From Verrucomicrobiota bacterium (lineage in GTDB: Bacteria; Verrucomicrobiota; Verrucomicrobiia; Chthoniobacterales; Terrimicrobiaceae), in the NCBI GenBank assembly GCA_026398275.1, contig JAPLTF010000064.1, forward strand, positions 1 to 64,000: a stretch of 64,000 nt of DNA. Direction: 5' to 3'. The translations under genes and the position numbers were made by a program. This document shows positions 1 through 64,000 of this stretch, one piece after another (positions within the stretch are counted from its first letter, which is position 1; the number at the start of each line of letters is the position of its first letter). The notes beneath the pieces were generated by a model. The model had not been told where the DNA came from. It ran no database searches and was given only the letters and a program-made list of their open reading frames with translations.

Positions 1-131
1 ATGAGTGACATCTCCCGGAGGAGATCCCGGCGTTGCTGTGCGATTTTTTCGTTCACAAGCAAAATCTGTCTCGCCGCTAGACATTTACAAGAAAAATCCC
101 TCTCGTATCTGCTCTTTATAATTCTGCCGTC

Positions 132-581
132 ATGCACCCTCTGCGGCGACCTGCTCTTCGCCGGCCCATGGGCACCGGGCAACCACCCAAAGGTTGTGAG
201 CCAGCACAGCCCAAACACATTGCTCGATCCGTAATCGTTGCTTGCGCCACTGATCGCCGGAAGAGTTCTCCGGAAGATGTTCGAGCGGCTCGGGCCGTGC
301 TCACGGTCGCCCTGGGGCTGGTGGCGAACCGCAAACCGGGTCAACGATTCCGCGCCACGATTGCAGCGGCGGAAGTGCTCATGTCTGCTCTGGCGCTGAA
401 GAGGTCGGGAGGGTATCGCCGCCCACGAAGACCGTCAGCTTACCGCCTCGGCCCGTTCGGCAAGGCGGCGGGAGAGCTCAATGGCCCTGATTGTGAGGCA
501 GTAATCCGCACCACCGTGGAAAACCAAGACTTCGCACAGGCGCATACGGAAATGCCGGGAAAAGGGGCCGGGGGTTCTTGA
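132..581 (+). CDS. Possible small hypothetical protein (weak)
   Basis: An open frame of 149 residues that I do not recognise. The middle part, about residues 44-90, has an alanine-rich helical look and resembles a folded protein more than the basic, proline-rich ends do. No signal peptide, membrane segment or catalytic motif is visible. There is no clear ribosome binding site before the ATG. It ends where the promoter of the next gene begins. The other frames across bases 1-580 are equally unconvincing, so this stretch may be non-coding or hold a decayed gene. Confidence 0.25.
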   Translation: MHPLRRPALRRPMGTGQPPKGCEPAQPKHIARSVIVACATDRRKSSPEDVRAARAVLTVALGLVANRKPGQRFRATIAAAEVLMSALALKRSGGYRRPRRPSAYRLGPFGKAAGELNGPDCEAVIRTTVENQDFAQAHTEMPGKGAGGS

Positions 582-610
582 TTGACATCAAGTTTTTCCG
601 TTGATAGCTG
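582..610 (+). promoter_or_regulatory. Candidate sigma-70 promoter for the PEP-CTERM protein gene
   Basis: A perfect -35 hexamer TTGACA (582-587) is followed after 17 bases by TAGCTG (605-610), a poor -10. Transcription would start near 617. This fits translation from the GTG at 663 and argues against the in-frame TTG at 582. Confidence 0.35.
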
Positions 611-662
611 CTGCGCCATGGGCACGTCTCCGCACACCTGCAAAGACCGCAAACGGATCACA

Positions 663-2066
663 GTGAAGCAATCTCTGCTCGCTCTCACGATTGCGGGGTT
701 TCTGAGCGGGCCGCTCGTCGAAGCCGGCGACAACAATCCCTTCGATGGGTATTCCGCCTACACGGATTACTACAGCCTGGAATACACGAGTGGATCCTTC
801 GATACAAACAACTACAGTTCTGATGTTCAGATCGCCGTCACAATTCCCGGGACGTCCGTCTCGGACTATCACGTCAACGTGGACACCGGCTCACGCGGGT
901 TTTACATAGCAGGCACGCAGCTGGGAGGCAACTATTCGAATGCGGGCTACCTGGCGGGTCTGACGAACTCCTACCCGGGACAAATTGATCTGGACAGTTC
1001 CGGCAAGGTCAACAGTGGTTACTGGGTGCCGAAGGATGTGGAGCTTCATGTGAAAGACAAGAACGGGCTCCCTACGACGGTCACATCAAAGGCCAATGTC
1101 CTGATCGTCACGACGCTCGGGGCGCAATTGGGCACCACCCCTTTCGTGAATGTGAATGGGACGAGTGGCACGCAGATCCCCTTGGTCGGTGGAGGAAACG
1201 TCACCGTCACCAGCAATAATGGCACAAACGGCGTGTTTCTTACCCACAACGCCACTGTCAACCAGCAGATCGCCTACTCCGACGCGGTGGGTCTCATCAC
1301 GCCGGGGTCGAATTTCGGGATAGGATTCTTTCTCGGCAACTCCACCAACACGAATGGAACCGGCCCGGTTGGCAACAACACAAACCAGATCTACAACCCG
1401 CTCCTCAACCTCGAGAAGATGAAACAGGGGGAACTTGTCGCGGGATACATCGTCAAAACCAATGCGATCCAGCTTGGACTCACCGCCAGCGATAAAAACT
1501 ATGGCTACACGAGTCTCGCCCCGACGGGATTGACCTCGACCAACTCCGTGCCCGACTGGCAACCCGCCACGGGCCAGGCCGTCTTCACGACGAACGGAAC
1601 AACCACGACCAGCAGCCCCGGCTCGATCGTGATGGACTCTGGAATCCCGCAAGCCTACCTGAAGGCTCCGGGCTTAACAACCAACTCGATCATCACCGAC
1701 ATGTCGGTTTACCTCATGAACTCGGGGGGAGCGGTAAGATACACAATCGATTTGAGCGACACCAACAACCCACTCAATCCGTCACAGATCGAGCCCGGCC
1801 CCCAGACGGAGTTCTACTTCAACACCGGGAGACACGTTTTCAGTGCCTTCAACATGCTTTACGATGCCACAAATGGCTACATGGGAGTTCTCACCAACAG
1901 CTTCGGAGACATGCTCGTGGGAAATGGGACTGTCGTCTTCAACCCCCAGGCCGGTGGATTTGCCATCCCCGAGGCCAGCACGATCATCCTGCTCCTGATG
2001 GGGCTCCCCCTTCTCCTGCCGGTGTTGGAACTCATCCCCGGGATCAAGAACCGGTTCAAACGTTGA
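663..2066 (+). CDS. Secreted PEP-CTERM protein with pepsin-like aspartic peptidase motifs
   Basis: An exported protein of about 467 residues. The chosen GTG start gives a normal signal peptide (KQSLLALTIAGFLSG, cleavage after VEA); an ATG at 618 is the alternative. Numbering from the longest frame (TTG at 582), DTGS lies at residues 101-104 in a hydrophobic strand context (YHVNVDTGSRGF), and a second motif GSIVMDSGIP has DSG at 352-354. That spacing of two Asp-Ser/Thr-Gly motifs is the hallmark of pepsin-fold aspartic peptidases. The body is rich in Asn, Thr and Gly. The C-terminus, PEAST followed by a Leu-rich helix and a basic KNRFKR tail, matches a PEP-CTERM exosortase signal. Export and sorting are well supported. 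Peptidase activity is inferred from two motifs only. Confidence 0.7.
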   Translation: MKQSLLALTIAGFLSGPLVEAGDNNPFDGYSAYTDYYSLEYTSGSFDTNNYSSDVQIAVTIPGTSVSDYHVNVDTGSRGFYIAGTQLGGNYSNAGYLAGLTNSYPGQIDLDSSGKVNSGYWVPKDVELHVKDKNGLPTTVTSKANVLIVTTLGAQLGTTPFVNVNGTSGTQIPLVGGGNVTVTSNNGTNGVFLTHNATVNQQIAYSDAVGLITPGSNFGIGFFLGNSTNTNGTGPVGNNTNQIYNPLLNLEKMKQGELVAGYIVKTNAIQLGLTASDKNYGYTSLAPTGLTSTNSVPDWQPATGQAVFTTNGTTTTSSPGSIVMDSGIPQAYLKAPGLTTNSIITDMSVYLMNSGGAVRYTIDLSDTNNPLNPSQIEPGPQTEFYFNTGRHVFSAFNMLYDATNGYMGVLTNSFGDMLVGNGTVVFNPQAGGFAIPEASTIILLLMGLPLLLPVLELIPGIKNRFKR

Positions 2067-2080
2067 GGTAAATAAATATT

Positions 2081-2881
2081 TCAGTGCATCGTCGGCCAGC
2101 AGCCGCGCAATGACGGGTGGTGGATCCGAAGAGGGGGATTTTTGCGGATCCAGCCCGGCTCGCCTTTTTCATCCACAAACGCGACGCCGATCGGCATGTC
2201 GAGCTGTTCGTCAGCGAGCAGGGTCATCTCCTCGCGTGCCTGGTCGGACGCGGCGATCCATTCCTCCTTCAACGCAAAGGGATCGAGCTTGCGGGCCTGG
2301 ATTTCTTCGAGTTTTGCGGGATCGATCCGGGCAAACCGGATCATCATTTTGAGCAGAGACAGCGGGTTGAACCCCGGGTCTTTTCCGCAGGCGGCCCAGA
2401 CGATGGCCTCGAGCGGATAGCGGCGGGCCAGTTCGACCATATCGACGTAATCGCGGGTCTCCATGCGGGCCGAGAGCGCCAGCGCCTTGTTGGTCGCCAT
2501 GTCGAAAAGGTGCAGCCTCCAGCCAAGCAGACCGTCGGGCACAATCGGAAAAAACCGGAATGCCGAGTCGTGCGCCCAGTCAAGTTCGACATCGGAGCTG
2601 CCGCGCCGGACGCGCGCCTTGCGGAACGACGACGGCTTCGACCACTCCTCGTTGCGCTCGAGCTTTTCCACATGGAAGCCGGCAGCTTCCAGCGCGGCCA
2701 CATCCTTCTCGCTGGCCGCGACCAGATCATCGACAGCCTCATGGAAAACGTCGAAGTCGTGCGAGTAGCGGGCCGAATCCTCCGGCGCGTTCAGCACGAG
2801 CCCTCCCGCAAAGTGGCTGGCCTCCGAGCGGTTGCGCACCAGCACGCTGAGGACTTCTTTCTGGAACGGGGTTAGAGGCAT
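2081..2881 (-). CDS. AbiEii/AbiGii-like nucleotidyltransferase
   Basis: A 266-residue protein of the nucleotidyltransferase group used as toxins in AbiE-type systems. The signature sits at the N-terminus: a GG turn (residues 26-27), then a segment with Arg38 and Ser40 leading into HDFDVF, where Asp42 and Asp44 form the metal-binding DxD pair. The rest is helical and charged, as expected for the NTP and RNA-binding region. Known members transfer nucleotides to tRNA or other targets; the substrate here is unknown. The start overlaps the end of the small upstream gene by 10 bases, so the two are cotranscribed. It could instead be a housekeeping-type NTase domain protein. Confidence 0.6.
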   Translation of the reverse strand: MPLTPFQKEVLSVLVRNRSEASHFAGGLVLNAPEDSARYSHDFDVFHEAVDDLVAASEKDVAALEAAGFHVEKLERNEEWSKPSSFRKARVRRGSSDVELDWAHDSAFRFFPIVPDGLLGWRLHLFDMATNKALALSARMETRDYVDMVELARRYPLEAIVWAACGKDPGFNPLSLLKMMIRFARIDPAKLEEIQARKLDPFALKEEWIAASDQAREEMTLLADEQLDMPIGVAFVDEKGEPGWIRKNPPLRIHHPSLRGCWPTMH

Positions 2882-3120
2882 CGTTTTAACTCCCTGGCGG
2901 CCTCCCAGGCGCGCTTGCCTCCGTATTCGCGCAGGTGCTCGACGACCAGCCGCGCATCGTCCTCATATCGGACCTTGGCGTCCGGATGCCGGAACCAGAA
3001 GCACTCGGAAAATTTCCGCACGAGTTCGGTTGCCAGTGCCACTACCTCGGGCGACGCGGGCACACGGGCGGCGTAAACGGCGGCTGGTTCCTCGACTTTC
3101 ATGATCAAAGCATAGTCCAC
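2872..3120 (-). CDS. Small protein cotranscribed with the nucleotidyltransferase (possible antitoxin)
   Basis: An 82-residue, charged, probably helical protein (76 residues if the ATG at 3102 is used). It contains clusters such as RYEDDARLVVEHLREYGG and has no membrane segment. It overlaps the following nucleotidyltransferase by 10 bases, which suggests translational coupling. In AbiE-like systems the partner is usually a winged-helix AbiEi antitoxin of 150 residues or more. This protein is much shorter and shows no obvious HTH, so the antitoxin role rests on position only. Confidence 0.5.
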   Translation of the reverse strand: MDYALIMKVEEPAAVYAARVPASPEVVALATELVRKFSECFWFRHPDAKVRYEDDARLVVEHLREYGGKRAWEAARELKRCL

Positions 3121-3372
3121 AGAAACAGAATCGACAATCCGGAAGCTTCAAAGACTCCGCCCCGGCCGGAATGCGCATCACCGGCAAGGAGCTGCTTCTT
3201 CGGTGCCGGCTTGAACTGGACCTGGTCGAAAGCTTCCGCACCGAGGGCGTGGATGCCCGCCGGTCCCTCATCGAGGCGGGATCGCGGCGTCGGGCGCGAC
3301 CACTCGCGGGATGGGGACATCCTCCGTGCCATTGACCGGAATCAGCTTCGCGATGTACTGGCATCCGCACGC

Positions 3373-3807
3373 GGGGACATCCGGGCCTACATCCGCGCGG
3401 AGGCAGCCGTCCGCCTTGCCGCCGCCAACGGGACCCTCACCTCCGATCTCCAGGCAAAATCGGCTGCCGCGAAGAGCAAGCTCGGCCCGAGCATCTCGAA
3501 TGCGCTGAAGGATTCGCTGCCCACCTATGGTTCCGACGACCAGTGGTGGATCGATCCGATCATCGGCCTCCGGGGCCAGATCAACATCACCCGCTGGCTG
3601 TTTCTCGCCGCGCAGGGCGACGTCGGCGGCTTCGGGGCCGGATCCCAGCTCACCTGGAACACCCAGGCCACGGTGGGCTTCAATTTCACCCGCAACATCT
3701 TCGCCGAGCTCGGCTATCGCTACATGTATGTCGACTACAACAAGAACAACTTCCTCTATCAGATGAACTCGTTCGGCTTGTTTTCGTCCATCGGAGTGAA
3801 GTTCTGA
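3373..3807 (+). pseudogene. 3' remnant of an outer-membrane beta-barrel protein gene
   Basis: The frame ending at 3807 encodes a typical C-terminal half of an outer-membrane barrel. Alternating strands are rich in aromatics (DDQWWIDPIIGLRGQI, then GDVGGFGAGS, ELGYRYMYVDY), and the protein ends in F (SIGVKF), the usual BamA recognition residue. The N-terminal strands and the signal peptide are absent. Upstream of about 3370 the same frame is basic and low-complexity and does not look coding. The start given is where protein-like sequence begins, not a start codon. A truncated gene is the simplest reading; a frameshift further upstream is possible. Confidence 0.5.
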
Positions 3808-3824
3808 AGGGAGAAGCCGCTGTC

Positions 3825-5597
3825 ATGAAACCAAAACTCCCGGTGAGCATACGCGTCCCGCGTGTGGCGGTCGACGAGTCGCCGACCGGATCGCCCATCA
3901 CCCGTCCAACCCTTCCCAAGCAGATGCCCGGCGTGACGCCAGGCACGGCACGCGGGACGCGTGTGCTCCCCGGAATTTTTACCGCGGGACGCCGTGCTTT
4001 CTGCTGGGTGCCAATTCTGCTGGTGGTCGCCATGCTGGGCGGTTGCGCTTCCCGCGAGTCGGCATCGCAGGCGCAGGCACCTGATGCGGCCGGGTTGCTT
4101 CACCGGAGCAGGAGCTCCGCCAGAACATTTGAAAAGCGGCTGGGGCTCGCCGTTGCGGCGGCGGATCTCGCAGCGAAAGCCGTTGCAAAAAATGGAACGG
4201 CAGCCGACCGCACGCTCTACAACGACGCCTGCACATCGGTGGCTGTGCTTTCCCGGATGGTTTCCCTCCCTGTCAGCCTGGCAACCCCTGCAGGAACCTA
4301 TCGTCTCGAAGCCGACAGCGCACAATCCGCCGGGCGCTGGGATCCCTCGTATTTCACGGAGCTAATCCCTACAACAAAGATCAAAAACAAGAGCCTCGTT
4401 GCGAAGCAGCCGCTGGCCGGCTTCGGGGGGGCCTTGGTGGGAGTGCATCGCGTCCCCAACCCGCGCGAACTCTTCCTGCCCAAAGTCGGCGTCTCATCCC
4501 CGGTCACAGCGGTCGTCCGCCTCGACGGGTCGGCCAATCCCGGCGGGCCGATCCGCGCGACGCTCGAGCTCTATGATCCGGCCAGGCTCAAGTCAGCACG
4601 CATCGCAGGAGCCAACCGCCCGCTCGCCGCCGACCTCTCCGCACCGTTCGGATACTATCCCATCCCGCCGGACCTGGGAATCTTCGGAATGCTGCGCCCT
4701 CAGCAATTTTTCCAGCAGGAAGGGCTTTTTTTGGTGCAGCCCTATGACCCAAAGAAAATCCCGATCGTCTTCATCCACGGGCTGATGTCGATGCCCCAGA
4801 TGTGGCTGCCCGTGATGGCGGACATCGAATCCGATCCCTTGCTGCGTGGGAAATATCAGTTTTGGGCCTTTGCCTATCCGACCGGCAACCCGATCGGATA
4901 CTCGGCGCTCGACCTCCGCGAGGCCCTGAACGGAGTTTACAATGTCTATCCCAAATCGAAACACATGGTCGTCGTCAACCATAGCCTGGGCGGGGTCATC
5001 ACCCACCTTCAGGTGATCTCGCCGGGAGATGCCCTGGTCAAGGGCATCTTCAAAAGCAAAGCCTCCGAGATCCTGGCGCTGCCCGACTCCTCGCTGCTGA
5101 AGCGCGGACTTGTCTATCAGGCCAACCCTCGCATTGACCGCGTCATCTTTGTTGCCGCCCCGCACCGAGGAGCCCCGCTGGCCAGCAACCCGATTGGAAA
5201 TTTCGGGGCCTCGCTGATCCGTGTCCCCGGCCAGATGGTCAGAGACATTGGCAAAGGGGCCATTCAGATCGCAGCCTCCACAGCCGGCAAAAAGACGCAT
5301 TTCGTCCCGAACGGCATCAATGCGCTGAGCCCGAAAAATCCGCTGCTCGTGGCGATGAACACCGTGCCGATCAAGCCCCCGTTCCACTCGATCATCGGCG
5401 TGGCGGGCCATCCGAAGGCCCCGCTCGAAAAAACCAGCGACTCGGTCGTCCCGTATTGGAGCGCGCACATGGATGGCGCACGCTCCGAAAAAATCGTCCC
5501 CTACCCCCACACCGCCATGTTCGTGAAGCCGGAGGCCACCGATGAAATCAAGCGCATCCTCAAACTTCATCTGGCAGCTCTTGGTTCAGAGCCTTGA
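3825..5597 (+). CDS. Alpha/beta-hydrolase (esterase/lipase) lipoprotein
   Basis: A 590-residue predicted lipoprotein. A hydrophobic segment ends in the lipobox LGGC (Cys74), preceded by an unusually long Pro/Thr/Arg-rich N-terminus, so translation may really start further in. The hydrolase core starts at IPIVFIHGLMSMPQMW, the HG oxyanion strand. The nucleophile elbow is VVNHSLGGV with Ser387, a GxSxG variant with Asn-His. A plausible acid lies in KTSDSVVPYW and the general base in YPHTAMF near the end. The N-terminal third is a separate unknown domain. It probably hydrolyses lipids or esters at the envelope. AGGGAG lies upstream of the ATG at an 11-base spacing. The gene ends 65 bases before the ligand-gated channel gene. 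Confidence 0.75.
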   Translation: MKPKLPVSIRVPRVAVDESPTGSPITRPTLPKQMPGVTPGTARGTRVLPGIFTAGRRAFCWVPILLVVAMLGGCASRESASQAQAPDAAGLLHRSRSSARTFEKRLGLAVAAADLAAKAVAKNGTAADRTLYNDACTSVAVLSRMVSLPVSLATPAGTYRLEADSAQSAGRWDPSYFTELIPTTKIKNKSLVAKQPLAGFGGALVGVHRVPNPRELFLPKVGVSSPVTAVVRLDGSANPGGPIRATLELYDPARLKSARIAGANRPLAADLSAPFGYYPIPPDLGIFGMLRPQQFFQQEGLFLVQPYDPKKIPIVFIHGLMSMPQMWLPVMADIESDPLLRGKYQFWAFAYPTGNPIGYSALDLREALNGVYNVYPKSKHMVVVNHSLGGVITHLQVISPGDALVKGIFKSKASEILALPDSSLLKRGLVYQANPRIDRVIFVAAPHRGAPLASNPIGNFGASLIRVPGQMVRDIGKGAIQIAASTAGKKTHFVPNGINALSPKNPLLVAMNTVPIKPPFHSIIGVAGHPKAPLEKTSDSVVPYWSAHMDGARSEKIVPYPHTAMFVKPEATDEIKRILKLHLAALGSEP

Positions 5598-5662
5598 ATG
5601 GAAGGCGGTCCTCGGATTGGCTTGGTGTTTTTAGCCGTCCGCCGCTTAGATATCCACAGTCC

Positions 5663-6697
5663 ATGACTCACAACCGCATATTTTCCCATCTCTGCCTCGC
5701 CATATTTCTCGGCTCTATCGCGTGGGGAGAGCCGGTGCCGTTGCCGCCCTCCCCGCAGCGGCCCGGGGCTGACAGCGGCCCGACGAAGGTCGGCGTCACC
5801 GCCTGGTTTGCGGATATTTCCAAAATTGACAGCGCTGCGCAGAACTTCTCCGCAAGCCTGATTTTCCTTATGCGATGGAATGATTCCTCGCTGGCGCATC
5901 CCGGACCGGAGGTGAAGACTTACGCATTGGACCAAGTCTGGCATCCGCGATGGATCATCGCCAATGGCGGGGGCGATCTCAGGAACACCCTGCCCGAAAC
6001 CGTGGATGTCGCGCCGGACGGCGAAGTCGTTTACCGTCAGAGGCTGATCGGCACTTTCAACCAGCCGCTGAATCTGCGGCGGTTTCCATTCGACAGCGAG
6101 GTCTTCACTGCAAATCTGGTCGCTCTCGGTAGCAGTCCTCGGGATCTCGAACTCGCCCCCGATGCGCAGTCCATCGCCAGCGGGCTGAAGGGAGCCGTTG
6201 GACGGAGCCAGAAAATCACGATGCAGGACTGGAGGGTGACGGCGCTCGATGCCCGCACCACCCCCTACGCCCTCGTGCCGGGAACGGAGCTCTCGGGCTA
6301 CGACATCTCGTTTACGGCGACCCGGCTCCCCCAGCATTACCTACTGAAAGTCATCCTGCCACTGATCCTCATCGTTTTCATGTCGTGGACGGTCTTCTGG
6401 ATCGACCCCACGCTGGGCTCCTCGCAGATCAGCGTGGCGGTGACCTCGATGCTCACGCTCATTGCCTACCGGTTCGCCATCGGTGCCGATGTGCCGAAGC
6501 TGCCCTACCTCACGCTCCTGGATGCGTTCATCCTCCTCGGGACAATCCTGGTGTTTTTATCGCTCATCGAGGTGATGGTCACCACACGGCTGGCCCTCAA
6601 TGACCGGGTGAAAACCGCGCGCGCCATCGACCGACATGCCCGTTGGGTCTTCCCCCTGACGTTTGCCCTGCTGAGCGCCCTCTGCTTTGTGCGTTAG
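5663..6697 (+). CDS. Pentameric ligand-gated ion channel (GLIC/ELIC-type Cys-loop homologue)
   Basis: A 344-residue homologue of nicotinic-type receptors. A signal peptide (residues 1-22) precedes an extracellular beta-sandwich. Family marks include WNDSSL, DQVWHPRW, and the LRRFPFDSEVF strand leading to the Pro loop; as in other prokaryotic members the two loop cysteines are absent. The membrane domain begins near residue 224 with HYLLKVILPLILIVFMSW (M1). M2 follows (SQISVAVTSMLTLIAYRF), then M3 (DVPKLPYLTLLDAFILLG) and a C-terminal M4. Length matches GLIC and ELIC (310-320 mature residues). Ligand and ion selectivity cannot be read. The stop lies 5 bases before the K+ channel start, suggesting one transcript. 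Confidence 0.92.
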   Translation: MTHNRIFSHLCLAIFLGSIAWGEPVPLPPSPQRPGADSGPTKVGVTAWFADISKIDSAAQNFSASLIFLMRWNDSSLAHPGPEVKTYALDQVWHPRWIIANGGGDLRNTLPETVDVAPDGEVVYRQRLIGTFNQPLNLRRFPFDSEVFTANLVALGSSPRDLELAPDAQSIASGLKGAVGRSQKITMQDWRVTALDARTTPYALVPGTELSGYDISFTATRLPQHYLLKVILPLILIVFMSWTVFWIDPTLGSSQISVAVTSMLTLIAYRFAIGADVPKLPYLTLLDAFILLGTILVFLSLIEVMVTTRLALNDRVKTARAIDRHARWVFPLTFALLSALCFVR

Positions 6698-6702
6698 GTC
6701 CC

Positions 6703-7401
6703 ATGCCCATGATTTCCAGTTCACCAACTCCCGAAGGGCGGATAAATCCGTCAGCTGCGCGTTTCACATCAGTCCATTTGCTCATCGCGCTTGCGCTCCT
6801 TTTCTTTGCGTCCCCGTTTATCCAGGAGTTGCCTTCCGCAAAAGTTATCCAGCGATTTTTCGTCGCCGTGGTTTTTCTCTCAGCGCTTTTTGCTGTCGCC
6901 AGCCGCGGCTCGCTCCTGGCGGGCTCGCTGCTTGCCGCTGCCGCGTTGATCGGGCAGTGGGTCGGGTTCTTTATCCCCGCCGTTGCCCCCTATACTCTCC
7001 TGCCGGCCCTCGTCTTCCTGATCTTTGTGATCGCCCGGGTCTTGGGCTACATCCTTTCCGCGACCGAAGTTGACAACGAGACGCTCTGCGCCTGCCTCTC
7101 CGGCTTTCTGATGATCGGCCTGCTCTGGGCCACGGGCTTCACCTTGCTGGGCCAGATTGATCCCAAGGCGTTCGCCTTCACGTTGCCGGGCCAGACAATG
7201 GATGGATTCGAGGCCTTTTACTTCAGCTTCGTGACTTTGAGCACGATCGGCTATGGCGATATCACCCCCATCTCCCGCGTCGCGAAAATGCTCTCCGTCA
7301 TGGAGGCCATCACCGGAATGTTTTACGTCGCCGTGCTCGTCGCCCGACTGGTGTCCATTTACTCGACACCTTCCAAAAAGGCTAAGCCCGACGTCAACTG
7401 A
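6703..7401 (+). CDS. Potassium channel, ion-transport-2 type
   Basis: A 232-residue membrane protein. The K+ selectivity filter TIGYGD is at residues 181-186, inside the pore loop FEAFYFSFVTLS...ITPIS, and is followed by the inner helix. Four hydrophobic helices lie upstream in residues 24-120, so the layout is six-helix-like without a charged voltage sensor that I can see. No cytoplasmic RCK/TrkA domain follows. It sits 5 bases after the ligand-gated channel gene and 43 bases before an antiporter gene. The start is the ATG at 6703; a second ATG at 6709 would remove two residues. Confidence 0.88.
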   Translation: MPMISSSPTPEGRINPSAARFTSVHLLIALALLFFASPFIQELPSAKVIQRFFVAVVFLSALFAVASRGSLLAGSLLAAAALIGQWVGFFIPAVAPYTLLPALVFLIFVIARVLGYILSATEVDNETLCACLSGFLMIGLLWATGFTLLGQIDPKAFAFTLPGQTMDGFEAFYFSFVTLSTIGYGDITPISRVAKMLSVMEAITGMFYVAVLVARLVSIYSTPSKKAKPDVN

Positions 7402-7444
7402 CGTTGCGGGCACAACCTGGCATTGATTGGGCACCAATATCTTT

Positions 7445-8671
7445 ATGATTCTTCTCGCCATTTTTATCGCGCTGATTTTCTTGTATAGCTTGGTTTCCGC
7501 CCGCATCGAGCGGACTGTTTTTACCTCGCCCATCGTGTTCACCGCTGCCGGGATGGCGGTCTCCTTGGTCGCTTCGGAGCTGGGCGTTCAAGAAGGCAAC
7601 CAGAACGTATTTTTATACCTGGCCGAGATTGGCTTGGTGCTCTTGCTTTTCACCGATGCGAGCCGCACCGATCTTTCGGTCTTGCGGAACATTCGCAACC
7701 TTCCCACGCGACTGCTTAGTGCGGGGATGCTGCTGACACTGCTTCTCGGCACGCTCGTTGCGCTGGTGGTTTTCCGACAGCTCTCCGTTTGGGAAGCAGG
7801 AATCCTCGCCGCAATCCTGGCGCCGACGGACGCGGGACTCGGCCAGATCATCGTGAACAGCCCGCGCGTCCCGATGAAAATTCGACAGGCACTCAATGTG
7901 GAAGCCGGGCTCAATGACGGGCTGTCCGTGCCGTTCCTGCTGTTCTTCATCGCGCTGGCAGGAACCGGAGCACCGGGCAGTGGCGCCAGCCTGCATCAGT
8001 ATATTTTAGAGCAACTCGGATATGGCACGATCGCCGGGGTTGGAATCGGCCTGATCGGCGGCTGGTTGCTCGGCTTCGCTCATCGCAAAAAATCCGTATT
8101 GAAATCGTGGTCTCAGCTCGGTGTTGTTGCGATACCCCTGCTTTGTCTGATGGCTTCCGAAGCCGTTGGCGCGAGCATGTTCATCGCGGCGTTCGTGGCC
8201 GGCCTGGCGATCCAGGCGGGGTTCAAGAGTGCGGGAAAACACAGCGTGGATTTTACCGAGGAGTGGGGGCAGATCATCAACCTTTCCGTGTTCTTCCTGT
8301 TCGGCATGGTGGTTGCCAGGAGCTGGCCGCATTTCACGGCGGGCCATTTGCTGTATGCCGTCCTGAGCCTGACGCTCGTGCGGATGCTGCCTGTGGCAGT
8401 TTCTCTCGCCGGCACGAAATTGAGCCGGGGAACGGTTTTGTTTATGGGGTGGTTCGGGCCGCGTGGCCTGGCCTCCATCGTTCTCGCTTTGGTCTATCTG
8501 GAACAGGGCGCGCAACATGCGGGCGAATCCACGATCCGGCTTGCCGTGATGGTCACCGTGTTGCTCAGCATCTTTGCCCACGGATTGAGCGCCCGCCCGG
8601 GAATCAGTATCTATGCGGCGAGCGTTGGCAGGTTGAGCCCCCAAGCGCCCGAGCGACAAGATGACGAGTAA
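7445..8671 (+). CDS. Cation/proton antiporter, CPA1 (NhaP-like) family
   Basis: A 408-residue protein of 11-13 hydrophobic helices. Family marks are the conserved transport-site segment LNVEAGLNDGLSVPFLLFF, with the Asn-Asp pair in the fifth or sixth helix, and the late motif GWFGPRGLASIVLALVY. It would exchange Na+ or K+ for protons across the inner membrane. Only the membrane domain is present; no long cytoplasmic tail follows. The ATG at 7445 is preferred over an in-frame TTG at 7427. It is third in the ion-transport run and converges with the PanB-like gene, leaving 18 bases between the stops. Confidence 0.88.
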   Translation: MILLAIFIALIFLYSLVSARIERTVFTSPIVFTAAGMAVSLVASELGVQEGNQNVFLYLAEIGLVLLLFTDASRTDLSVLRNIRNLPTRLLSAGMLLTLLLGTLVALVVFRQLSVWEAGILAAILAPTDAGLGQIIVNSPRVPMKIRQALNVEAGLNDGLSVPFLLFFIALAGTGAPGSGASLHQYILEQLGYGTIAGVGIGLIGGWLLGFAHRKKSVLKSWSQLGVVAIPLLCLMASEAVGASMFIAAFVAGLAIQAGFKSAGKHSVDFTEEWGQIINLSVFFLFGMVVARSWPHFTAGHLLYAVLSLTLVRMLPVAVSLAGTKLSRGTVLFMGWFGPRGLASIVLALVYLEQGAQHAGESTIRLAVMVTVLLSIFAHGLSARPGISIYAASVGRLSPQAPERQDDE

Positions 8672-8689
8672 TTTGAGGAGTTGAACACG

Positions 8690-9484
8690 TCAGGTAAGAC
8701 GAGAGAGAAAGCCCCCGAACTCGTCGTCATTCATTTTCAGAAGGTGCTCGCTGGCGGGATAGCCTCCGCTCAAAACATCCTCGTGCAGCGCGCGGAATGC
8801 CTCGACCCTGAGCTTTTGGACGCGCTCCTCCTCCGCTCCGATGTCTCCATAAACCTTGGCGTGGCGTGGCACATGTCCCTTGTTTGTTCCCAGCACGTCG
8901 TTGGCAAAAAGATATTGCACCGTCCCTCCGGTGCCGCTGCCCATGGAAATCAGAATCAGCGATTCCAACCGCTTGCCGATTTCTTCGGTCACCCGGGCAG
9001 GAACAATTTCAATCTCGACACCGAGCGCCCCGGCATCCTGGTAGGCCTTTGCCGCCTCATAAACCTTGATTGCTTCGTCGGCAGTTTTTCCGACGGCGCG
9101 CGCGCCACCGATCCATGTGCTGCGATACGGAACATAGCCGATATGGCCCACCACGGGGATGTATTCCTTGGACATTGCCTCGACGACTTTCATGCTCATC
9201 CCGGAATAAATGGCATCCGCCCCGAGGTTCATCAGCTCAAATCCGGCGGCGACCGCTTGGTCGGCACTGGCGATGTGCGGCTGGTCGAGCTGGTTGGCTG
9301 CAATGATGAAGGCGTCGGGAACGAGCGGCCGGATGACGGGCAAATCCTCTTTCATGCACATGATGATTTCGACGCCCGCCTCGGCACAGGCAATCGCTTC
9401 ATTGGGATCGCTGGTCCGGATTTCAACAAATTGGCGACCTTCTTTTTTCGCTTGGAACAAGTCGTGAATGGTGAGTTTTGGCAT
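8690..9484 (-). CDS. PanB-like protein (ketopantoate hydroxymethyltransferase homologue, divergent)
   Basis: A 264-residue TIM-barrel protein clearly related to PanB. Shared blocks are TIHDLFQAKKEGRQF at the start, IPVVGHIGYVPYRS in the middle, the helix DEAIKVYEAAKAYQDAGA, VEIEIVPARV, and the ending GGYPASEHL. The active site is not standard. The loop carrying the first metal-binding Asp (VGDSLG in E. coli) is missing, the second Asp position (LADLPF) reads IAANQ, and the KIEGG lysine/glutamate pair is replaced by AIYSGM. The late Glu in VEIEIVP is kept. It is therefore probably a paralogue in the PEP-mutase/PanB superfamily with another substrate, not the pantothenate enzyme. Confidence 0.75.
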   Translation of the reverse strand: MPKLTIHDLFQAKKEGRQFVEIRTSDPNEAIACAEAGVEIIMCMKEDLPVIRPLVPDAFIIAANQLDQPHIASADQAVAAGFELMNLGADAIYSGMSMKVVEAMSKEYIPVVGHIGYVPYRSTWIGGARAVGKTADEAIKVYEAAKAYQDAGALGVEIEIVPARVTEEIGKRLESLILISMGSGTGGTVQYLFANDVLGTNKGHVPRHAKVYGDIGAEEERVQKLRVEAFRALHEDVLSGGYPASEHLLKMNDDEFGGFLSRLT

Positions 9485-9666
9485 GGTGGGATTTTCTCTC
9501 TACCGACACGCATACGACTTTTTGATCACACGCGGGCAGGGAACTTTCAGGAGGGAGCAAACTCCCGAAGACGGCGCTTGAATGCAAGCCGAAACGCCCG
9601 GCAAGGGCGCATCCCCCCCTGGTTGCCCCTTGACCACGCCGCGCAGTCTGGACATCGTCTCCCCAA

Positions 9667-10296
9667 GTGGATGCCCTTGAGAAAAACTCCTTTGCGCAAT
9701 GGCTTTCCTGCCCGGAATGCGAGGCTCCGTGCCTGGACCGCCCGCTTCCAAGGAAGGCGGAGCTGCGCTGCACGCGCTGCGGGGTGCGGGTGAAGATCGC
9801 GAGCGGGCGGCATTCGCTCCAGCCGGCGTGGGCATTTGCGACGGCGGGGCTTTTTGTTGCGGTCCTGGCCAACATCGAACCGATCATGACATTTGATGTG
9901 GCCGGCGATACGCAGTCGAACCACATTATTTCCGGCGTGGCCGAACTGGCCCGGCAGGGATACGGGCCGGTGGCCGGGCTGGTGGCGTTTGCGGGCATCG
10001 TCGCGCCGACCCTGCACCTGGCCGCGATCTGGTATGTCGCCAGCGCGTGCTGCCTGCGCAGGCGATGGCCGGGCGTCCACCGCGTGGCCAAGCTGATCGA
10101 GATGCTGGAGCCATGGAACCTCGTTCCCGTCTACGCCATCGCGACCGTCGTCGCCGTTGTGAAGCTCGACATGATGGGCACGGTGGACTGGAAGGCGGGT
10201 GCCCTCTGGATCCTCGTGCTCTCGCTGTGCTCGCTCTGCGCTGCGGAGGCATTTGACCGCGAGCTCGTCGAGGAACGTCTGGAGGCTCTGAAATGA
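9667..10296 (+). CDS. PqiA/LetA-type integral membrane protein, N-terminal half
   Basis: A 209-residue PqiA-domain protein. A zinc ribbon (CPEC near residue 15, CTRC near residue 35) precedes four hydrophobic helices. The first carries the family pattern ANIEPIMTFD and is followed by a periplasmic loop and later a short charged segment. In E. coli PqiA and LetA two such halves are fused in one chain; here they are separate genes overlapping by ATGA. It works in the inner membrane with the MCE protein encoded next. The start is GTG. No clear ribosome binding site was seen. Confidence 0.85.
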   Translation: MDALEKNSFAQWLSCPECEAPCLDRPLPRKAELRCTRCGVRVKIASGRHSLQPAWAFATAGLFVAVLANIEPIMTFDVAGDTQSNHIISGVAELARQGYGPVAGLVAFAGIVAPTLHLAAIWYVASACCLRRRWPGVHRVAKLIEMLEPWNLVPVYAIATVVAVVKLDMMGTVDWKAGALWILVLSLCSLCAAEAFDRELVEERLEALK

Positions 10297-10793
10297 CGGA
10301 CGCCTCGCGGCTCCAGTGGGCGCAGGCGATGGTCGTCACCGGGATCGTCCTCTACGTGCCCGCAAATGTCCTTCCGGTGATGACGATGACCGTCGTGGGA
10401 ACCGTCGAGCCCCTGACCGTGCTCGGAGGAGTCGAGGAGCTCTACGATTCCGGCCTCTGGCCGATGGCGGCCGTGGTTTTCCTCGCGAGCATCGTCGTGC
10501 CTTTTCTCAAGCTGGTCAGCCTGAGCTGGATCCTGTTCATGCACGGAAAGCCAACCCTTCAGCGCCAGCGGGGCGCTCTTCGCCGGATCGTCCACTCGAT
10601 CGGAAGCTGGTCCATGGTCGATGTGTTTCTGCTGGCGATCCTCGCCGCAGTCGGTCAGCTCGGCGCCCTGGCCGGGGTCAAAGCGGAGCCCGGCGGCTTC
10701 TTCTTTGCCGCCGTCCTCGTTTGCAGCCTGATGGCCGCAGAGTTTTACAAACCCCGAATGATCTGGCAAACCAACAGCGAACAAACCCGATGA
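10293..10793 (+). CDS. PqiA/LetA-type integral membrane protein, C-terminal half
   Basis: A 166-residue PqiA-domain protein with four helices. The first contains LYVPANVLPVMTMTVVG, the counterpart of ANIEPIM in the upstream gene. It lacks the zinc ribbon. The start overlaps the stop of the first half (ATGA), and its own stop overlaps the MCE gene start in the same way, so the three genes are translationally coupled. Inferred role: together with the first half it makes a LetA-like membrane module passing lipid to or from the MCE tunnel. Confidence 0.85.
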   Translation: MTDASRLQWAQAMVVTGIVLYVPANVLPVMTMTVVGTVEPLTVLGGVEELYDSGLWPMAAVVFLASIVVPFLKLVSLSWILFMHGKPTLQRQRGALRRIVHSIGSWSMVDVFLLAILAAVGQLGALAGVKAEPGGFFFAAVLVCSLMAAEFYKPRMIWQTNSEQTR

Positions 10794-13084
10794 GCGAACC
10801 CGAAAACAAAACAACCGATCACGGCGAAGTCGTCGCCCGTCCCGGCCTGCGCATCTCGTGGGCGTGGCTGTTCCCCATCCTGGCCGCGCTCGCTGCCGGA
10901 TGGCTATTCTGGTCGGACTGGAAATCGCAGGGGCCGGAAATCGAGGTCGAATTCGCCACTGCTCCGGGGATCGAGCCAGGGAAAACGAACCTCGTTTACC
11001 GCGGGGTCGTGGCCGGCACGGTGAAGAGTGTCCGTCTTGATGAAAAGCTTCAGAAGGTTGTCGTGAGCGTCCGCCTGAAGGCCTTCGCCTCCGACCTGGC
11101 GCGGGAAGGGACGTTGTTCTGGATTGACCAGCCGGTGATCGGGCTCGGACGCACATCCGGCATCGAATCCCTCATCCAGGGGAATTCGCTGAAAGCCCGG
11201 ATGGGCCAGGGACCGCCCGCACTCCACTTTACCGGCAGCGAGGTCGTCCCGCTTTCCCAGCTTGAGGAGCCGGGCATGCTCCTGACGCTCAATTCCGCAA
11301 ACGTCCCGTTCCTGGACCGGGGATCTCCAATTTATCACCGCGGGGTGATGATCGGAGCCGTGCGCGGGAAAACGCTCAATTCCGAGCATCAGCCGGTGTT
11401 GAACATCATGATCGAAAAGGAATTCACCAAGCTCGTGACCTCCAACTCGCGCTTCTGGTCGCTGCCTGCGGCATCGGTCAAGCTCGGCTCTGGCATGGTG
11501 CAGATTGACCTGGCCGGGCTGAAGTCTCTCCTCCTCGGCGCGATCACGATGGAGTGTTTTGGCGAGCCGGGAACGGCCGCAAAGGACGGCGACGAGTTCG
11601 TGCTTTCTGCCAACGAATTCGCCGCTCGAGCCAGCAGTTCTCCCATTCGCGTCACATTTCTTGACGGGCTCGGGGTCCGGCCCGGCATCACCGAGCTGCG
11701 CTACCGGGGAATCCCGGTCGGCCTCGTCGAGACCGTGAGCGCCGATGTGGCTACTGGAGAGGTAGCGACCACCGTTAGACTCGCGGCCGGGTATGAGAGC
11801 CTGCGCGGTGAAGGAGCCGCGTTTACACTCGTTCGCCCCCGCGTTTCGCTCGAAGGCATCTCCGGCATTGAGACGCTCATCGCCGGGATCTACATCGACT
11901 GCGCGCCCGGCGACGCATCCCGCCCGCTCGACCGGTTTGCCGGCCTCATGGCGACCGATTCCGGCACTCAGGAAGAGGGTCTCACCGTGCAGCTCCACGC
12001 AAAGGAAATCCCGACGATCGACAAGGGGGCCCCCGTCCTCCTGCGCGGGATCATCGTGGGCTCAGTGACGAAGAAAACTTTCGACGAGAACAACGAGCCG
12101 TCTCTGACGCTCATGATCCGCAAGGAATTTGCGCGGACGCTCGCATCGAACGCAAAGTTCTGGCGTGTTCCCGCAACATCGGTCGAGGCGGGGCCGGGAG
12201 TGCTGAATGTCGAGGTTTCCGCACTTCAGTCGCTCTGGAAAGGCGGCGTGGCGTTTGATGTCTTCGGGATGCCGGGTGAACCGGCCGGGGAGGGGGCAAA
12301 ATTCGAACTCTTCGCCAGCGAGCGGATCGCGCGCGCCGGTTCGCCGCCGATCCGCATCGAATTTCCGAATGGCCAGGGCCTCCTCGCAGGCCAGACCCAG
12401 CTTCGCTATCTCGGCATCCCGGTCGGCATCGTCGAGGACGTGAAGCCCGTTGAAGGCAAAGTCGTGGTCACCGCCCGGCTGGATTCCGGCTACGACCTGC
12501 TTCGTCGCAAGGGCTCGGAGTTTTCCCTGGTGCGCCCGAAAATCTCCCTTCAAGGCGTGAGCGGTTTGGAGACCTTGGTGAGCGGGGTCTATATCGAATG
12601 CACGCCCGGCTCGCAGGGGCCGCTCGCGGATCGCTTCCGCGGCGTCTCGCCCCAAGAGCTGGAAGACGAAGCGGCCGGGCGGGCGGGATTCCAAATCGTG
12701 GTGCAGTCCCCCTCGACGAGCATCGGCGTCAACGCCCCGGTATTCTATCGCGGAGTTCAAGTCGGAAAAATTGTCCGCAAAGCGCTGGCTGCGGATGGAA
12801 CCTGCGTCGGGCTGATCGCTGTCATCGATCTCCCCTATGCTCCGCTCCTGCGCGAAAACACGAAATTTTGGGATGTGAGCGGCGTGCGCGCCTCGCTCGG
12901 GCTCTTTGCGATCAAAATCCAGACCGGCCCGCTGAAGTCCCTCGCCCTCGGCGGCATCGAATTCGCCACCCCGCCGGACATGGGGCGCCGCGTCAAACCA
13001 GGGCACACCTTCCCGCTCAGCCCGTCGCCACAGAAAGATTGGCTGCGCTGGTCCCCGGCAATCCCGCTGACGGACGAAAAATAA
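10790..13084 (+). CDS. Six-MCE-domain lipid transport tunnel protein (LetB/PqiB family)
   Basis: A 764-residue protein anchored by one N-terminal helix (near residues 24-39). I count six MCE domains, each opening with a strand and a turn of the form YRGVxVG. These read LVYRGVVAGTV, IYHRGVMIGAV, LRYRGIPVGLV, VLLRGIIVGSV, LRYLGIPVGIV and VFYRGVQVGKI. Family knowledge: E. coli PqiB has three MCE domains and LetB (YebT) seven, stacked as rings to form a tunnel between the membranes. Six is an intermediate count, nearer LetB. There is no PqiC lipoprotein gene next to it. Confidence 0.9.
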   Translation: MSEPENKTTDHGEVVARPGLRISWAWLFPILAALAAGWLFWSDWKSQGPEIEVEFATAPGIEPGKTNLVYRGVVAGTVKSVRLDEKLQKVVVSVRLKAFASDLAREGTLFWIDQPVIGLGRTSGIESLIQGNSLKARMGQGPPALHFTGSEVVPLSQLEEPGMLLTLNSANVPFLDRGSPIYHRGVMIGAVRGKTLNSEHQPVLNIMIEKEFTKLVTSNSRFWSLPAASVKLGSGMVQIDLAGLKSLLLGAITMECFGEPGTAAKDGDEFVLSANEFAARASSSPIRVTFLDGLGVRPGITELRYRGIPVGLVETVSADVATGEVATTVRLAAGYESLRGEGAAFTLVRPRVSLEGISGIETLIAGIYIDCAPGDASRPLDRFAGLMATDSGTQEEGLTVQLHAKEIPTIDKGAPVLLRGIIVGSVTKKTFDENNEPSLTLMIRKEFARTLASNAKFWRVPATSVEAGPGVLNVEVSALQSLWKGGVAFDVFGMPGEPAGEGAKFELFASERIARAGSPPIRIEFPNGQGLLAGQTQLRYLGIPVGIVEDVKPVEGKVVVTARLDSGYDLLRRKGSEFSLVRPKISLQGVSGLETLVSGVYIECTPGSQGPLADRFRGVSPQELEDEAAGRAGFQIVVQSPSTSIGVNAPVFYRGVQVGKIVRKALAADGTCVGLIAVIDLPYAPLLRENTKFWDVSGVRASLGLFAIKIQTGPLKSLALGGIEFATPPDMGRRVKPGHTFPLSPSPQKDWLRWSPAIPLTDEK

Positions 13085-13186
13085 ACCCGCGGCCATTGTC
13101 GCGGAATGTTTCCGCATTCCGCGTCCAACGACGGGCTTGCAGAAGCGCCCGACTTTAGACAGCGTGGCTCCACAAAAAAAATCCCT

Positions 13187-13801
13187 ATGACCGCAACAAA
13201 ATTCCTTTCCGTCGTTCTGCCCGCCCTCGCGATCTCGCTGACTTCGTGCACGACCCCCTCCTCCACCGGTCGCACTTCGTTTTCATTCGACCCGCCGGTC
13301 CAGCAGCCGAGCAACCCCGCCGCAGTCAGGGCCATGCTCAGCACCGGCGCTCAACGGCTCTACCTCGTGGAGGGCGACAAGGTCATCCTGGCCACTCCGG
13401 TCACCGTCGGAAAACCGTCCACCCCCACCCCCCGCGGAAACTTCCGCATCTATTCCAAGCAACTCGAGCGCAGGCGCGCAAGCAGCCCCGGCGCCGGATA
13501 TCCCATGACCTACTGGATGGAATTTCAGCCCGCGTATGGCATGCACTGGGGATTCATGGACTCCAAGCCGGACACGCACGGCTGCGTCCGCATCCCGCTG
13601 AAGGCTGCAAAAAAAGTCTTCACCCTGGTGCGCGTGGGCACACCGCTGAACGTGGCTTCCAGCCAGCCATGGGACAGCACAATCGGGAAACAGCTTCCGA
13701 CCTTGGACGACTCCCGCCTCCCGGATCCTCCTCTCTCCTACATGCTGAGCCCGAAAGTCTTTCGCGACTCGCACGCAGGGAAGATGTGGAACTTCGAATA
13801 G
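13187..13801 (+). CDS. L,D-transpeptidase (YkuD) lipoprotein
   Basis: A 204-residue lipoprotein. The lipobox is LTSC (Cys21). The YkuD domain runs from about residue 55 and holds the catalytic block GMHWGFMDSKPDTHGCVRI. His120 and His131 with the nucleophile Cys133 match the family pattern (H...S/T-HGC-hR). It would cross-link peptidoglycan stems or attach proteins, on the periplasmic side. A short linker rather than a LysM domain precedes the catalytic part. It starts 102 bases after the MCE gene and ends 45 bases before dinG. Confidence 0.88.
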   Translation: MTATKFLSVVLPALAISLTSCTTPSSTGRTSFSFDPPVQQPSNPAAVRAMLSTGAQRLYLVEGDKVILATPVTVGKPSTPTPRGNFRIYSKQLERRRASSPGAGYPMTYWMEFQPAYGMHWGFMDSKPDTHGCVRIPLKAAKKVFTLVRVGTPLNVASSQPWDSTIGKQLPTLDDSRLPDPPLSYMLSPKVFRDSHAGKMWNFE

Positions 13802-13846
13802 CAGGACCTGCCTTGATAAGCAGCCGCTCACCATTCATTCTCGGGC

Positions 13847-15844
13847 ATGATTTCAATTCGGGAGGACGGAGGGAGCGCGGAGGTATCCGCATTGGAGCGC
13901 GAGGTTCACGCGATTTTTTCGGAGGACGGAAAACTCTCGCACGGGGCCGGGTTTGAATTCCGCAAGGAACAGCAGGACATGGCCTGTGCGGTGGCGCGGA
14001 CGCTCGAGCGCGGCAGCCAGGTCGTGATCGAGGCCGGAACCGGCGTCGGCAAGTCGCTCGCCTACCTCGTGCCCGCCGCCCTGCATGCCGTGCGGACGAA
14101 ACGCAAGGCCGTGATCTCGACGCACACGATCTCGCTGCAGGAGCAACTGATCTTTAAAGACATTCCGTTCGTGCAGCAGCTCCTCGACGAGGACTTCGAA
14201 GCGCTGCTGATGAAGGGCCGCCAGAATTACCTCTGCACGACCCGCCTGGCCCGGGCGATCAACCAGGCGGCGGACCTTTTCACTACCGAACAAAAATCCG
14301 AGCTGGAGAGGATCCGGGACTGGAGCCAGGCAACAAAAGATGGCTCGCTCAGCGATTTTCTCGAGCAGCCGGATCCGGCGGTCTGGGAGGAGGTGCGCAG
14401 CGAGCAGCATTTGTGCACACCGAAGATGTGCGGGCCGAACTCCGGCTGCCATTACCAGAACCTTCGCCGCCGGATTGCGGGCGCTCACATGGTGGTGCTG
14501 AATCACGCGCTCTTCTTCACTCTGCTCGGTGCGGTCGAGGACGCGGAGAGCCGGACAGGCGGACTGCTCTTTGCGAATGATTTTGTGATCTTCGACGAGG
14601 CGCACACGCTCGAGGAGGTGGCCTCGCGGCATATCGGGATGGAGGTTTCCCAGCTCGGCCTCCGCCGCGCTGTCCAGCGGCTCTACAACCCCCGCACGAA
14701 ACGCGGGCTCTTCCAGGTGATGAAAAACGGGCCGGCGTGCAAAGCGGTCGCCGACATCCTCCCGGTCTCGGATGAGTTTTTTCAATCGATCACTTCAAAA
14801 TGCACGTTCAAAAAGGGCCGCGAATTCCGGGTGCGGGAAGCCGGCCTGGCCGATGGCGGGGAGGTCTGCACCAACCTGGCCAAGCTCGGAGAGCTGATCG
14901 CCACCGAGGCGGTCCGATGCCAGGATGAGATTGGTGCCGCAGAACTGCAGGACACCGCCCGCAAGCTCCGCTCCGCCCGCGCGGCGATCACGGATTTCCT
15001 CGCTGTCGAACAGCCGGACCACGTCTATTGGGTCGAGCAGAGCGGGCGCAACGAGCAGTTCTGCACGCTGCGGACCGCGCCGGTGGACCTCGCCTACGCC
15101 CTGCGCAGGCTCCTCTTCCGCGAGGGGGCCTGCTCGGTGCTGACGAGCGCGACGCTCTCCATCGGGACGCCTGACCTTTCCTACTTCCGCAGGCGCGTTG
15201 GTGCGGAGGATGTCCCGGCCCTGCAGATCGGAAGCCCGTTCGACTACGAGAAGCAGATGAGCCTGCACCTCGTCCGCCAGATGCCGGAGCCGAAGGATTC
15301 GGGCTACGAAAAGGCGCTGGAAAAATGGATCGCACATTTCACCGACAAAAGCCTCGCCCGGGCGTTCGTGCTTTTCACAAGCTACCAAACCATGCGCACG
15401 GTGGCGGAAAACATGGAGGCGCATTTTGAGAAAAAGGGCTGGCCGCTGCTTGTCCAGGGCAGCGGCATGCCGCCGCAACGCATGCTGCGGGAGTTCCGCG
15501 GAAACCCGCACAGCGTCCTCTTCGGCGTCGCCAGCTTTTGGACCGGCGTCGATGTGCCGGGGGATGCCCTGTCGAGCGTGATCATCACCCGCCTCCCGTT
15601 TGCCACGCCGGACCATCCGCTCACCGAAGCCAGACTCGAAGCGATCGAGGCGGAGGGAGGACGGGCGTTTGACAGTTACTCGCTCCCGGAGGCCATCCTC
15701 CGGCTGCGGCAGGGCGTGGGACGGCTCATCCGCAGCAAATCCGACACCGGAACCATCGTCATCCTCGACAGCCGGATCGTCAGCAAGCCGTATGGAAAAT
15801 CCTTCCTGCGCGCGATGCCGAAGTGCCCGGTCGAGATCCATTGA
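13847..15844 (+). CDS. dinG: DinG-family ATP-dependent DNA helicase
   Basis: A 665-residue superfamily 2 helicase of the XPD/DinG group. Walker A is AGTGVGKS (63-70) and the DEAH box is at 250-253 (VIFDEAH). Four cysteines at 130, 190, 195 and 201 are placed as for the iron-sulfur cluster that XPD-like helicases use to separate strands. The second motor domain shows VLTSATLS, SPFDYEKQM and the late RLIRSKSDTGTIVILDSR. It unwinds DNA 5' to 3' and helps resolve R-loops or stalled forks. No exonuclease domain is attached, unlike the long Bacillus form. Confidence 0.9.
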   Translation: MISIREDGGSAEVSALEREVHAIFSEDGKLSHGAGFEFRKEQQDMACAVARTLERGSQVVIEAGTGVGKSLAYLVPAALHAVRTKRKAVISTHTISLQEQLIFKDIPFVQQLLDEDFEALLMKGRQNYLCTTRLARAINQAADLFTTEQKSELERIRDWSQATKDGSLSDFLEQPDPAVWEEVRSEQHLCTPKMCGPNSGCHYQNLRRRIAGAHMVVLNHALFFTLLGAVEDAESRTGGLLFANDFVIFDEAHTLEEVASRHIGMEVSQLGLRRAVQRLYNPRTKRGLFQVMKNGPACKAVADILPVSDEFFQSITSKCTFKKGREFRVREAGLADGGEVCTNLAKLGELIATEAVRCQDEIGAAELQDTARKLRSARAAITDFLAVEQPDHVYWVEQSGRNEQFCTLRTAPVDLAYALRRLLFREGACSVLTSATLSIGTPDLSYFRRRVGAEDVPALQIGSPFDYEKQMSLHLVRQMPEPKDSGYEKALEKWIAHFTDKSLARAFVLFTSYQTMRTVAENMEAHFEKKGWPLLVQGSGMPPQRMLREFRGNPHSVLFGVASFWTGVDVPGDALSSVIITRLPFATPDHPLTEARLEAIEAEGGRAFDSYSLPEAILRLRQGVGRLIRSKSDTGTIVILDSRIVSKPYGKSFLRAMPKCPVEIH

Positions 15845-15863
15845 AGACATTTACATTTTGGCG

Positions 15864-15892
15864 TTGACATTAGCGCCGTTTGGCGCGATTGT
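15864..15892 (+). promoter_or_regulatory. Promoter with operator-like inverted repeat for the Xre/RES pair
   Basis: TTGACA at 15864-15869 is a perfect -35; a weak -10 lies near 15887. Between them is a perfect inverted repeat GCGCC-GTTT-GGCGC (15873-15886), ideally placed for autorepression by the antitoxin encoded 13 bases downstream. The link to the antitoxin is inferred. Confidence 0.5.
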
Positions 15893-15898
15893 TTGGGC

Positions 15899-16354
15899 AT
15901 GAAGAGAAAGCCGATTCATCGTGACCCTCCTCCCACCAGAGTTCAGGAGGCGGCCGTTGCCCCGCGTGTGAAGCCGGAAGAGGACCGGGGGTTCGAGGAA
16001 ATTCGCGAGATCCGCAAGGGCCTGCCAGTGGAAACATTTTTTGAATTGGAGGCGAAGCTTGGCGTCGGCACGGCGGCTCTCGCAGAAGTGGTCGGGATTC
16101 CTGTGCGCACTCTCCAACGCCGAAAAGAGGAGGGGCGGTTGACCAAGGACGAATCCGATCGGCTCGACCGCGTGCGGCAACTGGTGAGCCAGGCAGCAGG
16201 AGTTTTGGAATCCATGGATGCCGCCCGCAGGTGGCTCACCCGCCCGCAAATTGCTCTGGGCGGGTTTGTTCCGCTCGATCTGGCCGATACCGGGGCCGGC
16301 ATCCGCGAGGTGGAGAATTTGCTGGGCCGCATCGACTACGGAGTCTACGCGTGA
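15899..16354 (+). CDS. Xre/MbcA/ParS-type antitoxin
   Basis: A 151-residue antitoxin of the RES-Xre class. The N-terminus is basic and probably disordered. A helix-turn-helix lies around KLGVGTAALAEVVGIPVRTL, and the C-terminal toxin-binding domain around WLTRPQIALGGFVPLDL ends in ENLLGRIDYGVYA. The last part matches the pattern ALGGxxPldll...v...L..i..G of this family. It neutralises the RES toxin and binds its own promoter. The ATG at 15899 is used; the TTG six bases upstream is unlikely. Its stop overlaps the toxin's GTG start. Confidence 0.85.
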   Translation: MKRKPIHRDPPPTRVQEAAVAPRVKPEEDRGFEEIREIRKGLPVETFFELEAKLGVGTAALAEVVGIPVRTLQRRKEEGRLTKDESDRLDRVRQLVSQAAGVLESMDAARRWLTRPQIALGGFVPLDLADTGAGIREVENLLGRIDYGVYA

Positions 16355-16836
16355 TTGTTCCTGCCTGGAGGCTCGTGAGCGAAGCGCGGGCGGATGACGC
16401 CTTCTCGGGCGAAGGAGCGCGGTTGTATGGGGGCCGGTGGAATCCCCCCGGTGTGCGCGCAACCTACCTCAGCGCCTCGCGCTCGCTAGCAGCGCTGGAA
16501 GTGCTCGTGCACAACGCCGAGCGCGCACCATCAAGCCGGTTTCTCTTTTTTGAGGTCCGCTTTCCGGAGGATTTCGTGCAGACAATCTCCGAAGATGAGC
16601 TCGCAGCGGACTGGAGAAGCTATCCGCCCCGCCAATCCACTGTTGAAGCGGGCCGCCGATGGCTCAAAGAGCGCTCTTCTCCGGTCCTGCGCGTGCCGAG
16701 CATCCTGATCCCCGAGGAGTCGAACTACCTTTTGAATCCAGAACACCCCCTCGCCGAGGAAATCGGAATCCGCGATGGGCGGGCGTTCACATTTGACCCG
16801 CGATTCCTGAAAGCACCTTCCAAAGGGTGTGATTAA
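16351..16836 (+). CDS. RES-domain toxin
   Basis: A 161-residue RES toxin starting at a GTG that overlaps the antitoxin stop (GTGA). The motif residues are present: AWRLV at the start, the glycine-rich GARLYGGRWNPPGVRATYLS with the conserved Arg and Gly, then ALEVLVHN, and a late VPSILIPEESNYLLNPEHP. Characterised members degrade NAD+ inside the cell. The last codons (from 16825) lie inside an 18-bp repeat described separately, so the native C-terminus may have been replaced. Confidence 0.85.
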   Translation: MIVPAWRLVSEARADDAFSGEGARLYGGRWNPPGVRATYLSASRSLAALEVLVHNAERAPSSRFLFFEVRFPEDFVQTISEDELAADWRSYPPRQSTVEAGRRWLKERSSPVLRVPSILIPEESNYLLNPEHPLAEEIGIRDGRAFTFDPRFLKAPSKGCD

Positions 16837-17037
16837 AAGTGGAGAAGGTGGATCGGGCGCTCCGCCGCACGATGAGAAATTCCACGCGGCGCTGCCGCCG
16901 CTTTTTCCCATCGCGCTCGGAAAACCCGCGCGAAGCGCTTGGTCCATGGGGACAAGTCGAATGTTTGCTGCGGGAGCAACAAATCGCGATCCACCATCGC
17001 GCGAACTCCTCAACCGCACCCACTTTTGATCACACCC
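16825..17037. repeat. 213-bp segment bounded by 18-bp inverted repeats (MITE-like)
   Basis: GGGTGTGATTAAAAGTGG (16825-16842) recurs inverted at 17020-17037 with one mismatch (17 of 18). Just inside, GGTGGATCG also occurs in inverted form near 16846 and 16989. The interior has no convincing gene. The left repeat covers the end of the RES toxin gene, as if an element had inserted there. No flanking target duplication was confirmed. Confidence 0.5.
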
Positions 17038-17104
17038 CCTTCCAAAGCCCGTTAATTTCCCTGCTTGTGAGGGATGCAATTTTGCGCCACTTTCTGCCTG
17101 CCTC

Positions 17105-18109
17105 ATGAAAAAATCCGGTTGCCTCATGGTTTTCCTGTTCGTCGCCGTCTGCGCGAGCATGTTTGTGAATTTGATCCTCCTGGCCGCGCTGGGAGCAAGG
17201 GGCACCTCCGGGATGGCGGGCGTGAAGCTTCTGAAGCCGAAAACTTTCGAGGAAAGAATTCTCATCGACGGCGCAGGCTCGTCCGCCAAGGTCGCCGTGA
17301 TTCCTCTTGATGGAGTGATCGCATTCGGGGCCACCGGCAGCCTCGGCAACTCGATGGTCGATGACTTCAAAGCCGCGCTGGAGCAGGCGGAAAACGACAA
17401 GCAGATCAAGGCCGTGGTCCTGCAGGTGGATTCGCCCGGCGGGGAGATCACGGCCTCGGACGTTCTGTATGACGCGATCTGCCGCCTCGCGCGACACAAA
17501 CCAGTCGTCGTCTATTTCAACTCCATCGGAGCTTCGGGGGCCTACTACGCCGCCTGCGGCGCGAACTGGATCATGTGCAACAACACGACCTTCACCGGCA
17601 GCATCGGGGTGATCATCTCCACGCTGAATTACCGCGACCTGTTCGGAAAGCTCGGCCTCCAGTCCGTGATCTTCAAAAGCGGAAAATTCAAGGACATGCT
17701 CAACGGAGCCCGCGAGATGACCGATGATGAAAAGACCTATGTGCAGGGGCTGGTCATGCAGAGCTACGACCGCTTCGTCGGCATCGTCGCGCGCTCCCGC
17801 AAGCTGGATGAGAAGGAGCTCCGCGAGGGGGTCGCCGACGGCCGCGTGCTGAGCGGAACCGATGCCTTCGCCTCGCGCCTGGTGGACGAGCTCGGCTACA
17901 TCGAGGACGCCTATGACAAAGCTGCGGAGCTTGGAGGCGTCCCGGATGCCCAGATCGTCAGATACGAACGCGCCTACAGCTTCGACAAGTTTTTCCGCAT
18001 GTTCGGAGAGTCGCGCGCTTCGACAAATATCGAACTCGACCTGCTCCCGAAAGCCACACTCCTGGAACCGGGAAGGATTTACCTCCTCCCTTCGTTCTTC
18101 GCACCGTAA
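17105..18109 (+). CDS. sppA: Signal peptide peptidase SppA (family S49)
   Basis: A 334-residue membrane-anchored serine peptidase. The N-terminal anchor covers residues 8-32. The core begins AVIPLDGVIAFG; VVLQVDSPGGEITASD marks the first crotonase-like repeat, and the nucleophile is the Ser of NSIGASGAYYAACG. The general base is likely the Lys in the FKSGKFKDM segment, followed by the helix EMTDDEKTYVQGLV. This is the short single-domain form, as in Bacillus and archaea, rather than the double-length E. coli protein. It clears cleaved signal peptides in the membrane. A 67-base gap separates it from the preceding repeat. Confidence 0.9.
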   Translation: MKKSGCLMVFLFVAVCASMFVNLILLAALGARGTSGMAGVKLLKPKTFEERILIDGAGSSAKVAVIPLDGVIAFGATGSLGNSMVDDFKAALEQAENDKQIKAVVLQVDSPGGEITASDVLYDAICRLARHKPVVVYFNSIGASGAYYAACGANWIMCNNTTFTGSIGVIISTLNYRDLFGKLGLQSVIFKSGKFKDMLNGAREMTDDEKTYVQGLVMQSYDRFVGIVARSRKLDEKELREGVADGRVLSGTDAFASRLVDELGYIEDAYDKAAELGGVPDAQIVRYERAYSFDKFFRMFGESRASTNIELDLLPKATLLEPGRIYLLPSFFAP

Positions 18110-18249
18110 TCCGGAATCGCGCTTTCCGCTTCCGGCGAGCACCCGGTTTGGTGCATCTGTCGGAAGACATTTCCGAAATGATCGGGGCAGGAGCGGGGAT
18201 GCAACTCCCCGCCCCTCCCACCAAACCGGACAGGCAAGTTTTCCGCATC

Positions 18250-18269
18250 TTATGTGGCTAGCCACATAA
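18250..18269. promoter_or_regulatory. Perfect 20-bp palindrome
   Basis: TTATGTGGCTAGCCACATAA is a perfect palindrome in the sppA-rpmA intergenic region. ACATAAC recurs 15 bases on. No loop is left for a good hairpin, so a dimeric regulator site is more likely than a terminator. The regulator is unknown. The rest of 18110-18430 shows nothing else that I can name. Confidence 0.4.
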
Positions 18270-18430
18270 CGAGGCTCGCAACATAACGCATCCGGCTTTC
18301 CAGTCAGCATTTTGCTCCTCCTCCTTGTCCTCCTGTTCTCCGTGGTTCAAAACGTTTTTCGGATCAAGGGACGACACGGCGGTCATCCCTCCATTCCGGA
18401 AATGGATTTGGCCAAGGTGCCTGAAAACGA

Positions 18431-18457
18431 TGAAGGCCCTTGAATCAAGGGCCTTCA
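18431..18457 (-). terminator. Terminator hairpin of rplU-rpmA
   Basis: A 13-bp perfect stem TGAAGGCCCTTGA / TCAAGGGCCTTCA around a single base, 29 bases after the rpmA stop. A short T run follows on the minus strand (CGTTTTC). Confidence 0.65.
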
Positions 18458-18485
18458 CAGCGAGCCTGCTGCTGCTATCGAAAAA

Positions 18486-18737
18486 TCAGTTCGTGGCAGG
18501 CTCGACGTTCACGCGGCGGCCGGAACGGTCGAACTTTACATTCCCGTCTTGGAGCGCCCAGATCGTGTAGTCGCGCCCGAGCCCGACATTCCGGCCTGGC
18601 TGGAACTTCGTCCCGCGCTGGCGGATGATGATGTTGCCGGCAACGACTGCTTCCCCGCCGAATTTTTTCACGCCGAGCCGTTTGCTTTGGCTATCGCGTC
18701 CGTTTTTGACACTTCCTTGTCCTTTTTTATGGGCCAT
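18486..18737 (-). CDS. rpmA: 50S ribosomal protein L27
   Basis: An 83-residue L27 of normal length. It begins [15 protein letters not shown], continues with the diagnostic block [15 protein letters not shown] and then [13 protein letters not shown]. The N-terminal tail reaches the peptidyl-transferase centre. There is no N-terminal extension of the Firmicutes type. It follows rplU by six bases, the usual arrangement. Confidence 0.97.
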
Positions 18738-18743
18738 GACGAG

Positions 18744-19061
18744 TTACTTGGTGGAGATGGTTTCGATTTTGAGTTTGGTGAGCTGGCGGCGGTGGCCCAC
18801 CGTGCGGTGGTAGCCTTTGCGGCGCTTGAATTTGAAGGCGATCACCTTGTCGTCTTTGAACTGGTCGACGACCTCGGCCGTGACCTTCGCCCCGGCGACG
18901 AGCGGCTCGCCAATCGTCACGGAAGAACCGTTGGCAACGAGCAGCACTTCCGAGAACTCGGTTTTTGTTCCGGCCTCGACGTCAAGCTTTTCGACTTCAA
19001 TCTCATCGCCCTCGGCGACGCGGTATTGTTTACCGCCTGTTTGTATCACTGCGTATGCCAT
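18744..19061 (-). CDS. rplU: 50S ribosomal protein L21
   Basis: A 105-residue L21. It starts [15 protein letters not shown], contains [15 protein letters not shown], and ends in the [18 protein letters not shown] block typical of the family. It binds 23S rRNA. The ATG at 19061 is chosen by homology to other L21 starts. First gene of the rplU-rpmA operon, transcribed away from the tRNA-Leu gene. Confidence 0.97.
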
Positions 19062-19143
19062 AAATATTCCGTTAAATTCCGTTTCGGTTGGAATTGTCCA
19101 AACTGGGGCAATCACTCGAATTCCGCAAGCGCAAATTTCAGCC

Positions 19144-19171
19144 TTGCCAAAATATCCCCCGCCGATAAATT
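19144..19171 (+). promoter_or_regulatory. Promoter of tRNA-Leu
   Basis: TTGCCA (19144-19149), 16 bases, TAAATT (19166-19171). The predicted start near 19178 lies about 13 bases before the mature tRNA. Confidence 0.55.
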
Positions 19172-19190
19172 TTCCACCTCATCCCCAATT

Positions 19191-19271
19191 GCTCGGGTGG
19201 TGAAATGGCAGACACGTACGTTTGAGGGGCGTATGCCGCAAGGCATGGGGGTTCAAGTCCCCCCCCGAGCA
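19191..19271 (+). tRNA. tRNA-Leu (GAG)
   Basis: Class II tRNA. The acceptor stem is GCTCGGG/CCCGAGC, the anticodon stem TACGT/GCGTA encloses the loop TTGAGGG with anticodon GAG, the variable arm is long (TGCC-GCAA-GGCA), and the T-arm is GGGGG-TTCAAGT-CCCCC. The discriminator is A and CCA is not encoded. Its 3' end is the integration site of the element that follows. Confidence 0.95.
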
Positions 19272-19273
19272 CT
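19245..19273 (+). repeat. attL: left 29-bp copy of the attachment core
   Basis: The 29 bases from the variable arm through the T-arm and acceptor strand of tRNA-Leu recur exactly at 28351-28379. Duplication of a tRNA 3' end at both edges is the standard footprint of tyrosine-integrase elements, and it keeps the tRNA intact. Confidence 0.9.
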
Positions 19274-19347
19274 CTTTTGATTATCAGCTACTTACAAAAG
19301 AGAAAACGCAAAACGGGAACACCGCCGGGAACACGTCCGCCACGGTG

Positions 19348-19364
19348 CGCCAATCGCCGCCAAT
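19348..19364. promoter_or_regulatory. Candidate integrase arm sites, left end
   Basis: Two direct copies of CGCCAAT spaced 10 bases (19348-19354, 19358-19364), about 75 bases inside attL. The right end has the same motif at the same 10-base spacing. One helical turn suggests binding to one DNA face. Confidence 0.45.
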
Positions 19365-19595
19365 CGCTAGAATTGCCATTGCGCGTATTCCCGGAAGGCA
19401 TCTATTCCGCAGGATTTTCGACAAGAAATATCGCGAACACCCCGATTGTAAAAAATTTTCCGCGCCCGGAACCGGTATATGTTCGACGCACCCCATGCTT
19501 TTTTTTTTCGCCCCCCCCGGCTACCTTGCCAACTCAGCCCAAAGAAAAACCTTCTCGATCAGCACCGGCATGATTCACAATCAGCCTCAAGAATC

Positions 19596-19979
19596 ATGAA
19601 GACGTTCATCCGCTTGTCATTCGCTCTATTTCTCCTTGCGCTTGCAGGGTGCTCAACCTGGGGAAGCAGAGTTGCAATGGGGGACCAGCGATACCCGAAA
19701 GTTCCAGTCCAGCACGTCATGATTCTATTCGAGCCTCCGCAGCGGGCCTATGAGCAAATCGGAATTGTCAGTTCCCTTGGCGGAGCATTTGCCAGCGAAG
19801 GGGATATGTTTCGGAAAATGCAGATGTCAGCCGCAGGCCTTGGCGCTGATGCGGTAATTGTCAGAGGGACGGGAACGAGCGTGAAATCCGGTAATGGCGT
19901 TACCGTCGTCCAGTCGCAATCCGTAAACAATTATTGGGACTTCCCAAAGACGAACGGCATCGCGATCAAATACAAGTAG
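19596..19979 (+). CDS. Small lipoprotein of unknown function (element-borne)
   Basis: A 127-residue predicted lipoprotein. A basic start (MKTFIRLS) and a hydrophobic core lead to the lipobox LAGC. The mature part contains HVMILFEPPQRAYEQIGIVS and SAAGLGADAVIV. That looks like the small YbjQ/YdgH-like alpha-beta fold seen in heavy-metal-binding or DUF4156-type lipoproteins: a strand, then a helix of the type AxxxGADAVI. No substrate residues are visible. It lies inside the element with its own rightward orientation, so it is probably cargo. Confidence 0.65.
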   Translation: MKTFIRLSFALFLLALAGCSTWGSRVAMGDQRYPKVPVQHVMILFEPPQRAYEQIGIVSSLGGAFASEGDMFRKMQMSAAGLGADAVIVRGTGTSVKSGNGVTVVQSQSVNNYWDFPKTNGIAIKYK

Positions 19980-20073
19980 GCGAAGCACATCTTCCCGGCA
20001 CTTTTCGGGGGGGGGGGGGAAGCCTATACGCCCCGGCGTAGTATTTCATCCGCAAGCACAAAATCATTTCCGC

Positions 20074-20102
20074 TTGACCAACTGCCGCAATGGGAATTCT
20101 GT
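20074..20102 (+). promoter_or_regulatory. Possible promoter of the structured RNA
   Basis: TTGACC (20074-20079), 17 bases, TTCTGT (20097-20102). The -10 is poor. The start would fall about five bases before the first hairpin. Confidence 0.3.
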
Positions 20103-20104
20103 TC

Positions 20105-20509
20105 AACCACTCAGTAGCGTAGGGGCCACCCCCGCTAAAACTACTGTAGAGCCCGTGGGATTGGTGCGCGATCCGCCCGGATTCATTCCGGCGAGGCGGG
20201 CGGAAGTGAGAGCGATCTCACTTTGACGAGGCCGCTGAAAAGCGGTTTAGAGCCTTCGGGGGGTTGAGCCATAAAATCAACCCCCCACTTTCCTGCAAAG
20301 GTCCGCATTTAAAACGCGACCCCGCCGCCACGACCGATCTCCCGAAAGGATGATAAGTCAGAAAGTTTGACTCCATCGAGCAGTTGACGCATGGTCATCA
20401 CAGGAGAAGAACTCTCCGAAGATTTTCCACGCGGGGTCGCCCCGACTCTGTTCGGGGAACGAGCCGTGGTTCTCCTGCCCGGTGCGAGAAATCGCATCGG
20501 GCAGTTTTT
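20105..20509 (+). ncRNA. Candidate large structured RNA of unknown class
   Basis: About 400 bases without a credible ORF, packed with perfect stems. Hairpin 20112-20146 is CAGTAG/CTACTG with an inner GGGG/CCCC. TCCGCCCG (20172-20179) pairs with CGGGCGGA (20197-20204). A 7-bp stem 20205-20222 is closed by the GNRA loop GCGA, and a 5-bp stem 20232-20245 by the GNRA loop GAAA. A 10-bp stem joins 20258-20267 to 20277-20286. A perfect 10-bp long-range stem joins GCGACCCCGC (20316-20325) to GCGGGGTCGC (20431-20440) and encloses two hairpins (20356-20372, 20403-20417). CCCCGA/TCGGGG (20440-20457) and an intrinsic terminator follow. GNRA loops and the T tract exist only when read on the plus strand. 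I see no RNase P, tmRNA, SRP or group I/II signature. Confidence 0.6.
20475..20509 (+). terminator. Intrinsic terminator of the structured RNA
   Basis: The stem CTGCCCG-TGCGA / TCGCA-CGGGCAG with a GAAA-type loop is followed directly by TTTTT. It is a textbook rho-independent terminator on the plus strand, with no coding gene in the 490 bases before it. Confidence 0.75.
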
Positions 20510-20730
20510 CTATCTGGGTAAGACAAACAAAACCCCACCAGCGGGCAGTCCGGCGCAAGGGGGGGGCGATTCCGATCAGGCTGGCCGGGCGATCCCCACA
20601 AGCCTCTCCTTTGTTCTCAACCTATTTCGAGCGAATCAATTTAGATTCGACACCTCCCACCGGCTCGACTGCCCCCCTCCCCCCACCATGCTTGAAACGC
20701 AGGGGGAATCTCTCTATCCCATCGGGAACC

Positions 20731-20982
20731 ATGCGAGGAATGACATTGCCGAAATATCCGCCTATTCCCTTCGACAAGCTGAAGGAGCAAGTTTCGCGGA
20801 GCGAAGGAAACCTCGGCGACAACTCCCCGGCCATGCCCATGTTCTCCCTTGGGCTGATAGATACGGACGGAAACGTGACGCCAAAGGGTTTCGCGAATCG
20901 GGCAAGACTGGAAGCGGCAGCGGGCACACTTAGCCGCAAAGTTCTTCAACAACTGGAAGCCAAAGCCAGCTTCACCCGCTGA
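20731..20982 (+). CDS. Possible small protein convergent with the recombinase
   Basis: An 83-residue frame (80 from the ATG at 20740) with protein-like composition: KYPPIPFDKLKEQVSRSEGN, then GLIDTDGNVTPKGFANRARL. No known domain. GAGGA directly abuts the ATG at 20740, which is too close for a normal ribosome binding site. Its 3' end overlaps the recombinase gene on the other strand by 37 bases. The upstream extension of the same frame runs through the RNA terminator and is not coding. Confidence 0.35.
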   Translation: MRGMTLPKYPPIPFDKLKEQVSRSEGNLGDNSPAMPMFSLGLIDTDGNVTPKGFANRARLEAAAGTLSRKVLQQLEAKASFTR

Positions 20983-21602
20983 ACCGTGCTCGCCCCCTTG
21001 CCCGTAATCTTCGCTGTGTTCCTCACGCTCTGCCCGTCCCGCAGTTGCCGGGCAATGTCCGCATGGGTTTTCAGGAACTCAGCCAGGTCAACAGAGGAAC
21101 CAGCCGGACGGCCCAGCCGCTTGCCATCCCGCCGCGCCTGTGCCAGCCCCGACATAATCCGCTCCCGCAGAGTCTCAACCTCGGCCCGCGCCATTTCCGA
21201 AAGCAAGGCGAGCATGATCCCCGCCGCAGGATTCCGCTTGCCGGAAGGAAGAAGCGTCTCGATCCCCTGTGCATGCCAGTAAAGAGAAACCCCGGCATCC
21301 TCCAACGTCTCAACGAACTTGTGCGCGATGCTATTGCGCCGGGCCAACCGGGAGACTTCATGGACCAACACTTTCTTGATCGTGCCCGCCGCGGCCAAAG
21401 CCTCCACCCGCCGCAGGCCCGCCCGCTCGTCATCATCGGCCCGCCCGGAAACCGTCTCACGGCAAACCTCGATCACCGCATAACCCTTCTGCAAGGCATA
21501 CGCTTCCAATTCCGATACCTGCCGGGCAGTCTCCTGCTTCATGGTGGAAACACGAACGAGGATAGCGACCGGCACCGCTTGGGATTTTGATTTTGTTTTC
21601 AT
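20946..21602 (-). CDS. Serine recombinase (resolvase/invertase family)
   Basis: A 218-residue small serine recombinase. The catalytic Ser19 lies in ILVRVSTMKQ. The conserved ETVSGRADDDERAGL loop and the arginine-rich HEVSRLARRNS follow, then the dimer helix region MLALLSEMARAEVETLRERI and the RDGKRLGRPAG hinge. A C-terminal helix-turn-helix spans QLRDGQSVRNTAKITGKGAS. It cuts and rejoins DNA at paired sites. In an element with a tyrosine integrase it may resolve multimers or invert a segment. A cluster of repeated GTGTATTCA sites lies just upstream and may be its target or operator. Confidence 0.88.
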   Translation of the reverse strand: MKTKSKSQAVPVAILVRVSTMKQETARQVSELEAYALQKGYAVIEVCRETVSGRADDDERAGLRRVEALAAAGTIKKVLVHEVSRLARRNSIAHKFVETLEDAGVSLYWHAQGIETLLPSGKRNPAAGIMLALLSEMARAEVETLRERIMSGLAQARRDGKRLGRPAGSSVDLAEFLKTHADIARQLRDGQSVRNTAKITGKGASTVQRVKLALASSC

Positions 21603-21621
21603 CGGAGGGAATCATTGCACG

Positions 21622-21657
21622 GTGTATTCAATTAAACAAGTGTTTTCGTGAATACAC
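21622..21657. promoter_or_regulatory. Inverted repeat upstream of the recombinase gene (res-like or operator)
   Basis: GTGTATTCA (21622-21630) and TGAATACAC (21649-21657) form a perfect 9-bp inverted repeat with an AT-rich centre. A third half-site TGAATACAC lies at 21724-21732. Resolvase res sites have this kind of layout: inverted half-sites next to the recombinase gene. Confidence 0.5.
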
Positions 21658-22121
21658 TTTTCACACACATTGAAATCCGCCATTCCCCGGCAAAATCCTT
21701 GCAGTTTTCGATTAACCTTTTTTTGAATACACACCCCACGAACATCCGGGCACACACTGCCCCGGTTTCAAACCGACCGCTATTTGTATTTCTTTCCCGC
21801 CATGCGAACCCATTACCGACGCCCAGACCACTCCCGCCCGCTTTTTTGCCAGCCCCTCCACCGGAAGACATGGAAGGAAGCCCAACCCCGATCCTCCTTT
21901 TATGTCGTCTATGCCGATTCGAGGAACCGGCAATCATTGGCGAAACACGCCCCCGCAGGACCGCTCCTCAATATCATTTTAAGGCAGTCAATCTGCATCC
22001 GTCCGCCCTCCCGCTCGCCCGGACCCGTCGCCCTCTGTCCTGTCCAACCTCCCAGCCGCCCGGACGCACAGCCTCCCAGGGCGATCACCGCCCCGGCGCC
22101 AGACACTCGCACCGCAAGCCC
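21658..22121. other. Intergenic stretch with no convincing gene
   Basis: Open frames on both strands here are rich in Pro, Arg and Ser, start without ribosome binding sites and overlap one another. Apart from the third TGAATACAC copy at 21724-21732 I see no repeat, hairpin or promoter worth naming. Confidence 0.5.
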
Positions 22122-22304
22122 TCAGTCCTGCACGTAACAGCTCCGACTCACCGGCACAGGTTTGCCAGCATAAAACGACTGAGGAGGTCTCAAGAGCATC
22201 GGCGGGCGACCCGGCACCAGATAGGAAATCTCCTTGCCCTTCCGCTTGGGACGCTTCTGCATGTCCGGCTTTTTTTCTTTCTCTGCGGGCTCTTTCTGTT
22301 TCAT
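22122..22304 (-). CDS. Possible small basic protein (weak)
   Basis: A 60-residue frame starting MKQKEPAEKEKKPDMQ, highly charged at the start and proline-rich later (LVPGRPPMLLRPPQSF). No ribosome binding site or known domain. It has the same orientation as the recombinase and ATPase genes flanking it. The composition could equally be chance in GC-rich DNA. Confidence 0.3.
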   Translation of the reverse strand: MKQKEPAEKEKKPDMQKRPKRKGKEISYLVPGRPPMLLRPPQSFYAGKPVPVSRSCYVQD

Positions 22305-22375
22305 GGACAAAGCAGTTGAAACAACATCCGCCTCGCAGCCACCATGCCGCAAGATATTTATTCGCCATGCTTGGA

Positions 22376-22400
22376 AGGGTGCGATTTTAAATCGCACCCT
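22376..22400. repeat. Perfect 12-bp inverted repeat around one base
   Basis: AGGGTGCGATTT-T-AAATCGCACCCT. The arms nearly touch, which favours a protein-binding operator over an RNA hairpin. Confidence 0.45.
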
Positions 22401-22490
22401 CCGAACTCGGCAGGACTTCCCAACACTCCGCCGCGTCCCCAGCCCGTCCGCGAGACGTGTCAACACTTCCTGATCGGTAGCTCAAATGAA

Positions 22491-22526
22491 GAAACCCAGA
22501 CCGGATGCAAGATCCGGCTGGGTTTC
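22491..22526 (-). terminator. Strong hairpin downstream of the ATPase gene
   Basis: GAAACCCAG-A-CCGGAT pairs with ATCCGG-CTGGGTTTC (15 bp with one bulged A) around GCAAG. It lies 190 bases after the ATPase stop. No T tract follows on either strand, so it may instead be part of a replication or recombination site. Confidence 0.4.
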
Positions 22527-22642
22527 TGCCGAGGCTGGCGTCAAGTCCAACCCAGCGCACGTTTATACTCGTGACGGCCTTCTTAGACTCGCGCCTGATT
22601 GGAGAATGTCAAACCCGATCCGCCATCCCGTCATTGACAACC

Positions 22643-22711
22643 ATTGGCGGACTTCCCGTTATTGGCGTCACTTGTCCATCCGGCCACCCCACATAGGACA
22701 ACCGGATGGAC
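22643..22711. repeat. Iteron-like repeats downstream of the ATPase gene
   Basis: Two copies of ATTGGCG (22643-22649, 22661-22667) match the inverted motif CGCCAAT at both element ends. Next to them GTCCATCCGG (22674-22683) and CCGGATGGAC (22702-22711) form a perfect 10-bp inverted repeat. GTCCATCCGG recurs at 26595-26604 and GTCCATCCG at 26629-26637. Candidate origin or accessory recombination sites. Confidence 0.4.
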
Positions 22712-22717
22712 GGACGC

Positions 22718-23968
22718 TCAATCTTCATCATCCTGCGAACGCTTGATGCCCGCTGCCGAAAGACGAATCACCCCGGATTCAATGTCCGGCTCGATCAGTT
22801 CCGCAAACCGCCCCTTCTGGTAGTCAAGCGCACTGTATGCCGCCGACCTCCCGCAATCTGTCAGCTCCTGCAATTTCTTCGCTCCCGCCGCCTGCGTCAT
22901 GGTCCGCGCCCCGTAGTCGAACAGTCGCAGGATATGCTCCTCCCGGATCTTCGCCATCGGCCCGGACTGTCCATCAAATGCGGTCCAGTCAAAATCATCG
23001 GCATGAGCGAAGAACCCGCCATCAGTCCGACGCCACGCCGACCGGGGAGCCATCACCCCATCGTTGCACTTCGCCACGGTCAAGACTGTGTGCGGATCAT
23101 CCTCCGCGTCTGTAGCAGCCTGCAAGGTCATCACCGCACGCGCCGAACTGGTTATCACATACGACCCCGCCAGCAGGTTCGCCATTGACCGGCCCCTGTG
23201 CTTGTCGCCCTCCCTTGGTTTCCTCAAATGGTGGACGACCAGCAAGGCCGGATTCGTCCCCACCTCGCCCGCAATCTGCCGCAAGTATGCAAGAAGCTCG
23301 ATAATGTCTCGCTCCTGCGAGTCGCTCACCATGCTATTGAGCGGATCAAACACGATCATGTCAGGCCCGAACTCCCGAGCCGCCGCCGTCAGGTCATCCC
23401 GGAAGTTTAGATTCTTCATCGCGATCATCCCATCCGGGGGAGCCGACACAATGAGCCGACCATCAAGCCCCGCCGCATCGCCAAGCTTTTGAAAATCCTT
23501 CGACAATCGGGGAAGTCCATTCTCGGATTGAACCACCATCGTTTTGAACCCGAAGTGAATCGGGAACCCCATCCAGTTTGATTCCCCCCGAGCCGCCGAC
23601 ACCGCCAGCGAGAACACCGCCCGCGATTTTCCGACACCTCCCGGCCCTGCAAAAATCGTCAGGGCTCCCCGCTGTATCAATGAGTCACCTACAAGAAAAT
23701 GATTCTCCGGCGTAACATATTCCGCGATCTCCGAAGGCCGCAGAAATTCAATCATCGGCTTCCGTTTCTCTTTTCCTGCCCGTCGCCCCTCCGCAGGATC
23801 AGCCCGCAGAGCCTCCACTTTCGCGGGATTCTCCTCCGCGACATCTGCCACGGCAGGAATCGTCACCGCTTCATTCGGCTCCTCCACCGCCCCACGAGCA
23901 GGGAGTTGCTCCGCGCCCGATTCGTCAGGATCATCACCGGACAGAGGATCGTAAAAACCGGCGCTCAT
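22718..23968 (-). CDS. RepA-like AAA/RecA-fold ATPase (replicative helicase type)
   Basis: A 416-residue ATPase resembling plasmid RepA helicases and the AAA_25 group. Walker A is AGPGGVGKS within LTIFAGPGGVGKSRAVFS. Walker B is in MIVFDPLNSMVSD, followed by the sensor region LLVVHHLRKPREG and the DNA-loop-like segment ANLLAGSYVITSSARA. A C-terminal region contains a winged-helix-like stretch (SAAYSALDYQKGRFAEL). GGAGG precedes the ATG at seven bases. The start overlaps the primase stop (ATGA), so primase and helicase are made together as an element-specific replication pair. Confidence 0.8.
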   Translation of the reverse strand: MSAGFYDPLSGDDPDESGAEQLPARGAVEEPNEAVTIPAVADVAEENPAKVEALRADPAEGRRAGKEKRKPMIEFLRPSEIAEYVTPENHFLVGDSLIQRGALTIFAGPGGVGKSRAVFSLAVSAARGESNWMGFPIHFGFKTMVVQSENGLPRLSKDFQKLGDAAGLDGRLIVSAPPDGMIAMKNLNFRDDLTAAAREFGPDMIVFDPLNSMVSDSQERDIIELLAYLRQIAGEVGTNPALLVVHHLRKPREGDKHRGRSMANLLAGSYVITSSARAVMTLQAATDAEDDPHTVLTVAKCNDGVMAPRSAWRRTDGGFFAHADDFDWTAFDGQSGPMAKIREEHILRLFDYGARTMTQAAGAKKLQELTDCGRSAAYSALDYQKGRFAELIEPDIESGVIRLSAAGIKRSQDDED

Positions 23969-24960
23969 GGTAACACCTCCCGGAATTTCTCCGACCGCTC
24001 GAAACAGTCCGGCGCGATCTTGCACACGTCAGCCAGGTCTTTCCCCGGAGAGCCGTCCGCCCTCACGATCCCGGACAGGTCAAAGGCCGAAACCCGACAC
24101 CCCGCACCATGCAGTTGCCGCGCCCATTCCCTCGATCCAGTCCGACCCGCCGCGTCACAATGCGGATAGAGCGTAACCGCCTTTCCACTCAGCCGCCGCA
24201 AAGCCTCCTCTGCAATGCGATGATTCGCCGCGCCGAGCATCGCCAGCACCGCAACCCGATCCTCCTTCCCCTCGACCGAAAGGAAATGAAAGGCCGCTAC
24301 AAAATCCGGCGAGCCCTCCACCAGCACGCATTTTTCAAAACCATCCGCTTCCTCGACCCCGAGCGGGAACGCCTTGCCCGAGCCCACACAATGCGACTTC
24401 CGAACCGGCAGACCCTTGTATGCGTCGAACAGTTTCCCATCCAGCCGCCGAAACTCCATGAGCATCCGTCGCCGATCACGCACCGCCCAGCAAGTAGTCC
24501 CAGCGAATTGAACGAACCCGAAGAACCCCCGCCGCTCCGCCAGCCGCAGCCCCTCGACACCGAACCCGCGAAGCTCTGCGACGTGGTTCAACTCCGACAC
24601 CGATCCCGGACGCAGGTCCGGCATCCACCGTGTTTTTCCATTGGCCGGAACATCCTCCCGCCGCTTCCGATCAGGAAGCCCAAGGAAATCCCGCGCCCAG
24701 GTCAAAGCCTCCGCCGCCGTGCATTCCTTTGCCAGTCTGATGAAATCAATGGAATCACCATGAACCCCATCCGAATGATCTTTGAACCTCCACCGCCCGC
24801 CGTCCTCATACACTGAAAACGAAGGCCGCTTTTCCTCCCGAAACGGACTGCAAACGCACTTCCCCGGCTCCCCCGGAAGAGACAGAACCCGCCACACCTG
24901 CCGAATGTCTATCCGTTCCGCTATCTCCCCAGCGGTCAGATCAAGACTCACTTTCGGCAT
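23965..24960 (-). CDS. DnaG-like primase with degenerate zinc finger
   Basis: A 331-residue primase-like protein. The N-terminus follows a CHC2 domain (CSPFREEKRPSFSVYEDGG, then GDSIDFIRLA), but most zinc ligands are gone: CPFH has become SPFR and the second Cys pair reads KDHSDG. The Toprim domain shows LVEGSPDFVAA with the conserved Glu; the DxD motif reads PHCDAAGRTGS, the first Asp being His. The start at 24960 has AGGAGG immediately against the ATG; an upstream ATG at 25014 is possible. It overlaps the preceding small gene by 20 bases and the ATPase by ATGA. Confidence 0.75.
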   Translation of the reverse strand: MPKVSLDLTAGEIAERIDIRQVWRVLSLPGEPGKCVCSPFREEKRPSFSVYEDGGRWRFKDHSDGVHGDSIDFIRLAKECTAAEALTWARDFLGLPDRKRREDVPANGKTRWMPDLRPGSVSELNHVAELRGFGVEGLRLAERRGFFGFVQFAGTTCWAVRDRRRMLMEFRRLDGKLFDAYKGLPVRKSHCVGSGKAFPLGVEEADGFEKCVLVEGSPDFVAAFHFLSVEGKEDRVAVLAMLGAANHRIAEEALRRLSGKAVTLYPHCDAAGRTGSREWARQLHGAGCRVSAFDLSGIVRADGSPGKDLADVCKIAPDCFERSEKFREVLP

Positions 24961-25219
24961 CCTCCTGATTTCGCTCTGCGCATTGTGCGGACCCCTCCGC
25001 GTTCCACCATCCATGCTTCTTCAGATCATTGGCGAGCCTCGCAGCAGCCCGATCAGCAGCCCGCGCCGAAGTATGAGCACTCACGATTGACATTACCGAA
25101 GCTGGAATCCTCCCCTCCTTCAGCACTTCGTTTGCCATACCGATAAGACGGTCCAACGAATCACCAGCAACAACCTTTCCCTGCGCCCATAGCACAACAA
25201 CCCATGCGTCAGTTTTCAT
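24941..25219 (-). CDS. Small hypothetical protein upstream of the primase
   Basis: A 92-residue protein, unrecognised. An N-terminal strand (TDAWVVVLWAQGKVVAGDS) is followed by helical, alanine-rich segments (SARAADRAAARLANDLKK). A strong GGAGG lies before the ATG at 25219. It overlaps the upstream HTH-like gene by 11 bases and the primase by 20, so it is embedded in the replication operon and may assist it. Confidence 0.6.
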   Translation of the reverse strand: MKTDAWVVVLWAQGKVVAGDSLDRLIGMANEVLKEGRIPASVMSIVSAHTSARAADRAAARLANDLKKHGWWNAEGSAQCAERNQEDAESES

Positions 25220-25568
25220 TCTCCACCTCCGCAGCAATGCCCGCAATAAAGCCCTCGACCTTGCCCGCCGCCACCCTTGAAAGGAATGACGAAAGTTTCG
25301 GAACGCTGGTAAAAACCGTCCCCCGCAGACACCCGCGCCGCCTCACGCGAATGAGGAAGCGATCTTCAGGCGACAACTCTTGATCCGTCTCGATCAGCCA
25401 GGAACGGGACGCGCCCGACACCGGGCACCGCTCGCCAGCTTTCGGGAGCCTCACGAACTCCGCCACATTTCCCGCCGTTGCCATCTCGACCCGAGGCCCG
25501 AGACGCGCCGAGCCTGCCCCGGCGACCGTGGGGATTGCCCCCGTGAATTCTGATTTTGATTTTGCCAT
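25209..25568 (-). CDS. HTH-like DNA-binding protein of the replication operon
   Basis: A 119-residue protein. The central part FVRLPKAGERCPVSGASRSWLIE reads like the compact helix-turn-helix of AlpA/excisionase-type proteins, where (R)LPKxGxRCPVxGxSRS recurs. The N-terminus is basic and Ser/Gly-rich. It could act as the excisionase or a regulator of the operon; neither is shown. It overlaps the next gene by 11 bases. A 251-base gap without features separates it from the upstream 249-residue gene. Confidence 0.55.
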   Translation of the reverse strand: MAKSKSEFTGAIPTVAGAGSARLGPRVEMATAGNVAEFVRLPKAGERCPVSGASRSWLIETDQELSPEDRFLIRVRRRGCLRGTVFTSVPKLSSFLSRVAAGKVEGFIAGIAAEVENEN

Positions 25569-25819
25569 ATGCTCTTTCTTGGTTTCCAAAAGCGCACCAT
25601 GCGCCCCGGATTCCTTGCTTATGACAGAAATCGAAAATCACCCGCCGAAGCCCATGCCATCAGCCGCAGAGCACTTTCCCGATCAATCGGAAAACGATCC
25701 CGAAAGAGAATGAACACAACCCGCCGAGGCCCGAGGTTTTCCCGCGAGAGTAGACCATTTCCCCACGAGAACCTCCGCCTTTCCCGAGCAATTTACTTCA
25801 AAAAGATTCTTGGCGTTTT

Positions 25820-26569
25820 CTACACCCTCGCCCTTTTGCCCCTTGGCGGGTTCGCCACCTCGCCCGCCGAGCCTTTATCCATGAGCTTTGCCGACTCTTT
25901 GCGAGATTGAAGCAGAGCACGGAAAAACATTTCCGAAAGCAACGCATTTTTCAATACCTTGGAAACGTCCGCATCCGTCACGATTGGCATTTTCCCCTTG
26001 GGATTCATCCTCATTTTATTGCTCCAAATTATATTCAGAGCATCCAGAACCAGCCCCCGAAAACGTTTCGCATCGCGCATCACTTCCCATTTTCCAAGCT
26101 GAACCCACTTGGACCGATCTCCTCCACTTGGCAATTCCTCGACATGGAACCTTCCAACATGCAAATGACGGTCAGCACCGGCCCCGGCATCGAACAGCAC
26201 AGAGCAATTCAACACCCCACCCGATCCCTCCGCAGCCCCACGCTTTGCCTCATGCCAGAGCAATGGCGGATTAGACCGTTGATCAGACTCCTTCATGAGT
26301 GATACCGCCATATCCTTCAACTCTCTTTCGGGCCGCTCCCGCTCCCTGCGCCGAGCCGCCGCCGCATCAGTCAGCAGCCGCGCCGCTGCATTCACGTCCG
26401 GCACGATCTCAGCCGCACATCCCTTCTTTGGTCTGCCGATCTTTGCCCTGCCAAGCTCGATTGCCAGCCTCGCCACGGTTTCATTCCGGCGATCTTCCGC
26501 CGCCTGTCTCTCAAGGTTGAGCCGATCCCGCGCAATGATTCGCATCCAGTCCGATTCAGTATTTTTCAT
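25820..26569 (-). CDS. Hypothetical protein of the element (249 aa)
   Basis: Not recognised. The N-terminal half is helical and highly charged (SDWMRIIARDRLNLERQAAE, then AARRRERERPERELKDM), suggesting a coiled coil that binds DNA or another protein. A GRPKKG patch near residue 45 resembles an AT-hook. The second half has mixed strands and ends in a basic tail. The ATG overlaps the stop of the upstream frame (ATGA). Confidence 0.55.
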   Translation of the reverse strand: MKNTESDWMRIIARDRLNLERQAAEDRRNETVARLAIELGRAKIGRPKKGCAAEIVPDVNAAARLLTDAAAARRRERERPERELKDMAVSLMKESDQRSNPPLLWHEAKRGAAEGSGGVLNCSVLFDAGAGADRHLHVGRFHVEELPSGGDRSKWVQLGKWEVMRDAKRFRGLVLDALNIIWSNKMRMNPKGKMPIVTDADVSKVLKNALLSEMFFRALLQSRKESAKLMDKGSAGEVANPPRGKRARV

Positions 26570-26934
26570 AAATTCAACATCCCGATTTCATCTCGTCCAT
26601 CCGGCCCGTCCAGCCGGACAACCGCGTTGTCCATCCGTCGCCGGAAGCCGCTGGAAATGGGGAAGCCCCCCGTCCATGCTCCGCACGATTCCACCGAAAG
26701 AATTGAAGCCAAGCCGCAGGGACGCCCGCCACGACCCCGGCACCCGCCCGCCGCTGCCATGTATTCCCTCAGAGCCAGAAGCCCGCCACCGCCAGCCAGC
26801 GCACAGCGCCGAGCCGTCCGGCGTCCGTCCGCTCCGATAGGTGTGAGGGGGCGGACGGACATCCGTCCATGTAAAAAATCCCCTAGCAAAACGGCCCGAG
26901 CAGATGGAAGAGAGAGAAGGGAAATCTCCTTCAT
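26566..26934 (-). CDS. Possible coupled small protein between integrase and the 249-aa gene
   Basis: A 122-residue frame whose start overlaps the integrase stop (ATGA) and whose stop overlaps the next start (ATGA). Precise double coupling argues that it is translated. Against this, it is very rich in Gly and Arg, has no known domain, and its DNA carries the repeated GTCCATCCG boxes (26595-26604, 26629-26637) and a related box near 26855. It may be a real small protein, or a non-coding repeat region through which ribosomes merely pass. Confidence 0.4.
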   Translation of the reverse strand: MKEISLLSLPSARAVLLGDFLHGRMSVRPLTPIGADGRRTARRCALAGGGGLLALREYMAAAGGCRGRGGRPCGLASILSVESCGAWTGGFPISSGFRRRMDNAVVRLDGPDGRDEIGMLNL

Positions 26935-28118
26935 TTCTTGGCCTTCTTTCCTTTCGGCTTGGTCCCTACAAGCGAGGGGAACGCCTCCGCCGCCAGCTTG
27001 AGAGATTCCTTCCCGACATGCGTATAGTGCTCGCTCATCTCCTTTGACGAGTGGCCGGTCAGTTCCATGACCGTAGCCGCAGGAATCCCCGCCTCCTTCA
27101 ACATCGTGACCGCAGTATGCCGCAGGCAATGGAAGGCCAGCCCCCCGGATGAACTCCCCACGCCCCGGCCCTTGCCGTGAATTTTCCTGTGCGCTTTTTT
27201 CTGCCTCAGCCCCACCGATACAAGCAGGTCAACAAACTGGCCGGACAACTCCGAGGTGGAGCCAGCACGCCCCACGAACTCAAACGCCCGAGGGTGGATC
27301 GGCTGCATCGGATCATCAGACACCGGAAGAGATTCGACATGCGCCAGCAGCGGTCCCGCCAGCGATTGAATCACAATCTTTCCGGTCTTCTGTGTCTCAA
27401 TCCGAAGCTCCCGAGCCTGCAAATCCAGATTCGCCCAGGTCAACCGGGCGACATCCCCGAGCCGCTGCCCGCTGTAGAGGCCAAATTGGATCATGCTTTT
27501 CCATTCATCATCAGCGGCAGCGAGCACCGCCCGCAGTTGATCAATCGTGAAAACAGGCTTTGGCTTCCGTTTTGATCCCCGGACGGAATCCACAAACTCA
27601 GCCGGGTTGTCTGTAATCAACCCCTCCCTGCGCGCCGACTTGAACAGCATCCGCAGAAGCTTGATCCGATCATTGACCGACCCCGGCGAAAGCGACTTCA
27701 TTTCCCCATCGCGAAAATCCAGCAAGTCCTGCCGAGAGACTTCCGCGATATCTTGGTCCGCCCGATCACCCATGAAGTTGATCAGCTTCTTTGTGTCCGT
27801 GTTGTATGTCATCAGCGTAGAGGGGGCGACCTCATGCGACTTCGCCGCAATCCATGACGCGACATATTCCCGCAAGGATTGAACCGCCATCGCCTCCCCT
27901 GTGATTTTCTGGTGAAGGTCCGAAATCACCCGGCGCACGTAAAGGGCCGACCGCTTCTTTGAGGCCACCGCCTCGAAACTCTCCGCGATCTCCAGCGCCC
28001 GCCGCCGCTCCCGCTCCTTCGCCGGAACCTTCGTTGTCCGCTTGAGCCTCCGACCAAGAATATCCGTAAAGCAGGCAATCCAGCACGACGACTCAGGCCG
28101 CTTGATCACGCAAGCCAT
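26931..28118 (-). CDS. Tyrosine recombinase / integrase of the element
   Basis: A 395-residue phage-type integrase. An N-terminal arm-binding region is followed by a SAM-like core-binding domain (SLREYVASWIAAKS to LRMLFKSARREG). The catalytic domain has the first Arg in LYSGQRLGDVARL, the His-x-x-Arg in FHCLRHTAVTML, then GHSSKEMSEHYTH with the second His and the nucleophile Tyr. It would recombine the 29-bp core in tRNA-Leu. The gene starts about 230 bases from attR and carries candidate arm sites in that gap. Confidence 0.93.
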   Translation of the reverse strand: MACVIKRPESSCWIACFTDILGRRLKRTTKVPAKERERRRALEIAESFEAVASKKRSALYVRRVISDLHQKITGEAMAVQSLREYVASWIAAKSHEVAPSTLMTYNTDTKKLINFMGDRADQDIAEVSRQDLLDFRDGEMKSLSPGSVNDRIKLLRMLFKSARREGLITDNPAEFVDSVRGSKRKPKPVFTIDQLRAVLAAADDEWKSMIQFGLYSGQRLGDVARLTWANLDLQARELRIETQKTGKIVIQSLAGPLLAHVESLPVSDDPMQPIHPRAFEFVGRAGSTSELSGQFVDLLVSVGLRQKKAHRKIHGKGRGVGSSSGGLAFHCLRHTAVTMLKEAGIPAATVMELTGHSSKEMSEHYTHVGKESLKLAAEAFPSLVGTKPKGKKAKK

Positions 28119-28265
28119 CGTTCAGCCCTCCCCCGTTCTCACTTTTTTGGATGTCATTTTCATGGCCGCGCGGTGTTCTCAGTTTCGTTCCGGGGACTTG
28201 AACCGCCCTCACACTGGAACGGTTCCATTCCCCTTGCGAACATAAACGGGAACACACATTTTACA

Positions 28266-28335
28266 ACGCCAAAAAACGCCAATGTCTTTTCCCTCTGATA
28301 AACACAGGGTTTCCGGCTTCCTCGTTTATTGGCGT
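28266..28335. promoter_or_regulatory. Candidate integrase arm sites, right end
   Basis: ACGCCAA (28266-28272) and ACGCCAAT (28276-28283) are direct repeats at 10-base spacing, with an inverted ATTGGCGT at 28328-28335. The same motif and spacing appear inside attL. Confidence 0.45.
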
Positions 28336-28350
28336 GCCTCCTTTGGGTCA

Positions 28351-28379
28351 ATGGGGGTTCAAGTCCCCCCCCGAGCACT
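28351..28379 (+). repeat. attR: right 29-bp copy of the attachment core
   Basis: Exact copy of 19245-19273, the 3' part of tRNA-Leu. It lacks the rest of the tRNA. It marks the right edge of the element, 16 bases before the end of the patatin-like gene. Confidence 0.9.
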
Positions 28380-28394
28380 TCTTTTTCCTCCCCC

Positions 28395-29579
28395 CTACTT
28401 CGCACCGAGGAAGTCCGCCGTGCGGTCGAGGGTCGCGGCTTTTTCTGTGGTGAGTTTTCCTCCGAGAGCGGTCAGGGCCTGCACATTTTTTTCCGTGCAG
28501 TCATCGGCAAGCAGGGAGTCTGCGGGGAGCGGGGGATCGAGGCGGATGTAGGCGGCCACGGGGCCGCTTCCGAAGCGGTGGAGGGCGGATGTGATTTGCG
28601 AGGTCGTGAACTGCGAAGCCTCCGTGGCGAAGCGGACAATTTCCTCCGCGTCACCGGATTTTTTCCAGCCGGTCGCCACGTCTTCCGGAACCGTGGCCGA
28701 CACTCCGGCTCCCAGGCTGATCATGACACACTGTTTTCCCGGATAGCGGAGCAGCGCTTCTCCCATGGCAATGAGGGTCGGGTTGTTGGCGTAGATCTCG
28801 GCACCGATGAGCGTCTCGGTCTGGTCGCCCGCGGAGTTGGAGAGCTTGGAGGGAGCGGAGACCGCAGGGTTGCAGGTGGCGGCCGTCACCGCGTCCGCGA
28901 GAAAAAAGTCTCCCGCCTCGGTGATCGCGCGGCCGCTCGTCCCGGAGAACGATGTGCTTTTCCCCATGTCGCTTGCAAAGAAAAACGGGACCTGCTCCCT
29001 CAAGGAATACGCGGGGAGGATGATGGTCGTGAGGGCGGCACCGACCTGCGTGTCGCCGAAGAATTCCTGGAACACCTTCTGCCTCGTGCGCGTGAGGTAT
29101 TTGGGAGCGGTCCTGCCCTCGACCGAGAGGAGCGGGTGGATGACCGGGGTCTGAAGCGTCTTCGCCCAGAGCGCGGGAAATTCCTTGATCAGCTCCGCCG
29201 CGGTGAATCGCGGGGTATCGTGATCGAGCGGCACCGACAAAGCCGCCACCACAAAGGCTCCGGAGCCGGTCCCGACCATCACATCAAACAATTCGCAGGC
29301 CGGCCGCCCGCTCCGCTTCTCCAGGTAGGCCAGGCTCTGCAGCGCCAGCAAAGTCCTTATTCCCCCGCCATCAATGGACAGGACCCTGACATACTTTCCG
29401 GTATCCCTCGGCCGCGCAGCCGGAAGCGTGGCCGCCTGGCGTGCAGGCGACGGGACGGGCTTTTGATGGAAGCGTCCGTATGCCCAGAAAAGAAAGATCG
29501 CAATCCCGATCGCCGACAGCGTGCCCAGCGGAAACCTCGAGAGTCGCGAGGTCAGGCTGGAGGTGTCCGGGAGGCGCAT
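28395..29579 (-). CDS. Patatin-like protein lacking the catalytic dyad
   Basis: A 394-residue membrane-anchored protein (helix near residues 17-33) with a full patatin domain. The oxyanion strand is VLSIDGGGIRTLLALQSL and the late part reads YANNPTLIAMGEALLRY. The expected GTSTGG nucleophile elbow is VGTGSGAF, so the Ser position is Gly, and the DGG with the catalytic Asp is replaced by GAE just before IYANNP. Both dyad residues are therefore missing while the scaffold is well kept. It is probably a non-catalytic lipid-binding homologue. It lies just outside the integrated element. Confidence 0.8.
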   Translation of the reverse strand: MRLPDTSSLTSRLSRFPLGTLSAIGIAIFLFWAYGRFHQKPVPSPARQAATLPAARPRDTGKYVRVLSIDGGGIRTLLALQSLAYLEKRSGRPACELFDVMVGTGSGAFVVAALSVPLDHDTPRFTAAELIKEFPALWAKTLQTPVIHPLLSVEGRTAPKYLTRTRQKVFQEFFGDTQVGAALTTIILPAYSLREQVPFFFASDMGKSTSFSGTSGRAITEAGDFFLADAVTAATCNPAVSAPSKLSNSAGDQTETLIGAEIYANNPTLIAMGEALLRYPGKQCVMISLGAGVSATVPEDVATGWKKSGDAEEIVRFATEASQFTTSQITSALHRFGSGPVAAYIRLDPPLPADSLLADDCTEKNVQALTALGGKLTTEKAATLDRTADFLGAK

Positions 29580-29714
29580 GAGCAACAAGCATTCAGCATT
29601 TTTGTTGAGAATTCAATGCTTCTCCGGAGCGGACTGGGAATCGTGTTTCTCCCGTGGCCAAACCAGAAAACAACGGATTCCGCCCGCCTCGCCCCATTTG
29701 CGGCAATTCGCTTT

Positions 29715-29732
29715 ATTCGCGGGCAAAATCCG
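29715..29732. repeat. 18-bp repeat shared with 62106-62123
   Basis: ATTCGCGGGCAAAATCCG occurs here and at 62106-62123, with TTCGCT a few bases upstream in both. Both copies are intergenic. The rest of the 29580-29767 gap shows nothing else. Confidence 0.5.
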
Positions 29733-29767
29733 GATCAGGGTTGCAGGAGGGACCTGACGTGCGGAAA

Positions 29768-30901
29768 TCACGTCTTGCGCACAACGGAATCCATGAGCAG
29801 GGACTCAAAGCCGGCGGCGATTTTTTCGAGATCGAAGCGGTTCGCGATCTCGAGGCTCCGGGCCTTCATGCTTTGGAAGTCGGCGGGATGAGCGGCCAGC
29901 CAGGCGAGCTTCTGCCGGAAGGCATCCGGGGTCGCGAGTGGGACGGCAAACCCGTTTTTCCCGTCTTCGATGAGATCGGACAGCCCTCCGATGTCGCTGC
30001 CGAGAATTGCCACGCCCCGCTTGAGCGCCTCGATGGCGGCGACCGGATTGCCCTCTGACGTGGAGGGCATGAGGAGGACATCCGACCGCGCGAGCACCTC
30101 CCGCATCGCTCTCTCCGGAACCCAGCCCATGAGATTCACACGGTCTTCGATGCCGGCGGTCCGGATCGCAGTCTCGATGTCCGCGCGCTGGGCACCATCA
30201 CCGATCAACGACAGCCGCCACGGAAAATCGCATCCGCCAAGAGCCTGGATCAGCCACGGGAAATTCTTCTGGGGGTTGAACCGGCCGATGGCGACGAGCT
30301 CGAGCGGACGGGATGCCGGGCGGGCGGCACCGGATTTTCCGTCCATCGAAATCCCATTGAGGATGATCCGCGGATGCACGTCATAGGCCTTGATTGCCAG
30401 GCCGGCGGCAAAGCTGCTGCTGGCGGAAATGCCGGCGGCATTTTTCCAGATCGGACGGATGAAGGGATTCAAAAAGCGAAAGAGCCCGCCGGTCTGGTCA
30501 GGATTCCCGCCAGGCAGGTCGCCAAGGTGTGCCGTGAGGATGTAGGGAGTTCCGGTGAAAACCTTGCAGGCCAGGGCCAGCGCGCCGGTCGGAACGGCAA
30601 AATGCGCATGGACGATATCCGGTTTCCATTCCCGGAGGTGTCGCAGAGAAGGAAGGAACGACGTGACGACATACCCGAGCATTTCCGGCACGGTGCAGAA
30701 GTCGGCGCGGCGGCGGAATCCGGACGTCCGGAAAATGTCCACGCCGTCCCGGAACTCATGCGCCGGGAGATCCGGCATCCGGACGGTTTGAACGCGGACG
30801 CTGTGCCCTCGACGGACCAGCGCGGACGCCACATTGTGGGCCATCCGCCCGCCGCCGCCGCCCACGGGCGGGTATTCGTAGCAGAGGACGAGAATCTTCA
30901 T
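29768..30901 (-). CDS. Glycosyltransferase family 4
   Basis: A 377-residue GT-B enzyme. The N-terminal domain shows the glycine-rich YEYPPVGGGGGRMAHNVASA and PDIVHAHFAVPTGALAL. The C-terminal donor domain has VAIGRFNPQKNFPWLIQA, the RVNLMGWVPERAM strand and the EX7E-like SEGNPVAAIEALKRG. It would transfer a sugar from a nucleotide donor to a growing glycan, in the cytoplasm. The acceptor is unknown. A second GT4 gene lies 94 bases upstream, so the two likely act in one cell-surface glycan pathway. Confidence 0.85.
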   Translation of the reverse strand: MKILVLCYEYPPVGGGGGRMAHNVASALVRRGHSVRVQTVRMPDLPAHEFRDGVDIFRTSGFRRRADFCTVPEMLGYVVTSFLPSLRHLREWKPDIVHAHFAVPTGALALACKVFTGTPYILTAHLGDLPGGNPDQTGGLFRFLNPFIRPIWKNAAGISASSSFAAGLAIKAYDVHPRIILNGISMDGKSGAARPASRPLELVAIGRFNPQKNFPWLIQALGGCDFPWRLSLIGDGAQRADIETAIRTAGIEDRVNLMGWVPERAMREVLARSDVLLMPSTSEGNPVAAIEALKRGVAILGSDIGGLSDLIEDGKNGFAVPLATPDAFRQKLAWLAAHPADFQSMKARSLEIANRFDLEKIAAGFESLLMDSVVRKT

Positions 30902-30947
30902 CGTTTGCATCTTGCGTCATCCTGCCGAAGCAAGAAATCCAGCAAGA

Positions 30948-30966
30948 CATGGGCAGGATGCCCATG
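30948..30966. repeat. Short palindromic repeat (GGCAGGATGCC family)
   Basis: CATGGGCA-GGA-TGCCCATG, followed by CCAC, in the gap between the two glycosyltransferase genes. Related copies are at 42590-42608 and 60546-60556. Confidence 0.5.
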
Positions 30967-30995
30967 CCACGGATTGTTTTCGATGCGGGGATCTT

Positions 30996-32105
30996 TCATT
31001 CCAGAAACCGGTCGTAGATCCGCTCGACCTCGCCGCACATGCGCAGCGAGGAAAACCTGAGCGCGATTTTTTCGGAGGCGGCCGCTCCGATTTGGTGACC
31101 GAGTGACGGGGTTTCGATCAGTCGGCAGATGCGCTCGGCGAACCCGTCCGCATCGCCGGAGGGAACGAGGAAGCCATCCCGCCCGTCCTCGACGACCTCG
31201 GCAATTCCATCAAGAGCTGAGGCCACAACCGGGACCTTCATCGCCATGGCCTCGAGCAGCGACATCGGGAGGCCCTCGAAGAGCGACGGCATGAGCAGGG
31301 CATCCGCAGCGAGGTAGACCTGGCGGGTGTCTGGAACATAGCCGCAAAAATGCAACTGCTCCCCCACCCCGCATTCGATCGCAAGCTTCCGCAGAATCCC
31401 GTCCTCCGGGCCTTCGCCGGCAAGGACGAATACCGCCTGCGGGTGTCGCTTCAAAACCTCGGCGGCGATGCGGATGAAGAGGGAATAATTCTTCTGGGGA
31501 TTCAGGCGGCCGACACCCGCAATGACCGGGGGGCCATCCGGAATCCCCAGCGCTTTTCTCGCGCCGGCCCCGGTTCCGCACGATGCCGAAAACCGTCCCA
31601 GGTCGATGGCGTTTTGGATGAGGGTGATCTGTTCCGCCGGAACCCCCTCGCGTTCGATGAGAAATTTCCGGCAGGAATCCGAAACGGCGATGATGTGTGA
31701 GGCCAGCCGGTTCGAGAGCGAGTCCAGGGCGAGACGGACCCGATTGTTTGCGCGGTAGTCATCGTTCGTGTGGTCGTGATTCAGGATGACCGGCACTCCG
31801 CACATGCGGCCGAGGGGTTTGGCGATGATGTTCGAGGCGACGAGGTGACAATGGAGGATGTCGAACCGGCCGCGCACCAAAAGCTCGGGAAGGCTCGCCG
31901 CATACCACGGGAACAGCTTGTGCGGAGAAAGCGAGTGGAGAGGGATCCCCAGCGCGGCCATCCGGTCCCAATAGACCCCGCGCCCGTGCATGGTCGCGAC
32001 TTCGTGAGTGAACCGCCGGCGGTCTCCGCAGGTTGCCAGATTCAGCACGACCTCCTGGGCACCACCGAGGTGGAGGCTGTCGATCACGTGCAGAACTTTT
32101 TTCAT
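30996..32105 (-). CDS. Glycosyltransferase family 4
   Basis: A 369-residue GT-B enzyme. It begins KVLHVIDSLHLGGAQEVVLN, the usual GT4 opening, with FDILHCHLVASNI in the first domain. The donor side has VIAGVGRLNPQKNYSLFIRI, LHFCGYVPDTRQ and SLFEGLPMSLLEAMAMKVP, whose Glu residues bind the nucleotide sugar. First gene of the pair. The acceptor cannot be told. Confidence 0.87.
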   Translation of the reverse strand: MKKVLHVIDSLHLGGAQEVVLNLATCGDRRRFTHEVATMHGRGVYWDRMAALGIPLHSLSPHKLFPWYAASLPELLVRGRFDILHCHLVASNIIAKPLGRMCGVPVILNHDHTNDDYRANNRVRLALDSLSNRLASHIIAVSDSCRKFLIEREGVPAEQITLIQNAIDLGRFSASCGTGAGARKALGIPDGPPVIAGVGRLNPQKNYSLFIRIAAEVLKRHPQAVFVLAGEGPEDGILRKLAIECGVGEQLHFCGYVPDTRQVYLAADALLMPSLFEGLPMSLLEAMAMKVPVVASALDGIAEVVEDGRDGFLVPSGDADGFAERICRLIETPSLGHQIGAAASEKIALRFSSLRMCGEVERIYDRFLE

Positions 32106-32441
32106 CAGCGAATGTCGATCACGGTTGGCCGCTGAGTCTCCCGATTTGAGGTTTCAGAGTTTTCATTTATCCAGAAAACAGCGTTCACGAAACTACAGAA
32201 CATACCGTTTCCGGGGTTATGGGAGAGGAAAATGAGGTTTTGTCAATGGTTCTCCGGGCTGGCGTGTCCCTGCGAAAGCAGCCGCCTTTGGGAAGACTCC
32301 GCAAGCCCCCCGTGCGGGGGCGAACGAAAACGGCGACACAGCGCCGTTGCTACAGGCGCAAGCGGGATTTCGCGCCGGAGCGTCGTTGTAGCTCCCGCTG
32401 TGCCAGGGCGTGATCGCGGCTTCGCCGCCACTCCTGGACGC
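32106..32441. other. Intergenic region with degenerate repeat-like sequence
   Basis: About 336 bases between the glycosyltransferase and TPR genes. The part 32300-32430 is built of short inverted pieces around CGGCG and GCGCC (for example CAGCGCCGTTGCTACAGGCGC) and looks like a decayed dispersed repeat. No ORF or promoter is convincing. Confidence 0.4.
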
Positions 32442-33335
32442 TCACTGCAAAGCGGCGAGCGCCTTGCGTGCGCGGCCCTTGCTTTCGTCGTCGTCCTTCT
32501 CGCGCGAGGGCAGGCTCAGCCCCTTCTTGAGTTCGGCGATGGCTTCCTGTTTCCGCCCGAGAGCCGCGAGGGCGCGGCCAAGTTCAACATGATGGATCAC
32601 CCGGTCCGGACGGATGGCAACCGCCTTTTCAAAGCACTCCGCGGCCCTCTCGTTCGAGGCATCGGGGAACTTCCCGTAGATCGTTTCGGCGAGGAATCTC
32701 AGCGCGGCATTGAAGTTTGCCAGCTCGTAGTTCCAACGGCCGAGCACATGCCACGCGTAATCGAGCCCCGGGTCAAGGCGGAGCGAGGCCTCAGCCTCCT
32801 CGCGGATCAGGCCGGCCATCTCGATGCGGCGGCGAGCGCTCTCGAGAAAGGCGGCCTTGCCGTAGCAGATTGCCAGCGAGAGCCGGGCGTTCGCGTTATC
32901 CGGATCGCATTTCACAGCGCGCCTGGCGTAGTCGAGTGCCTTGCGGGCAAGTTCCCGGTTCTCCGGAGAGCGCGATTCGCTCACCACCTGCTGGGAATAC
33001 TGCTTGGCGATGCGGCGGAGGATCTCCGCGTCGTCCGCCTGGAGCGCGTCGGCCTTGAGATAAATTTCGCAGGCCTCCTGGTTGCGGTGCTTTGCATCAA
33101 GCGCATCGCCCGCGCGCAGGAGATCCGCCGCAGATTGCGCCCGGGCACCTGTCACGGCGCCGAGCAGAACGAGCCATAGGAGAGCCCACTTAGTCCGAAA
33201 ACGGCGATTGAGAAATTCTTTCAGAATTCCTCTACAAGAATCGCCGTTTTCAGGCTTAGTCAGGGGCAGGAGGGCGGATTTCACGGCGACAAGATACACA
33301 TAATCCCGCGAGTCGCATGCTTTTGGTTCACGCAT
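32442..33335 (-). CDS. Exported TPR-repeat protein
   Basis: A tetratricopeptide protein of up to 297 residues. A signal peptide lies around KWALLWLVLLGAVTGARA, after which the repeats run: AGDALDAKHRNQEACEIYLK, ARRAVKCDPDNANARLSLA, LRLDPGLDYAWHVLGRW, then AVAIRPDRVIHHVELGRALA. The true start is uncertain. The first 50 residues before the signal peptide include a DNA inverted repeat (33197-33251) and look non-coding, so translation may begin nearer 33235. It is probably a periplasmic scaffold; partner unknown. Confidence 0.7.
   Translation of the reverse strand: MREPKACDSRDYVYLVAVKSALLPLTKPENGDSCRGILKEFLNRRFRTKWALLWLVLLGAVTGARAQSAADLLRAGDALDAKHRNQEACEIYLKADALQADDAEILRRIAKQYSQQVVSESRSPENRELARKALDYARRAVKCDPDNANARLSLAICYGKAAFLESARRRIEMAGLIREEAEASLRLDPGLDYAWHVLGRWNYELANFNAALRFLAETIYGKFPDASNERAAECFEKAVAIRPDRVIHHVELGRALAALGRKQEAIAELKKGLSLPSREKDDDESKGRARKALAALQ
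33197..33251. repeat. 13-bp perfect inverted repeat at the TPR gene 5' end
   Basis: GAAAACGGCGATT (33197-33209) and AATCGCCGTTTTC (33239-33251) flank a 29-base AT-rich loop that contains GAGGAATTC. As mRNA it would form a stem over the probable ribosome binding site of the TPR gene. Confidence 0.45.
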
Positions 33336-33399
33336 TCGCGCCGGCCAGACCATCTGCGGGATTGTTTGCCGGCTTCCGGGATGACATGATTGTCTGAGA

Positions 33400-35133
33400 A
33401 TGACTGGCCAACCCGACGGAAGCGGAGCCCATCGCCTGGTGATCCTCAGGCGGTTTGCTCAGCTTGCGAAGGCGTTCTTCATCTACGGAAGCCGCCATGA
33501 GACACGGGTGTTCGTTCTGCTCCTGCTCCTCCTCAGTGCGGCCGTCGGCGTGGTGCAGCTGATGGTGAGCTACGCCGGGAGGAATTTCATGACGTCGCTT
33601 GCCCAGCGCGACAGCATCGGCTTTTACCGGAACCTTTGGGTTTATCTCGGCACATTTGTCGTCGCCGTTCCCGTCGGCGTCTTTTACCGCTTTTGCGCCG
33701 AGCGCCTCGCGCTTCTGTGGAGGCTCTGGCTGACAAATATCCTGGTGAGCCGGTTCTTTTTCAACCACGCCTTCTACCGGCTGCGGCAGTCGGACCGGGT
33801 GGACAACCCCGACCAGCGGATCTCGGAGGATGTCCGCTCGTTCACGACCGGCGTGCTCGGATATCTTCTCACCCTGATCAACTCCGCAGTGACCCTGTGC
33901 GCATTCACCGGGGTGCTCTTCTCGATCTCATGGAAACTTCCGGTCGCGCTCTTCCTCTATGCGGGCGCTGGGACATTCCTGTCGATCCTCATCGGCCGAC
34001 GGCTTGTGGGAATGCATTTTTTACAAAACCAGAAAGAAGCCGATTTTCGATATGCGCTGGTGAGGGTGCGGGACAACGCCGAGAGCATCGCGTTTTTCCG
34101 CGGCGAGAAGCGCGAGCAAGCCGACCTCATGGGCCGGTTCGGCAGCGTCGTCAACAACACGCTCCGGATCATCGGCTGGAACCGGACGCTGGGATTCTTC
34201 ACAAGCGGCTACAGCTACGTCGCGCTGATCGTGCCCCTGCTCGTCGTCGGCCCGATGTTCATCCAGGGCCGGATCGAATTCGGCGTCGTGACGCAGACCG
34301 AGGGGGCGTTCGCCCAGGTGCTGATGGCGCTCAGCGTCATCGTGGCCCAGTTCGAAGGCCTCAGCACCTTTGCCGCATCCATCAACCGCCTCGGCGATCT
34401 CTGGGATGAGTTGGACGAATACGACATCGAGGATCTCCGGGCGGAGCGGGATCCGTCGATCGAAGTCAATGAAAACGCCCGCGGGCTCCGGTTGAACGAT
34501 CTGACAATCCAAACCCCGGACCGGGAGAAAACCCTCGCCCGCGGGCTAAACTTCACGCTCCCACCAGGCCGGAGCGCACTGATCATGGGCGAGAGCGGGA
34601 CCGGCAAGAGCTCGCTGCTGCGGACGATTGCCGGGCTGTGGCAGAGCGGAAAGGGAACTATCGACCGCCCGAATATCAACCGCCTGATCTTTCTTCCGCA
34701 GCGCCCCTATCTCGTGCAGGGGAGCCTTCGCGAGCAGCTGGTTTACCCGCAGAGCCCGGACGGATCCGACGACCGCCTCATCATCGAAACCCTGAGCAGG
34801 GTGAATCTCGCCGAGGTGCTGGGCCGGGTGGAGGGAGATCTCGGGCAGATAGAGGATTGGACGAACATCCTGTCGCTCGGCGAACAGCAGCGGATTTCGT
34901 TTGCCCGGATCTTTCTGAACAAGCCGCTCATCGCATTTCTGGACGAATCCACCAGTGCGCTGGATGAGGGGGACGAGCGCACCCTCTACCGGAACCTGCT
35001 CGAGACCGGCATCTCGTTTGTCAGCGTCGGGCACCGGAGCACGCTCAAGGAGTTCCATGATTTCCTGATCGTCCTCGAAAAGGATGGCGGGTTCAAAATC
35101 TCGGATTTGAAAAAGCGATTCCCCGACGGATAA
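33400..35133 (+). CDS. SbmA/YddA-type ABC transporter (fused membrane and ATPase domains)
   Basis: A 577-residue half-transporter. The membrane domain (about residues 30-350) matches the YddA/ABCD group: RFFFNHAFYRLRQSDRVDNP followed by DQRISEDVRSFT, the EAA-like loop, then VRDNAESIAFFRGE. The ATPase has Walker A GESGTGKSS, signature LSLGEQQR, Walker B LIAFLDES and the switch His in VSVGHRST. Relatives export or import peptides, vitamins or acyl-CoA in the inner membrane; the cargo is unknown. It stands alone on the plus strand between leftward genes. Confidence 0.88.
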   Translation: MTGQPDGSGAHRLVILRRFAQLAKAFFIYGSRHETRVFVLLLLLLSAAVGVVQLMVSYAGRNFMTSLAQRDSIGFYRNLWVYLGTFVVAVPVGVFYRFCAERLALLWRLWLTNILVSRFFFNHAFYRLRQSDRVDNPDQRISEDVRSFTTGVLGYLLTLINSAVTLCAFTGVLFSISWKLPVALFLYAGAGTFLSILIGRRLVGMHFLQNQKEADFRYALVRVRDNAESIAFFRGEKREQADLMGRFGSVVNNTLRIIGWNRTLGFFTSGYSYVALIVPLLVVGPMFIQGRIEFGVVTQTEGAFAQVLMALSVIVAQFEGLSTFAASINRLGDLWDELDEYDIEDLRAERDPSIEVNENARGLRLNDLTIQTPDREKTLARGLNFTLPPGRSALIMGESGTGKSSLLRTIAGLWQSGKGTIDRPNINRLIFLPQRPYLVQGSLREQLVYPQSPDGSDDRLIIETLSRVNLAEVLGRVEGDLGQIEDWTNILSLGEQQRISFARIFLNKPLIAFLDESTSALDEGDERTLYRNLLETGISFVSVGHRSTLKEFHDFLIVLEKDGGFKISDLKKRFPDG

Positions 35134-35139
35134 ATATCA

Positions 35140-35895
35140 TCAGCCTCCATCGCGGAAGTTCGTTCCGAGCCTGGTGAGGCGGCTGGAGTGCGGGTGAAAG
35201 ATGGTGCCAAGGGCATATTCCACGCCGACGCGGTCTGCAAACCACGCATACCGCTCCAGGAACGGCAGGCCCTCCAGCAGGCCGAGGAGCTTTTTCAGAA
35301 AGCTTCGCGCCATCTCAGGCGTTGGCTTGCAGACCCGGGGATGGTTCCAAGCGGACACATCTGCGGCGCCACATTCCGTGAGCCAAATGGGAAGCCCGAA
35401 TTTCCGGTGCGCATCTTCGATCATCTTTGCAACCCAGTCTGCCGCATCCGGGTGACTGATGTCCGGATACATGTGGAGGCAGACGAAATCGACCCTCAAC
35501 CCGCGCCGCCACGCCTCCGGAATAAAGTCGTCCAGCCAGGTCGAATTCGCCGGGGCGGGACTCCCGAGACGTTGATCGAGCGTCATCAGCTTCGGCCACA
35601 AATTCAGGCATTCCTCCGGGGTCAAATTCGACTGGTTGATCATGTCCGGCTCGTTGAACCCGAGCACATGGGTGGCCCCGCTTTTCCGGACCGCCTCAAG
35701 GTTCTCATGGGTCACGTTCACGGCCCCCCAAAACATCGGCACAAATTCCACTCCCGGAACCGGGGCGATGATGGGAAAGGATCGCCAGTTGTAATACCAC
35801 CCAAGATGCAGCCGGCCCAGCTCGGCAGAAGTGGTCGCCTCGCTGCAGGAGCCCAGGCCTTTCCTGCCGAATTTGTGAGCAGGCGATTTGCTCAT
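35140..35895 (-). CDS. GH128-like (Asl1) glycosyl hydrolase
   Basis: A 251-residue TIM-barrel protein of the Asl1/GH128 type. Sequence marks in order are LGWYYNWRSF, FVPMFWG, THVLGFNEPDM with the probable acid/base Glu82, FVCLHMYPD, and PIWLTECGAADV with the probable nucleophile Glu174. The C-terminus has RYAWFADRVG. Family members cut beta-1,3-glucans. No signal peptide is visible, so where it acts is unclear. The start overlaps the DUF2934 gene by ATGA. Confidence 0.8.
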   Translation of the reverse strand: MSKSPAHKFGRKGLGSCSEATTSAELGRLHLGWYYNWRSFPIIAPVPGVEFVPMFWGAVNVTHENLEAVRKSGATHVLGFNEPDMINQSNLTPEECLNLWPKLMTLDQRLGSPAPANSTWLDDFIPEAWRRGLRVDFVCLHMYPDISHPDAADWVAKMIEDAHRKFGLPIWLTECGAADVSAWNHPRVCKPTPEMARSFLKKLLGLLEGLPFLERYAWFADRVGVEYALGTIFHPHSSRLTRLGTNFRDGG

Positions 35896-36107
35896 GGGGT
35901 TCCGGAGACGCCGTGCGCCCGCACCTTGGTGCCGGGCGCGGCCGCAGGATTTGCTTTTGCGTTTCCAGCGACCAATTGCTCCCGCGCTTTCAGCCAATGC
36001 TCCCTGTCTCGTCCGTGCGGGCATCCCTGCTGAAGCCAGATCCGATAGGCGCAAAGCGCAATCTCCTCGTCCGTTGGCCCGGACGGCTCATGATCTGGCT
36101 GTTCCAT
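35892..36107 (-). CDS. DUF2934 protein
   Basis: A 71-residue protein. The core TDEEIALCAYRIWLQQGCP, then GRDREHWLKAREQL, is the DUF2934 pattern (ia.rAy.iw...G.p.g.d..hW..Ae). Its function is unknown; the family is common in soil proteobacteria and verrucomicrobia. It is coupled to the glucanase gene by ATGA. Confidence 0.75.
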   Translation of the reverse strand: MEQPDHEPSGPTDEEIALCAYRIWLQQGCPHGRDREHWLKAREQLVAGNAKANPAAAPGTKVRAHGVSGTP

Positions 36108-36177
36108 GGAAGTGATTCACTATCGCCGATGGCTTCCCACTGACAACAATTTATGGGTCCCTGGGGATGGATTAAAT

Positions 36178-36224
36178 CCTGAGAACCTGTGAAATCATTA
36201 ATAATGATTTCACAGGTTCTCAGG
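36178..36224 (-). terminator. Terminator-like 22-bp perfect inverted repeat
   Basis: CCTGAGAACCTGTGAAATCA and two further T bases pair perfectly with the mirror arm (36203-36224) around AAT. It overlaps the stop codon of the metallophosphatase gene. ATTTAATCC follows on the minus strand, so the T tract is weak. Confidence 0.6.
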
Positions 36225-39039
36225 GTTTCGGGCGGACGAGAAGCCGGATAAACAGGCGGCCGGCCGGGGACGGGACGGGAATCCGGACACGCCTTTTGAT
36301 GTAGCTGCCCATGTCCACGCCACCGTCGGCGACGGCATTTGAGGCGACCGACCAGGTTTTCAAATCTGTGGACGTCTGGACGAGGAACTCGACGCGTTTG
36401 ACATTGGCCGCTTGGCGGTAGGAGAAGAGCGCGTAGTCCTGACCGGACGAGTTCTCGATTTCGATTTCGGTGACGGAGGGTCCGCTGGCCGCCTGGCGGT
36501 TGAGGGCGAACGAATATTCCTGCAGGTTGGTGAGGCCGTCACCCTCGGGATCGGCTCCGGGAAGCCTCTGCGCGGCCGACAGTCCGCCTTTGGCGGAGTC
36601 GATGAACCCCTCGTAGGACGTCACGCGGAAACGCGCGGCATAACCTGCCGACTGGATGATGTTGTAGATGTGGTCGATGAGGATCGATTCCCCGCCCTGA
36701 TCCACAGGGAACAGGTATCCGTTGAAAAAATCCGGATACGTCAACTGCTCGCGGAGAAGGCCGGCCAGAACGATGGAAACCAGCACCGCATTTTTGTTCG
36801 TCGCGGTGAGGTCGAACGACGTCATTCCGGAAACCGGTGGCGGATTGAAGCTCTGCGTGGAAATCCGGCCCAGCATGAGATTGCGCTTCGCGGCGAGCTC
36901 GGCGGGCGAGCTGTAAGCCAGGAGCGGCAGCCAGTAATCCAGGTCGGCCTGATTGGCGGCTGAAGAAAGATTGACCTGCGAAAAATCTGTGGACGTCTTC
37001 TTGATTGCGGCAAGGTAGATGCTCTGGATGAAGATCGTGTTGTCCGACGCAAACCCGGGAACCTTGCTGTTGAAAACTTCCAGCAGGTTTTGATTGAAGG
37101 CCGTGCTGATGGTCGCGATGGCATCGTCCATGCTCGAGGCCTCCCGGTAGAGGTTGATGCCGTTTTGCAGGTCCGCGAAGCTTGGCGGAATCGCACGGGC
37201 CTCGGCCACGGCGATGACGGAGAGGATGAATGGCGCGTAAATTTGCACGACCGGAAAGACCGGCTCCGCCGCATAGTTCGAGATCACCAGTTGGTAAATC
37301 CACTTTGCCCGGTCGAGCGCGCGGTCGGCGGCCCCGATGGCGGTCCTGGACGCCGCGAGTTCCGCAGGGGTCGGATCCGCCTGGAAGAGGTCCCGATACG
37401 TCTGCACAATAAAGACGTCCTGATTCGTGAGCGGAGTGTCCACGGTGTTGACCAGAATCACCGAGGCGAAATTGAAAAAACCGATGCTTCCGGGATTAGC
37501 CAGGGCGAGGGTGACGGAGAAGATGAGCGATTCCCACGGCACGGTGCCCGGCCCGAAAACCGGCGGCGGATTGATCGTGATCGGAATCGCCTTTTCGCGC
37601 TCGTTGGCGGCGAAATGGAGGGTTCCACTGGCAGCCGTGTAGTTGGTTCCGGCAATGGCCGTCCCATCCACGGTTGCAAAATTCACCGAGAGCGGCTGGC
37701 TTACATCGCCCAGACGGGTCACGGGAATCTGCACGGTTCCAGCCCCGGCGCCGACCGGAAATTCGCGCCCGCCGAACTCCACCTGCGGAGACCCGCTCTG
37801 CGGACCGGCGTAAACCGTCTTCACATCCCGCAGGACGCCGTCGAGGTCGAAGAAGAGAAAATTGATGGAATTTTCATCCGCCGTGACGAGTTGGGCACCG
37901 TATTCGGAGACGCGCACCTTGCTGCCGTTGATGACAAAGGACGGATCGAATCCCTGCTCCGGGATGAAGCCGCCGGCCCCGTTCACGAAATACGGGATCG
38001 TCGGGCCGCCGTAAACAGGTTCCCCGTTCGAGTTCGCGTCCGGCATTTCCAGCCTCTCGTAATTGTGCACGTGCCCGCTGATGACCGCCGTCGCGCCCCA
38101 GGCCTGAAACGGCCAGCGCATGTAGGCGTATTGGTAAACGGCATTTTCAGCGCCGGCCGCGGAGTTGTAGGGCGGGTCGTGGAAAATCACGATCTTCCAG
38201 CGCGCCGTGCTGGCTGCCAGACGTTGCTGGAGCCATGCGCCCTGAGTTGCTATCTCCGTGTAGGAGCTGTTGGATCCGTCGCGATTGGGAACAGGTTTGT
38301 TCTGGTAAAATTGCCCATATGGGGTCGTGGGATTGCTGTCGAAGATGAAAAGATGCACCGAGCTCGGGCCGGATGCCGTGCCGAGTCGCACATCGAAGAA
38401 CCGCATATTTTCCGTCTCGCTGAACGCCGCATAGTCCTCGACGTGCCCGGTGAAAATGTTGTGCTTGTAGGTCTGCCCCACCGCATTGTCGGCGAAGGCC
38501 ACAGTGGTATTCGGAGCGGCGGACAACCCCTCACGCAGCGCCCTCCGGAAGTAGTCAAGATAAGGCTGGCTCAGGGCCACGTTTTCGGGCGTCGGAATGT
38601 GCGTGTTCTGCACATCACCGTAATCGTGGTTTCCCAGGCAGGGAATGAACCGGTTGTAGAGCGGCGCGCCGGGCGGATATGGATACTCGACAGGAATCTC
38701 CGTGGTCTTTGGATAAATGTATCCGGTGAAGTTTTTGCCGATATTCACATCGGCGGTCCCGGCCAGGCCAAGCTGGTAGTTATTGTCTCCGACAGACACG
38801 ACAAAATCCGGATCCCAACTCCGCATCATCGCACCCACATGATCGACGGGAAAAATCTGGCCGGGGAATGTCTGGCCGAAGTCCCCGATCACAGCAAACC
38901 GGATCGCCCCCGGTCCGGTCGGCGTCGTCTGGGCCAGGAGCTTGGCCCCGCCGAAGGCAACCGCCGCACCCGTCGCCCCGGCCATGCGAAGAAAATCCCG
39001 GCGGTTCATTTCCGGCTGGGAGCGATCTGATCTGGACAT
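36220..39039 (-). CDS. Tat-exported metallophosphatase with Calx-beta and C-terminal repeat domains
   Basis: A 939-residue exported protein (929 if the ATG at 39009 is used). The Tat signal is NRRDFLRMAGATGAAVAFGG. The calcineurin-like phosphatase domain carries all metal motifs: VIGDFGQ, VSVGDNNYQ, CLGNHDYGD, IFHDPPYN and SGHVHNYERL. A Calx-beta domain follows (SVNFATVDGTAIAGTNYTAA). Next come about 300 residues of helical DUF4214-like sequence (DVFIVQTYRDLFQADPTPAE, and later TIFIQSIYLAAI). The end is a beta domain (DPEGDGLTNLQEYSFALN, YALFSYRQ, VQTSTDLKTWS) common in verrucomicrobial secreted proteins. It probably acts as an extracellular phosphatase attached to the surface. Confidence 0.85.
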   Translation of the reverse strand: MSRSDRSQPEMNRRDFLRMAGATGAAVAFGGAKLLAQTTPTGPGAIRFAVIGDFGQTFPGQIFPVDHVGAMMRSWDPDFVVSVGDNNYQLGLAGTADVNIGKNFTGYIYPKTTEIPVEYPYPPGAPLYNRFIPCLGNHDYGDVQNTHIPTPENVALSQPYLDYFRRALREGLSAAPNTTVAFADNAVGQTYKHNIFTGHVEDYAAFSETENMRFFDVRLGTASGPSSVHLFIFDSNPTTPYGQFYQNKPVPNRDGSNSSYTEIATQGAWLQQRLAASTARWKIVIFHDPPYNSAAGAENAVYQYAYMRWPFQAWGATAVISGHVHNYERLEMPDANSNGEPVYGGPTIPYFVNGAGGFIPEQGFDPSFVINGSKVRVSEYGAQLVTADENSINFLFFDLDGVLRDVKTVYAGPQSGSPQVEFGGREFPVGAGAGTVQIPVTRLGDVSQPLSVNFATVDGTAIAGTNYTAASGTLHFAANEREKAIPITINPPPVFGPGTVPWESLIFSVTLALANPGSIGFFNFASVILVNTVDTPLTNQDVFIVQTYRDLFQADPTPAELAASRTAIGAADRALDRAKWIYQLVISNYAAEPVFPVVQIYAPFILSVIAVAEARAIPPSFADLQNGINLYREASSMDDAIATISTAFNQNLLEVFNSKVPGFASDNTIFIQSIYLAAIKKTSTDFSQVNLSSAANQADLDYWLPLLAYSSPAELAAKRNLMLGRISTQSFNPPPVSGMTSFDLTATNKNAVLVSIVLAGLLREQLTYPDFFNGYLFPVDQGGESILIDHIYNIIQSAGYAARFRVTSYEGFIDSAKGGLSAAQRLPGADPEGDGLTNLQEYSFALNRQAASGPSVTEIEIENSSGQDYALFSYRQAANVKRVEFLVQTSTDLKTWSVASNAVADGGVDMGSYIKRRVRIPVPSPAGRLFIRLLVRPKP

Positions 39040-39261
39040 GGACGAAACGATCGGCTGTGCGAATAAAAAATCAAACGATTTCAGCTTCGACTCGGCTGCG
39101 GAACAGTTGCTCATTTTTTCCGGGTCAAGCGACAATCGGGCAGCCGGGGAGTGATGGCGTGATGGTGATTGATTTTCCGGTGATCCGGCGTTAACTAGCC
39201 CGGAAAAATTCAATTGCCCTGCGGAGCCGACCCGATTTCCGGCACCCGCACCTGTGCCACC

Positions 39262-40182
39262 ATGCATATCCTTCAAGTCCTCGCCCCAACCATGTTGCTC
39301 ATTGCTTTCGGGGCGGGACTTGCGTGGATCAAGTTTCTTGGAAAGCCGTTCATCGGGCAGCTGAACAAGCTGGCGTTCTGGATTGCGCTGCCGGCGCTGG
39401 TCTTCCGAGCCGCGGCGCATGCGGGAACCCCGACGCTCGGCACGCTTCTGCTCATCGGCGTGATCACCGCCGCGACGATCCTGACCGCTCTTCTGACCTG
39501 TGGCATCGCGCGCGGCGCGCGTGTCGCCGCCCCCGCCCGGAGCACGTTCATCGCCTCCGCATATTTCGGCAACCTGGCCTATATCGGAATCCCGATCCTC
39601 GCCCACAGCCTGGGCAGGATCGCGGTGGGGGATGCCCCGGAACTGCTCGCCTCGTCGGTGATCATCATGACCGCCATGATCGTCATCAACAACGCCCTTT
39701 CCGTCGCCATATTTCAGGGCGGACATTTTGATCCCCTCTCGCTTGCGCGGCATGTCCTCGTCAATCCCCTGGTCATCGCCGGAAGCCTCGGCATCCTTGT
39801 GGGAGCAAGCGGGGAACCCGTCCCACATGTTTTCGACCAGGTCCTCCGCACGCTGGGGGCGACGGCCGTTCCGCTCGCTCTGCTCTGCATTGGCGGCTCC
39901 CTGGAAATGACGCCGCTGCGCGGTCACATCCCGTGGATCGCGGCGGTCTCGGCGATCAAAGTTTTTGCAATGCCCCTTCTCGCCTGGGGGATTTCCCGCG
40001 CCATCGGGCTCGATCCGGCCGACACGCGCGTCGTGTTGATTTTCTCCGCCTGCCCGACGGCGGTCGTCGCCTACACGATGGCCAGCCAGATGAACGGCGA
40101 TGAAGCGCTGGCCGCCGGGACCATCGCCGTCAGCACGGTGGCCTCGTTCGCCAGCCTGGCTGTCGTCCTCGCGATCACCTGA
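39262..40182 (+). CDS. AEC-family (auxin efflux carrier) permease
   Basis: A 306-residue inner-membrane permease with ten hydrophobic helices in two inverted halves. Family marks are FIASAYFGNLAYIGIPILA in the first half and VVLIFSACPTAVVAYTMASQ in the second, each with the helix-breaking Asn or Pro of the crossover. Bacterial members move malate, malonate or similar anions. The ATG at 39262 is chosen; the upstream extension is not membrane-like. It is divergent from the phosphatase gene, with 222 bases between that hold no clear site. Confidence 0.87.
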   Translation: MHILQVLAPTMLLIAFGAGLAWIKFLGKPFIGQLNKLAFWIALPALVFRAAAHAGTPTLGTLLLIGVITAATILTALLTCGIARGARVAAPARSTFIASAYFGNLAYIGIPILAHSLGRIAVGDAPELLASSVIIMTAMIVINNALSVAIFQGGHFDPLSLARHVLVNPLVIAGSLGILVGASGEPVPHVFDQVLRTLGATAVPLALLCIGGSLEMTPLRGHIPWIAAVSAIKVFAMPLLAWGISRAIGLDPADTRVVLIFSACPTAVVAYTMASQMNGDEALAAGTIAVSTVASFASLAVVLAIT

Positions 40183-40255
40183 TGGCGGGGATCCGTCCGG
40201 AGGAATGGATTGACATCGCGCGGCAGCGATCTCCAATCACCGCCAACATCCCCGC

Positions 40256-41074
40256 ATGAAAAACCTGCGCAACAAAACCGCCGTGATCACCGGTGCCGCC
40301 TCTGGGATCGGCCGGGCGCTGGCGATCGGGTTGGCCCGCGAGGGCTGCCATCTGGCGCTGGCGGATCTGAACCAAGCCGGCTTGGCGGAGACCGCCGCGA
40401 TGGCCTCCGCATTTGGGAACAGGGTCACGATTCACCCTCTGGATGTTGCAGCCAGGGCGGCTGTTTACGCCTTCGCCGAAGATATGATCCGGGCCCATGG
40501 GGCCGTCGATCTGGTCCTCAATAACGCGGGTGTTGAGCTGGTGGCCACCATTGAGGAGATCGACTACGGGGATTTCGAATGGGTAATGAATATTAATTTT
40601 TGGGGGATGGTTTACGGCACCAAGGCTTTTCTCCCACACCTGAAAACCCACGAATCCCATGTCGTGAATATCTCCAGCATGTTCGGCCTCTGCACGGCCC
40701 CGATGCAGTCCGCCTACAGCTGCAGCAAATTTGCCATCCGCGCATTCAGCGAGGCCCTGGGGCAGGAGCTGGAAGGAACCCCGGTGCAGGTCTCGTCCGT
40801 GTATCCGGGCGGCATCCGCACGGCGATCCTGGAGCAGGCCAGGATCAAATCCGCCGAACGGTTCGCGGGCAACCAGGCCCGCCTCCGCCGACGGTTCACC
40901 CGGTTCGCGCTCACCTCGCCCGAAAAGACGGCCGCACGCATCATCGCCGGCATCAGAAAGAACAAACGCAGGATCCTGATCGGGCCGGATGCCCGTGCCT
41001 TCGACCTCATCCAGCGCCTGCTCCCGGCCGGCTACCAGAGCATCCTTCCCTTTCTGCTCGCCCGGGTGAAATAG
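40256..41074 (+). CDS. Short-chain dehydrogenase/reductase
   Basis: A 272-residue classical SDR. The NAD(P) motif is TGAASGIGRAL, NNAGVE follows, the catalytic Ser is in NISSMFG, and the active YxxxK is YSCSKFA. Acidic ADLNQ after the second strand favours NAD, though this is weak. The C-terminus is hydrophobic and basic (FDLIQRLLPAGYQSILPFLL), as in acyl- or steroid-type SDRs that sit on membranes. The substrate is unknown. It follows the permease by 73 bases. Confidence 0.88.
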   Translation: MKNLRNKTAVITGAASGIGRALAIGLAREGCHLALADLNQAGLAETAAMASAFGNRVTIHPLDVAARAAVYAFAEDMIRAHGAVDLVLNNAGVELVATIEEIDYGDFEWVMNINFWGMVYGTKAFLPHLKTHESHVVNISSMFGLCTAPMQSAYSCSKFAIRAFSEALGQELEGTPVQVSSVYPGGIRTAILEQARIKSAERFAGNQARLRRRFTRFALTSPEKTAARIIAGIRKNKRRILIGPDARAFDLIQRLLPAGYQSILPFLLARVK

Positions 41075-41253
41075 GATCGCTTCAAAAAACGCCAGCCCCC
41101 CGGCGTAGTCATGCGGTGAATTTCTCCATCCCTTGACGCTGGATTTTCTGGCCCACCCGCAGGGAGTGTGCAAATGTCCCCTCCTACCGAAGAAATGGAG
41201 GGCCGCGATCGGGTGGATCCGGAATGCTCCATTCCTCACAAAACAAGATCTCA

Positions 41254-42570
41254 ATGACAAAGAAACCAGCAGACTTGATTGGCGGCGACCTGATCGCCGA
41301 AGGCAAAACAAAAATCATCCTCGCCACCGGGCAGGATCCGGAAAAGGTGTTGGTCCGGTCCAAGGACGACATCACGGCGGGCGACGGGGCGAAGCACGAT
41401 CTCATTGAAGGGAAGGCCGCGTTCGCCACCCAGACCACCTGCAATGTCTTCCGCCTCCTCAAGGCCTGCGGAGTTCCCGTGGCTTTCGAGGAGCAGATCG
41501 ATGAGAAGACATTCCTGGCACCGCTCTGCCAAATGCTTCCCTACGAGGTGGTGATCCGGCGTGAAGCCCACGGCTCCTACCTCAAGCGGATGCCCGGCCT
41601 CGCGAAAGGACACCTGTTTCCCAAGCTTCTCGTCGAGTTTTTCCTCAAAACAAACGGCCGGAAATGGAAAGAACACACCCTCCCCTGCGACGATCCGCTC
41701 ATGCAATACTCGGAAGAGGCGCGGACGATCGCCCTCCACGAGCCGTCCAAGCCGGTCCAGTCGCCATTTCTGGTTCTGCAGGAGGCCGAGGTCTTCAGCG
41801 ATCCGGGCGAATGGAAACTCTTTGCGGAAATCAAAAAGATCGCCGCGCGCGCATTCCTCATCCTCGAAAAAGCCTGGCAGATCGAAGGCCGGACGCTAGT
41901 CGATTTCAAAGTCGAGTTCGGCCTGACAAAGGACGGCTCGCTGCTCCTCGCCGACGTGATCGACAACGACTCGTGGAGGGTGCTCGAAAACGGCACCTAT
42001 ATCGACAAGCAGTCCTATCGCGACGGCGGGGACCTTGATGACGTTGCGGAGAAATACCGCCGAGTTGCCGGGATCACCGGCCACTTCCGCCTGCCGTTTC
42101 AGCAGATCGTCATCTGGCGCGGGTCCGACAAGGACGACGTCTCGCCGGTGGTGAAGTCGCTCCAACAGCTGAGCGGAGGCTCAGCGGATCCGCAGCGCTT
42201 GAAGATCACAACCGCGACCTGCTCGATCCACAAGGAGCCCGTGCGCGGCCTGAACGAGCTTCACGCTCTGGTCCAGCAGGTGCCGGACACCGTGGTGATC
42301 GCCTTCATCGGACGCTCGAATGGTGCCGGTCCGACTCTGGCGGCTTCGACCACCGTTCCGGTCATCACCGTCCCCGCAAATTTCAAGGATTTCCCGGAGG
42401 ACGTCTGGTCATCGCTGCGGACGCCGTCGAACGTGCCGGTGACCACTGTGCTCGAACCCTCGAATGCGGCCATGGCCGCGCTCGGGATCCTGGCGCTGCG
42501 CAATCCCCAATTGCACATGTTCCTCCGTGAAAAACTGGAGGAGCGGCTGGTGAACACGATCCCGGTTTAG
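41254..42570 (+). CDS. purC: Bifunctional SAICAR synthetase / AIR carboxylase (PurC-PurE fusion, PAICS type)
   Basis: A 438-residue fusion. The N-terminal 265 residues are SAICAR synthetase: LIAEGKTKIILATG, ITAGDGAKHDLIEGKA, EVVIRREAHGSYLKR and LVDFKVEFGLTKDGSLLLAD. The C-terminal 160 residues are a PurE-type domain: TCSIHKEPVRGLNEL, VVIAFIGRSNGAGPTLAAST and EDVWSSLRTPSNVPVTTVL. The DVWSSLR-P block and the domain order match animal PAICS, a class II carboxylase using CO2 directly. It carries out two steps of purine synthesis. An ATG at 41224 would add ten residues. Confidence 0.9.
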   Translation: MTKKPADLIGGDLIAEGKTKIILATGQDPEKVLVRSKDDITAGDGAKHDLIEGKAAFATQTTCNVFRLLKACGVPVAFEEQIDEKTFLAPLCQMLPYEVVIRREAHGSYLKRMPGLAKGHLFPKLLVEFFLKTNGRKWKEHTLPCDDPLMQYSEEARTIALHEPSKPVQSPFLVLQEAEVFSDPGEWKLFAEIKKIAARAFLILEKAWQIEGRTLVDFKVEFGLTKDGSLLLADVIDNDSWRVLENGTYIDKQSYRDGGDLDDVAEKYRRVAGITGHFRLPFQQIVIWRGSDKDDVSPVVKSLQQLSGGSADPQRLKITTATCSIHKEPVRGLNELHALVQQVPDTVVIAFIGRSNGAGPTLAASTTVPVITVPANFKDFPEDVWSSLRTPSNVPVTTVLEPSNAAMAALGILALRNPQLHMFLREKLEERLVNTIPV

Positions 42571-42589
42571 GCCCAATGCTGCGTTGTGG

Positions 42590-42608
42590 CGCAGGCGTCC
42601 CGCCTGCG
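42590..42608. repeat. Short palindromic repeat
   Basis: CGCAGGCG-TCC-CGCCTGCG between purC and the epimerase gene. Read on the other strand its core is GGCGGGACGCC, matching GGCAGGATGCC at 30948-30966 and 60546-60556. Confidence 0.5.
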
Positions 42609-42627
42609 AGGGCACCGTTTATTTCCA

Positions 42628-43524
42628 TCAAACGATTTCCCGCAAGCCGCTCGCGACATCGAATAGCGGACTCCACCCCGCCGCGCGCAATTTCGCGGCG
42701 TCAGAAGTCGAATGGCGGATGTCGCCCGCCCGGACGGGCTCATGGAGGATTTCGGAGCGGGATCCGGTGAGATTGAGAATCTCCCGAACGAGCTCAGCAA
42801 TCGTGAGCGCCGTCCCGTATCCGGCATTGAAGACTCCCTCCACCCCGGACGTTTCCGCGGCAAAGGCGAGGGCTCCGACGATGTCCTTCACATAGATGAA
42901 ATCCCGCGTCTGCCCACCATCGCCGTAGATCGTGATCGGCTCATTCTTCCGTGCGCGCTGCAGGAATATGGGAACCGCCGCCGCATAGGCGCTGTTCGGA
43001 TCCTGCCTCGGCCCGAAGACGTTGAAAAACCTCAGGCAGGCGGTCGAAAGCCACTTCTCCCGGGCATAGAGGCCGCAGTAATATTCTCCATCCAGCTTCG
43101 TGATGGCGTAGGGGCTCCTCGGATCGGGCACCATCGTCTCCACTTTCGGCTGGATGGGATTTTCTCCGTAAACCGCGGCAGAGCTGGCGAAGCAAAGCTT
43201 TTTCACCCCGTGCTTCCGCGCGGATTCCAGGACGTTGAGCAGACCGAGAATGTTGATGTTCACGGTTTCCGCCGGCTGCGACATCGACTCCGGCACGCTC
43301 ACGAGCGCGGCCAGATGAAACACAAAGTCGACCCCACGCATCACCTCGTCCACCAGCGCTGCGTCCAGGATGGACCCCTCCACGAACCGGCATTTGACAT
43401 GCTCGAGGTTGCGTCGATGCCCGGTGCGCAGGTTGTCCAGAACAACCACCTCGCCCAGATTCTGGTAGTGCTCCACCACATGGCTCCCGATGAATCCGCT
43501 TCCTCCCGTCACCAGAATTTTCAT
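42628..43524 (-). CDS. NAD-dependent sugar-nucleotide epimerase (GalE/WbpP-like)
   Basis: A 298-residue extended SDR. The dinucleotide motif is TGGSGFIGSHVVEHY. Then VVVLDNLRTGHRRNLEHV shows the Asp of an NAD enzyme, FASSAAVYG holds the Ser region and YAITKLDGEYY the YxxxK. The C-terminus includes FVYVKD-like DFIYVKDIVGAL. It probably interconverts UDP-Glc(NAc) and UDP-Gal(NAc). Its start overlaps the sugar-kinase stop (ATGA), so the two enzymes are made together. Confidence 0.85.
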   Translation of the reverse strand: MKILVTGGSGFIGSHVVEHYQNLGEVVVLDNLRTGHRRNLEHVKCRFVEGSILDAALVDEVMRGVDFVFHLAALVSVPESMSQPAETVNINILGLLNVLESARKHGVKKLCFASSAAVYGENPIQPKVETMVPDPRSPYAITKLDGEYYCGLYAREKWLSTACLRFFNVFGPRQDPNSAYAAAVPIFLQRARKNEPITIYGDGGQTRDFIYVKDIVGALAFAAETSGVEGVFNAGYGTALTIAELVREILNLTGSRSEILHEPVRAGDIRHSTSDAAKLRAAGWSPLFDVASGLREIV

Positions 43525-44624
43525 TTTGTCATGCTTTCCACGAGATCCGTCATTTCCTTTTCCTGATCCTCAATGCTCCGGACCAGAGCCAATTGGGTCC
43601 TGCACCGGTCAAGATTATGTGCCGGGCGCTTGATCTTGAAATAGACGTCTCCCTCCAGGTGGTCGGTCAAAAACCGGATCCCGATCTCCAAGGCGATCAG
43701 CTTCCCGGAAAACACCAGATGGCTTTTCTCCGTCTCGTTTAAAAATTCTCCCGCCGTGGTCAGATACCCCCGGACCAACGCCTCGAACATCGGCATCTGC
43801 ATGCGGACTTTGGTGAGGTCGGTTTCATCCTCCGCCGCCGGGCTTGTCGCCGTGCGCACCATGTCCCCGAAGTCGTAGAGCGCGAGGCCGGGCATGACGG
43901 TGTCGAGATCGATGACGCAGACCCCCGTTTCCGTGGTGTCGTCGATCATCACGTTGTTCAGCTTCGTGTCGTTGTGGGTGACACGTTCCGGGATGAGCCC
44001 GCGGGCATTCAGATCGAGCAGGACATCCACCATGTCTTGACGCTCACAAACAAACTTCCACTCCGCCTCCACCGACGACAGCCGCCCGTGCGGATCCTCC
44101 TCCACCACCTGCCGGAGACGTTCATACCGCGCCCTCGTATTATGAAAGTCCGGGATGGTTTCGTGGAGGCGGATGCCTTCCATTCCGGCGAGAAGCTGCT
44201 GAAATTCCCCGAACGCCCGGGCCACCTCGTAGGCCTGACGGGTATCCCGGATGATGTCATACGTCCGGGCTCCCTCGATGAATGGATAGCAGCGCCAATA
44301 GCCGCCCTCCTCATCCTGGTGGAAGGCCTTCCCGTCGGTCGCAGGAATCACCCGGAGCGAGCGCCGCGAAATGTCCGGAATCTCCGCCAGTTCCAGCCGT
44401 CGCCTCGTCTCGTCGGTCACCCGCTGGATGTTCTCCATCAGGGCCGGCGGATTTTTAAAAATCCGGTGGTTGATTCGCTGGAAGATATACCGGACCCGCG
44501 TCCCCGCCTGGCCGAACGCGGCCGCGTAAGTGTCGTTGATGTGCCCGCCGCCATGCGGACGGCTTTCGAGCAACGTGCCGTATATCTGAAAGGCATGGCT
44601 GATATGGAGGACGGGATCGTTCAT
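43521..44624 (-). CDS. NahK-like sugar 1-kinase (aminoglycoside-phosphotransferase fold)
   Basis: A 367-residue kinase of the phosphotransferase fold. HGGGHINDTYAA is the ATP loop seen in N-acetylhexosamine 1-kinases, and YIFQRINHRIFKNPPALMEN the segment after it. The catalytic region is RVTHNDTKLNNVMIDD, and the metal Asp lies in VCVIDLDTVMPGLALYDFGD. NahK makes GlcNAc/GalNAc 1-phosphate. Coupling by ATGA to an epimerase fits a salvage route from free hexosamine or hexose to nucleotide sugar. The substrate is inferred. Confidence 0.8.
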   Translation of the reverse strand: MNDPVLHISHAFQIYGTLLESRPHGGGHINDTYAAAFGQAGTRVRYIFQRINHRIFKNPPALMENIQRVTDETRRRLELAEIPDISRRSLRVIPATDGKAFHQDEEGGYWRCYPFIEGARTYDIIRDTRQAYEVARAFGEFQQLLAGMEGIRLHETIPDFHNTRARYERLRQVVEEDPHGRLSSVEAEWKFVCERQDMVDVLLDLNARGLIPERVTHNDTKLNNVMIDDTTETGVCVIDLDTVMPGLALYDFGDMVRTATSPAAEDETDLTKVRMQMPMFEALVRGYLTTAGEFLNETEKSHLVFSGKLIALEIGIRFLTDHLEGDVYFKIKRPAHNLDRCRTQLALVRSIEDQEKEMTDLVESMTK

Positions 44625-44666
44625 GAGGCAGGATTCCAAACTTTTCGCGGAAAGTGAAACAGATTT

Positions 44667-44702
44667 CCTATTTATGCAATATCATAATGTATTGCAAATA
44701 GG
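44667..44702. promoter_or_regulatory. Operator-like inverted repeat in the kinase-recO divergent region
   Basis: CCTATTT-A-TGCAATA and TATTGCAAATAGG form an inverted repeat (13 bp, one bulged A) around ATCATAATG-like AT-rich sequence, 43 bases upstream of the sugar-kinase start. It probably binds a regulator of the kinase-epimerase pair. Confidence 0.45.
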
Positions 44703-44846
44703 ACATGGGTGCAGGACAAATTTCTTCCAGCCCCATGGGTGCGCCCTCCAAGCCCGGAGGGTAGACGACAAGGGCGCGACGCGACATCCGGCCAGCTTCT
44801 ACCGCAGCATCGCGCGGCAACCAATGCTGTTTTTTTTCAAAAAAAT

Positions 44847-45395
44847 ATGAGACAAACCCGCGTGGAGCACACTCCGGCGATTTTGATCCGCAGGCGGGCA
44901 TGGGGCGATACCAGCTGGATCGTCACGTGGCTGACTCTCGGGCAGGGGAAGGTCACCACGATGGCCCGGGGGGCGCGGCGGCCCGCCAGCCCGTTCTCAG
45001 GAAAGCTCGACCTCTTTTACATCGGCGAAATCTCGTTCGTCGCCTCAAGAAAGTCCTCCCTGCATGCTCTCCGGGAGGTTCATATTCTCGAGCCCTTCGA
45101 TGCAGCCAGGCTCCCGGGCGCAAACCTCTTTTTGTGCAGCTACTTTGCGGAGCTTGCGGATCTGGTGACCGAGCCCGGCTCCCCGGTTACCGGAATCTTC
45201 GATCTCCTCACCCGGGCGCTGACCCATCTCAAGGCCGCACCCGCCTCCCTTCGCGCGCTCGAGTTTTTCGAGCAAGAGCTCGTGCGAATGATGGGGATCA
45301 ATGATGCCGCGGCTCATCCCCTCTCCGCTTTGGAGGCCCACTGCGGACGGATTCCCAAATCGCGGACCGCGCTCCTCCGGCAGCTGAAAACGTAA
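44847..45395 (+). CDS. recO: DNA repair protein RecO (short form)
   Basis: A 182-residue RecO. The N-terminal OB fold is clear: HTPAILIRRRAWGDTSWIVT, LTLGQGKVTTMARGARRPAS, then KLDLFYIGEISFVAS. The helical part has FLCSYFAELADLVTEPGS. It is shorter than the usual 230-250 residues and shows no four-cysteine zinc finger; the end may be naturally reduced. RecO loads RecA on SSB-coated DNA. ATG at 44847; the upstream extension is not OB-like. Confidence 0.8.
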   Translation: MRQTRVEHTPAILIRRRAWGDTSWIVTWLTLGQGKVTTMARGARRPASPFSGKLDLFYIGEISFVASRKSSLHALREVHILEPFDAARLPGANLFLCSYFAELADLVTEPGSPVTGIFDLLTRALTHLKAAPASLRALEFFEQELVRMMGINDAAAHPLSALEAHCGRIPKSRTALLRQLKT

Positions 45396-45438
45396 AAATC
45401 CTCTCGTCTCAAAGCGGCGCATCGGATAGGAAAATGCC

Positions 45439-46248
45439 ATGCAGACAACCGCAAATTTATGGGAGGTTCTCTGCAAGGATTTGGAAGCGCAGCGCAGCGA
45501 GGCATCCCGCGAGCAGCACCGCCTTGCAGCCCAGAAGTTCAAGGAGGCCGCGCAGCAGGTCTTCCGGGCCAGCAGCCCCCGCCTGAGCGACGCGCTGGAA
45601 ATCGCTGGGGACGTCTGCCAGGCCGCAGGTTTTTTCTCAGACTCCGTGCAGGATTTCAAAGACTCCCTCGCCCACAATCTTGAGAATGGAAATATCGCGG
45701 CGGCGGCGCGCGTCGCCGCAAAGCTGGCGCTGCTTTCCGAGCATCAGGGCGAGGAGGCGGCAGCGAGGCGCTACTACGGCCAGGCCATCGAGCTCTACGA
45801 GGCGGCGCACGACTATTCGCAGCACTGCATGCTGGCCAGCAACCTGGCCGGGCTGGAAAAACATGCGGGCAATTTTCCCGCATGCGAGCGGCACTACCTG
45901 CAGGCGCTGGAAACAGCCGTGAGGCTGCACGGGGAGGTCCACCCCTCGGTCGCCCTCGTCTGCAACAACCTCGCCGTCGCCTACACCGAGGCGGGCGACT
46001 GGGTGCGGGCGGAAAACCTGCACATGCGGGCGCTCGGAATCCGCGAGCAGGTCTTTGGCGCGATGCACCCGGAAGTGGCCCAATCCCTCGCCAACCTCGC
46101 CGTCGTCTACCATTCCAGCTCAAACTTTGACAAAGCCCGCAGCTACTACAACGCCGCGATGAAAACCTACCTCGCCTTCAAAAAACCGGATGCGCCGGAA
46201 CTCATCTCGCTGAAGGCAAACCTCGCAAAGCTCAGCGCCGGAAAATGA
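45439..46248 (+). CDS. Kinesin-light-chain-like TPR protein
   Basis: A 269-residue cytoplasmic protein with at least four TPRs in the C-terminal half: RRYYGQAIELYEAAHDYSQH, ERHYLQALETAVRLHG, NNLAVAYTEAGDWVRAENLH and LANLAVVYHSSSNFDKARSY. The repeat spacing (about 42) is that of kinesin-light-chain TPRs. The N-terminal part is helical. The partner is unknown. The stop overlaps the start of the nucleotidyltransferase gene (ATGA). Confidence 0.75.
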   Translation: MQTTANLWEVLCKDLEAQRSEASREQHRLAAQKFKEAAQQVFRASSPRLSDALEIAGDVCQAAGFFSDSVQDFKDSLAHNLENGNIAAAARVAAKLALLSEHQGEEAAARRYYGQAIELYEAAHDYSQHCMLASNLAGLEKHAGNFPACERHYLQALETAVRLHGEVHPSVALVCNNLAVAYTEAGDWVRAENLHMRALGIREQVFGAMHPEVAQSLANLAVVYHSSSNFDKARSYYNAAMKTYLAFKKPDAPELISLKANLAKLSAGK

Positions 46249-46739
46249 TGTCCCCGGTGATCCTGACCCCCACGGAAGCCCGCGCCGAACGCGACCGCCT
46301 CGTGAAGGAGGGCAAGCAGCTGGTCTTCACCAACGGATGCTTCGACATCCTGCACCGCGGGCACGCGGATTACCTTGCGTTCGCTCGCGCCCAGGGCGAT
46401 GCGCTCTGCGTCGGGTTGAACAGCGACGCATCTGTCCGCCGGAGCAAGGGCCCTGCCCGCCCGGTCAACCCCGAAGGCGACAGGGCGTTCGTGGTCGGAT
46501 CCCTGCGCGCCGTGGATTTTGTTGTGATCTTTGATGAGGACGAGCCGAAGGATCTCATCGCGCAGATCCTTCCCCAGGTCCTCGTCAAAGGCAAAGACTG
46601 GGCGCACTACGTCAGCGGGCGGGAGATCGTCGAGGCAAACGGCGGCCGCATCGTCCTCGCCGACATGGTTGTCGGACGGTCCACGACCAGCACCATCGAG
46701 CGCGTGATCGCGAGCCAGGCAAGGATACCGGAACCATGA
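46245..46739 (+). CDS. rfaE2: Heptose 1-phosphate adenylyltransferase (RfaE domain II / HldE C-terminal type)
   Basis: A 164-residue nucleotidyltransferase. FTNGCFDILHRGHADYL holds the HxGH site, GLNSDASVRRSKGPARPV the second conserved block, and VVGRSTTSTIERV the end. In bacteria with split HldE this enzyme makes ADP-heptose for LPS. A kinase partner (RfaE1) is not in the window. It is coupled to the TPR gene by ATGA. Confidence 0.88.
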   Translation: MMSPVILTPTEARAERDRLVKEGKQLVFTNGCFDILHRGHADYLAFARAQGDALCVGLNSDASVRRSKGPARPVNPEGDRAFVVGSLRAVDFVVIFDEDEPKDLIAQILPQVLVKGKDWAHYVSGREIVEANGGRIVLADMVVGRSTTSTIERVIASQARIPEP

Positions 46740-46774
46740 TCCCGCCTTTCTGATCCTTGAACACAAAAACGAAA

Positions 46775-46808
46775 ACGACCGCCGGCAGATGATCCTGCGG
46801 GCGGTCGT
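46775..46808 (-). terminator. Terminator hairpin in the rfaE2 / TIGR04073 convergent gap
   Basis: ACGACCGCC-G-GCAG pairs with CTGC-G-GGCGGTCGT around ATGATC. T-rich sequence (TTTTCGTTTTTG) follows on the minus strand. It may also stop plus-strand transcription. Confidence 0.65.
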
Positions 46809-46829
46809 CGAAAGCGAATGTCGCTCCGA

Positions 46830-47246
46830 TCAGTTCGGATCCCGCTGGTAGGTGCGGCAGTAATTGTAGCGGGTGTCGAATCCGAGCTCCGGCGGAAACT
46901 CCTGGTATCCCGAGTTGATCCAGGGGATGTCGCTGCGATAAGGAGGATAGTAAGTGCCGCGTTTTGTCGGAAACGGGAAGAGTGCGACCTCGTAGACCCC
47001 GTAGCCCAAGCGGGCAAAGAACCGGCCCACACCGCGCACGAGACCGTAGCTGAAGGCTGCCGAATTTCCTTCGGCGTAGTTGACCGCCGTCATGCTGTCG
47101 ATGATTTCTGTGACCCCGAAGGCGATGTTACCGATTCCGCGTCCCAGTTTGCGTGTCGGACCGTAGTCCGAGGCCGGGGGAGCTTGGATATCCGCAAACG
47201 CCGTGGCGGTGAATGTCAGGATGAGCAGGAGGGCGGCAAATTTCAT
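46830..47246 (-). CDS. Exosortase-system-associated protein, TIGR04073 type
   Basis: A 138-residue exported protein. The signal peptide is KFAALLLILTFTATAFA. The core GPTRKLGRGIGNIAFGVTEI and the following VRGVGRFFARLGYGVYEVAL are characteristic of the TIGR04073 family, found in verrucomicrobia and relatives that have PEP-CTERM/exosortase systems. The rest is Tyr- and Pro-rich. Its role is unknown. It supports the presence of an exosortase elsewhere on the chromosome. Confidence 0.75.
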   Translation of the reverse strand: MKFAALLLILTFTATAFADIQAPPASDYGPTRKLGRGIGNIAFGVTEIIDSMTAVNYAEGNSAAFSYGLVRGVGRFFARLGYGVYEVALFPFPTKRGTYYPPYRSDIPWINSGYQEFPPELGFDTRYNYCRTYQRDPN

Positions 47247-47294
47247 ACAGATCGTTTTAAAGCGGAATTTTTCCCGGAAAGCAAGAAGAAACCT

Positions 47295-50495
<3,201 letters not shown>

Positions 50496-50639
50496 GATGC
50501 GGCGGGCAGGTTACGACAACACGGACACAAAGGGCAACGAAATGCGTGACGGGAATTTTTTGCCCGTGCCCGCCGGAAACGTTTTGCCTCGCAAAACCAG
50601 CCGACTTCAGCTAGGAGAGGATCTTCCCCAAAAGCGCGC

Positions 50640-51188
50640 ATGAAAGGAATCGTTTTCACGAAGTTTATCGAGATGGTCGAGGCGCAGTTCTCGATCGATA
50701 CGGCCGAGGATATGATCGAGGCATGCGATCTACCCAACGGGGGGGCCTACACATCGGTTGGGACCTATGACCACCAGGAGATGGTGGCGCTGCTCGTCCA
50801 GCTCTCCCGGATGACCGGAAAGCCGGTTCCGGACCTTCTGCGCGCCTACGGCAACTTCCTTTTCGGACAGTTTGTGCAGCTCTACCCCGTCTTTTTCAAC
50901 GGCGTCACATCTTCGCTTGCCTTTGTGGGACTGATTGATGGCGTCATTCATGTGGAGGTTTTAAAGCTTTACCCCGACGCCCAGCTGCCGAGATTCGAAA
51001 CGCTGTCCCGATCGGATGATGAGCTGAAGGTCGTCTACCGCTCGGACCGGCATTTGGGCGATCTGGCGGAAGGGCTTCTTGAAGCCTGCATCGCCCACTT
51101 CGGAGAGCAGGCATCCGTATCTCTCAAGCGCGAGAATTTGGAGGAACCGGGAGAACCTGTATGCTTCACGATGACACGTCGCCTGTGA
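50640..51188 (+). CDS. H-NOX heme nitric-oxide sensor protein
   Basis: A 182-residue H-NOX domain. The opening MKGIVFTKFIEMVEAQFS and YTSVGTYDHQEMVAL follow the family. The proximal heme ligand is His104 in GVIHVEVLKLYPDAQLP. The heme-propionate motif YxSxR is Tyr133-Ser135-Arg137 in VVYRSDRHL. It binds NO (and perhaps CO) in the cytoplasm and regulates a partner kinase. The overlap of 28 bases with the hybrid kinase gene shows that they form one NO-sensing unit. Confidence 0.92.
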   Translation: MKGIVFTKFIEMVEAQFSIDTAEDMIEACDLPNGGAYTSVGTYDHQEMVALLVQLSRMTGKPVPDLLRAYGNFLFGQFVQLYPVFFNGVTSSLAFVGLIDGVIHVEVLKLYPDAQLPRFETLSRSDDELKVVYRSDRHLGDLAEGLLEACIAHFGEQASVSLKRENLEEPGEPVCFTMTRRL

Positions 51189-52543
51189 ACCCTGCTGTGG
51201 AGCGCGCCCTGCGCCGCGCGGCAAGGGAACGGGCTGCCCGCCAGGAGGCGGAGTCGCTTCTGGAACGGAAAAGCCTGGAGCTCTACCAGACGAACGAGAA
51301 GCTTCGTCTGCAGGCGCAGGATCTGGAAGATTTGGTGAGGATCCGGACGGCCGCCCTGGAGAAAGCTCTCGAGTCGGCCCAATCCGCCACATCCGCAAAG
51401 AGCAATTTTCTCGCCATGATGAGCCATGAGATCCGCACCCCGCTGAACGGGATCATCGGGATCGCCGACATGCTTTTTCTCTCGCCGCTCGACGATGAGC
51501 AATCCGCTCATCTGAACCTCCTGGTTCAAAGCGGCCACACCCTGCTGGCACTGATCAATGACATCCTGGATTTCTCAAAAATTGAAGCCGGCCACCTGGA
51601 ATTGGAGGCGAGGGAATTTGATCCCGCGATGGAATTGCAGAGCACGGCGGCCATCTATCGCCCGACGGCCCAGGCAAAAGGTCTGGAAATTGAGCTCGTG
51701 CTCGGGGAGTTGCCTGTCGCTGTCCGTGGCGACAGCCACCGGCTCCGGCAGGTCGTCTCCAACATCCTCTCCAACGCCATCAAGTTCACATCGAAGGGAA
51801 AGGTTTCGCTGGGGGCGGCAGCGAGGAGGGAATCCTCCGGCAGATGGAGGATCGGGATCGAGGTGAAGGACACCGGAATCGGAATCCCCCGGGAGTCGCT
51901 TGCGCATCTGTTCGAACCCTTCTCTCAGGCCGACAGCTCCACCACTCGAAAATTCGGCGGCACCGGGCTCGGGTTGGCGATTTGCAAGCGCCTCACCGAA
52001 GCCATGGACGGAGGGATCAGCGTGGACAGCGGGCCGGGCGGCTCAACGTTTCACTTCCATGTCCATTTCGATGCGGCAGCCTCTTCCTCCCTGGCTTCGC
52101 GCCGGGATGAGAGCCCCATCCACCCGGCGAGCCCATGCGAGCTCTCGGTTCTTCTCGTCGAGGACAACGCGATCAACCAGACCGTTGCCCTCACGCTTCT
52201 GAAAAGGCTCGGCCAGAGGACAAGCCTGGCGGATACCGGTCGCAAGGCGGTGGAGATGATCGCCGCAGGCCACTACGATCTCGTGTTTATGGACATGCAG
52301 ATGCCGGAGATGGACGGCATCGAGGCCACGAAATCCGTGCGCCATCTGGATCTGAAAAAACAGCCGCGAATCATCGCACTCACGGCAAATGCGTTCGAGG
52401 CCGACCGGGAAAGGTGCCTGTCTGCAGGGATGGACGGATTCGTCTCGAAGCCGTTCCGCCTCGATGACCTTCGCCGGGAGATTTGCGACGCCTGTCTCAG
52501 GTGTCCGACCCGTCCCGCCGGCACCCCGGTCGCCGGGGCTTAA
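51161..52543 (+). CDS. Hybrid histidine kinase partner of H-NOX
   Basis: A 460-residue soluble hybrid kinase. A coiled coil (residues 12-80) leads to the HisKA box [12 protein letters not shown] (His89). The ATPase domain has [16 protein letters not shown] and [12 protein letters not shown]-terminal receiver domain has [12 protein letters not shown], Asp378 in [12 protein letters not shown] and Lys in VSKPF. There is no membrane segment or PAS domain, so input must come from H-NOX, as in known H-NOX/HnoK pairs. The output beyond the receiver is not encoded nearby. The stop TAA overlaps the rplK stop on the other strand within TTAA. Confidence 0.93.
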
Positions 52544-52965
52544 TCGCCGACTTCGAGGCCCATCTGGCGGGCGGTGCCGCAGAGGGTGCGGAACGCGGCT
52601 TCCTCGTCGCGGGCGTTCATGTCCTTGAACTTGATTTTGACGATGTCCAGCACCTGCTTCTTGGTGAGCTTGCCGACCTTCGTTTTGTTCGGCTCCTTGG
52701 AGCCGGATGCGAGGCCTGCCGCCTTCTTGAGGAGGACCGCCGCGGGCGGCGACTTGGTGATGAAGGTGAAGGTCTTGTCCTTGTAGACCGTGATGACCAC
52801 CGGAAGGATGTCTCCCGCCTGCTTCTGTGTCGCCGCATTGAATTCTTTGCAGAAGGCCATGATGTTCACGCCCTGCTGACCGAGAGCCGGGCCGACAGGA
52901 GGAGCCGGATTGGCCTGCCCCGCGGGAATCTGCAACTTGATTTGTCCAACAATTTCTTTCGCCAT
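52540..52965 (-). CDS. rplK: 50S ribosomal protein L11
   Basis: A 141-residue L11 with the full family pattern: [39 protein letters not shown], then [20 protein letters not shown] and the C-terminal [10 protein letters not shown]. It binds the GTPase centre of 23S rRNA. Unusually it is not followed by rplA and is not next to nusG/secE. It converges with the hybrid kinase gene, so it is a single-gene unit here. ATG at 52965 chosen by the MAKEIVGQ start. Confidence 0.95.
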
Positions 52966-53152
52966 AAGAGAGATCCGCTGGTTGAGCGGAAAAGGGGGTA
53001 AGGAAATCACCCCTTCAGGCAGGAAGCAAGAACAATTTCCCCAAAGCAACAATTTGGTCCGGGATCAGACCAACCCCGGCACCTCGTCGAGGGCGGAGAG
53101 GAGAAACTCCACATCAAAAACATGGCGGCAGGCTTTTCGTGCAGATTCCCGG

Positions 53153-53851
53153 TCAGACGCCGCCGAACCGGCGGCTCCGGCTCTTGTAGTCTTCCAGCGC
53201 TTCGAAAAAATCCGCCTTGGCGAAATCCGGCCAGAGCTTTTTCGTGACGTGGATTTCCGTGTAGCTCAACTGCCAGAGGAGAAAGTTCGAAATCCTCATC
53301 TCTCCCGAAGTGCGGATCAGGAGGTCCGGGTCGGGGATCCCCTCCGTGTAGAGCCTTGAGGAGATCAACTCGGGAGTCACATCATCGGGGGCCAACCCGC
53401 CGCCGGCGGCATCCCGCACAATCGATTTGACGGCGTCCAGGATTTCTGTGCGCCCGCTGTAGCTGAGCGCAAGGATCACATGGAGGCGGGAGTTGGAGGC
53501 GGTCGCCTCGACCACCTCGCTCAACTTTTTCCGGCACGGGGGCGGCAGGTCGTCCAGCCGTCCGATCGCCCGCAGGCGCACCCCCTCGCGCAGCATCTCC
53601 TCCTTCTTCTCGTTGAGGAATCGCTCGAGGAGAAGCATGAGCCCGTTGACCTCAAGCGGCGGCCGCTTCCAGTTCTCGGAGGAAAACGCGTAGAGGGTCA
53701 GGAATTCGACGCCGGTTTCCATGCAGGCCTCGACGCACTGCCGGATCGACTTCGAGCCCTGCTCATGGCCGGCCAGCCTCGGCAGCCCCTTTTGCTGGGC
53801 CCACCGGCCGTTGCCGTCCATGATGACAGCGACATGACGGGGGATTGCCAT
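53153..53851 (-). CDS. uppS: Undecaprenyl diphosphate synthase
   Basis: A 232-residue cis-prenyltransferase. The catalytic opening is PRHVAVIMDGNGRWAQQKG, the Asp binding Mg2+. TLYAFSSENWKRP follows, then ALSYSGRTEI and the end DPDLLIRTSGEMRISNFLLW. It makes the C55 lipid carrier for peptidoglycan and glycans. It follows purA by eight bases. The long upstream extension of the frame is a purA shadow. A 187-base gap separates it from rplK and shows no clear feature. Confidence 0.95.
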   Translation of the reverse strand: MAIPRHVAVIMDGNGRWAQQKGLPRLAGHEQGSKSIRQCVEACMETGVEFLTLYAFSSENWKRPPLEVNGLMLLLERFLNEKKEEMLREGVRLRAIGRLDDLPPPCRKKLSEVVEATASNSRLHVILALSYSGRTEILDAVKSIVRDAAGGGLAPDDVTPELISSRLYTEGIPDPDLLIRTSGEMRISNFLLWQLSYTEIHVTKKLWPDFAKADFFEALEDYKSRSRRFGGV

Positions 53852-53859
53852 CACATGAA

Positions 53860-55272
<1,413 letters not shown>

Positions 55273-55304
55273 CTAGAGCGGAGAATTTCGCGAACATCCC
55301 ATCC

Positions 55305-55778
55305 ATGTCGAAATCCGTCCCGATGCGTCCCAGGCTGGCACCCAAGGCCACACTTTCCTTTGCGATCGTGGCCAGCCAATACAACGCCCAGTTCACCCAG
55401 CCGCTCGTGGACAACGCCTACCGCGAACTCAACATCCTCGAACCCGGGGCAACCGTTTCGTTGATCTCAGCGCCGGGATCGTTTGAGATCCCCCTGATGG
55501 TTCAAGCCGTGGCGGAACTCGAGCGCCACCACGCGGTCATTGCCCTCGGCCTCATCATCCGGGGGCAGACGGCGCACGCGGATCTGATCGCCCAGAGCGT
55601 GACCACCGCCCTGCTCGACATTTCTCTTGCGCACAGGGTTCCAGTCATCCACGGCGTGTTGCTCGTCGAGAACGAGGAGCTGGCGCGCGCCCGTTGCATT
55701 GACCAGGAATTCAACCGCGGGGTGGAAACCGCCCGCGCCGCCGTGGCGGCCGCCCGCACGCTGCGCGACATCAAGTAA
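55305..55778 (+). CDS. ribH: 6,7-dimethyl-8-ribityllumazine synthase
   Basis: A 157-residue lumazine synthase. VSLISAPGSFEIPLMVQAVAE holds the substrate loop. HAVIALGLIIRGQTAHADLI carries the phosphate-binding segment and catalytic His, where the usual GxVIRGxTxHFD reads somewhat differently (TAHAD). PVIHGVLLVENEELAR follows. It catalyses the step before riboflavin. First gene of a tight run ribH-nusB-ftsY with four-base gaps. Confidence 0.92.
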   Translation: MSKSVPMRPRLAPKATLSFAIVASQYNAQFTQPLVDNAYRELNILEPGATVSLISAPGSFEIPLMVQAVAELERHHAVIALGLIIRGQTAHADLIAQSVTTALLDISLAHRVPVIHGVLLVENEELARARCIDQEFNRGVETARAAVAAARTLRDIK

Positions 55779-55782
55779 GGCC

Positions 55783-56193
55783 ATGGGAGTCCGACGAGAT
55801 GCCCGCGAAGCAGCGGTTCAATACCTTTACCAGCGCGAGCTCCAGGCGGACGAAAGCGACGCGCTCCTCACCGATTTTTACCGCCTCCGCGGCCTCAGCC
55901 CGAGCGCGAGAAAATTTTGCGAATCCCTTCTGAAGGGGTGGATGGAGCACCGGGCGGAAATCGACGAAGTGATCCGCGGGCACGCGCGCAACTACGAGTT
56001 CGCCCGCCTCTCCGCAGTGGACAGAAACGTCCTCCGGATCGCCTGCCAGGAGCTCCTCTTCTGCGGGGACATCCCCCCGGCGGTCGCGATCAACGAGGCG
56101 ATCGAAATCGCGAAGAAATTCAGCACCGAGGAATCCGGAAAGTTTGTGAACGGGGTCCTCGACAATATCCGCAAAGCCCGCAGGAAGCCCTGA
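55783..56193 (+). CDS. nusB: Transcription antitermination factor NusB
   Basis: A 136-residue all-helical NusB. The start RRDAREAAVQYLYQREL and the C-terminal half (RLSAVDRNVLRIACQELLFC, then PPAVAINEAIEIAKKFSTEE and FVNGVLDNI) are diagnostic. It binds boxA of rRNA transcripts with NusE. The neighbour ribH is its usual partner. ATG at 55783, four bases after ribH. Confidence 0.95.
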   Translation: MGVRRDAREAAVQYLYQRELQADESDALLTDFYRLRGLSPSARKFCESLLKGWMEHRAEIDEVIRGHARNYEFARLSAVDRNVLRIACQELLFCGDIPPAVAINEAIEIAKKFSTEESGKFVNGVLDNIRKARRKP

Positions 56194-56197
56194 TTCC

Positions 56198-57046
56198 ATG
56201 GCGCTCGGTTTTCTTAAATCCTTCGTCCAAAAATTCACTGCGCGTCCCGTGGACTGGGACGAACTCGAGGAGGCGCTGATCCGGGCCGATCTCGGGGTTC
56301 CCATGGCGCTGAAAATTCTGGAGTCCCTTCGCGGCCGCGGGAAGTCCGTGACCGGGGAGACCGCCGCCGAAGTGGCGCGGGAGGAGATCTTGAATGTCCT
56401 GCCGCCCACGCTTCCGCTCCTGCGCCCCCTCCCCTCGAAGCCGAAGGCCATTCTGGTCGTCGGGGTCAACGGCACCGGCAAGACCACATCCTCCGCCAAG
56501 CTGGCCCACTGGTTCAAATCCCACCGCCACTCCTGCGTGCTTGTCGCAGCTGACACCTTCCGGGCCGCCGCGATCGAGCAGTTGGGCGTCTGGGGAGAAC
56601 GCCTCGGGATCGACGTCATCAAGAGCCAGTATCAGGGAGATTCCGCAGCCCTCTGCTACGACGCCTGGACCAGCGCGCAGAAAAAAAACATCGAGTTCCT
56701 GATCTGCGACACGGCCGGACGCCTCCACACAAAGAGCAACCTCATGCAGGAGCTCACCAAGGTCGCCAGAACGCTTGCCAAGCACGACGAGGATGCGCCC
56801 CACGAAAAATGGCTCGTCGTGGACGCGACCACCGGCTCCAACGCCCTCGTGCAGGCGAAGGAATTCCATCAGGCGATCGGCCTTACCGGGCTGATCATGA
56901 CCAAGCTCGACGGAAGCGGCAAAGGCGGGGTCGCCGTCGCCATCCAGCACGAGCTCGGCATCCCCACGCGCTTCATCGGCACCGGGGAAAAACCCGGGGA
57001 CTTCTGCGCTTTTCATCGCGAGACATTCGTCTCGAAGATCCTGTAG
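56198..57046 (+). CDS. ftsY: Signal recognition particle receptor FtsY
   Basis: A 282-residue NG-domain GTPase. The N domain is compact (WDELEEALIRADLGVPMALK). G motifs: VGVNGTGKTTSSAKLA (P-loop), DTFRAAAIEQL, DTAGRLHTKSNLMQEL, TKLDGSGKGG and GTGEKPGDFCAF. The acidic A domain of E. coli FtsY is missing, as in many bacteria. It delivers SRP-ribosome complexes to SecYEG. Confidence 0.95.
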   Translation: MALGFLKSFVQKFTARPVDWDELEEALIRADLGVPMALKILESLRGRGKSVTGETAAEVAREEILNVLPPTLPLLRPLPSKPKAILVVGVNGTGKTTSSAKLAHWFKSHRHSCVLVAADTFRAAAIEQLGVWGERLGIDVIKSQYQGDSAALCYDAWTSAQKKNIEFLICDTAGRLHTKSNLMQELTKVARTLAKHDEDAPHEKWLVVDATTGSNALVQAKEFHQAIGLTGLIMTKLDGSGKGGVAVAIQHELGIPTRFIGTGEKPGDFCAFHRETFVSKIL

Positions 57047-57159
57047 CAGAGTGCTCGGAAAGCGCACCGTTTCGTGTGTGGGGCCGGGCCTTCAAACCGT
57101 TCGAACGTTTTTGCTGGATACTGAAAACCGGACGCCAAAAACAAACCTCATCACCGGAG

Positions 57160-57188
57160 TTGTCAAACCTCTCCACCTCCGTTACGAA
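57160..57188 (+). promoter_or_regulatory. Promoter of tRNA-Ser
   Basis: TTGTCA (57160-57165), exactly 17 bases, TACGAA (57183-57188). The start would be near 57195, about 12 bases before the tRNA. Confidence 0.6.
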
Positions 57189-57206
57189 TACCCGTTCCCC
57201 GAACAG

Positions 57207-57291
57207 GGATGGGTGGCAGAGTGGTCGATCGCGCACGCCTGGAAAGCGTGTTTACCGAAAGGTAACGAGGGTTCGAATCCCTCCCCATCCG
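57207..57291 (+). tRNA. tRNA-Ser (GGA)
   Basis: Class II tRNA. The acceptor stem is GGATGGG/CCCATCC with discriminator G. The anticodon stem CACGC/GCGTG encloses CTGGAAA with anticodon GGA. There is a long variable arm (TTACCGAAAGGTAA) and the T-loop TTCGAAT. CCA is not encoded. Confidence 0.95.
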
Positions 57292-57295
57292 GTTA

Positions 57296-57312
57296 TTCCG
57301 CCGCAGGCGGAA
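57296..57312. terminator. Short hairpin after tRNA-Ser
   Basis: TTCCGCC-GCA-GGCGGAA, five bases after the tRNA and nine before the convergent gene end. No T tract. Confidence 0.45.
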
Positions 57313-57320
57313 CTCCGAGC

Positions 57321-58961
57321 TTAACGGCTTTTCGGGGCGCTGAGGACCCCGCCCGCAGCGGCCGCGATGGCCAGCTGGCTCACTGTCACCGGCCCGCTCG
57401 ACTCCAGCAGGACGCCCTCCTCGAGCCGCTGCTGCGAGAGGATCACGGGCGGAAGGTGGCGCGCAATGGTCTCGGTCTGCGGCAGCTTGCCGGTGTCGAT
57501 GATGTCGGCCGCGCCGGGCATGACCTGCACCCCGAAAAGAATCACCGGCCGGAGGGCGGCGTAGGCCCGCTCGAACAGGGACCGCGTGTCGATGAAGGCA
57601 AACAACTCATTTGCGGACCGATACGCCGGAACCGCCGCGGCAAACGCCGGCAGGCCCTCGAGGGAAGCTCCCTCGGAACGCGCGGCCTTCGACACGCTCG
57701 CGGGATCGATTCCCAGGATCAGGAATTGATCGGTCAGCGCCAGCGTGGGCGAGACCAGGGGGTTCGAGACGGAGGGGATGCTGTAGAGCTTGATCCCCTC
57801 CTCCTCGACGATGTGCGTCTCGGGAAAAAGGGAGATGAGCTTTTTCAGCGCGTCCGCCGCCTTGGCCTGATCGCGAACCTCGACAGCCAGCACGCCCGTG
57901 GGGGCCATCTGGCCGGTGCCCCAGTTGACAACGATCGCGCATTCGGGGCCGCAGGCGGCTGTGGCCAGCTCCGCCAACTCGACCACGGAAGACTGCGGCG
58001 CGGTGCCGGCGAGAGCTTTCTCCAGGAGCGCCGAAGACCCGCCGAACCTTGCCAGGAAATCGACGAACACGATGGTGTCCGCCGCAGTGAAGCGCGCTGT
58101 TTTGTGCGTGAGCGCATCCGTCGGCTTCGGGCTCTTGCGCAGCACGAACACCGCGTCGCGCTGAAGCTCGCCGTCCAGCTTCAACGAGCCCCCCACGGCC
58201 TCGGTCGAGCGCAGCGCCTCGACCTGCTCGGGGACCGACTCCGCTCCGAGCGACCGCCCGGTCTCCAGCAGCACATCAATCGCTTTCTGCGGCTGAAGGA
58301 AAAACGCAAAGTCCGGTGTGCCGAGCATCCGCTTCGACACCTCAAGAAACCGCGGGTTCGCGGCCAGGGCGGGCGTGGCTTGGTTCCCGGCCGCCCGGTC
58401 GAGGGCCGACTTGATCAAATCCCCGCTCGTGGAAACAAATCCCCACCTGCCGTGGGTCGCCGTGAAAACCGCGAACTTCCCATGCTGGCTGCTGAGGATC
58501 TCCTCGCCCCCGTGGGTTTCGCTGGTCGTCTGCCCGGGCGGAAGCTCCCTCCGCATCCTGGCCACCGCCTCGTCAAAATCCTTGCGCCCGCCCCAATACT
58601 GGAACCCCACCAGCGCGTCCAGCCGCTCGGTTGTCACCCCGGTCACGGCCACAAAGATCCTGCCCGGTTTGAGACCGATCAAAATCTTCCCGGCCTCGTC
58701 AGCGCCACCGCTCGACATCAGGTTGGAGAGCGGCTTTTCCAGGAAGGCCTTCACCTCCGGCTCTTTCCCGACCCGGGCCAGGGACGTCCCCTGCCACCGC
58801 AGGAAGGAACGCGGCAGGTCCACGAAGGATGCGAAAAAAATCGTGTCCCCGGGGACCAGCATCGCCGCATCCGAAGGACCGGACGCCCTCCGGAAAAGCA
58901 GGACCGCGGCAAGGGCAAGCACCATAACCACGACCGCGGCTATCGACAACTTTTTGATCAT
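57321..58961 (-). CDS. Membrane-anchored protein of unknown function (DUF3352-like)
   Basis: A 546-residue protein with one N-terminal anchor (KLSIAAVVVMVLALAAVLLF) and a large exported part. The body alternates strands and helices and repeatedly uses patterns such as FASFVDLPRSFLRWQ, VFVDFLARFGGSSALLEKAL and ELFAFIDTRSLFERAYAAL. These resemble DUF3352 proteins with tandem repeats of a fold that starts AFVDxxxLxxxxxxxL. No catalytic residues are apparent. Its start is divergent from the small membrane protein at 59021. Confidence 0.6.
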   Translation of the reverse strand: MIKKLSIAAVVVMVLALAAVLLFRRASGPSDAAMLVPGDTIFFASFVDLPRSFLRWQGTSLARVGKEPEVKAFLEKPLSNLMSSGGADEAGKILIGLKPGRIFVAVTGVTTERLDALVGFQYWGGRKDFDEAVARMRRELPPGQTTSETHGGEEILSSQHGKFAVFTATHGRWGFVSTSGDLIKSALDRAAGNQATPALAANPRFLEVSKRMLGTPDFAFFLQPQKAIDVLLETGRSLGAESVPEQVEALRSTEAVGGSLKLDGELQRDAVFVLRKSPKPTDALTHKTARFTAADTIVFVDFLARFGGSSALLEKALAGTAPQSSVVELAELATAACGPECAIVVNWGTGQMAPTGVLAVEVRDQAKAADALKKLISLFPETHIVEEEGIKLYSIPSVSNPLVSPTLALTDQFLILGIDPASVSKAARSEGASLEGLPAFAAAVPAYRSANELFAFIDTRSLFERAYAALRPVILFGVQVMPGAADIIDTGKLPQTETIARHLPPVILSQQRLEEGVLLESSGPVTVSQLAIAAAAGGVLSAPKSR

Positions 58962-59020
58962 GGGCCGATATTAGGGCAAATCCATTGACGCCGCAAGCAT
59001 CGGGAGTAGGATGGACTCCT

Positions 59021-59296
59021 ATGGACACCTCGAAAATTCAAGACTATCTGAAGCCAGCCTGTTCCTGCTGCAACAAAGACAACCTTCGTCTGGTCTCCGA
59101 CATCTGCCTCTATCTCGGATTCCTCTCCATCATCGCCTCCGTCGCCACATGGTTCACCGCCTCGCGCGAAAACCGCGCCTACGGGGAGCGCTTCGGAATT
59201 TTCATCGGCCTCTGGGTCCCCAGCTTCTTCATCCTCTCCAGCCGCCTCTCGCGGATGGCCGATGAATTGCCGGAAGTGATCGAGGACGAGGAATAG
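59021..59296 (+). CDS. Small two-helix membrane protein
   Basis: A 91-residue protein. The N-terminus holds a CSCC cluster (KPACSCCNKDN) that could bind metal. Two hydrophobic segments follow (ICLYLGFLSIIASVATWF; FGIFIGLWVPSFFILSSRL) and the tail is acidic. Unrecognised. It ends six bases before the cyclopropane-fatty-acid synthase gene and may help that membrane-lipid enzyme; this is position only. Confidence 0.65.
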   Translation: MDTSKIQDYLKPACSCCNKDNLRLVSDICLYLGFLSIIASVATWFTASRENRAYGERFGIFIGLWVPSFFILSSRLSRMADELPEVIEDEE

Positions 59297-59302
59297 ATTG
59301 CC

Positions 59303-60466
59303 GTGGCCCCGCCGGCTGAGTCGAGGCGGCCCGCCGGAAAAATCCGGGGAGGTTCCCCTGCGGAAACAACCCTCGCGAAAATGCTGGCTTCGGCGGATAT
59401 CGTCGCCGGAGGAGACCGGCCATGGGACATCCAAGTCCACAATTCCCGCTTTTACCAGCGGGCGCTTGCCGAAGGCACCGTGGGGTTCGGCGAATCCTAC
59501 ATGGACGGCTGGTGGGATTGCGAGGCCCTTGACGAACTGTGCTGCCGGGCGATCCGGGCGCGCCTCGATGAACGTGCCCCCGTCAATTTGCGGACGGCGC
59601 TCTCGGTTGCCGCAGCCGTCTTCCTGAACCTCCAGACAAGGCGCCGGACCGGGAAGCTCGCCGAGCGGCACTACGATCTGGGCAATGATTTCTTCGGGGC
59701 GATGCTCGATCCGGAGATGCAATATTCCTGCGCCTGCTTCAGCGGCACGGACGACCTCGCTGCGGCGCAGAGGCTCAAGCTGGATTTGATATTCCGGAAG
59801 CTCGGGCTCGAACCCGGGATGCGCCTGCTCGATATCGGGTGCGGATGGGGAGGTCTGGCGCGACTTGCGGCCAGGGATCACGGGTGCGAGGTGGTGGGAA
59901 TCACCATCTCCCGTGAGCAGCAGGCCCATGCAGCCCATGCCTGCCGCGGGCTGCCCGTGGAAATCCGGCTGCAGGATTACCGGGATCTTTCAGAACCCTT
60001 CGATCGCATCGTCAGCGTCGGCATGCTGGAACATGTGGGCTGCAAAAATTTCCGCACGTTTTTTGAAACCGCCCACCGCTGCCTGGCGGAGGGCGGCCTG
60101 TTTTTGTGCCATACGATCGGCGGTGTGAAATCCCAATCCCACACCGATCCCTGGATCGAGCGATACATCTTCCCGAATTCCATGATCCCCTCGGCCTCGC
60201 AGGTGGCGTGCGCGGCGGACGGGCTGTTTGTCGTCGAGGACGTCCAGAACTTCGGGGCCGACTACGACCGCACCCTTCTCGCCTGGGAAAAGAATTTTTG
60301 CGCCTCGTGGCCCCGGTTCTGCGACCGGTATGGGGAACGCTTCCGCCGCATGTGGCGCTTCTACCTGCTGAGCTGCGCCGGGGCGTTTCGCGCACGCAGC
60401 CTTCAAGTCTTCCAATTCCTTTTCTCCAAGGGGGGGATCGCGGGCGGATTCCACCCCGTGCGTTGA
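59303..60466 (+). CDS. cfa: Cyclopropane-fatty-acyl-phospholipid synthase
   Basis: A 387-residue SAM methyltransferase. The N-terminal domain has GTVGFGESYMDGWWDCEALD. ERHYDLGNDFFGAMLD and MQYSCACF lead to the SAM motif LLDIGCGWGGLARLAA. VGITISREQQAHA, SVGMLEHVGCKNFRTFF and the late IERYIFPNSMIPS are all family blocks. It adds a methylene group to unsaturated phospholipids in the membrane. GTG start; an in-frame ATG is 26 codons further in. Confidence 0.92.
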   Translation: MAPPAESRRPAGKIRGGSPAETTLAKMLASADIVAGGDRPWDIQVHNSRFYQRALAEGTVGFGESYMDGWWDCEALDELCCRAIRARLDERAPVNLRTALSVAAAVFLNLQTRRRTGKLAERHYDLGNDFFGAMLDPEMQYSCACFSGTDDLAAAQRLKLDLIFRKLGLEPGMRLLDIGCGWGGLARLAARDHGCEVVGITISREQQAHAAHACRGLPVEIRLQDYRDLSEPFDRIVSVGMLEHVGCKNFRTFFETAHRCLAEGGLFLCHTIGGVKSQSHTDPWIERYIFPNSMIPSASQVACAADGLFVVEDVQNFGADYDRTLLAWEKNFCASWPRFCDRYGERFRRMWRFYLLSCAGAFRARSLQVFQFLFSKGGIAGGFHPVR

Positions 60467-60545
60467 GGGGGGGCGTCGCCAGACACTGGCTGAAAAGCCT
60501 GTAACTTTTTCAGAAAGTTCCTGCGGGATGATGCCAAACGGAGCA

Positions 60546-60556
60546 GGCAGGATGCC
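60546..60556. repeat. Short palindromic repeat (GGCAGGATGCC)
   Basis: GGCAGGATGCC flanked by GAGC and CGCGCTC, in the 217-base gap between cfa and the Nif3-like gene. It is the third member of the family also at 30948 and 42590. Nothing else stands out in that gap. Confidence 0.45.
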
Positions 60557-60683
60557 CGCGCTCCCGTTTTCCTCCTCTTCGCCATCCCTGATCACCCGTG
60601 GGTGGACAGAATGACGGGTTTGGGAGGCTCATGCGAAACCGGGCAAAATAAAATTCTTCAAATCATCCGCAGGACAATATGCA

Positions 60684-61445
60684 ATGCAATCCATGCACCT
60701 GGATGAAGTGAGCGGGTATCTGGATGAGCTTTTGAATACCCGGCAGATTGGGGATTATCCGAATGCCTGCAACGGCCTGCAGGTCGAAAATTCCGGCGGC
60801 CTGTCCAAGATCGGAGCCGCCGTCGATGCCTGCGAGGCAGTGATTGCCGAGGCGGCGGCGGCAGGGGTGGACCTGTTGCTGGTTCACCACGGGCTATTTT
60901 GGGGCGGGCTCTCTCCGCTGACCGGGGCGACCTACCGGAAAATGCGGCTGATCCTCGAGGCCGACATGGCCGTCTACAGCGCGCACCTCCCGCTCGATGC
61001 CCACCCGCGGCTCGGAAACAATGCCCTGCTCGCCGGGGCGCTCGGACTCGAAAACGGCGATCCGTTTTTTCAGGAATTCGGGCAGCCGATCGGATGGAAA
61101 TTCGAGGCGGAGGTCAGCCGGGAAGTGCTCCGCGATCTGCTGGAAAAAGCCGTTGGTGGTCCGGTGCATCTGGCTCCGGGCGGCCCGGTGCTTTCGCGCA
61201 AGATCGGGATTGTGACCGGGGGAGCCGGCGGCGAGGTGGCCAGGGCGATGAAGGAGGGAGTGGACACATTCATCACCGGCGAGGGGCCGCACTGGTCGTT
61301 CACCGCTGCGGAGGAACTCGGGATCAATCTCTTCTACGCCGGCCACTATGCGACCGAGACATTCGGGGTCAGGGCGCTCGCCGCGGAGGTCTCCAAAAAG
61401 TTCGCCCTCCCGTGGCAGTTCATCGATCACCCGACCGGGCTGTGA
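60684..61445 (+). CDS. Nif3-like dinuclear metal center protein (YbgI family)
   Basis: A 253-residue Nif3/YbgI protein. The metal ligands are visible in DLLLVHHGLFWGG (two His) and SAHLPLDAHPRLGNNALLAG (further His and Asp). The C-terminus, AGHYATETFGVRALA, gives another His and Glu. Family members form hexameric toroids with a di-iron or di-zinc site; the biochemical role is unsettled (GTP cyclohydrolase activity has been claimed for some). Length matches YbgI (247). Confidence 0.9.
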   Translation: MQSMHLDEVSGYLDELLNTRQIGDYPNACNGLQVENSGGLSKIGAAVDACEAVIAEAAAAGVDLLLVHHGLFWGGLSPLTGATYRKMRLILEADMAVYSAHLPLDAHPRLGNNALLAGALGLENGDPFFQEFGQPIGWKFEAEVSREVLRDLLEKAVGGPVHLAPGGPVLSRKIGIVTGGAGGEVARAMKEGVDTFITGEGPHWSFTAAEELGINLFYAGHYATETFGVRALAAEVSKKFALPWQFIDHPTGL

Positions 61446-61455
61446 TGAGATTCTT

Positions 61456-61965
61456 ATGAACACCGACGAAATCCGATTGAAAGAAATCCACCGCAAGGGA
61501 GCGGAAGGCTACAAAAATGGATGCCGGGACGCGGAAAACCTGGTCCCCTGCGGGGATGTGGATTTTCTCGCATCCCTCGGCATTTCCTCCCAGGTCCTGC
61601 TCGATTACACGGAGGACTTTGTCCGGTCGGGAGATCCGGACTGCGCGACATTTGTCCGCGTGGCGGAGATCCGGCGCGACTACTTTCTCAAGGTTCAAAA
61701 AGGGATCCCCGCCAGGCTCATCGTTCAGGAACCCGAACTTCCGCGCAAGACGGACGAGTGGGACGGCATCCCCTGGCTGCCGAGAATCGCAAAAAAAGCG
61801 CGGTGCTTTTTGGATGGCACCCTCTGCCGGGACGTCATGTATGGATGCAGCGGGGACCGGGCCTTCCTCCGGAAGAATCTCCTTACGCTCCCCGGCTTTC
61901 TGGAGCAGGTGCGGGATTCCGGCGGCGACCGAGCGAAGCTTGTGCAATACGTCCGCGGGGCCTGA
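61456..61965 (+). CDS. DUF5069 protein
   Basis: A 169-residue soluble protein. The family block is EWDGIPWLPRIAKKARCFLD followed by RDVMYGCSGDRAFLRKNLLT, the pattern of DUF5069, which is common in verrucomicrobia. Function unknown. It starts ten bases after the Nif3-like gene and is probably cotranscribed. Confidence 0.75.
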   Translation: MNTDEIRLKEIHRKGAEGYKNGCRDAENLVPCGDVDFLASLGISSQVLLDYTEDFVRSGDPDCATFVRVAEIRRDYFLKVQKGIPARLIVQEPELPRKTDEWDGIPWLPRIAKKARCFLDGTLCRDVMYGCSGDRAFLRKNLLTLPGFLEQVRDSGGDRAKLVQYVRGA

Positions 61966-62105
61966 TCAACCCACAACACCGCAGTAGAGCCCGCGAATCG
62001 CGAATCCTGGCGAATAGGAGGGAGCTGCAACACCCCCATCGAAACAGGTTTTGAACGTGGCCTTCCCTTCCCATCTGCCTGCCTTTATTCGCGTTCATTC
62101 GCTGC

Positions 62106-62123
62106 ATTCGCGGGCAAAATCCG
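62106..62123. repeat. 18-bp repeat shared with 29715-29732
   Basis: ATTCGCGGGCAAAATCCG, preceded by three ATTCGC-like boxes (TTATTCGCG, CATTCGCTG). It lies 10 bases from the 3' end of the gutted methyltransferase gene. The rest of 61966-62105 shows nothing. Confidence 0.45.
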
Positions 62124-62132
62124 TTCTCGGCA

Positions 62133-62609
62133 TCAATTCCTGCGGGCGACGAGCGAGAGCCGCGGCCACCACCAGATGATTTTCCCGTCCTCTTCCGCGA
62201 GGCCGAACGCCCTCACCGCCTGATCCGGGGCGGATTTGATGAGTTTCATCACCTCGTCGCGGTTCGTCTGCGGGGTGCCGGCGGTCTCGAAATACCAGTG
62301 CAGGTCCGGCTGCTTGAACGGCGTCGTGCCGCATTTCAAAATCTCAAGGCCCGCATCGCGGCAGAGCCCGGACCATTCGCACGGCGAGAGAAACCGCCCG
62401 TGGCTCGGATCGCGCCATTTTTCCACCGCATGGATCCACTCCGCCGCCTGCGGCTCGCCATCGGGCACGCTGCCGTCGATCAGCAGAAAAACCCCGTCGA
62501 GCGCCCCTACGATATCCGCAACATCGGCCAGGATATGGGACGGCCCGTAGTTCCGGCTCTGCCGGTCAAACTGCTCGCGCGAGGCCTGCTGGATGTGGTC
62601 GAGTGACAT
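62133..62609 (-). pseudogene. SAM-dependent methyltransferase with internal deletion
   Basis: A 158-residue frame. Residues 1-30 (LDHIQQASREQFDRQSRNYG) are a typical UbiE/Coq5-like methyltransferase start. Then, directly after PSHILADVADI, the sequence jumps to ALDGVFLLIDGSVPDGEP, which normally follows the fourth strand. The glycine-rich SAM-binding strand and the next 60-80 residues are missing, with the frame preserved. The C-terminal half is intact (FLSPCEWSGLCRDAGLEI). It cannot bind SAM in the normal way, so an in-frame deletion product is the best reading. Confidence 0.6.
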
Positions 62610-62701
62610 ACTTTTCCTTCTAACGCTTTGCCCGGATATTAGCAAAGTCAGCAAATTGCCTGCCACGGCAGATCCCGCCGGTGGAGAGGCGAAGGAACCA
62701 G

Positions 62702-63601
62702 TCAGGCGGCCGACAGAGAGCCGGAGGGCGCGGACCGCCGCAGAATGAGGATCACAGCGCCCAAGGCAACCAGACCCATCACCCAGGTGCTGGTCTCGGG
62801 CACCGGGACTGACGCAAGGTGGCCAACCAGCAGGTCGTTGCCACACTCCTCCGTAAGCCGGAAATTGGCTCCGTTCGCCAGCGAGGCCGCAGACAGGTCG
62901 AAGGTGAAAACATAATTTGTTCCCCCGTTGGTTCCGATGTTGAGCCCGAGGTTCGCAAAGACCTGCGCATCCGACATCGTCGTCACCAGGGACACGCCGG
63001 TCGACTTGACCGTGTCCGCGACGGTCGGAATCAGAAACGCGGGGTCGGCGGAGGCGTTCTGGTTGTAGCTGCCTGTCTGCAGAAGCGATGCCCCGCCGAG
63101 GGCAACAAGGTTGTATCGCAGGTTGTTGCCTGTGGAGTTTGACGGGTCAATAAGGTGGATGGCGTATTCGAATCCGTTTCCGGGCGTGGAGTTGGCATAC
63201 GAAAAGTGCCCGTCCGCTGCGGGGATCCCCATGGCTGCCCGCGACGGGCTGGTGAAGGAGTTGTCCGTATCCACAAAGATGTCTCCAAGGATGTCGCCCG
63301 TAACGTTCTGATCAAAGTTTTTGGCGAGTGGGTTGAACCCGCTGACAACCATCAGACTGCTGGTGTTGACGTCGAAGGCCATCGCCCGCAAGTCCCAGGT
63401 CCAATTCGAAACGCAGTTCGCCGTCACCTGCCCGGACTCGCTGATCCCCGGCCTCGGATCCGTTCCGTATAAGGACCCGGGAGTTCCGTCGTTCACAGTA
63501 ATTTCCACGTATCCGGCGTAGCTTGCGCCGGGCGACAAGAACGCGGACACCAAAATGCAGGCACCCGCCAACAACTGGTTGAGTGTGGGTTGAGTTTTCA
63601 T
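62702..63601 (-). CDS. PEP-CTERM sorting-domain protein
   Basis: A 299-residue exported protein. The signal peptide is LNQLLAGACILVSAFLSPGA with cleavage near SYA. The beta-rich middle is full of Asn, Thr, Ser and Gly. The tail VPETSTWVMGLVALGAVILI followed by LRRS is a PEP-CTERM sorting signal. It would be processed by an exosortase and may join the exopolysaccharide matrix. No enzyme motif is visible. Confidence 0.85.
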   Translation of the reverse strand: MKTQPTLNQLLAGACILVSAFLSPGASYAGYVEITVNDGTPGSLYGTDPRPGISESGQVTANCVSNWTWDLRAMAFDVNTSSLMVVSGFNPLAKNFDQNVTGDILGDIFVDTDNSFTSPSRAAMGIPAADGHFSYANSTPGNGFEYAIHLIDPSNSTGNNLRYNLVALGGASLLQTGSYNQNASADPAFLIPTVADTVKSTGVSLVTTMSDAQVFANLGLNIGTNGGTNYVFTFDLSAASLANGANFRLTEECGNDLLVGHLASVPVPETSTWVMGLVALGAVILILRRSAPSGSLSAA

Positions 63602-63665
63602 GGCGACTAAATCATCACCCCACGCAATAGCCGTGTCTACAAAGCAATTTCTCCATAAAGGAGAG

Positions 63666-63956
63666 TCACTTTTCGGGGGCTTCCTCGCGGAACGGGCAGC
63701 GGTGCCGGTTCGGGCAGAAGAAATGCTGGAGGGGAATCCCCGTATAGCGCGAGAGGGCGACGAGGTTCTTCAGCGTCGGAAGCCGGACCCCCTCCTCCCA
63801 GTGCCCCCAGGTTGCCGCGCCCACACCAAGCTCCTCGGCGGCCGCCGTCTCCTTGATGCCATGCTCCTTCCGCCACTTCCGCAACAGGTCGGACAAATTT
63901 TTCAATGTCTCATCCATTGTGCTCTGCGGAAACTCCGCATCCGAACAGCAAGGCAT
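63666..63956 (-). CDS. Xre-family helix-turn-helix regulator
   Basis: A 96-residue DNA-binding protein. The HTH is KETAAAEELGVGAATWGHWE followed by EGVRLPTLKNLVALSRYTGIP, the classic Xre/Cro arrangement. A C-terminal CPNRHRCPF may bind zinc. It could start at the ATG at 63917. It is in line with the PEP-CTERM gene, 65 bases upstream of it, and might regulate it. The remaining 44 bases of the window show nothing. Confidence 0.75.
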   Translation of the reverse strand: MPCCSDAEFPQSTMDETLKNLSDLLRKWRKEHGIKETAAAEELGVGAATWGHWEEGVRLPTLKNLVALSRYTGIPLQHFFCPNRHRCPFREEAPEK

Positions 63957-64000
63957 CTTTCACCCGGAATGTAAAACCTAATGCAGGGCCCCTTCGAAAA

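Follow-up and report, generated by a model that had tools for sequence, protein, structure and literature searches.

A structured, terminator-bearing noncoding segment within a small integrated element of a Verrucomicrobiota bacterium

GOLLD and ROOL are large ornate RNAs carried by phages and prophages, with lengths from about 660 to over 800 nt, that often lie near tRNAs (PMC12286853). Abundant noncoding RNAs are also expressed by PLE satellites (PMC7567579). Minimal phage satellites of the PICMI type are small integrated islands with an integrase, a primase and a variable region able to hold cargo (PMC10803314). We analyzed a window of 64,000 nucleotides of the Verrucomicrobiota contig JAPLTF010000064.1, in which a large multi-hairpin RNA had been predicted at positions 20105-20509. 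Our results support a structured, terminator-bearing noncoding unit within a small integrated element, for which the noncoding RNAs of PLE satellites, together with GOLLD and ROOL, are the clearest precedents. Like GOLLD and ROOL, the candidate RNA is large and noncoding, has many stems, is carried by a mobile element and is close to a tRNA. Unlike these described families with covariation, it is about 400 nt long and matches no Rfam model, and its nearby tRNA is the attachment site of the host rather than part of a phage tRNA island. With the IIR transcript of PLE and the regulatory RNAs of P4 and phiR73 the candidate would share being a noncoding RNA of a satellite-type element (PMC7567579), its own expression being putative.

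The segment is hosted in a 9.1-kb element that is inserted in a tRNA-Leu gene and bounded by 34-bp att direct repeats (Table 1). The element also carries genes for an integrase, a primase, a helicase and a recombinase, and the segment lies within it, as the original prediction had proposed. The proposed position next to tRNA-Leu does not hold: this tRNA, which is the att gene of the host, lies at a distance of 830 bp, with the reading frame of a lipoprotein in between. The att repeats in a tRNA gene, the integrase, the primase and helicase and the lack of capsid genes among those seen are all features of phage satellites and integrative elements, and we consider the 9.1-kb element to be satellite-like and integrative. 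It resembles the PICMI type in its small size, integrated state, integrase, primase and variable cargo region, and differs from it in that the DnaG-like primase and the AAA_25 helicase are separate and that a serine resolvase is also encoded. Neither AlpA nor Fis was recognized among the element proteins scanned, and the element has no known helper phage. PADLOC returned no defence family for the small element proteins scanned. The integrase, primase, helicase and recombinase genes all lie on the minus strand, and the candidate RNA occupies the plus strand of the variable stretch from attL to the recombinase gene. Across the region of the minus-strand genes, from approximately 21000 to 28500, the GC skew is strongly negative, and it stays close to zero elsewhere. 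Towards the left end of the element there are two homopolymer runs, of 13 G (20007-20019) and 10 T (19499-19508).

Table 1. Features of the integrated element and of the candidate RNA, in coordinates of the window
Feature	Position	Strand	Evidence or remark
tRNA-Leu(GAG), host gene and integration site	19191-19272	+	ARAGORN
attL, 34-bp direct repeat at the end of tRNA-Leu(GAG)	19245-19278		94% identical to attR
Small lipoprotein gene, cargo, 5' of the candidate RNA on the same strand	19596-19979	+	Reading frame
Possible weak promoter (TTGACC, 17 nt, TTCTGT)	20074-20102	+	Putative, by eye
Candidate structured noncoding RNA	20105-20509	+	Fold, inverted repeats, terminator
5' arm of end-closing helix (AACCAC)	20105-20110	+	Pairs with 20466-20471 (GTGGTT), mean pair probability 0.88
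Hairpin, 8-bp perfect stem, GCGA tetraloop (20212-20215)	20204-20223	+	
Hairpin, 8 pairs including two G-U, GAAA tetraloop (20237-20240)	20229-20248	+	
Hairpin, 10-bp perfect stem (20258-20267/20277-20286), 9-nt loop	20258-20286	+	Probability 1.0
Long-range stem of the original prediction (20316-20325/20431-20440) with enclosed part	20316-20440	+	Alternative fold
Intrinsic terminator, 13-pair stem (20475-20487/20492-20504), then T5 (20505-20509)	20475-20509	+	
83-aa ORF, 221 nt 3' of the terminator, overlapping the end of the convergent recombinase gene	20731-20982	+	
Recombinase of the serine resolvase/invertase family	20946-21602	-	PF00239
Near-perfect palindrome	22371-22405		
16-bp hairpin	22490-22527		
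Hairpin	22674-22711		
AAA_25 (RepA-like) helicase	22718-24025	-	PF13481; PHROGs helicase/primase families
DnaG-type zinc-ribbon primase	23965-25014	-	PHROGs helicase/primase families
Tyrosine integrase	26931-28118	-	PF00589
attR, other copy of the repeat	28351-28384		94% identical to attL

Most of the local structure that had been proposed is present. The segment ends in a canonical intrinsic terminator, whose stem and run of five T are found on the plus strand only, and the GNRA-type loops and the T tract are exclusive to that strand, as claimed. Both GNRA tetraloops had been described as closing perfect stems, which is true for the 8-bp stem with the GCGA loop, whereas the stem with the GAAA loop holds two G-U pairs and is not perfectly Watson-Crick. 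An additional 6-bp helix, missed in the original prediction, joins the two ends of the segment just 5' of the terminator. As for the 10-bp long-range stem, its arms are indeed perfectly complementary, but it is missing from the free minimum free energy (MFE) structure, which pairs 20157-20165 with 20333-20341 instead. Forcing the stem returns -174.4 kcal/mol, compared to -178.3 kcal/mol for the unconstrained fold, and would produce two domains, closed by 20145-20149/20293-20297 and by the long-range stem itself. With a cost of approximately 4 kcal/mol and no place in the free MFE structure, the stem is an alternative in the modelled folds rather than an established structure. The observation of structure, loops and terminator is thus real and partly confirmed, with these corrections.

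The first three bases of the terminator stem are shared with another stem, 20401-20408/20470-20477, a possible competitor of the terminator. Such competition would suit a cis-acting leader, or attenuator, that controls the 83-aa ORF lying on the same strand. We consider this very unlikely, since 221 nt separate the terminator from the ORF; moreover, none of 289 genomes of the phylum has a homologue of the ORF, which hence may not be a gene.

Structure in the segment exceeds chance. Its MFE of -178.3 kcal/mol compares to -142.3 +/- 6.2 for the shuffles (z -5.8). The background, composed of 86 stretches of 370 nt across the same window, had a mean z of -0.53 (sd 1.12) and a most extreme value of -3.74; in this run the segment reached -5.4 with the terminator and -4.2 without it. 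Perfect inverted matches are also in excess, with nine matches of 8 nt versus 1.7 expected from shuffles (P 0.002) and two of 10 nt versus 0.12 (P 0.027). The stability beyond composition holds for the whole segment and not for the 3' half alone: when the halves were folded without the terminator, the 5' half had a z of -3.0 and the 3' half of -1.1, which is no better than shuffles. Moreover, it is equal on both strands, the minus strand being as foldable as the plus (z -5.56). Since the reverse strand folds as well, which is expected of inverted repeats, the fold energy does not reveal the strand, and the orientation is read only from the terminator and the GNRA loops.

Equal folding of the two strands would also be seen if the segment had its role as DNA, either as hairpin palindromes for replication, packaging or recombination or as a remnant of inserted DNA, in which case the adjoining terminator would be incidental and would keep transcription from running into the convergent resolvase gene. 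The element encodes a primase and a helicase, and it contains a second palindrome-rich noncoding segment, 22369-22717, just downstream of the helicase gene. With z scores of -6.7 and -6.8 on the two strands, this segment is at least as structured as 20105-20509, and therefore structure could be a general property of the noncoding DNA of the element. It has no Rfam match and is a candidate for an origin of replication or for a second RNA. Nevertheless, a DNA-level role of 20105-20509 seems unlikely to us: lying beside the helicase gene, 22369-22717 would be the better candidate for an origin, the proper U-tract terminator points to transcription, and the segment is missing from a sibling element that has primase, helicase and resolvase in common with this one, which argues that replication and integration do not need it.

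This sibling (L060) is a complete element of 8.1 kb (7133-15242), inserted in a tRNA-Arg gene of another genome of the class and bounded by att repeats of 46 bp (7133-7178/15197-15242). The order of the integrase, primase, helicase and recombinase genes is identical in the two elements, and the recombinases are 63% identical. Only 460 bp separate the att repeat of L060 from its recombinase gene, and this stretch has neither such a terminator nor an excess fold (z about +0.5 to +1.0). A replication origin or integration site within 20105-20509 was rejected on these grounds. Because a sibling with the same core genes lacks the stretch, the RNA segment is, to judge from this comparison, dispensable accessory cargo outside the conserved replication or integration machinery. 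A second relative (L055), with a primase 46% and an integrase 38% identical, likewise shows no excess fold in any of its three noncoding stretches that were tested, and four other genomes of the class encode relatives of the helicase with 31-39% identity. Elements of this kind may constitute a distinct satellite-like family.

We compared the segment with the covariance models of Rfam 15, at gathering and at permissive thresholds (E up to 10), and obtained only chance-level scores. The best match below the threshold was SdsR_RyeB, with 19.6 bits versus the 38 required, and its best-aligned part was the terminator hairpin. No family reached its gathering score (RNase P, tmRNA, SRP, group I/II introns, GOLLD, ROOL, OLE and others), and all were rejected. 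Nor did a protein frame appear: the ten stop-free frames tested have no Pfam match, and we discarded a protein-coding or pseudogene origin. We also discarded a satellite antisense RNA of the immunity type. While the PLE IIR transcript and the RNAs of P4 and phiR73 are complementary to leaders of their element's own genes, the complementarity of the candidate to the genes of its element is at chance level; the best run of 13 nt was reached by 19 out of 200 shuffles, and the best run of 10 nt in the opposite orientation by 196 out of 200.

The segment is present in single copy in its own genome (BLASTN). The search for homologues in verrucomicrobial genomes, on which the prediction of a large ornate RNA was to be judged, found none: BLASTN in the same genome, in 97 relatives and in 388 genomes of the phylum returned only short matches of 14-54 bases. 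The best of them, in two genomes (G050 and G076), were lone short stretches with dissimilar flanks and were dismissed as chance. Two single-sequence covariance models, one of the 5' half (R1, 20165-20290) and one of the 3' half (R2, 20312-20472), gave only chance-level scores in 97 + 236 genomes and in 97 genomes, respectively, and the two matches that were checked, in G016 and G612, both overlap long ORFs. Phage and plasmid collections contained no detectable relative of the RNA. Neither did IMG/VR and GTDB contigs when they were probed with proteins of the element and, to detect near-identical copies, with translations of the stop-free frames of the RNA region. Likewise, no shared RNA was found in the neighbourhoods of homologues of the resolvase (L043-L046 and L076-L078) and of the lipoprotein (L081-L086). 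As no homologue was found in these collections, and hence no covariation support, the 'large ornate RNA' is plausible but unproven, and the segment is a single-copy orphan, a lead rather than a class.

The lipoprotein gene raises a further alternative, namely that the lipoprotein mRNA extends through the segment, which would then be its long, structured 3' UTR and terminator rather than an independent gene and might be processed to yield a small RNA. The segment lies on the same strand as this gene, 125 nt downstream, and the only hairpin in between that resembles a terminator has 5 bp and a poor tail (20027-20040). In addition, a promoter consensus scan found no clear promoter and did not report the TTGACC/TTCTGT candidate. 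However, the 5' end of the segment pairs with its 3' end exactly before the terminator, which suits a unit starting near 20105, and a structured 3' UTR of 400 nt would be unusual, so that we regard this origin as improbable. Homologues of the lipoprotein are weak (33-42% identical) and lie within the order.

The reading that we prefer is that 20105-20509(+) encodes an orphan structured noncoding RNA of approximately 400 nt, with paired ends and its own intrinsic terminator, carried as cargo by the element. The z score of the fold, the excess of inverted repeats, the loops and T tract restricted to the plus strand, the end-closing helix, the lack of Pfam and Rfam matches and the position in the variable region argue for it; the lack of homologues, the equal fold of the minus strand, the weak 3' half, the lack of a clear promoter, the at least equal structure of 22369-22717 and the lack of significant complementarity to the element genes argue against it. 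On balance, we judge its chances to be about even. Transcription would proceed rightwards and stop at the terminator, and the RNA, rather than the DNA, would be the active form. By analogy, it may be a trans-acting RNA, probably regulatory or else protein-binding, with targets in the host, in a helper phage or among the element's own genes. A similar action has been proposed for noncoding RNAs in other phages and satellites. That it represents a new class of structured RNAs of about 400 nt, which a satellite-like family of elements would carry as cargo and which would target the host or competing phages in trans, is decidedly unlikely. To our knowledge, the functions of GOLLD and ROOL are not known and satellite-borne RNAs have been little studied; a minimal element that has few genes and carries such an RNA would be convenient for studying what mobile-element RNAs do.

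A dyad, GTGTATTCA...TGAATACAC, lies immediately 5' of the recombinase gene (21622-21657) and is found also in the sibling L060 (8331-8368). Its occurrence upstream of the recombinase in both elements suggests that it is probably a conserved res or operator site.
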